A stretch of 21,420 bases of DNA, taken from positions 1 to 21,420 of the IMG/VR virus record IMGVR_UViG_3300045777_000017. One strand, 5' to 3'. The notes below the pieces were generated by a model. It was not told the DNA's origin, searched no databases, and saw nothing but the letters and a program-made list of their open reading frames with translations. Of the stretch, positions 1 through 21,420 are shown piece after piece. The position numbers and the translations under genes are program-made. Source of the DNA: a virus. The stretch's first letter is position 1. The number at the start of each line of letters is the position of its first letter.

Positions 1-678
1 TGCCGCTGGAGCGCCACCACCACCTTGCTGGCGTGGAGCCTGGGCAGTGAAGTTCCTGCTCTGGATCGTATTGAGCGAACGCGCCATGTTGCCAACTGCG
101 CTAGCGTTGCCACTGCTCATGATCGTGATCAGCTTCTGCAACGCCGTCAGCGTAGCGCTGGACGGCATCTTCAAATTGCCCATACCATTACCAATCTGGG
201 CAATGCTCTTGGACAGCTGCGGGTCTATCTTGACACCATTCAGCGAAGACAGGAATGTGGTAAAATTTTTGGTCGTCGCGGCATTTACTTTGATGCTGTT
301 TGCGGCGCGCGCGATTGAAGAAAGATCGGCACCGAGTTTGGCATTGACGTTGATGCCACTCAACCCGCGAGCCGCGCGCGCAAGGTTGTTGATGCCGGCG
401 ATGGATGCAGCTGACGGACCCTGCAGTCCTCGCACAGCTGTGCTGAGCTGCGTGATCTCACGCGACACATTACCAAGGCTGCCGATAGATTTGAGTTTGT
501 TGAAACCAGACGACAGCTCTCCTACCTGCGCCGACAGCTTATCAAAGCCGCCTCCTGATGGAGCCTGCAGAGTTTTGAGCGCAGAGCCAACGGACGAGAT
601 CGCCGCTCCGAGTTCCTTGAGAGAACTCTTCGCGGCGCTCGCGTCTACGTTTACTCTGATGTCGTGAGATTCCGCCAT
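1..678 (-). CDS. Tape measure protein, N-terminal part (runs off the window)
   Basis: This frame is open from an ATG at 678 to the edge of the window, giving 226 residues with no stop. The product begins MAESHDIRVNVDASAAKSSL and is rich in Ser, Ala, Leu, Asn and Gly, with heptad-like helical stretches (SLKELGAAISSVGSALKTL; LSKSIAQIGNGMGNLK). It ends in a Gln/Gly/Ala-rich linker. The composition, the position straight after the two chaperone reading frames and the TAATG overlap with the upstream stop fit a siphovirus tape measure protein, which sets tail length and passes down the tail tube. No transmembrane or peptidase segment appears in this part. The function rests on order and composition rather than a motif. 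Confidence 0.82.
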   Translation of the reverse strand, partial: MAESHDIRVNVDASAAKSSLKELGAAISSVGSALKTLQAPSGGGFDKLSAQVGELSSGFNKLKSIGSLGNVSREITQLSTAVRGLQGPSAASIAGINNLARAARGLSGINVNAKLGADLSSIARAANSIKVNAATTKNFTTFLSSLNGVKIDPQLSKSIAQIGNGMGNLKMPSSATLTALQKLITIMSSGNASAVGNMARSLNTIQSRNFTAQAPRQQGGGGAPAA

Positions 679-1120
679 TACCGGTTCCGCCGCGCCGATT
701 GGGCGCGCTCCTGTTTACGCTTCGCCTCTTCCGCAGCCTTCTCGCGACCCGTTTGGATTTTGAGATGGGTGTGCTTCAAATAGACGATGTCCATCTCGGT
801 GATGTAATAGACGAGATCACGCAAGTCTTCCTCAAGGAAGATGCCTTCCAGTTCGCAATACGCTTTCATGTCGGAGAAGTTGATCGGCTGCGGCCCTGTT
901 TCCAGAACAACCCGAGTCCTTGACAGAGAGATGAAAGCGCTAGCGACCCAGATCAGCCTAGAAGACAAAGGCACCAGTGGAACTGGCGGAGGCTCGGGTG
1001 CCTTTGTTGCTCGCTGCTTTTTGGAGATTCCCTCAGCTCGGAGCCGCGCCATCCATTCGGAATTTGCGGTTGGTCCCTCATCCGTCATGGAGTTGAGAGA
1101 CGCTTCGAGCCAGGAAATTA
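678..1120 (-). CDS. Tail assembly chaperone, T-part of the G-T frameshift product
   Basis: This reading frame is reached by a -1 slip at the end of the upstream G gene. After the slip translation continues LISWLEASLNS and then 136 residues beginning MTDEGPT at 1088, giving a G-T fusion of about 281 residues. The only ATG, at 1088, has no convincing ribosome binding site, which favours the frameshift over independent initiation. The T-part has a Pro-rich stretch (PEPPPVPLVP), a middle domain with FLEEDLRDLVYYITEMD, and a charged, Arg/Lys-rich tail. In lambda-like phages G and GT coat the tape measure protein and recruit tail tube subunits, and neither is found in the virion. Its stop overlaps the tape measure start as TAATG. 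Confidence 0.8.
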
Positions 1121-1522
1121 GTTTTTTAGGTCGGCCTCAACCGTGAGGTTCCTGAAGGTTTCGCGGTTCGCCAGCACACCGCCGACGTCGTCACGGAAGA
1201 ACTGGAAGTTGCGCAGGGCAGTCTCGATGTTCTCGGGGGTTGCTTTGAGCGGAAGACCATCTTCGTCCTCAATGCCCTTCCAGTCAATTATTAGCGACTG
1301 TGAAAGCTGCTTGATCAGGAGGGTCTCGGCGATGTCATCGGGAAGCTCGCGTCCACCGCGCGTCAGCGCAGCATACGGCGCTTCGAGCTTCTTGCGGATG
1401 GCCTTGGAATGCGCACTTTGTGGACTTCTTAGTTTCACGGAGATACCGTTGCCGATGTCAATCCACGCACCGTCTTCAAAAAGGGTGCGATTAAACGCAT
1501 ACAAATCTGAAAGCTTTGTCAT
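1118..1522 (-). CDS. Tail assembly chaperone G
   Basis: The gene encodes 134 residues starting MTKLSDLYAFNRTLFEDGAW, with the family-like segment WIDIGNGISVKLRSPQSAHSKAIRKKL near residues 21-46. It is a small mixed alpha/beta protein without signal or membrane segments. It lies between the tail tube gene and the tape measure gene and ends on a canonical -1 slippery site, so the assignment as gpG-like chaperone is good even though the sequence family is only weakly recognisable. The start is an ATG one base after the HNH stop, with GAGG about 9 nt upstream. That binding site overlaps the last codons of the HNH gene, so the HNH insertion now supplies part of the upstream context. Confidence 0.82.
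   Translation of the reverse strand: MTKLSDLYAFNRTLFEDGAWIDIGNGISVKLRSPQSAHSKAIRKKLEAPYAALTRGGRELPDDIAETLLIKQLSQSLIIDWKGIEDEDGLPLKATPENIETALRNFQFFRDDVGGVLANRETFRNLTVEADLKN
1121..1127 (-). promoter_or_regulatory. Programmed -1 ribosomal frameshift site (A AAA AAC)
   Basis: The last sense codons of the G frame read CTA AAA AAC before the stop TAA at 1118-1120. They contain the heptamer A AAA AAC in the correct X XXY YYZ phase. A -1 slip here avoids the stop and enters the open T frame, which is continuous to 678. A downstream stimulatory hairpin was not clearly seen. Confidence 0.85.
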
Positions 1523-1523
1523 A

Positions 1524-2153
1524 TTATCTAACCTCGTGTCGGGTGAATGTCAGGTTTGGTAGCACCTCAGTGCAAACTGACTTCGGGAATTGGCTGTTTT
1601 GTTCATCTTCCAAAGTGCGCAGCCATTTCGCTACTTTGAAAATCTCGTCGGACGTCGCATCTTTCTTTAGCGAATTTGCTCTCCAAGAAATTACTGCGAC
1701 ATTTCCTTTCACATAACCAAGCTCAGGCTTGATGCGGTCAAGTGAAGGTGAATTGTGTGTTCCACCTCGGACGTTGGAACGCTTTAATCTAATTCCTAAT
1801 ACCGGACAAAACTCCGGAATAATGATGTCATGCTCCGTTATCGCAAATTCAATACCGGATTTATTTGCTCTTGACTTAGCCCTTTGTATCATCCAATATT
1901 CCTGCTTTAAGCTTCTCCATAAATTCGTCCTATACCTTATCTTTGCTAGATTTCTACGTGCGTAGTCGCTGGATTGAGCTGAATTGCAGGATTTACAATA
2001 ATAGTTATGGCCATCTTTCTGATTTCTACGAATCCCAAAATCAGTTATTGGTTTTTCATCACCACAATCGCAGCAAATTTTAGTGAGGGTGATGGAGGAC
2101 TCCCCCGACAAGAGTCCTCCATCGTTGTGCGCACAATTCGCTTGTTCAGCCAT
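1524..2153 (-). CDS. Free-standing HNH homing endonuclease
   Basis: A zinc-ribbon-like motif (CCDCG near residue 27, CKSC near 53) is followed by a basic helical stretch. The HNH-type core is EFCPVLGIRL (114-123) and SPSLDRIKPELGYVKGNVAVIS (135-156), then a helix SLKKDATSDEIFKVAKWL. The product cuts DNA, probably to spread its own gene between phages. It is 209 residues from the ATG at 2153, but that ATG has no Shine-Dalgarno. An in-frame TTG at 2111 has GGAGG four bases upstream and would give 195 residues. The gene is clearly more AT-rich than its neighbours, which is a sign of recent arrival, and it splits the otherwise tight tail tube/chaperone pair. Confidence 0.85.
   Translation of the reverse strand: MAEQANCAHNDGGLLSGESSITLTKICCDCGDEKPITDFGIRRNQKDGHNYYCKSCNSAQSSDYARRNLAKIRYRTNLWRSLKQEYWMIQRAKSRANKSGIEFAITEHDIIIPEFCPVLGIRLKRSNVRGGTHNSPSLDRIKPELGYVKGNVAVISWRANSLKKDATSDEIFKVAKWLRTLEDEQNSQFPKSVCTEVLPNLTFTRHEVR
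2091..2123 (-). promoter_or_regulatory. Perfect 12-bp hairpin over the HNH translation start region
   Basis: Arms GATGGAGGACTC and GAGTCCTCCATC are perfectly complementary around a 9-nt loop (2103-2111). On the minus strand the 5' arm holds GGAGG and the loop begins with an in-frame TTG. If that TTG is the HNH start, the hairpin hides its ribosome binding site. There is no U tract, so it does not look like a terminator. Confidence 0.6.
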
Positions 2154-2204
2154 GGTCGAGGTTGCCTAGTGAGCCAAGCGCCGTGGCGCTCAGCAATTGG
2201 GAGA

Positions 2205-4049
2205 TTAGGCGGTGGGAGCCACAACCGAAGAGAAGCGATCAACCTGGAGAATACAGTTGGTCGCCGGATCGCGCTGAGCTTCCCAGCTGATGTTCTCCAT
2301 CACGTCCTGGTCGATGGAGCCAGGGGAGAGCGGGTCTTCCGTCAGCTTGATCGCAGGGAGGGTGATGAAATACTGCTGGTTGTTCAGATCGAGGAAGTCC
2401 CAGCCTAGCGAGACGGTGTTATGCGCGATGAAGTCATCGAACATATACCCATCCTCGAAATAGGCATCGAACTTGCCGGTGAGCTTGAAGCGTCCGACGC
2501 CGATACCGACAGGGAACTTGAAGCCAACAGCGGTCTGCTCACGCAGAGCAGCGTCACCCTGGATCGTGATCGACTTGATCGCGGTAGCCAGCGGCACACC
2601 GTTCTTCGTGAGGTTACCCACGTTGGTCGTCGCCGACATGATCTGACCCGGCGTCGACTGCTTGGCGACGTAGGGGCTGTTCTCCAGGATGGATGCACCA
2701 CCAACGAGGCGGGTCATCGCTTCACCCTTGAAGTTCACTTTACCAGTGACGATTTCGCGCGACGCAATGTTCAGGTCGAACTGACCAACGCGCAGGCCCT
2801 TGTTGATGAAGAACTGGTTGACGTCTTCGTAACCGGTCTCGATGGTAAAGCTCTGCACCACGAAATCCTGCGGCAGCGCAGGGTTGCGGAGCATGGAGCC
2901 CTTGATCGTGACAGGCAGCGTCGACGCGTTGGCGTTGACATCCGGAGCAGGAGACACGGTGAGAACGTCGTTGGTAGCGCCAAGGACCGTGAACACGCCA
3001 CGGACCGAGTTGTCGCCACCAGCGAAGTCGGTAACCGTCGCGGCGGTGCCGGTCTTGGTGACATGCCCGAGGCCGGCAGCGTTGAACTGGCGGTTGCTGA
3101 GGCTCAACGTGCTGGTCGAATTCGAAGCCACGACGCGGATCAATCCCGCAGCGGATGCTTCGTTGATCGCGGCGACCAGTGCGGCGGCGGCAGTCGTGCC
3201 AGTGCCACCAGGGGTGTAGACGATCTCGCCAGCAACCGAAGACGTGGTCGCGACGAACGTCACTTGATTGACGCCATCGAAAACAGTCAGCGTATCACCG
3301 ACAGCCGGAGCGGCGCTGAACGCCACAGAAGCCGCGTCGAAGCCGAGGCCGTCGACATGAATCTTCTGCCCAACGCTGATCTGACCGGCTGCGATAGCCG
3401 ACGCGAAAGCATTGGTCCCGTTGGAATCGATGGTCGGCGCAGAGCCGGTGCCAAAGCGGATGGAGGTATTGGCCTTGACGAACACGTCGTTGGCGTCGAA
3501 CACAGCCGTGTAAGCGGAAGCCGCTTCGGCGGTGAGGGACGACTCAGAAACGGTGATCGTGGTCACGCCACCAGCGAACGCCACGGCGCTGACCGTGAGG
3601 TAGTTGTTGTTGGCGGGAGTAGTAAAGCCTTCGGTCTTGATGATGCGGCCCACAACGAAGTAGGTCGAATAATCCGTGTCCGATGAAATGGTGAGCGCGC
3701 TTGCGCCAGTGATGGCGACGTTGCCCATACACCAATCCATCGTCATCGGACGAGTGAACTGACCATAGACGAACGCTTCGAGGAAGGGATCGATGGCACC
3801 GGCGGAGAATTCAAAGTCGATCTCGCCTTCTGAGGCCGCGCCGACTTCGATGATGGAGGGGACCATACGGTCCGCGCGCAGCTCGTCGGACATTTTGGTT
3901 TCCTTCTTCAAGGAAACCTTCGACGTCTTGATGCGCATTTCACGGGGAGCGGTGACGCCAGAGCCCGAGGAAGGAGTTACAGCCCAAACCGACTCAGCGA
4001 TGTAGGTCAGTTTGGCGCGGTTTGAAACTGCGAAAGTTGAGAAAGACAC
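2205..4049 (-). CDS. Major tail tube protein with a large inserted domain
   Basis: The start is GTG at 4049, preceded by AGGAG at 7-nt spacing; a further GTG at 4067 would overlap that site. The product has 614 residues, about twice the usual length of this tail tube family. Residues 1-105 (KLTYIAESVWAVTP, then SELRADRM-like and EGEIDFEFSAGAIDPFLEA) and about 390-614 (VQSFTIETGYEDVNQFFINKGLRVG to the end) look like the tube fold. The segment 110-390 is inserted and contains an NNNYLTV-type beta domain and a further beta-rich domain. The protein should polymerise as stacked rings with the inserts exposed on the outside of the tail. It is the first gene behind a strong promoter repeat, as suits a very abundant virion protein. 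Confidence 0.85.
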   Translation of the reverse strand: MSFSTFAVSNRAKLTYIAESVWAVTPSSGSGVTAPREMRIKTSKVSLKKETKMSDELRADRMVPSIIEVGAASEGEIDFEFSAGAIDPFLEAFVYGQFTRPMTMDWCMGNVAITGASALTISSDTDYSTYFVVGRIIKTEGFTTPANNNYLTVSAVAFAGGVTTITVSESSLTAEAASAYTAVFDANDVFVKANTSIRFGTGSAPTIDSNGTNAFASAIAAGQISVGQKIHVDGLGFDAASVAFSAAPAVGDTLTVFDGVNQVTFVATTSSVAGEIVYTPGGTGTTAAAALVAAINEASAAGLIRVVASNSTSTLSLSNRQFNAAGLGHVTKTGTAATVTDFAGGDNSVRGVFTVLGATNDVLTVSPAPDVNANASTLPVTIKGSMLRNPALPQDFVVQSFTIETGYEDVNQFFINKGLRVGQFDLNIASREIVTGKVNFKGEAMTRLVGGASILENSPYVAKQSTPGQIMSATTNVGNLTKNGVPLATAIKSITIQGDAALREQTAVGFKFPVGIGVGRFKLTGKFDAYFEDGYMFDDFIAHNTVSLGWDFLDLNNQQYFITLPAIKLTEDPLSPGSIDQDVMENISWEAQRDPATNCILQVDRFSSVVAPTA

Positions 4050-4120
4050 GGTAGGTCTCCTGGGCACGGGGGGAGTGGCTGATGCCGCGCCCCGCGCGGA
4101 CAGACCTAATCATTGACAGG

Positions 4121-4175
4121 AATGTTAAGGTTAATAGCAATAAAAGTCAAGAAAAGTAGCAGACCGTCCCAGAAT
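4121..4175 (-). promoter_or_regulatory. Promoter repeat A, upstream of the tail tube gene
   Basis: This 55-bp block matches 12219-12273 at 54 of 55 positions. Reading minus, the -35 is TTGACT (4150-4145), then a 17-nt spacer and the -10 TAACAT (4127-4122), which predicts a start near 4115 and a leader of about 66 nt. Upstream of the -35 lies a block also shared with the repeats near 6.63 and 16.73 kb. Confidence 0.8.
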
Positions 4176-4184
4176 TTCGCAGGA

Positions 4185-4613
4185 TCAAACCAGCGTGTCG
4201 CGGTGCCCCGGCACCGTGGCGATGACGCGGAACTTACCAGTCTTCGGGTCAGGCGACGTCTTGACGTTGCCGGCCTTGAACTTTGCGTATTGAGTAGGGC
4301 TGATCTGGAAGTCCTTGTTCGAGAACAAGCGCATCAGCGTTTCAGCCTGCCCTAGCGCCGAGCGTTCGAAGGTCTCGACGGGGGTGTAGACGGAGATGTG
4401 CAGAACGACAGTTGTGCGCTCTACCTTCTTGTCCATACTGATCGTGGCGTTGAAGGTATCACCCTGGAGCACGTAGAACGCGAACCAGGTTTGGTTCATC
4501 GGTTCAATCCACTTGGCGTTTGGGGTATAGATTTTCGTCCCAGGGTAATTCAGCCCAGCGCCAGTGAAGAACTTCGTCTCCATTGCTTGGTGGAAATCTT
4601 CGACGTCACTCAT
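4185..4613 (-). CDS. Tail terminator protein
   Basis: The 142-residue protein begins MSDVEDFHQAMETKFFTGAG. It has a strand-rich middle (WFAFYVLQGDTFNATIS; RTTVVLHISVYTP) and an amphipathic helix (FERSALGQAETLMRLFSNK), the layout of small tail terminator proteins that cap the tail tube and join it to the neck. Its ATG overlaps the stop of the neck gene as ATGA, so the two are translationally coupled. The next gene is the tail tube, as in many siphoviruses. The call rests on size, fold pattern and gene order, since no diagnostic motif is present. Confidence 0.7.
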   Translation of the reverse strand: MSDVEDFHQAMETKFFTGAGLNYPGTKIYTPNAKWIEPMNQTWFAFYVLQGDTFNATISMDKKVERTTVVLHISVYTPVETFERSALGQAETLMRLFSNKDFQISPTQYAKFKAGNVKTSPDPKTGKFRVIATVPGHRDTLV

Positions 4614-5104
4614 GACAAGGGTGATCCTGCTTTAACTTTTTCCATGACTTCGGCGACAGTGATCGCGAATACTCCGTTTGGAGCACGTGACTTGCCGGCG
4701 ATGCCGGACGAACCATCCTCAATCATCCCTATGTCGGGCGAGTGATTGGCTAGTGTATAAACCGTGAACGGATTTTCGAAATTCAAAGCATGCAGCGTCG
4801 CTTGGGCAGCGTCTTGGTTGGCCTTGCGGCGAGGTTCTTCACCAAGGCCCATTTGCGACGTGTAGCCGGTAGCTTCTGGCTCGTGAATAGCCTCAAGCGC
4901 TTCACCGCCACCGCCGCCGGTTCCCTGCGACCAAATCATGTTGCGCACCGCCTGCCCGCTGTGGACCGGCGTGCGCTCGTGGACCTTCTTGTCGATGTAA
5001 TTGACGATGCCTTTGACCTCAGTGCCGACGCACTTCTCCACGCCATCGAGACACTTCCCGAGACCTTTGAGAAACTCATCGGCGTTGATGTCGATGTCGA
5101 TCAT
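4610..5104 (-). CDS. Neck / tail completion protein (HK97 gp10-like)
   Basis: The product has 164 residues. Its early part has the pattern VNYIDKKVHERTPVHSGQAV (residues about 34-53), typical of gp10-like proteins where a helix is followed by TPV.SG.... Later come FENPFTVYTLANHSPDIGMIEDGSS and a C-terminal helix AITVAEVMEKVK. These proteins lie at the head-tail interface and are needed to finish tails or attach them. A Gly-rich loop (GTGGGGGEAL) sits in the middle. Its start overlaps the upstream stop as ATGA and its stop overlaps the tail terminator start, so it belongs to a tight four-gene neck operon behind the promoter at 6.63 kb. Confidence 0.75.
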   Translation of the reverse strand: MIDIDINADEFLKGLGKCLDGVEKCVGTEVKGIVNYIDKKVHERTPVHSGQAVRNMIWSQGTGGGGGEALEAIHEPEATGYTSQMGLGEEPRRKANQDAAQATLHALNFENPFTVYTLANHSPDIGMIEDGSSGIAGKSRAPNGVFAITVAEVMEKVKAGSPLS

Positions 5105-5463
5105 GCCATTTCAACTCCGACGCGGAGGCAAACCTCCATCGGGTCACAGTCCACGCTCTTGACTTTGTATAGCGTGCCCAGAATTACAACCTCGTCCTGC
5201 GTCAGCGGACGGCGCGGCAGCAGGCCTTCCTCGAAGGTCAGCACGTAGTCGGTCGTGATGATCGAGCCAGCTTTGGTCTCCTGGGTCGCGCCTTTATCGG
5301 TGAAGCAATCGAAGGTGATCTCGACATCCGGCTCCGTGGCAGTCCCAGACACAGGGTCATAAGCTACGGAATCATAAAGGCGAAAGGTGACCGTCTCGGT
5401 GCCTGGTTTACCAAGGCGGCGCATCTTTTGCATCTGCGCGCGCCCGAGAGCTTGGATGCCCAT
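5101..5463 (-). CDS. Head closure (stopper) protein
   Basis: The 120-residue protein is beta-rich: ETVTFRLYDSVAYDPVSGTATE, then VEITFDCFTDKG, SIITTDYVLTFEEGLL, LTQDEVVILGTLYKVKSVDCDP and VCLRVGVEMA. Its length, its beta-barrel-like pattern and its position between the connector and the gp10-like gene fit a stopper protein that closes the portal channel after DNA packaging. Its ATG overlaps the connector stop as TAATG and its stop overlaps the next start as ATGA. No signal or membrane segment is present. Assigned mostly from order and fold pattern. Confidence 0.68.
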   Translation of the reverse strand: MGIQALGRAQMQKMRRLGKPGTETVTFRLYDSVAYDPVSGTATEPDVEITFDCFTDKGATQETKAGSIITTDYVLTFEEGLLPRRPLTQDEVVILGTLYKVKSVDCDPMEVCLRVGVEMA

Positions 5464-6542
5464 TAGACCCTCACGATCTTTTTCAGGCCCAGCTCATTAC
5501 CAAGCTGCCCGAGCCCGAACAGCACGAATTTTAACCATGGCGGCGCTGGCGACTGGAACCAGCCCTGCTGGTATTCGATCTCAAAGGTGTCGGTGCGGAA
5601 GCGGCGAATGCCGGCTTGATCTTGATCTGCCGCGTTGTCATTGATCAGATAATTCGCGAGCAGCGCCGTGGCGCGAAGCACTTGGAACGGCACCACGTCG
5701 TCTCTCACCTTACGCCGCTCACGGTCGAAGGCACCCTTGCGGGGCCAGCCCAGAGACTGGAGCGGCAGTGGCGGGTTCATCTGCAACACGCGCGGACGAA
5801 CAGGGTCACTCTTGCGGTCTCCGGTCCACACCACCTTGTCGTCGAGCCAGCGCGTCGCCGCTATAATTTGCACCTTCTGCTGCGTCGGCGTCAGGGCGTT
5901 CCAGGCAGTGAGGTCGCGTATCTCCTGGGCCAGGATTGCATTAGCCTGCGCGAGGCTCACGTAAGCGTTTGCGCCGAGGACGCGCGATCCATCCTCGACG
6001 AACAAAGCGAGCCCTACGACGCTCCCTGTGAAGGCTTGATTGACCAGCGTCGCGCCAGTAGAATCATTGACCTGGACAGTGAAGGAAAAATTTCCAGGCG
6101 AGGATGGCGTGCCAGACAGTTCGGCGGTCGCTGAATTCAGAGCGATGCCGTCAGGCAACATGCCGGCGGTGATCGTCGAAACGTAGGGTCGATGAATGAA
6201 CCAAGGCATTGGCGGCGTCGGGCCGAGCAGATTGATCGGCACCATTGGCTCGCCAGCTTCAAGCACGCCGAGCGTGGCGCTTGCCGGCGTGACGACGCCA
6301 ACGTATTCCTGCGTGGCGCTCGCCGAGGCGCTATCGGTGACCGTAACCGTGAAGTCATAGGCCTGTGCTTCGCCAGCGACACCGAAAAGGATTCCAAGGA
6401 CAGGGTCCAGCGTAAGTCCTGCGGGAAGCCAGCCGGTGGTTACCAAAAAGGCATAAGGCGGCGTCCCACCAGACGCCAAGGTCGCGGACACCGGCGCGCC
6501 GACCGTCATTGCTGGCAACGAAGAGATCAAAGCGAGCGTCAT
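5463..6542 (-). CDS. Head-tail connector (DnaT-like/gp6-like) with two N-terminal Ig-like putative adhesion domains
   Basis: The product has 359 residues in two parts. Residues 1-175 hold two repeats of the He_PIG/putative Ig type: LPAGLTLDPVLGILFGV and YDFTVTVTDSAS in the first, LPDGIALNSATAELSGTP and FSFTVQVNDSTG in the second. Residues about 180-359 begin VEDGSRVLGANAYVSLAQAN, continue WNALTPTQQKVQIIAATRWLDD and SLGWPRKGAFDRER, and resemble phage proteins annotated as DnaT-like or gp6-like head-tail connectors. The connector ring would attach to the portal and the Ig-like domains would project outward. The start is ATG with GGGGA four bases upstream. It leads the neck operon and overlaps the stopper gene. 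A fusion of this kind is uncommon for a connector. Confidence 0.75.
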   Translation of the reverse strand: MTLALISSLPAMTVGAPVSATLASGGTPPYAFLVTTGWLPAGLTLDPVLGILFGVAGEAQAYDFTVTVTDSASASATQEYVGVVTPASATLGVLEAGEPMVPINLLGPTPPMPWFIHRPYVSTITAGMLPDGIALNSATAELSGTPSSPGNFSFTVQVNDSTGATLVNQAFTGSVVGLALFVEDGSRVLGANAYVSLAQANAILAQEIRDLTAWNALTPTQQKVQIIAATRWLDDKVVWTGDRKSDPVRPRVLQMNPPLPLQSLGWPRKGAFDRERRKVRDDVVPFQVLRATALLANYLINDNAADQDQAGIRRFRTDTFEIEYQQGWFQSPAPPWLKFVLFGLGQLGNELGLKKIVRV

Positions 6543-6607
6543 GGTGTCCCCACAATAGAAGGCTGGCCCATGCTCTTGCGAGTAGAGGGGCCAACCGTAT
6601 TGATTTC

Positions 6608-6658
6608 ACGCTATCTTAATTAACCACGAATGTCAAGAAAGATAGCAATTTGGCTCAC
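6608..6658 (-). promoter_or_regulatory. Promoter repeat D, upstream of the neck operon
   Basis: Minus strand TTGACA (6636-6631) is preceded by GCTATCTTTC and further upstream by GTGAGCC, matching the 30-nt block of repeat C at 22 of 30 positions without gaps. The -10 is poor (TAGCGT at 17-nt spacing, or an alternative one base away), so activation may be needed. The upstream end overlaps the phoH stop codon. Confidence 0.62.
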
Positions 6659-7401
6659 GACAAGCCAGCGTCTTTTCGGTAGGCGGACACCCATTCAGAA
6701 ACCACCTTCGAGCGCACCACGTCTGCCGCGTCGAACTCGATTACATCGGCATCGAGATCGTGGCGATCAACCATGTCAATATGCCGCTGCAACCCGCTCT
6801 CGGACGCATCCATGTCGAGCTGCATCACGTCGCCAGCGATGACGACATTGGAGCCGTCGCCGGTGCGGGTGACCAGAAGTTTGAGGTCAGAAAATGTGCA
6901 GTTTTGCCCTTCATCTAGCAGAACGAAACTCTTATGGAAGGTGCGCCCACGCATGAACTCGAAGGGAACGATTTCAATCGTTCCATCCTGCATGAACTTC
7001 TCGATCTGGTTGTTGGAAATCTCGTCTTTGAACCCGTCAAGGATTGGCACCAGCCAAGGCTTTTGCTTGGCACCCATGCCACCGGGGAGGAACCCATTAC
7101 GGTGCCTCGCCGGGGCAACAGTGGGGCGGGTGATGATAACCTTCTCAATCTCGGACACGGGATTGATCAGTTTTTGGATAGCAAGGCGCGAGGGAATATA
7201 GGTCTTGCCGGTGCCTTCGGGACCAATGGCGAATACAACAGGGTGGAAGTCAATCGCCTCAATCAGCAAGCGCTGATTTTCATTCCGAGGTTCAAGCACT
7301 GTTTTTGCTGTCGCTTCACTTCTCTTTTGAGCTTTACGCTCACGGCGTCTGCGTGCTTTTTCGGAAAGCAAAGACGTAGGATCGAAGACTTCGGTGTCCA
7401 T
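6655..7401 (-). CDS. PhoH-like ATPase
   Basis: The 248-residue protein starts with a basic region (KARRRRERKAQKR). The P-loop is GPEGTGKT at residues 60-67, the Walker B motif is FVLLDEGQN at 159-167, and the second half has VVIAGDVMQLDMDASESGL (186-204), the form of the PhoH ATPase core. The segment ITRPTVAPARHRNGFLPGGMGAKQKPW is the family's conserved stretch between the Walker motifs. PhoH-family proteins bind ATP and are linked to RNA metabolism; their purpose in phages is unsettled. The ATG directly follows the stop of the 74-residue gene (TAAATG), with AAGGGA upstream. It is unusual to find it inside a virion gene block, and the gene ends just before promoter repeat D. Confidence 0.93.
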   Translation of the reverse strand: MDTEVFDPTSLLSEKARRRRERKAQKRSEATAKTVLEPRNENQRLLIEAIDFHPVVFAIGPEGTGKTYIPSRLAIQKLINPVSEIEKVIITRPTVAPARHRNGFLPGGMGAKQKPWLVPILDGFKDEISNNQIEKFMQDGTIEIVPFEFMRGRTFHKSFVLLDEGQNCTFSDLKLLVTRTGDGSNVVIAGDVMQLDMDASESGLQRHIDMVDRHDLDADVIEFDAADVVRSKVVSEWVSAYRKDAGLS

Positions 7402-7626
7402 TTAGATTCCCTTAATGTGATCCTCCAATACGTCAATGGAGTCCACGATTGTGTTGAGGGTCGTGAGTGTTTCGTCAATGGTGACGAGCAATTGCTCACG
7501 GCTGGTGTGAGATTTGCCAAGAAGATTCGATAGACCCTCCAACGCTGGAATCTGGGAGACCAGAATTTCTTCGGCCTTTTCTATGGCCTCGGCCTCGTTA
7601 CCAACCATAATATCCTGACTCGTCAT
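7402..7626 (-). CDS. Small helical protein, unknown
   Basis: The 74-residue acidic protein (MTSQDIMVGNEAEAIEKAEE and onward) is predicted to be almost wholly helical, with Leu/Ile heptads in ILVSQIPALEGLSNLL and LLVTIDETLTTLNTIVDSID. A good site (AGGA) precedes the ATG, which overlaps the stop of the small upstream frame as ATGA. It is directly followed by phoH with no gap, so the two products are probably made together and may interact. I do not recognise a family. Confidence 0.72.
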   Translation of the reverse strand: MTSQDIMVGNEAEAIEKAEEILVSQIPALEGLSNLLGKSHTSREQLLVTIDETLTTLNTIVDSIDVLEDHIKGI

Positions 7627-7751
7627 TTTTTCCTACCTTCTTCCCAAAGTGTCCCGGAATCGAAGAAACTTGTCACACCGGATGGGAGCAGAAAACACGA
7701 TACCAAGGGGAGCGCAAGGGGTAATTTGCAGATATGGTTAAGATGCGACAT
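7623..7751 (-). CDS. Possible small lipoprotein (42 residues)
   Basis: This short frame fills an otherwise empty 136-nt gap. It starts MSHLNHICKLPLALPLVSC. A hydrophobic stretch ends in LVSC, which fits a lipobox with Cys at residue 19, and only about 23 residues follow (ending GTLWEEGRKK). It starts 11 nt after the stop of a membrane-anchored protein and ends in an ATGA overlap with the next gene. The ribosome binding site is weak (GTGG). A small outer-membrane lipoprotein next to a membrane-anchored partner would suit a spanin pair, but this is inference. It may also be a chance frame. Confidence 0.42.
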   Translation of the reverse strand: MSHLNHICKLPLALPLVSCFLLPSGVTSFFDSGTLWEEGRKK

Positions 7752-7762
7752 TTTTGCCACAG

Positions 7763-8239
7763 TCACAAAGTCACAGGATTGGTGTAGGCCCGCGTCTGCC
7801 CCAGAAAAGGGCGTGTGCAAGGGAACATAAAGCGAAAGTCTCTCAGATCGGCGAGCAACCCTTTTGTCACCGCAATGTGGATGGTCGGGAAGAAAAACTC
7901 CGCGCCTACCGCCAATGCGTGCTTGACGAGCAGCGGATCGTTTCCGGGCGGAACTTCGACACTCAGGAGAACCGGCGTGGATCGCAGGTCTTTAAGGTAA
8001 CTTCCTGAAAGATATACGGTTCCGTCAGCGGCGCAGTCATGGTCTTTCCGGAAGGCGACGTCCTTGAGCGTGATCCCTGTATCATCTTCTGATAGTTTGC
8101 CAATTTTCACGACAGTGTAGGATGGGAAGTATCGCTCATAGGTGAAGGAGAACTGAGTCGAGAACCAGACGTAGATGAAAGGCATCCCAAGCATAGCGAA
8201 GAACATCGAGAGTATCCGGCGCTGACTGGCGTTGGTCAT
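7763..8239 (-). CDS. Membrane-anchored protein, unknown
   Basis: The product has 158 residues. An N-terminal hydrophobic helix (ILSMFFAMLGMPFIYVWFS, residues about 9-27) looks like a signal anchor. It is followed by a soluble, beta-rich domain with GTVYLSGSYLKDL (residues about 73-85) and two Cys (HDC and FPC) that could form a disulfide outside the inner membrane. It starts in an ATGA overlap with the preceding membrane/coiled-coil gene, so the pair is coupled. The context of two membrane genes plus a possible lipoprotein suggests envelope work such as lysis or superinfection exclusion. I do not recognise a family, and there is no direct evidence for a holin. Confidence 0.75.
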   Translation of the reverse strand: MTNASQRRILSMFFAMLGMPFIYVWFSTQFSFTYERYFPSYTVVKIGKLSEDDTGITLKDVAFRKDHDCAADGTVYLSGSYLKDLRSTPVLLSVEVPPGNDPLLVKHALAVGAEFFFPTIHIAVTKGLLADLRDFRFMFPCTRPFLGQTRAYTNPVTL

Positions 8240-8625
8240 CTGCGTTTCTCTATTTGCGCCTGGATGCGCTCGAAGCCGACGCGGAGATTGACGACGTCGT
8301 TTGACATACCGTCGACTTTTACCCGAAGCGAATCCACTTCGGTCTTGTTGGTGTCGATCTGGTATTGCTTTAGCTTCTCCGAAGCGATCAGGGTTGAAGC
8401 CTGGGCACCAATTGCCTCAAGCTTGGCGATGCGTTCGCCATGCGCGTCGTATTCATCGATCTTATTGACCGTGAACTTGACCGCTCCAAAAAGGGTCATT
8501 CCGATGGTCATGGCGACACCGAGGTTTTTCCAGCCTTCGGTGTGTTCAAGCCATGACCATGGAGATTTCTTCTCGTCGGTGACTGCTCCCCGCCCTGAAG
8601 TCTGGGGCTTCCCAGATTCAGGCAT
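8236..8625 (-). CDS. Membrane protein with coiled coil; N-terminus remodelled by the tnpB insertion
   Basis: The 129-residue frame has a transmembrane helix (LGVAMTIGMTLFGAVKFTV, near residues 34-52) followed by a long coiled coil (GERIAKLEAIGAQASTLIASE; VDSLRVKVDGMSNDVVNLRVGFERIQAQIEKRR). This resembles small phage membrane proteins near lysis genes. The present ATG at 8625 lies inside the last codons of tnpB, with AGGAGG five bases upstream. The first 15 or so residues (MPESGKPQTSGRGAV) are translated from the insertion's right-end hairpin. The original start was probably the ATGATGACCGAT now stranded on the other side of tnpB, at 9733-9722. Without the insertion the protein would read about M(M)TDEKKSPWSW. 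Confidence 0.75.
   Translation of the reverse strand: MPESGKPQTSGRGAVTDEKKSPWSWLEHTEGWKNLGVAMTIGMTLFGAVKFTVNKIDEYDAHGERIAKLEAIGAQASTLIASEKLKQYQIDTNKTEVDSLRVKVDGMSNDVVNLRVGFERIQAQIEKRR
8587..8610 (-). repeat. Right-end hairpin of the tnpB element (probable omega RNA scaffold end)
   Basis: This is the second copy of the 24-nt block, just after the tnpB stop. In the family the right end is transcribed as the 3' part of the guide RNA and the sequence beyond it acts as guide. Here it is also translated as the N-terminus of the downstream gene. Confidence 0.65.
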
Positions 8626-9661
8626 GGGTTCCTCCTAGCGTTGCCAGTCCGCAACGGAGAATATTGAGCGCGGCGTTTTGGTCCCGGTCGTGTTCGGTTC
8701 CGCAGTCGCTACAGACCCAATCTCTCTTATTCAAATCGGCTCTACCTTTCGGACTACTGACGGGGTTACACCCGCAGCTCGAACAGATTTGAGTTGTATA
8801 TCGCTCTGAAACCTCAATCGCGCTCCCACCATTCCTGATGGACTTGTATGAAAGCATCCGCTTGAAGTCCGACCAGCCCGCATCGAGCGAACTCTTTGCG
8901 AAGCGTGTCTGAGCAATCTTCTTCGGGCTCACGTCGCCGATGACGATAAACCCAAACTCTTTGGTGATCTTCGCCGAAGTCTTATGCAAATGATCCTTGC
9001 GACGATTGGCGACCTTTGCGTGGATCGCGCGAACGCGCTTCGTCTTTCGAGCGCGCTGGACCGTGCCGAGTTTCGTTTCGCTGGCACGATAGAAGCGCGG
9101 CGCTTCGATCTTTTCGCCGGTTGAAAGCGCCGCCAGCGTATGCAGACCAAGGTCGATCCCGACGCGGGCGACGGGCGCACTTACCGCGCACTCGACTTCA
9201 ACCGGGATATTCAGATACCAGCGACCTTTCGCGTCGGCGTTGAATGACCCTGCGCCAATCTTGACGCCCACCTTCAATTCCTCGCGAAGGTGCATGGTCC
9301 GATAGGTGACGCCGCGAAATTTGAAATTCACGCCGTCGAAAGTGACGTGGCCCGTATTGAAGGGAACCCAGCCAAGCGACTTCTTGCCGCGCCAGCGCAG
9401 CCACGCCTTCTTGTTCGTGCGGCGCGAATCAACATAGAAGTCGCACACCCGTTTGATCGTATGGGCGTGGATATTCAATTCTTTTGACGCGCCCGCTGTA
9501 AGTTTTTGCAGGTCGAATGAAGAAAGCCATTTGCGGTGCGCCCGAGCTGCCTTTTGTTGAGTCTCATTGCAATAATTCCAAACAAAATTAACGGCGCGCG
9601 CCTGCCGATTGAGATCGGACACGTGCTTGTCGCGAAGTCTGAATTTATAAACAAGGCGCAT
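8618..9661 (-). CDS. tnpB: TnpB-like RNA-guided nuclease (IS200/IS605 family) with altered RuvC-II
   Basis: The 347-residue product starts at ATG 9661 with AGAGGAACAAA in front. It has the N-terminal helix-turn region (YKFRLRDKHVSDLNRQ), RuvC-I GIDLGLHTLAALS with D170, a basic bridge (RARKTKRVRAIHAKVANRR), a zinc finger C293-x2-C296...C317-x2-C320, and RuvC-III HDRDQNAALNIL (D325/D327). Where most family members have the catalytic Glu (EDL), this one reads IVIGDVSPKK, so Gly242 takes that place. The frame is also open upstream to ATGATG at 9733-9728, which would add 24 residues. No tnpA is present, so it is a non-autonomous or stationary element. Family members cut DNA guided by an RNA made from the element's right end; activity here is uncertain. 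Confidence 0.9.
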   Translation of the reverse strand: MRLVYKFRLRDKHVSDLNRQARAVNFVWNYCNETQQKAARAHRKWLSSFDLQKLTAGASKELNIHAHTIKRVCDFYVDSRRTNKKAWLRWRGKKSLGWVPFNTGHVTFDGVNFKFRGVTYRTMHLREELKVGVKIGAGSFNADAKGRWYLNIPVEVECAVSAPVARVGIDLGLHTLAALSTGEKIEAPRFYRASETKLGTVQRARKTKRVRAIHAKVANRRKDHLHKTSAKITKEFGFIVIGDVSPKKIAQTRFAKSSLDAGWSDFKRMLSYKSIRNGGSAIEVSERYTTQICSSCGCNPVSSPKGRADLNKRDWVCSDCGTEHDRDQNAALNILRCGLATLGGTHA

Positions 9662-9683
9662 TTTGTTCCTCTGGTGCTCGCTA

Positions 9684-9707
9684 TCCCCGCCCTGAAGGAC
9701 GGGGCTT
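9684..9707 (-). repeat. Left-end hairpin of the tnpB element
   Basis: The 24-nt block (minus: AAGCCCC, three bases, CTTCAGGGCGGGGA) matches 8587-8610 except at the three variable bases. It can fold as GCCCCGTCC/GGGCGGGG. Such imperfect hairpins form the ends of IS200/IS605 elements. Confidence 0.7.
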
Positions 9708-9738
9708 GCGCTCGCAAAATTATCGGTCATCATGGGCC

Positions 9739-10005
9739 TTAGTTGTGACGCACGTCCCCGTGAGGCTGCGGCAAATAAACCTCAGCCTTTGGCGCGATGT
9801 CCGGAGCCACATCAAGGGCAAGCGTATGTTGCATGACAGGGGCCTCTGCGACCGGCGCGGGCGCAGCAACAGGGGCGGGAGCTGGAGCCGGCGCTGCCAC
9901 TGGATGTTTCGACCATCCATGGTTGAGGACCAGCTGAGACGCACGCTCATGAGCGATTTCGAACATGAGACCTTTCGGGTCATAAACTCTGACGTAGTCG
10001 GTCAT
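9739..10005 (-). CDS. Small Ala/Pro-rich protein, unknown
   Basis: The 88-residue product starts at ATG 10005 (MTDYVRVYDPKGLMFEIAHE), with AGGAG nine bases upstream. An ATG at 10014 is too close to that site. The N-terminal 36 residues form a compact VRVYDPKG...A..LVLNHGW unit of a kind common in small phage head-region proteins. It is followed by an extended (AP)n-like linker (VAAPAPAPAPVAAPAPVAEAP) and a short C-terminal tail. It lies 28 nt after the 195-residue gene and was probably the direct neighbour of the membrane/coiled-coil gene before tnpB arrived. The function is unknown; a virion-associated role is a guess from position. Confidence 0.72.
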   Translation of the reverse strand: MTDYVRVYDPKGLMFEIAHERASQLVLNHGWSKHPVAAPAPAPAPVAAPAPVAEAPVMQHTLALDVAPDIAPKAEVYLPQPHGDVRHN

Positions 10006-10033
10006 GGCGTGCATCTCCTGGTTGATTAGAGAA

Positions 10034-10621
10034 TTACTCCCGGACGGAAGCATCCTCGACGAGTGAGGCAATGGAGCCAACCACCTGAGCGAGGCTGGTC
10101 TCCGGAGTGAACTTAATGCCTGCGGTGAGCGCCGCAAGTTCGAAAGCGCGGCGGCGGCGGGCGTCAACAGCAACATCGTTATTGGCATCGTCAGACGCAA
10201 CAGAACCGTCGAAGTCACCGCTCGCAGCCAGGCGTGCGTCAAGCGCGCCTTCAATCTCGGCGACTAAACGCTTCTCACTGGAGCGCCCATCGATGTTGGG
10301 GATTTTCAGATACTGCGCAGCCTTGCGCAGGATGTCCTTACTAATCACCGAAAGGTCTTCCGGGACGAAGGGCTCCGGGGGCGTCGGAGGCTGGGTGGTC
10401 TCTGTGCTCTTCGTAGAAGAGCCGTCGTTGACGAACACGACCGGCTCTACGGTTGCGCCGCCGCGCCGCTTCTCGGCCTCGCGCGGATCAAGCGTCCAGC
10501 GGGCGTGGCGGACCAACTCGCGGGCATTGGTGAAAGTGTGAGTGTGTGGAGCGCCAGCAGTATCCCAAACAGTGGTCTGGTTATGGCGGTTGTCAGAAGC
10601 CGGGGCGTATTTGATTCCCAT
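10034..10621 (-). CDS. Unknown protein, possibly head-associated
   Basis: The 195-residue product begins MGIKYAPASDNRHNQTTVWD and has a TF-rich N-terminal part (HTHTFTNARELVRHARW) and a disordered Thr/Pro/Ser stretch (residues about 66-84). A helix-loop-helix segment SVISKDILRKAAQYLKIPNI (residues 91-110), followed by RLVAEIEGALDAR, resembles HeH/LEM or SAP-like nucleic-acid-binding units. The C-terminal third is Ala/Asp-rich and helical. It is the first gene after the capsid-unit terminator and has only a weak ribosome binding site (GAGA). No promoter was seen in front of it, so it may depend on readthrough. Confidence 0.72.
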   Translation of the reverse strand: MGIKYAPASDNRHNQTTVWDTAGAPHTHTFTNARELVRHARWTLDPREAEKRRGGATVEPVVFVNDGSSTKSTETTQPPTPPEPFVPEDLSVISKDILRKAAQYLKIPNIDGRSSEKRLVAEIEGALDARLAASGDFDGSVASDDANNDVAVDARRRRAFELAALTAGIKFTPETSLAQVVGSIASLVEDASVRE

Positions 10622-10645
10622 GATGCATTCTCGGGCTGTTGGAGT

Positions 10646-10687
10646 TACAAAAAGAAAAAGGGCAGGCGGTTGCGCCCGCCCGCCCTT
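10646..10687 (-). terminator. Rho-independent terminator of the capsid unit
   Basis: On the minus strand the arms AAGGGCGGGCGG and CCGCCTGCCCTT pair over 12 bp with one G-U. They enclose a 6-nt loop and are followed by TTTCTTTTT. It lies 28 nt after the stop of the 145-residue gene. A small GCGC-GAAA-GCGC hairpin sits just before it. Confidence 0.9.
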
Positions 10688-10715
10688 ATTTCATCACAGC
10701 GCTTTCGCGCCGAGA

Positions 10716-11153
10716 TTATTGATCCCAATCGGGAGCCAGATAAATGAAGATGCCAACGGTCGGCGACGTGCCGCCGGTGATGGTCACCTTCGGAGCCCAA
10801 TAGGTCTTGGTCGGATGATCGCGCAGGAGCGCCAGATAATCAACCGGAATTTCGAACCATTCACCGCTCACGACCGGGACCGAATCAGCGAGAACCGGGT
10901 TGGTCAGGTTGACATCGTCGTAGACCCAAGTGTCGACGGTGAGGCCGGTGGGCGAACCGGAGACGGACTCAATCTCGCCAACGACGAAGATCGTGCCGTT
11001 CACGGGGTCGCCAGGGTTCTGCCAGAAAGCGCCAGTCTGGGCGAGCTTCTGGATGGCAAACGTGGTGGAGGCGGAGAGGGTCGCCTGGGCCTGCGCACGC
11101 AGGATCAGAGAACCATCGATGGGAAAGCGGCTACGGCCTGTCATGCGACCCAT
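10716..11153 (-). CDS. Candidate capsid decoration protein
   Basis: The 145-residue product starts MGRMTGRSRFPIDGSLILRA, with AAGGA nine bases upstream of the ATG, the same spacing as at the capsid gene. After a helical segment it is mainly beta (GTIFVVGEIESVSG; LTVDTWVYDD; WFEIPVDYLALL; YWAPKVTITGG; VGIFIYLAPDW), with no signal or membrane part. It is the only gene that shares the capsid promoter, and a strong terminator follows it. It should therefore be made in amounts comparable to the capsid protein, which is what is expected of a decoration or cement protein. I do not recognise the family by sequence, so the role is inferred from context. Confidence 0.7.
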   Translation of the reverse strand: MGRMTGRSRFPIDGSLILRAQAQATLSASTTFAIQKLAQTGAFWQNPGDPVNGTIFVVGEIESVSGSPTGLTVDTWVYDDVNLTNPVLADSVPVVSGEWFEIPVDYLALLRDHPTKTYWAPKVTITGGTSPTVGIFIYLAPDWDQ

Positions 11154-11193
11154 GATTGGGTGTCCTTCTATTGGAATTTCGAATGGGGTGAAG

Positions 11194-11218
11194 GAGGGGC
11201 ACGCTAGGCGCGCCCCTC
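11194..11218 (-). other. Hairpin between the capsid and decoration genes
   Basis: GAGGGGCGCG and CGTGCCCCTC pair over 10 bp with one G-U around CCTAG, starting 4 nt after the capsid stop codon. No U tract follows, so it may stabilise mRNA or slow readthrough to adjust the ratio of the two products. Confidence 0.55.
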
Positions 11219-11221
11219 AGA

Positions 11222-12148
11222 TTACTCCGTGACGTCGGCGTTCTGGATGCCCCAGATACGCGCGGCGGCGCGGCCATGCATGACGGCGAGACCGACGAGC
11301 CACTCGACGCGCGTGCGGAACACGGGCTGAGCCTGGAGTTCGCCGAGATCGTTGACCTCGATGGTGCCATTCTGCAGACCCATAACGCGGTTCGTGCCGA
11401 GAGAGACAACGTAGATCGACTGGTTGGTCGTGGCGGAATTGGACGGTCCAATTTCGTTCCAGTCGATGGTGCGCTGACCAAGCTCATTGTAATCCTGGAT
11501 CACGATGGGCAGATCGTTGTAGCTCGCAACCTGGCGGCCCCAATTGTCGGTCGTATACTGGATGTCACCACCGACGTTACCGCGCGCGGCCTTCGTCAGC
11601 TTGCGGCGCAGGGCCTTGGACATAACCAGCGCGGTGGGATTGTCCACGAGGTCGATGGCGGCGTCGAGCACTTCGAGCGACAGAGGGCCATCGGCAGAAC
11701 CGCCAGCCGCAACGAAGAGCTGCGAACCGCCGATGCGGACCTTGAGGCCGTCAAACTCACGCGGGTTGGCCTGCGTGTCGCCGTTGATCAGGCGGTCGCT
11801 GATATGCATCGCGAGGGCCTTGACCTTGGAGGTCTCTTCCGTCGCGCGGATGCCGTAGCCGCGAGTCTTGATCAGCGCCTTATCGACGTCGAGATCGCCA
11901 CCAGCGATATAGAGACGCTCGGTCTCCGGGTTGATGATGCCAGTCGACTCGCTGTAAGCTTCGTTGAAGCCACGGAACGAAACGCCAGGCAGCTGACCTT
12001 CGAGGTTGTAGGTGAGCGAGCCACCGGGAATGTCTTCGAACGGCATGACGTTGAGAAGCTGCGCCGTCATGGCGAACATCTCGATAACGCCAGCGCGCTT
12101 TGTGTCCGCCGAATTACGCTTGGCGGCTTCGATGAGTGTCATCGGCAT
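11222..12148 (-). CDS. Major capsid protein (HK97-type fold expected)
   Basis: The product has 308 residues from ATG 12148 (MPMTLIEAAKRNSADTKRAG), with AAGGA nine bases upstream. The open frame extends to 12208, but that region is the mRNA leader. Recognisable family segments are IEMFAMTAQLLNVMPFEDIPGGSLTYN (residues about 22-48), LPGVSFRGFNEAYSESTGIINP, YIAGGDLDVDKALIKTRG, REFDGLKVRIGGSQLF and NPTALVMSKALRRKLTKAAR, as in phage coat proteins that assemble the head without an N-terminal prohead protease domain. A separate scaffolding gene lies upstream. It is the first gene behind promoter repeat B and is followed by the decoration candidate. Confidence 0.9.
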   Translation of the reverse strand: MPMTLIEAAKRNSADTKRAGVIEMFAMTAQLLNVMPFEDIPGGSLTYNLEGQLPGVSFRGFNEAYSESTGIINPETERLYIAGGDLDVDKALIKTRGYGIRATEETSKVKALAMHISDRLINGDTQANPREFDGLKVRIGGSQLFVAAGGSADGPLSLEVLDAAIDLVDNPTALVMSKALRRKLTKAARGNVGGDIQYTTDNWGRQVASYNDLPIVIQDYNELGQRTIDWNEIGPSNSATTNQSIYVVSLGTNRVMGLQNGTIEVNDLGELQAQPVFRTRVEWLVGLAVMHGRAAARIWGIQNADVTE

Positions 12149-12218
12149 GGGAGGGGTTCCTTCTGTTGAGCCGACCTTTCGGAAGGTTCGAGCCCCGCCC
12201 GTAACCATCGATTACGCA

Positions 12219-12273
12219 AATGTTAAGGTTAATAGCAAAAAAAGTCAAGAAAAGTAGCAGACCGTCCCAGAAT
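12219..12273 (-). promoter_or_regulatory. Promoter repeat B, upstream of the capsid gene
   Basis: This is the second copy of the 55-bp block, with a single mismatch to 4121-4175. The -35 TTGACT is at 12248-12243 and the -10 TAACAT at 12225-12220 with 17-nt spacing, predicting a start near 12213 and a leader of about 65 nt, nearly the same as at copy A. The stretch 12274-12372 behind it holds no gene that I can support. Confidence 0.82.
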
Positions 12274-12372
12274 CGATAGGGCATCATTTTGAAATTTCCT
12301 CGCCGCAGGAACGCTAACGCTCCCCAATCATAACCGCCATATTCAACAATTGGCAGGTGAACACATTTAGAT

Positions 12373-12702
12373 TTAGGCTTGGCCGTTGATGACTCTTACG
12401 CCTTTGTCCAGAAGCGAAGGTATGACCTTATCTACAATTCTTTTAGGGAGCCCAAGAGCCTTAGCTATCTGTGTGCTGTCAACTCTAGTTACCCCAAGTG
12501 CCCTAATAGCCTGAATGTGAGAGTAGACCGCGCTCTCAACATCAGCTGAGTTAAACGAATATGCTGAATGCCTCTGCGACGGACCGTTATAAGTATATGT
12601 AACACCACCAGACGGTATTGACGTAGTTATTACGGTAACCTTCGTGGGGGTAAGGCAGCCAATAGTTACATTTGCATCTGTCTTTACAGCCGACCAACTC
12701 AT
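12373..12702 (-). CDS. Unknown protein with a helix-turn-helix-like C-terminus
   Basis: The 109-residue product starts MSWSAVKTDANVTIG, with AAGGA seven bases upstream. The N-terminal half is Thr/Ser/Val-rich and probably beta (TKVTVITTSIPSGGVTYTYNG). The C-terminal half reads SADVESAVYSHIQAIRALGVTRVDSTQIAKALGLPKRIVDKVIPSLLDKGVRV, where IAKALGLPKRIVDKVIPSL has the spacing of a winged-helix recognition unit. The gene is more AT-rich and uses more A/T-ending codons than the capsid or endolysin genes, so it may be a recent arrival. It could bind DNA, but its place in a late operon leaves the target open. No family recognised. Confidence 0.68.
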   Translation of the reverse strand: MSWSAVKTDANVTIGCLTPTKVTVITTSIPSGGVTYTYNGPSQRHSAYSFNSADVESAVYSHIQAIRALGVTRVDSTQIAKALGLPKRIVDKVIPSLLDKGVRVINGQA

Positions 12703-12774
12703 GGCACATTCCTTATCTTGTTAAGCTTCACACCGTAGGTTTTCTCGTAAGTATCTTGATGCACTACCACAGAA

Positions 12775-13125
12775 TCATCTAGCTGAATTTACTGGCGCGA
12801 TGGGGGCCGGAAGTGAAGCCAGCGTTGCGACAGCAACCGCAGAGTCCTGAAAAACATTGGCTTCGCCAACTTTCAGCACTGTCGCGCGTCTGATCGCCAT
12901 CCGCTCCAGCTCCGCAAGCAACGCCGCGTGATCTACTGTGATCGGCGTGACGTTTGGCGGTAATGCAATCCCTGCAAAATTACTGATCGTGTCAGCAGTC
13001 GCTTGAAAGATGTTTACGCCAGCGCCGAGGCTCGTCGGGATGAATGACGGGAGAGCCTGCAGCGTTCGGAGCGTTCCAACCAGTGGCGTATACTGCGCCA
13101 CCAGTGCCGGGTTCGGAGCGGTCAT
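12775..13125 (-). CDS. Unknown small protein, probably virion-associated
   Basis: The 116-residue product starts MTAPNPALVAQYTPLVGTLR, with AAGG seven bases upstream. It is Ala/Leu/Pro/Val-rich, with an amphipathic helix HAALLAELERMAIRRATVLKVGE (residues about 67-89) and a Pro/Ala tail (ASLPAPIAPVNSAR). No Cys, signal peptide or clear transmembrane helix was found. It begins 9 nt after the glycosyltransferase stop, so it belongs to the same operon. Its composition resembles small alphaproteobacterial phage proteins near fibre genes, but I cannot name a family. Confidence 0.68.
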   Translation of the reverse strand: MTAPNPALVAQYTPLVGTLRTLQALPSFIPTSLGAGVNIFQATADTISNFAGIALPPNVTPITVDHAALLAELERMAIRRATVLKVGEANVFQDSAVAVATLASLPAPIAPVNSAR

Positions 13126-13134
13126 GGGCCAGCC

Positions 13135-14091
13135 TTACGTGAGAGTGTTGACGTCTTCCTCGCGCGAGCGGAGGTAGCGGTCGAAATCTAGTTCGAGCTG
13201 CGGCTTATTGCCGGAGAATTCGATCACGCCAAAGCTGTTGCGTTTCAGATCAGAGTGCGGATCGAAGTCGTGCTTGATAAACATATCCCAGCGCCCGAGG
13301 TAGTTGCGATTGCCTTTGCGCCCATGGAACAAATGCTCGATGGTGCCGTGGACAAATCCCAGCTTACCACAAACATGCGTCGCCGCACGCGCTTCCCAGC
13401 GCTTTAGCGCGTCAATGTAGTGCGGGTGGACCGTGGCAGGAACCGATGCATCCACGTTTCCTGTGAACGCGAGAGCCATGTGGTGATCCCCACTTCCCAT
13501 GCCACCAACCTCAAGAAGGCCACCGAGGCGATCAAGCACTTCACGTTTCCACGCCCATGCGAAGCCGCTGTGGGGATAGGCATAAGGACCTCCATTGTTC
13601 TGCCAGAACTTCACCGTGTTGGGGACCACAGGGCCGCCTGCATGGTAGACCGCGCAGAACGACGTGTGGGTCTGAATGTGCTCGTCATGAGGACCAAGAT
13701 CATAAGCCTTGTCCCAAGGCTGCACTACCGGGTAGAGATCGAGCGCACGGATTGTGCTTGTCGCCCACCCTTCCCGGCGGAACTGGATGTCGGCATCAAG
13801 CGTCGCGATATATTGAGCGCTGTGCGGAAGCCGCGCAATGCCAATGTTCATCAGCGATTCTTTATTCCACACCAGCGACACGGCGCGCACGCCAACAAAG
13901 TTCACACGCGGGTTAGCGCCAAGGTCTTCGAGTTCGAAGTTGCGCGAACCATAAGCGCACTCGACCAATGTGATCTCGACGTTTGGTTCACTAAGCCAGT
14001 CGGCGATGGCAAGTCGCGCCGTGCTGACTCGGCTGGCCCAGCCAATAGGGTTGGCGACAACCGTCACCACATGAAGTTTTCTATGAGACAT
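13135..14091 (-). CDS. GT-A type glycosyltransferase
   Basis: The product has 318 residues from ATG 14091 (MSHRKLHVVTVVANPIGWAS), with CAGGA seven bases upstream. The open frame reaches 14139 but would overlap the endolysin end. A Rossmann-like start (HVVTVVANP) is followed by SLVWNKESLMNIGIARLP and the metal-binding DxD in YIATLDADIQF (D99, D101). The acceptor-side segment SGFAWAWKREVLDRLGGLLEVGGMGSGDHH ends in GD-H-H. The C-terminal HGTIEHLFHGRKGNRNYLGRWD is typical of phage and capsule GT2-like enzymes. It should move a sugar from a nucleotide sugar to an unknown acceptor, such as a virion protein, host surface glycan or modified base. It lies 28 nt behind the endolysin gene. Confidence 0.85.
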   Translation of the reverse strand: MSHRKLHVVTVVANPIGWASRVSTARLAIADWLSEPNVEITLVECAYGSRNFELEDLGANPRVNFVGVRAVSLVWNKESLMNIGIARLPHSAQYIATLDADIQFRREGWATSTIRALDLYPVVQPWDKAYDLGPHDEHIQTHTSFCAVYHAGGPVVPNTVKFWQNNGGPYAYPHSGFAWAWKREVLDRLGGLLEVGGMGSGDHHMALAFTGNVDASVPATVHPHYIDALKRWEARAATHVCGKLGFVHGTIEHLFHGRKGNRNYLGRWDMFIKHDFDPHSDLKRNSFGVIEFSGNKPQLELDFDRYLRSREEDVNTLT

Positions 14092-14119
14092 CACATTATC
14101 CTGCTGTCGGGTTGGCAGT

Positions 14120-15388
14120 TCACCGGCCCAGATTGGCACCGGATTGGTGATCGGCGAGGCGCTGTTGGGCCGTTGCGTCGGCGCTCTTATAAGCCTTCCA
14201 GGCGAAATATCCGGCTACACTCAACAGCAGTGCGCCGAGCGGCAGTTGCCAGTGTTGTGCAAGCCAAATCAGGATCGTCGAATTACTCGACACAGCAGAG
14301 CCAACCGATGACGCGGTGTCAGCAGTGGATTTGATCTGGTCGTTGATGTCGGACAGTGAAGCGCCACTTTGGCTCGCAGCCGATCCAACCGAAGCTACTG
14401 CGGCGGTGCCGGCGGCGGCGATCTTAGTGACAGCGCTCTTGGTGTCATCGGTAGCGGCAATCGTAGCCGAGCCGTCCTGGCGCAAATCATCTACCGTCGC
14501 GCTGGCGCGGTCATCTGGCAACACCTTTGCAGGCGTAGTAGCGGCGTCGAGCGCGGCGCGGGTGTCATCATCAAGTAGGCCAGTGGTCTTGAGACCATTG
14601 GCGTCCTGGAAGTCACGGATGCCAGAGCGGGTCAATGGAGCAAGGTCGCCGTCGATCTTGCCTGGGAAGAATTTCAAATCCTTTAGACGCTGTTGCACAC
14701 CGCGCACTTGGGCTTTGGAGAGTTTAGGTTCAATAGAAGTTTCCGAATCAGCGTCTGCCGTTTCGCCGCTGGAGAATTTCACCAGCGCAGCTTTGGCGCG
14801 GCGCAGTGCGCTCTCGCGGTCGGCGAGGCCTTCCTCACCACCATTGACGTGCTTGGTTGAGCCAACAATATCACCACGCTGTCCATAGGGGACCGCGCCA
14901 ACCAAGACGTATGTGGCGCAGACGCATTCGAACATATGATCCGGATCGGTCAGCCAGTCAGCCGCCTCTTCGGCAGTAATGCCAAGTTTCTTCGCGAGCC
15001 GCTCGGTGTTCTCCCGTCCGGTGGTTTCCAAACCACCCTTGCCACGGAAAATCCAGCCGTCTTCGGAGCCGGGACGATTGCCCATGCGTCCGTCGTAGAC
15101 TTTCAGCGCTAGCGCTTTGGGGTTATGGGAATAAGGTTCAGCCTGGGCAAGGGAATGAAAACGTGATGGCCAGACCTTGCAGAGTCGCTGCGCGGAATAG
15201 CTTAGGTCTTCCTCCAGCCGCGTGAAGCCGGCGCTTTCAACCGACGCATGCGCAAGCAGATCAGCCTGCACGTTGCGGCTGGTCAGCTTGTATTTCTCGA
15301 ACATTTCGTCAGCATGATCAGCGATCATCGAGACGATGTCCGCTTTGGCGTGCGGTGAGATTGCCAGAATTACGCGACGCCAATCCAT
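14120..15388 (-). CDS. Endolysin: GH19 domain, peptidoglycan-binding domain and C-terminal membrane helix
   Basis: The 422-residue product starts at ATG 15388 with AAGGA seven bases upstream. Residues 1-205 form a GH19/lysozyme-like domain: ADLLAHASVESAGF carries the probable catalytic Glu51, then LEEDLSYSAQRLCKVWPSRF, VYDGRMGNRPGSEDGW and FRGKGGLETTGRENTERLAKKLG. In many relatives the last motif reads GLIQLTG, so it is altered here. Residues 224-282 are a PG_binding_1 domain (VRGVQQRLKDLKFFPGKIDG, FQDANGLKTTGLLDDDTRAAL). An Ala/Ser/Thr-rich linker leads to a hydrophobic helix LPLGALLLSVAGYFAWKAY (382-400). It should degrade the cell wall at lysis. The C-terminal anchor is unusual for this family. 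Confidence 0.92.
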   Translation of the reverse strand: MDWRRVILAISPHAKADIVSMIADHADEMFEKYKLTSRNVQADLLAHASVESAGFTRLEEDLSYSAQRLCKVWPSRFHSLAQAEPYSHNPKALALKVYDGRMGNRPGSEDGWIFRGKGGLETTGRENTERLAKKLGITAEEAADWLTDPDHMFECVCATYVLVGAVPYGQRGDIVGSTKHVNGGEEGLADRESALRRAKAALVKFSSGETADADSETSIEPKLSKAQVRGVQQRLKDLKFFPGKIDGDLAPLTRSGIRDFQDANGLKTTGLLDDDTRAALDAATTPAKVLPDDRASATVDDLRQDGSATIAATDDTKSAVTKIAAAGTAAVASVGSAASQSGASLSDINDQIKSTADTASSVGSAVSSNSTILIWLAQHWQLPLGALLLSVAGYFAWKAYKSADATAQQRLADHQSGANLGR

Positions 15389-15398
15389 AGCTGAATCC

Positions 15399-15653
15399 TT
15401 AGAGTGTGTAGGTGCCTGGGCCTGTGCCTAGTTTCACATTGACAACCCGAAAGAGATCGTAACCGTCAGGGAAAACCATGCCATTGACGAGCGTCTCGTC
15501 GGTCGGAGAGGCGCTCTTCATGATCACCATCGGATAGACGTCGCCAGCCGCGACAGGAGTTAGTATCTCTGGCCGGCGCTGATTGATGTTGATGGCGTCT
15601 TGTTGAGTGAGTGCGTAACGCGCGATGCGCGCCACATAATCAGCTGCTGACAT
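15399..15653 (-). CDS. Unknown 84-residue protein
   Basis: The product starts at ATG 15653 (MSAADYVARIARYALTQQDA), with GAGG five bases upstream. A longer frame to 15761 runs through the preceding lysine-rich gene and is not used. The N-terminal part is helical. The rest is beta-like, with VYPMVIMKSASP, LVNGMVFPDGYDLFRVVNVKLG and a Gly/Thr-rich end GTGPGTYTL. It begins 7 nt after the stop of the lysine-rich gene and ends 10 nt before the endolysin start. Family not recognised; a small structural protein is possible. Confidence 0.7.
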   Translation of the reverse strand: MSAADYVARIARYALTQQDAININQRRPEILTPVAAGDVYPMVIMKSASPTDETLVNGMVFPDGYDLFRVVNVKLGTGPGTYTL

Positions 15654-15660
15654 CGCGTCC

Positions 15661-15777
15661 TCACTTCTTCTTTTTGGACTTCTTCGCAGGCTTAGCGGGG
15701 GTGCCGACCTTTGGCGCTTTGGTCGGCTTCGCAGCACCCTTGCCGCGTTTCGAGGCTTCAATCGAAGACATGGGCAT
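15661..15777 (-). CDS. Lysine-rich 38-residue basic peptide
   Basis: The product starts MPMSSIEASKRGKGAAKPTK and ends AKPAKKSKKKK. About a third of its residues are Lys, mixed with Ala and Pro as in histone H1 tails. GGAG six bases upstream of ATG 15777 selects this start over the frame's upstream codons. It lies between the scaffold and the 84-residue gene. A basic, disordered peptide could bind DNA or RNA or neutralise charge in the prohead, but nothing in the sequence decides this. Confidence 0.65.
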   Translation of the reverse strand: MPMSSIEASKRGKGAAKPTKAPKVGTPAKPAKKSKKKK

Positions 15778-15833
15778 GCGAATCTCCATCAGGTTAAAAG
15801 ACCGACGACCGCGTAAAGCGGTCGCCGAGCGCA

Positions 15834-16628
15834 TTACATGCCGCGCGGGCGCACGGCTTCGTTGGCGATGCGGATTTTCTCTTCCGGAAGCATCTTGTCG
15901 AACTGCTCCTGTGAGAAGCCGCCGAACTTGCCGGTGTTCTGCTGGCCAGCGCCGGCACCGCCGGTTGAGCTGCGGAACAGATGCGGGCTTTTTTCCTTTA
16001 GCGTCTGAACCCACTCAGAGGGCGACATCGGCGTGGTGCCGTCCTGACCATAGAGCGTGGTGTCGCCGATCTTGGGAATGACGCGCTCACCGTCGTTCTC
16101 AACGACGAACACGTTCTGCGCACGACTGATGATGTCTTCGACTGCGGAGGGAGCGACGCCTGACTTCTCGTCCAGCACTGCGCCAAGCACGGCCTGCTTG
16201 ATCGCCTGCTGACGCAAGCGGGTGTCGAGCATGGCGGCGCGGTCGCGTGCGGCCTTTTCGGAAGTAGTAAGAGCGGCGCGCTGCTCTTCGAACTGCTGCT
16301 TCATCGACTTGGTGCGCTCGATTGTCGCCGCTTCAATGTCGGTGCTGGCGGTGAGCTTGCCGTCCTTGACCTGCTGGAAAGTCGAGCGCAGTTCGTGCAG
16401 CTCGGCGGTGACCTTGCTCGGGTCGAATTCTGGGAAAAGCGTATTGACACTATCAACAGTCGCCTTGAACGCATCGCGCTCTTTGGAGACCTTGATATTG
16501 TTTTCTCTGAATTCCTGGAGCCGCTCGTTAGGAACCAGATTGATAACTACGCCGCCTTCGGCGTCCTTGGCGAATTGGCGAAGCTCTTCGGGAAGAGCTT
16601 CCCGGTTGGGAAACATGATATCAGGCAT
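15834..16628 (-). CDS. Capsid scaffolding protein
   Basis: The product has 264 residues from ATG 16628 (MPDIMFPNREALPEELRQFA), with GGGGTG eight bases upstream. An ATG at 16664 with GGTGGG is a second choice, while longer starts at 16724 and 16733 overlap the promoter. Features are VVINLVPNERLQEFRENNIKVSKERD, a long charged coiled coil (about residues 60-165), a helical region RLRQQAIKQAVLGAVLDE, and a C-terminal Gly/Gln-rich linker (SSTGGAGAGQQNTGKFGG) before a helix FDKMLPEEKIRIANEAV. This layout, with a flexible coiled-coil body and a C-terminal capsid-binding helix, is that of phage scaffolding proteins, which guide capsid assembly and then leave. The gene sits behind promoter repeat C. 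Confidence 0.8.
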   Translation of the reverse strand: MPDIMFPNREALPEELRQFAKDAEGGVVINLVPNERLQEFRENNIKVSKERDAFKATVDSVNTLFPEFDPSKVTAELHELRSTFQQVKDGKLTASTDIEAATIERTKSMKQQFEEQRAALTTSEKAARDRAAMLDTRLRQQAIKQAVLGAVLDEKSGVAPSAVEDIISRAQNVFVVENDGERVIPKIGDTTLYGQDGTTPMSPSEWVQTLKEKSPHLFRSSTGGAGAGQQNTGKFGGFSQEQFDKMLPEEKIRIANEAVRPRGM

Positions 16629-16704
16629 TTGGTTAGCACCCCGTGCTGTTGTGTTTGACGCCATTTTACCCACCGGGTTCGGGAGGGACGTCATTGCGTT
16701 GGGG

Positions 16705-16758
16705 ATTCTGACCGCATTAGCCATGTTTGTCAAGAAAAATAGCCAAACGGCTCAGAAT
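16705..16758 (-). promoter_or_regulatory. Promoter repeat C, upstream of the scaffold gene
   Basis: Reading minus, the -35 is TTGACA (16733-16728), the spacer is 17 nt and the -10 is CAGAAT (16710-16705). The 30 nt ending in TTGAC match copies A/B at 24 positions and copy D at 22, without gaps. The predicted start near 16698 excludes scaffold starts further upstream. Confidence 0.72.
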
Positions 16759-16877
16759 CATTTGGGTTTATCGGTTGGGCTTAGGACGGCGATCCAAAAG
16801 ACGCAGCCGAACGCAAACACCAGCTTCCATTTTATGGCGACATCAAAGAAACGCTGCTCTAATTCAAATAAATTCAT
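16758..16877 (-). CDS. Small membrane peptide, 39 residues
   Basis: The frame reads MNLFELEQRFFDVAIKWKLV and continues through a hydrophobic helix (LVFAFGCVFWIAVL, residues 19-32) to a short polar tail (SPTDKPK). Its ATG overlaps the stop of the preceding gene as ATGA, which supports coupled translation. The stop is at 16758-16760, right at the edge of promoter repeat C. Single-helix peptides of this size in phage late operons include pinholins and other lysis or exclusion factors, but no family can be named from sequence. Confidence 0.6.
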   Translation of the reverse strand: MNLFELEQRFFDVAIKWKLVFAFGCVFWIAVLSPTDKPK

Positions 16878-17290
16878 GAGTTTATGGTCGCTCCTAGAAA
16901 AAATAGCTGATCCATTTCCGATGGACTTATTCCGAAGACACCCATCAGAGAATTGACGAAAACACTTTTTCTTTCAACGCTGGCGCTGTATTCCCAAGCC
17001 AGCGTCAACGCAGGATTTGTAGAGGCGTTCGCCGTGACGTAAGCATTAACCACGTCAAGCATGGTGTTGCTGCTTGGACCGGGTGTCTGGAGCAGCGCCG
17101 CGCGCGCTTGAAACATGCTGATTGATGCTGGAACCGGTAGTGGCGGATTGGCTGCGGTTAGACTTCCAACTTGGACGCCTGCCGCAACTAATGAGGCGTA
17201 AGCTGTGGCTAAGGCGGTGTTAACGTCCACTGTGTCGTCGAATATAGACACCGGAACGCCATTGTTGAGGATTTGAGTTGGCATGATCAT
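16874..17290 (-). CDS. Small tail-associated protein, unknown
   Basis: The 138-residue product starts MIMPTQILNNGVPVSIFDDT. Its C-terminal half, ISMFQARAALLQTP, MLDVVNAYV, NPALTLAWEYSASVERKSVFVNSLMGVFGISPSEMDQLF, recalls proteins found straight after tail fibre genes in proteobacterial phages and prophages, where a helical segment with WEY is followed by a short C-terminal helix. It overlaps the stop of the glycine-rich fibre gene as ATGA. By position it could be a fibre assembly or attachment factor. This is inference. Confidence 0.72.
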   Translation of the reverse strand: MIMPTQILNNGVPVSIFDDTVDVNTALATAYASLVAAGVQVGSLTAANPPLPVPASISMFQARAALLQTPGPSSNTMLDVVNAYVTANASTNPALTLAWEYSASVERKSVFVNSLMGVFGISPSEMDQLFFLGATINS

Positions 17291-18663
17291 AGGCCCACAT
17301 AGAGATGGTCGATTGCTGCTCCAGCCGCGCCTGTCGTGCTCGATGGAAACGATCCGGTGACGCCGCTGTAGCCACGCGTGAGCGTGTAGGTGCTGGCGGT
17401 GTTATTGATTATTACGGCGCATCCGGGCCAACCAGACCATCCGCCAGCGCCACCTTGACCGTTTCCGCTTCCGTTGCCGCCATTGCCTCCAGCGCCGCCC
17501 CCAACATCTATCATATTAGAGTTGGCGGAACCAATGAGCGAGCCATAGACGAGATACACCCAGCCGCCGCCGCCGCCGCTGCCACCCGCGCCGCCTCCCG
17601 CACCATGATACGTGGCTGCGGTGCCTGAATTACCTCCGACACCACCCTGCCCGCCAATAGCCGCGATGATGCCGCTAGCCGCACCCCGCTTGAGCACATT
17701 GGCGTAGATCGCCAAAACTCCAGCAGAAGGGCCACCGCCGCCCCCCGCTCCACCATTAGCGGACAAGCCATCACCTGCTCCAGAACCACCGCCTACACCG
17801 CCGCCGCCACCTAGGATGTTCGTCCCACTGTAGGTTAGACCCGACTGAGCAACGGTGATCGTCTGGATGTTGACTGTAGCGGCGGCCTGCGTGCCACTTG
17901 GGCTTCCAGATGTTCCTGAACCGCCAGACGAGCCTGTTCCACCTTGACCTCCTGCGGCTATCGGGGTCGAGGTGGTAGCAGCTAGCGATCCATTTCCGGT
18001 CGATGCTGCGGCACCGGCACCGCCCGCCTGTGAGCCGCCGATGTTGTTCGTGTTAGGAATACCGTTTGTTGATCCACCTGGAGTTGAGGTGCTCGCAGCG
18101 GCTCCAGTCACACCATTGGCGTTGATCGCTCCAGTGCTGGCGTTCGATAGGTCGAGTGTGCCTTGGACACACACCTCAAAACCATTTACGAACAACGAGA
18201 CGCCGGAATTTATGGTGAGGTTATTGGCGTTAAGGTTGGCGGTGAGCGTGTAAACGCTGCCTGAACGCGTCATACCTGGATAGGATGTAGAGCCATCCAA
18301 AGTGACGTTGCCACTGGACATATTACCGAACAGACCATTCAAAGCGGCTGAGCTGAATGGTTGCCATACGCCGCCATTCCAAAAAAGAGGGATCAATGCT
18401 GTCGTGGAAAACAATAGGGAACCGCTGCCGCCAGACGGAACCGGTGAAGTAGCCCCCGAAGCCACGGCTAGATTTTGCAGAGGCCCTAGATTTACAGTGA
18501 CATCTCCAGTCCCTGCATCCACACCGGTCTGAGTGATCGAGATACCGACCCCAGCAATCACCTTAGTTATCACCGCACTACCGCTAACGGTAGTGTTGTG
18601 CATGGCGCGGGTCAAAGAACCAGACGGTATCTGATCGGCTGGATTGATCTTTGTCTGCGCCAT
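17287..18663 (-). CDS. Glycine-rich tail fibre / adhesin
   Basis: The 458-residue product starts MAQTKINPADQIPSGSLTRA, with AGGA seven bases upstream. The N-terminal 130 residues are beta-rich and virion-binding in style (VITKVIAGVGISITQTGVD, typical of fibre stems). Residues about 180-412 are rich in Gly, Ser, Ala and Asn, with runs such as GGGGGVGGGSGAGDG (285-299), GGAGGGGG (304-311), GGQGGVGGNSG, GAGGGAGGSGGGGG and GGGAGGNGGNGSGNGQGG, separated by short hydrophobic strands. This pattern resembles polyglycine-helix adhesins of the T-even gp38 kind, which contact the host receptor. The C-terminus has a short domain (CAVIINNTASTYTLTRGYSG). It shares its first residues with the 441-residue fibre. 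Confidence 0.8.
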   Translation of the reverse strand: MAQTKINPADQIPSGSLTRAMHNTTVSGSAVITKVIAGVGISITQTGVDAGTGDVTVNLGPLQNLAVASGATSPVPSGGSGSLLFSTTALIPLFWNGGVWQPFSSAALNGLFGNMSSGNVTLDGSTSYPGMTRSGSVYTLTANLNANNLTINSGVSLFVNGFEVCVQGTLDLSNASTGAINANGVTGAAASTSTPGGSTNGIPNTNNIGGSQAGGAGAAASTGNGSLAATTSTPIAAGGQGGTGSSGGSGTSGSPSGTQAAATVNIQTITVAQSGLTYSGTNILGGGGGVGGGSGAGDGLSANGGAGGGGGPSAGVLAIYANVLKRGAASGIIAAIGGQGGVGGNSGTAATYHGAGGGAGGSGGGGGWVYLVYGSLIGSANSNMIDVGGGAGGNGGNGSGNGQGGAGGWSGWPGCAVIINNTASTYTLTRGYSGVTGSFPSSTTGAAGAAIDHLYVGL

Positions 18664-18684
18664 GATCTTTTCCTATTTGGATGC

Positions 18685-18963
18685 TTACTTCTTTTTCGGG
18701 CCTGCGAACCTGTCCCCGCGCGACGGATCAAGCTGCTTCTTCAACTCTTCGTTGTTCTGTTCGGAGACGATCAGGCGTTCACGCACTGCTGCTGCATCGG
18801 CTTGACTTTCTGCAAGCGCCTGCTGGAGGTGTTGAATTGCCGCGTTGGCCTCTTCCAGCATGAGGTCCATTGCGAAATTGGCTGCCGACGTGGCACCGTA
18901 TTCGTTCTGGAGCCTGTTGATAAGTTTCAAAGAAAACTCTGGTGTCAGGTTGATATTTGCCAT
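18685..18963 (-). CDS. Small coiled-coil protein between fibre genes
   Basis: The 92-residue product starts MANINLTPEFSLKLINRLQN. Residues about 30-80 form a continuous heptad helix (NFAMDLMLEEANAAIQHLQQ, then ADAAAVRERLIVSEQNNEELKKQL), and the end is basic (FAGPKKK). It lies between the two large fibre genes. The ribosome binding site is weak (GATGGA). A trimeric coiled coil that helps join or fold the fibres is plausible, but the family is not recognised. Confidence 0.72.
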   Translation of the reverse strand: MANINLTPEFSLKLINRLQNEYGATSAANFAMDLMLEEANAAIQHLQQALAESQADAAAVRERLIVSEQNNEELKKQLDPSRGDRFAGPKKK

Positions 18964-18997
18964 TGGTTGTATCCATCGGGGATAGCGTTAGAGGGAA

Positions 18998-19019
18998 CCC
19001 ACGGCCTTTCGACCGTGGG
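18998..19019 (-). terminator. Hairpin between fibre genes, possible attenuating terminator
   Basis: Arms CCCACGG and CCGTGGG enclose an 8-nt loop in the 67-nt gap after the large fibre gene. The minus strand continues TTCCCTC, a poor U tract. The plus strand has TATTTTCTTATT after the stem, so termination may be weak or favour the other direction. Confidence 0.45.
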
Positions 19020-19030
19020 GTATTTTCTTA

Positions 19031-20356
19031 TTACTTGGCATAATTCGCAGTCAGCTTGTCGCCAGTCTGCGGGATCAGCAGCGCCGTGATGGTGGAACCT
19101 GAAAGCGTATAATCGTCACCAGCGCCTGACTGCAACAACACACCGTTCAGATAAAGCTCCAAGGTGCTGATAGCGCCGTAACCGGTAGCAGGCGTGTTCG
19201 CCAAAGTGAACGTCGTATTGACGCCGTTGATCGAGCCTGTCGGGACTTCACCCGTGACGAAGTCGGTATATTTGACGAAGCCGCTGCCAGACGTGTTGTT
19301 GATCGTGGTAGTGAGCGAACCCGCCGAGGTGGTCACGTCGCCGGTCAAAGCTGGGAACTGCGCCGCACCGAGATAGCCGGTGAGTGCAGTCGTAGGCAGA
19401 CCGGTCGCATTGGTCAGGGTGAGGGATGAAGGCGTTCCACCTGCGCCGTTAAGCACCACCGGAGCGCCGGCGGAGCCAATATTAGCCGCGAGTGCGGCAG
19501 CGACGCCGGTTCCGAAACCTGTGACCCCGCCGAGTGGCAGCCCGGTGGCGTTGGTAAGTGTCAATGAGGTAGGTGTGCCGCCAGCACCGCCGAACAGCAC
19601 AGGTGCGCCAGCGGAGCCGATTGCAATACCAAGAGCCGCCAACACACCGGTGCCGAGAGAAGTGGTTTGCAGGGCATTAGCAATGCGCGTGTCGTTACCC
19701 TGCGCCGCTGTTCCAGCCGTGGTTCCGTAGGTGACGGAGAACACAGTCCCCGCAAGAGTAAGCCCGGTTCCCGCTGAATAAAGCGTTCCAGACAAATCTT
19801 GCTGCGTGGTCAGTGCCGTGGTGTCAACCGTAATGGCGGTGGTGTTGGTCACGAACCATTTTGTGTTCTTGTAGGTGGTTCCTTCGGGGTCGATAATGAA
19901 ATATGCGCCGATAGGAATTACTGCTGCCGAGGCCCACCATGTTGGACGCGCCCAAGCACCTGACGCGGCAACCCAAGGGCCATTCTGTGAGGGGGTGGTC
20001 TGTGCAGTCAGGAGCACTACATCGCCAGCGAGCAGCGTATAATTGTCGACGGTGATAAGACCGGTGACAGCCGAGTTGGCAACCGCGACCACCCTTGCGC
20101 CAAAGATGGTCATACCGGAAATCTTGGCGTCGACGTAGGCTTTGTTGGCGGCGTCTGTAGCGGCGACAGGATTGGAAACGTAGTTGATGAGGTTTGAACC
20201 CATGTTCAGCGCGGCTGACATGGCGACTAGGCCGTTCGCCTTGATGAATGTGTCAACCAGCGCCGCTGTTGGGACAATCGCGCCAGACGCCATCTGCGCC
20301 CACGGAATAGATGCAGCCTTAATTTGGGTTGCACCATTGATTTGTGTTTGTGCCAT
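19031..20356 (-). CDS. Tail fibre protein
   Basis: The 441-residue product starts MAQTQINGATQIKAASIPWA, with GGGAGG five bases upstream. Residues 64-77 (PVAATDAANKAYVD) carry the signature found near the start of many tail fibre stems. A middle beta region follows (NSAVTGLITVDNYTLLAGD; ...TQNGPWVAASGAW-like). Residues 235-281 and 282-328 are a tandem 47-residue repeat (IGSAGAPV, GAGGTP, SLTLTNATGLP). The end (367-441) is a small beta module with TLELYLNGVLLQSG and DDYTLSGSTITALLIPQTGDKL, a common phage fibre C-terminal unit. The protein should form trimeric fibres for host recognition. It shares its first residues with the glycine-rich fibre. Confidence 0.87.
   Translation of the reverse strand: MAQTQINGATQIKAASIPWAQMASGAIVPTAALVDTFIKANGLVAMSAALNMGSNLINYVSNPVAATDAANKAYVDAKISGMTIFGARVVAVANSAVTGLITVDNYTLLAGDVVLLTAQTTPSQNGPWVAASGAWARPTWWASAAVIPIGAYFIIDPEGTTYKNTKWFVTNTTAITVDTTALTTQQDLSGTLYSAGTGLTLAGTVFSVTYGTTAGTAAQGNDTRIANALQTTSLGTGVLAALGIAIGSAGAPVLFGGAGGTPTSLTLTNATGLPLGGVTGFGTGVAAALAANIGSAGAPVVLNGAGGTPSSLTLTNATGLPTTALTGYLGAAQFPALTGDVTTSAGSLTTTINNTSGSGFVKYTDFVTGEVPTGSINGVNTTFTLANTPATGYGAISTLELYLNGVLLQSGAGDDYTLSGSTITALLIPQTGDKLTANYAK
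19373..19654 (-). repeat. Two tandem 47-codon repeats in the tail fibre gene
   Basis: Segments 19514-19654 and 19373-19513 encode GTGV-AAL...IGSAGAPV...GAGGTP-SLTLTNATGLP units in register. They differ at several codons, so this is an old in-frame duplication within the stem. Confidence 0.75.
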
Positions 20357-20371
20357 GATAACCTCCCGATA

Positions 20372-20887
20372 TTACGTCGCCATGTAGGCGACTTCCAACA
20401 AATCACCACTCATGACATTGAGGGTGTCTGGGACTGTGACAGTCTGCCCCGAGGTCGAGAAAGCGGAGTTGCTCTGTTTCAGTCCGTTGATGTAGAGCCC
20501 AATCACAGCTGCTATCGGGTGAGCGGTCGTGATCGTGGTTGCACCATCTTCTCCCGCAGACTTAGAGCTGGTGTAAACGCTTCCTGAGCCGCCACCCCCG
20601 GTGCTGTCTCCGATAGCGTCGCCATCAAAATCCTTGAAGGCGCAAAATTCCAAGTCTACGTTGACGCCACAGCGAACCGACATATTGAGGTCGGTTACGT
20701 TCGCCGTGAAGTTGTCAGCGCCGGCAGTAGCGTCTACCACCAGCGCGTGTGAATGGCGCGCGTCGAGATTGACGACTTCCGCGCCGGCTACCTCATTCAC
20801 TGATAGCGAATGATCTTGCGAGAGAGAGCCAATAGCGCCGACAGCGACGCCAGCAACGAAACCGATACGAAGGACGAGATTGGCCAT
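20372..20887 (-). CDS. Small fibre/spike protein with the same C-terminal module as the tail fibre
   Basis: The 171-residue product starts MANLVLRIGFVAGVAVGAIG, where residues 4-21 are hydrophobic and might be a signal or a buried helix. The middle part (NLDARHSHALVVDATAGADN, FTANVTDLNMSVRCGVNVDLEF) is beta-rich. A Gly/Ser linker (STGGGGSGSVYTSS) leads to a module at about 110-171 containing AAVIGLYINGLKQSN and SGQTVTVPDTLNVMSGDLLEVAY. That module parallels the end of the 441-residue fibre. The ATG follows the upstream stop by 4 nt (TGAGGCCATG). It is probably a virion surface protein. Confidence 0.75.
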   Translation of the reverse strand: MANLVLRIGFVAGVAVGAIGSLSQDHSLSVNEVAGAEVVNLDARHSHALVVDATAGADNFTANVTDLNMSVRCGVNVDLEFCAFKDFDGDAIGDSTGGGGSGSVYTSSKSAGEDGATTITTAHPIAAVIGLYINGLKQSNSAFSTSGQTVTVPDTLNVMSGDLLEVAYMAT

Positions 20888-20891
20888 GGCC

Positions 20892-21287
20892 TCACTCGAT
20901 CAGGAATTGCAAAGCGCCTGTGCCGAACGAAGCGGTGTCATTGATCGGAACGGTGCGGTTGACGCCGAGCGGACCAAAGGCGATTAGATTACCGGCCTGG
21001 TCGAACACCGCGCCATAAGACACGGTCGACCAATTAGCGCCAACCGCCGGACCGAACACCACCGGCGCGGTTGAGGTCAGCAGCGTGCCGCCGGAGCCAC
21101 CAGCAGAAGCGGAGAAGGCCACCGACTGGCGGAAGTAGCCACCGGTTGGTTCAACCAGCGTGGAGAGGTCAGCGCTTGGATTGCCGACACAAAGCGCCAC
21201 TTCCAGCGAAACTGGCGGAGTTGGCATCTGCGTGCCATTGATGTAGGCAGCGATGGCTTGATGCATCCGCTGTGAAAACGCCGCCAT
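20892..21287 (-). CDS. Small tail-fibre-like protein
   Basis: The 131-residue product starts MAAFSQRMHQAIAAYINGTQ, with GGGAG seven bases upstream. The order of an N-terminal helix, PPVSLEVALCVGNPSADLS, EPTGGYFRQSVAFSAS, WSTVSYGAVFDQAGNLIAFG and a final NDTASFGTGALQFLIE matches a recurring small phage protein that sits next to fibre genes in many tailed phages. It is usually annotated as a fibre or virion-associated protein. A strand-rich fold without catalytic motifs is expected. It lies 12 nt after the end of the partial gene at the window edge. Confidence 0.75.
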   Translation of the reverse strand: MAAFSQRMHQAIAAYINGTQMPTPPVSLEVALCVGNPSADLSTLVEPTGGYFRQSVAFSASAGGSGGTLLTSTAPVVFGPAVGANWSTVSYGAVFDQAGNLIAFGPLGVNRTVPINDTASFGTGALQFLIE

Positions 21288-21299
21288 GCGGATGCTCCC

Positions 21300-21420
21300 T
21301 TAGCCGTGCTTGACGCGCGTGAACCAGCAAGTGCCGTCTGCTTCGCCGACTTTCTTGATGACCGAGAGATAGCCTCCAGCCGGAACCACGACGATGATGC
21401 CGTTATAGTGGTCGGCGACC
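21300..21420 (-). CDS. C-terminal end of an unknown gene (cut by the window)
   Basis: An open frame enters from the right edge and ends at TAA (21302-21300). The last 39 residues are VADHYNGIIVVVPAGGYLSV and then IKKVGEADGTCWFTRVKHG. The VVVPAGGYLSVIKK part looks like a beta-strand unit. The tight 12-nt gap to the next start supports a real gene. No function can be given from this fragment. Confidence 0.65.
   Translation of the reverse strand, partial: VADHYNGIIVVVPAGGYLSVIKKVGEADGTCWFTRVKHG

Follow-up and report, generated by a model that had tools for sequence, protein, structure and literature searches.

Putative phage-specific sigma70-type promoters with an outer box and a lineage-variable arm upstream of virion genes

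The stretch of viral DNA analysed here, referred to as the window, is 21,420 nt long. On its minus strand lie the genes for a scaffold protein, a major capsid protein, a neck/adaptor protein and a major tail protein, each preceded by an ungapped 30-mer ending in TTGAC. These are the scaffold, capsid, neck and tail tube units that the initial annotation had placed behind its four sites, A to D. The features are:

12244..12273, minus strand: site A, 30-mer block 5' of the major capsid gene
12269-12264, 12259-12255 and 12248-12243, minus strand: box TGGGAC, arm TGCTA and -35 TTGACT of site A
12220..12225, minus strand: -10 of site A, TAACAT, 17-bp spacing
12227..12232, minus strand: TTAACC in the site A spacer
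11222..12208, minus strand: major capsid gene (phrog_212), 3' of site A; coordinates of the listed ORF, whose true start probably lies inside it
4146..4175, minus strand: site B, 30-mer identical to A, 5' of the major tail (tube) gene
4171-4166, 4161-4157 and 4150-4145, minus strand: box, arm and -35 of site B
4122..4127, minus strand: -10 of site B, TAACAT
4129..4134, minus strand: TTAACC in the site B spacer
2205..4067, minus strand: major tail (tube) protein gene (phrog_290), 3' of site B
16729..16758, minus strand: site C, 30-mer 5' of the scaffold gene
16754-16749, 16744-16740 and 16733-16728, minus strand: box TGAGCC, arm GGCTA and -35 TTGACA of site C
16705..16710, minus strand: -10 of site C, CAGAAT
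15834..16628, minus strand: scaffold gene (phrog_206), 3' of site C, start moved to MPDIMF
6632..6661, minus strand: site D, 30-mer between phoH and the neck/adaptor gene
6657-6652, 6647-6643 and 6636-6631, minus strand: box TGAGCC (overlapping the phoH stop), arm TGCTA and -35 TTGACA of site D
6608..6613, minus strand: -10-like hexamer of site D, TAGCGT
6620..6625, minus strand: GGTTAA (CtrA-half-site-like) in the site D spacer
5463..6542, minus strand: head-tail adaptor Ad1/neck gene (phrog_477), 3' of site D

The Cp1R7A-A1 gene in the place equivalent to 2205..4067 is annotated as the major tail tube protein. The scaffold start was reassigned to MPDIMF near 16628 because the relatives align from this residue; the listed TTG at 16733 would sit inside the -35. 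At site D, the TGA of TGAGCC doubles as the stop codon of phoH.

The window contains exactly four copies of TTTCTTGAC, on the minus strand only (4146, 6632, 12244 and 16729), whereas 0.16 copies are expected in shuffled windows. Sites A and B are identical over the 30 nt and nearly so over about 55 nt. The identities of C with A/B (24/30) and with D (22/30) are, to the base, those given in the initial annotation, and they exceed the best match to any window 30-mer in 100 Markov shuffles (20-21/30). The identity of D with A/B (19/30) is by itself within the chance level, and D is joined to A/B through C. The letters TG-G-C, GCTA and TTTCTTGAC, earlier listed as fully conserved, recur in the invariant pattern.T..TG.G.C.....GCTA..TTTCTTGAC. 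All four sites have a -10-like hexamer at 17-bp spacing. As sigma70-type cores, C scores 10/12 and A and B 9/12, and D combines a full -35 with a weak TAGCGT. Judged by their letters, these core elements might be good enough for the promoters to function unaided.

The block is not confined to the window. A longer 34-kb contig of the same phage carries two additional full sites, one of them 5' of a probable portal gene. An initial low-threshold genome scan gave matches close to the null, and a stricter threshold was then used. It yielded six full sites in the 34-kb contig (null 0.2), all on the coding strand, four (null 0.0) and eight (null 0.1) in two close relatives, seven in Cp1R7A-A1 (null 0.4) and eight in DSS3P8 (null 0.1); the scoring was tuned on these sites, such that the excess over the null in the closest contigs is partly built in. 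Relatives with the block include the cultured phages Cp1R7A-A1, DSS3P8, MD18 and JY26, and it mostly lies directly 5' of a gene oriented the same way. The motif search proposed with the initial annotation found the expected intergenic placement, with hardly any spread into genes and none to the other strand: in the two annotated relatives, 7/7 full sites of Cp1R7A-A1 and 7/8 of DSS3P8 are intergenic, each directly 5' of a same-strand gene or tRNA, and the eighth site of DSS3P8 overlaps the end of a gene. The strict form of the block was found in five stretches of viral contigs versus a single match in 257 Gb of bacterial genomes. Because of this single match the block is regarded as phage-specific, and the bacterial scan rules out a common host promoter motif. 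The set is wider than the late regulon first proposed: besides the virion operons, it includes ribonucleotide reductase, NadM and Holliday-resolvase operons. The structural and lysis genes of phiCbK are expressed in the middle and late stages of infection (PMC10688885).

The near-identity of A and B, and a similar scaffold/tube promoter twin in Cp1R7A-A1, could be explained by duplication of ordinary sigma70 promoters, whose likeness would reflect the shared descent of the copies and require no dedicated regulator. Arguing against this explanation, which is very unlikely, are the exact register of the hexamer and the presence of the same elements within unrelated flanks, 5' of different genes, in phages with little nucleotide identity to one another.

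Comparison of the sites divides the block into three elements: an outer box, TGRSCC, near -57 to -52; a lineage-variable arm; and a sigma70-type -35/-10 with 17-bp spacing. The arm is TGCTA in the window phage and TGTCA in DSS3P8, lies seven bases 5' of TGAC and often completes a dyad with the -35. The register that the initial annotation described as fixed is so inside the window, where 15 nt separate TGRSCC from TTGAC, but in relatives this distance varies from 14 to 17 nt. To avoid circularity in testing the register, promoter-like sites were picked solely by TTGAC-N16..18-TANNNT; among them, 14 of the 18 TGRSCC occurrences across 41 offsets were at a gap of 14-16, and the arm was at gap 7 in most genomes. 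A preset check of phage MD18 revealed TGACCC-N16-TTGAC before the scaffold gene and TGACCC-N15-TTGAC before the portal gene. The box is not universal among relatives; it is absent or unclear in the inspected promoters of RXM, EliS-L02 and Lacusarx, and phiCbK mostly lacks it. Instead of the single activator site originally suggested, the 30 nt comprise two or more separately evolving elements. Two other assignments were dropped. TGAGCC was considered as an arm of an upstream terminator at the portal site of Cp1R7A-A1, but the stem is missing at the other sites inspected. A TGGYTAAT repeat in the spacer at first resembled another copy of the arm in fixed register, but it lies at a variable distance of 3-6 nt from the -35 and was re-read as CtrA-half-site-like.

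Recognition of an extended -35 block by a phage sigma factor or a modified polymerase, the other suggestion of the initial annotation, is highly improbable. In favour of such a factor, the Lacusarx paper lists a phage sigA and its equivalents in DSS3P8 and CcrRogue (PMC5648845). Yet Sigma70 region 2 (Sigma70_r2) was not found in any of nine genomes or contigs of relatives, a set that did not include Lacusarx, whereas the same search matched in ten control bacteria. Four Sigma70_r4 matches, in DSS3P8, RXM and JY26, were rejected as resembling generic HTH or GIY-YIG proteins. Moreover, the -35 and -10 elements are standard sigma70-like ones.

Dyads that include the arm are abundant in several relatives. 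DSS3P8 contains 31 TGTCA-N7-TGACA dyads where its length and base count predict about 0.14, and in Cp1R7A-A1 about 33 sequences match TGTCMAG-N5-CTKGACA-like dyads. In phiCbK, TGTC-N9-GACA peaks at 21, and GAATCTTGAC is present in 18 copies, many of them as TGTCGTGAATCTTGAC(A). The arm and -35 of the window phage, TGCTA-N7-TGAC, lack the two-fold symmetry seen in DSS3P8, Cp1R7A-A1 and phiCbK and hence are not a true dyad. HTH_3 proteins are encoded by five relatives (Cp1R7A-A1, DSS3P8, JY26, RXM and Lacusarx), with a significant S24 domain solely in that of JY26; the DSS3P8 protein is gp062. A candidate HTH_3/S24-like regulator was not found in the incomplete genome of the window phage, and no dyad lies directly upstream of the regulator genes in DSS3P8 and Cp1R7A-A1.

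In one possible model, tentatively considered, a single late activator covers the whole 30 nt and recruits the host polymerase, without repression. It would account for a TGRSCC box at a distance typical of many upstream activators and conserved while the middle arm changes. It fits poorly with a consensus -35 and a fair -10, which differ from those of typical activator-dependent promoters, and with the arm-dyads at many non-late places throughout the DSS3P8 and Cp1R7A-A1 genomes; furthermore, the CcGTA promoter no longer needs its activator when given a consensus -35 (PMC11150451). Of comparable, limited probability is the converse model, in which intrinsically active promoters are silenced early by a CI/LexA-like repressor on the -35 dyad and TGRSCC is an accessory contact. 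The genome-wide dyads overlapping the -35 in several relatives and the conserved HTH_3/S24-like regulator agree with it, but the conservation and register of TGRSCC are left unexplained and the window phage has only a degenerate dyad. What is supported of the first proposal is a phage-specific promoter family under shared control. This control may act by activation or by repression, since the -35 forms the right arm of the dyads found genome-wide in DSS3P8 and Cp1R7A-A1.

A host contribution was suggested by GGTTAA/TTAACC, present in five of six window-phage spacers versus 0.09 expected; the entire contig has only some 14 copies. CtrA has TTAACCAT as its half-site, and half-sites through which it represses overlap the -10 (PMC6180460, PMC3692519). 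Promoters of phiCbK and Cp1R7A-A1 are bound and regulated by CtrA (PMC9437464). Gating of the promoters by CtrA through the spacer half-sites, alone or atop phage control, is nevertheless doubtful: their position within the spacer varies, they are absent from the G003, Cp1R7A-A1 and DSS3P8 sites, and published phage CtrA sites cluster in terminal repeats. The six window-phage promoters contain no full TTAA-N7-TTAA site.

In the model favoured here, with a probability of roughly 55%, the four sites are phage-specific sigma70-type promoters at which the host RNA polymerase initiates while DNA-binding proteins of the phage exert control through box, arm/operator and core. The three elements, their spacing, conservation, position 5' of genes and restriction to phages are observed in the sequences, whereas we infer that proteins bind these elements, which proteins these may be and the sign of their control. 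An activator at TGRSCC, about 15 nt 5' of the -35, would contact the polymerase from approximately two helical turns upstream. The arm, exactly 7 nt before TGAC, and the -35 together span about 17 bp, which in several relatives make up a true dyad. A phage repressor or dual regulator may use this block as its operator; the top candidate would be the HTH_3/S24-like CI/LexA-type protein of the five relatives. The core, with -35 TTGACA, 17-bp spacer and -10, would then drive the virion operons, to which relatives add packaging/recombination and nucleotide operons. An unlikely extension of this scheme is that a clade of large siphoviruses uses one composite promoter for virion, packaging and nucleotide operons, with a constant box and an arm that changes with each lineage's own repressor, and that CtrA half-sites in the window phage add a cell-cycle gate on the virion genes.

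Searches of the open literature, and term searches within the genome papers of phiCbK, DSS3P8 and Lacusarx, turned up no account of such promoters, even though phiCbK has long served as a model phage and RNA-seq of its infection has been published. These related phages of Alphaproteobacteria appear to turn on a whole gene set through one shared regulator system. The element delimits a regulon, points to a candidate regulator and lends itself to simple mutational tests in phages that are in culture; it also provides a route to asking how these phages schedule virion production and whether cell-cycle factors of the host participate.

The sites resemble sigma70 promoters of Alphaproteobacteria in the TTGAC -35, the 17-bp spacer and a fair -10, and differ from them by the outer box and the regular arm 7 nt before TGAC. 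Late promoters of the P2 Ogr/Delta class are activator-dependent and have a conserved element centred near -55, TGT-N12-ACA in the Ogr type, that is common to several late operons. The box has a similar location across several late operons, but its sequence differs, with no conserved TGT-N12-ACA letters in an alignment of 42 sites, a strong -35 is retained, and no Ogr-like protein was identified. Operators of the lambda CI/LexA type overlap promoters, and mycobacteriophage L5 has scattered stoperators; in relatives of the window phage, too, many 17-19-bp dyads overlap the -35 or -10 and a CI-like protein is encoded, but the phages are described as virulent, the site is a composite with TGRSCC, and the window phage itself has a degenerate dyad. 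GafY/GafZ-IHF control of the GTA cluster in Caulobacter likewise combines a host sigma70 promoter, a phage-like structural cluster and phage-derived regulators; its own traits are a far-upstream GafY site that needs IHF, a GafZ site in the spacer and a degenerate -35 (PMC11150451). CtrA-controlled phage promoters share the phage group (phiCbK, Cp1R7A-A1) and TTAA-type sites; the published sites are mainly in terminal repeats, whereas the half-site-like sequences described here are located in promoters of virion genes (PMC9437464).

The window is part of a large siphovirus whose major capsid protein shares 64% identity with its counterpart in Mesorhizobium phage Cp1R7A-A1 and approximately 52-54% with the counterparts in the phiCbK/DSS3P8 group. 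An ungapped 30-mer ending in TTGAC, comprising an outer box (TGRSCC), an arm before TGAC and the -35, is present at four sites:

12244-12273, minus strand: site A, upstream of the capsid gene
4146-4175, minus strand: site B, upstream of the tail tube gene
16729-16758, minus strand: site C, upstream of the scaffold gene
6632-6661, minus strand: site D, upstream of the neck adaptor gene

The four-site observation stands: recomputation gave exactly the 30-mers and the identities listed in the initial annotation, and shuffles of the window never attained 22/30. The invariant letters are.T..TG.G.C.....GCTA..TTTCTTGAC, and TTTCTTGAC occurs four times in the window, only on the minus strand (0.16 in shuffles). 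In the same window, two neighbouring tail assembly chaperone ORFs (678-1522; phrog_313 and phrog_3817) adjoin, on their upstream side, a 209-aa ORF (1524-2153, minus strand) that by eye is HNH endonuclease-like; adjacent ORFs of this kind are a usual place of a programmed frameshift. A 371-aa ORF (8618-9733, minus strand) resembles, also by eye, a TnpB/OrfB-type transposase-associated protein.

A longer contig of the same phage, G001 (IMG/VR contig 3300045776_000069, 34,276 bases), is 99.9% identical to the window across 20.2 kb (G001 = window + 1815, by arithmetic from the aligned ends). It contains the window's four sites and two more:

G001 23892: full-block site, about 650 bases past the window end
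G001 30291: full-block site, 72 bases upstream of a 731-residue ORF

Judged on position and size, this ORF is probably the portal gene. Hits on the other strand, named beforehand as evidence against the family, were looked for; the six above-threshold sites of G001 all lie on one strand, compared with 0.2 in Markov shuffles and 0 in the reversed sequence. At G001 26879 and 27476 (L076), two near-identical promoter-like sites have a tandem 12-mer, GCTATTTTTCTT, before TTGAC; neither has the outer box.

Scoring sites number 4 and 8 in two contigs with 82%-identical capsid proteins, 7 in the cultured phage Cp1R7A-A1 and 8 in the cultured phage DSS3P8. The -35 is intergenic at 7/7 sites in Cp1R7A-A1, and 7/8 DSS3P8 sites are intergenic, the remaining one lying within the final bases of a small gene. 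The sites precede:

Cp1R7A-A1: portal; scaffold; tail tube; ribonucleotide reductase gene; crossover-junction nuclease operon; small gene, function unassigned; tRNA-Cys then tail-fibre gene
DSS3P8: portal; scaffold; tube; gp048; DUF2793 gene; NadM; resolvase-like operon; gp019

In each of the three close relatives (L075, L077, L078), CTTAACATT is found around the -10 of both the capsid and the tube promoter, as if the pair were kept matched.

A strict-block search of the viral collection returned five stretches: the three contigs already under study, a DSS3P8-like contig and G011, a 50-kb contig found by motif alone that comes from the same metagenome source as one relative and carries replication and metabolism genes. 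In G011 the block lies upstream of ribonucleotide reductase, as in Cp1R7A-A1, and of a Holliday-junction resolvase operon; Cp1R7A-A1 and DSS3P8 likewise have a resolvase-operon promoter. Since the block precedes these operons in relatives, the set is not purely late-structural. The predicted intergenic position was borne out at all but one site of Cp1R7A-A1 and DSS3P8, but the restriction to late genes was not. The proposal of one activator site or a modified polymerase controlling a late regulon was of the right kind in positing a shared regulon; its scope was too narrow and activation too specific.

Across bacterial and archaeal genomes totalling 257 Gb the strict block matches once, in a myxobacterium, which by estimate is at or below chance level, so the block is no common promoter motif of hosts. 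A search for Pfam Sigma70 region 2 gave no match in nine genomes or contigs of phages, of which three are partial, whereas ten control bacteria were positive; outside this set, the Lacusarx genome paper names a sigA gene (PMC5648845).

The register of the outer box was examined non-circularly at sites chosen in all genomes solely by TTGAC-N16..18-TANNNT, with TGRSCC counted at distances 5-45. It lay at 14-16 in 14/18 occurrences, nine of them at 15, and in 5/8 once the three closest contigs were excluded; the distance is a constant 15 in the window and 14 to 17 in relatives. Most genomes have an arm-to-TGAC gap of 7; the gap is 9 in Cp1R7A-A1 and 8 in Lacusarx. Arm letters follow lineage (window phage, TGCTA; DSS3P8, TGTCA; Cp1R7A-A1, TGTC(A/C)AG; RXM and Lacusarx, GGTTA), and MD18, with an altered arm, retains TGACCC at 15-16 nt, so that outer box and arm evolve separately.

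GGTTAA or TTAACC occurs in 5/6 spacers of the window phage (0.09 expected from shuffled spacers; 14 on the whole contig, counted with 1-kb overlap), at 2/4 sites each in G002, a related contig, and G011, and in no spacer of the scored sites of G003, another related contig, Cp1R7A-A1 or DSS3P8. The published CtrA half-site is TTAACCAT, and repressing half-sites overlap the -10 (PMC6180460, PMC3692519); CtrA binds and regulates promoters of phiCbK and Cp1R7A-A1 (PMC9437464). By this resemblance the spacer motifs of the window phage are putative CtrA-like half-sites.

We infer regulator binding at the shared promoters, as well as the sign of control and the identity of the regulator. A CI/LexA-like HTH_3 protein is present in Cp1R7A-A1, DSS3P8, JY26, RXM and Lacusarx, with a significant S24 domain in the JY26 copy. 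By eye, the three phages that carry the outer box have SRSAVGQWE, SRAAVGQWE or SRAAVAQWE as the putative recognition helix, and the two that lack it have SRASMVHYE or SRATIVQYE; helix type would track outer-box presence, a correlation over five sequences.

EliS-L02 (OL955261.1, L118-L125) has many TTGACGAATCACTTGGAC... repeats near its genome end (~133-150 kb), apparently an early promoter family, and elsewhere a second family, TTGACA..CCGGA.AAATTGTCCTA.

Cp1R7A-A1 (MT188704.1, L080-L086) carries ~33 19-bp dyads like TGTCMAG-N5-CTKGACA genome-wide, and TGTC-N9-GACA peaks at 21 in phiCbK and 6 in G011. At block-bearing promoters the right arm of the dyad is the -35; in the repeated promoters towards the end of the DSS3P8 genome, it seems by eye that the dyad overlaps the -10. 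Such overlap with promoter elements is consistent with a phage repressor or dual regulator. DSS3P8 (KT870145.1, L087-L094) has the 17-bp dyad TGTCA-N7-TGACA at 31 places (~0.14 expected from length and base count); four of these copies, near-identical and promoter-like, lie close to the genome ends, and this genome-wide distribution resembles that of scattered phage operators.
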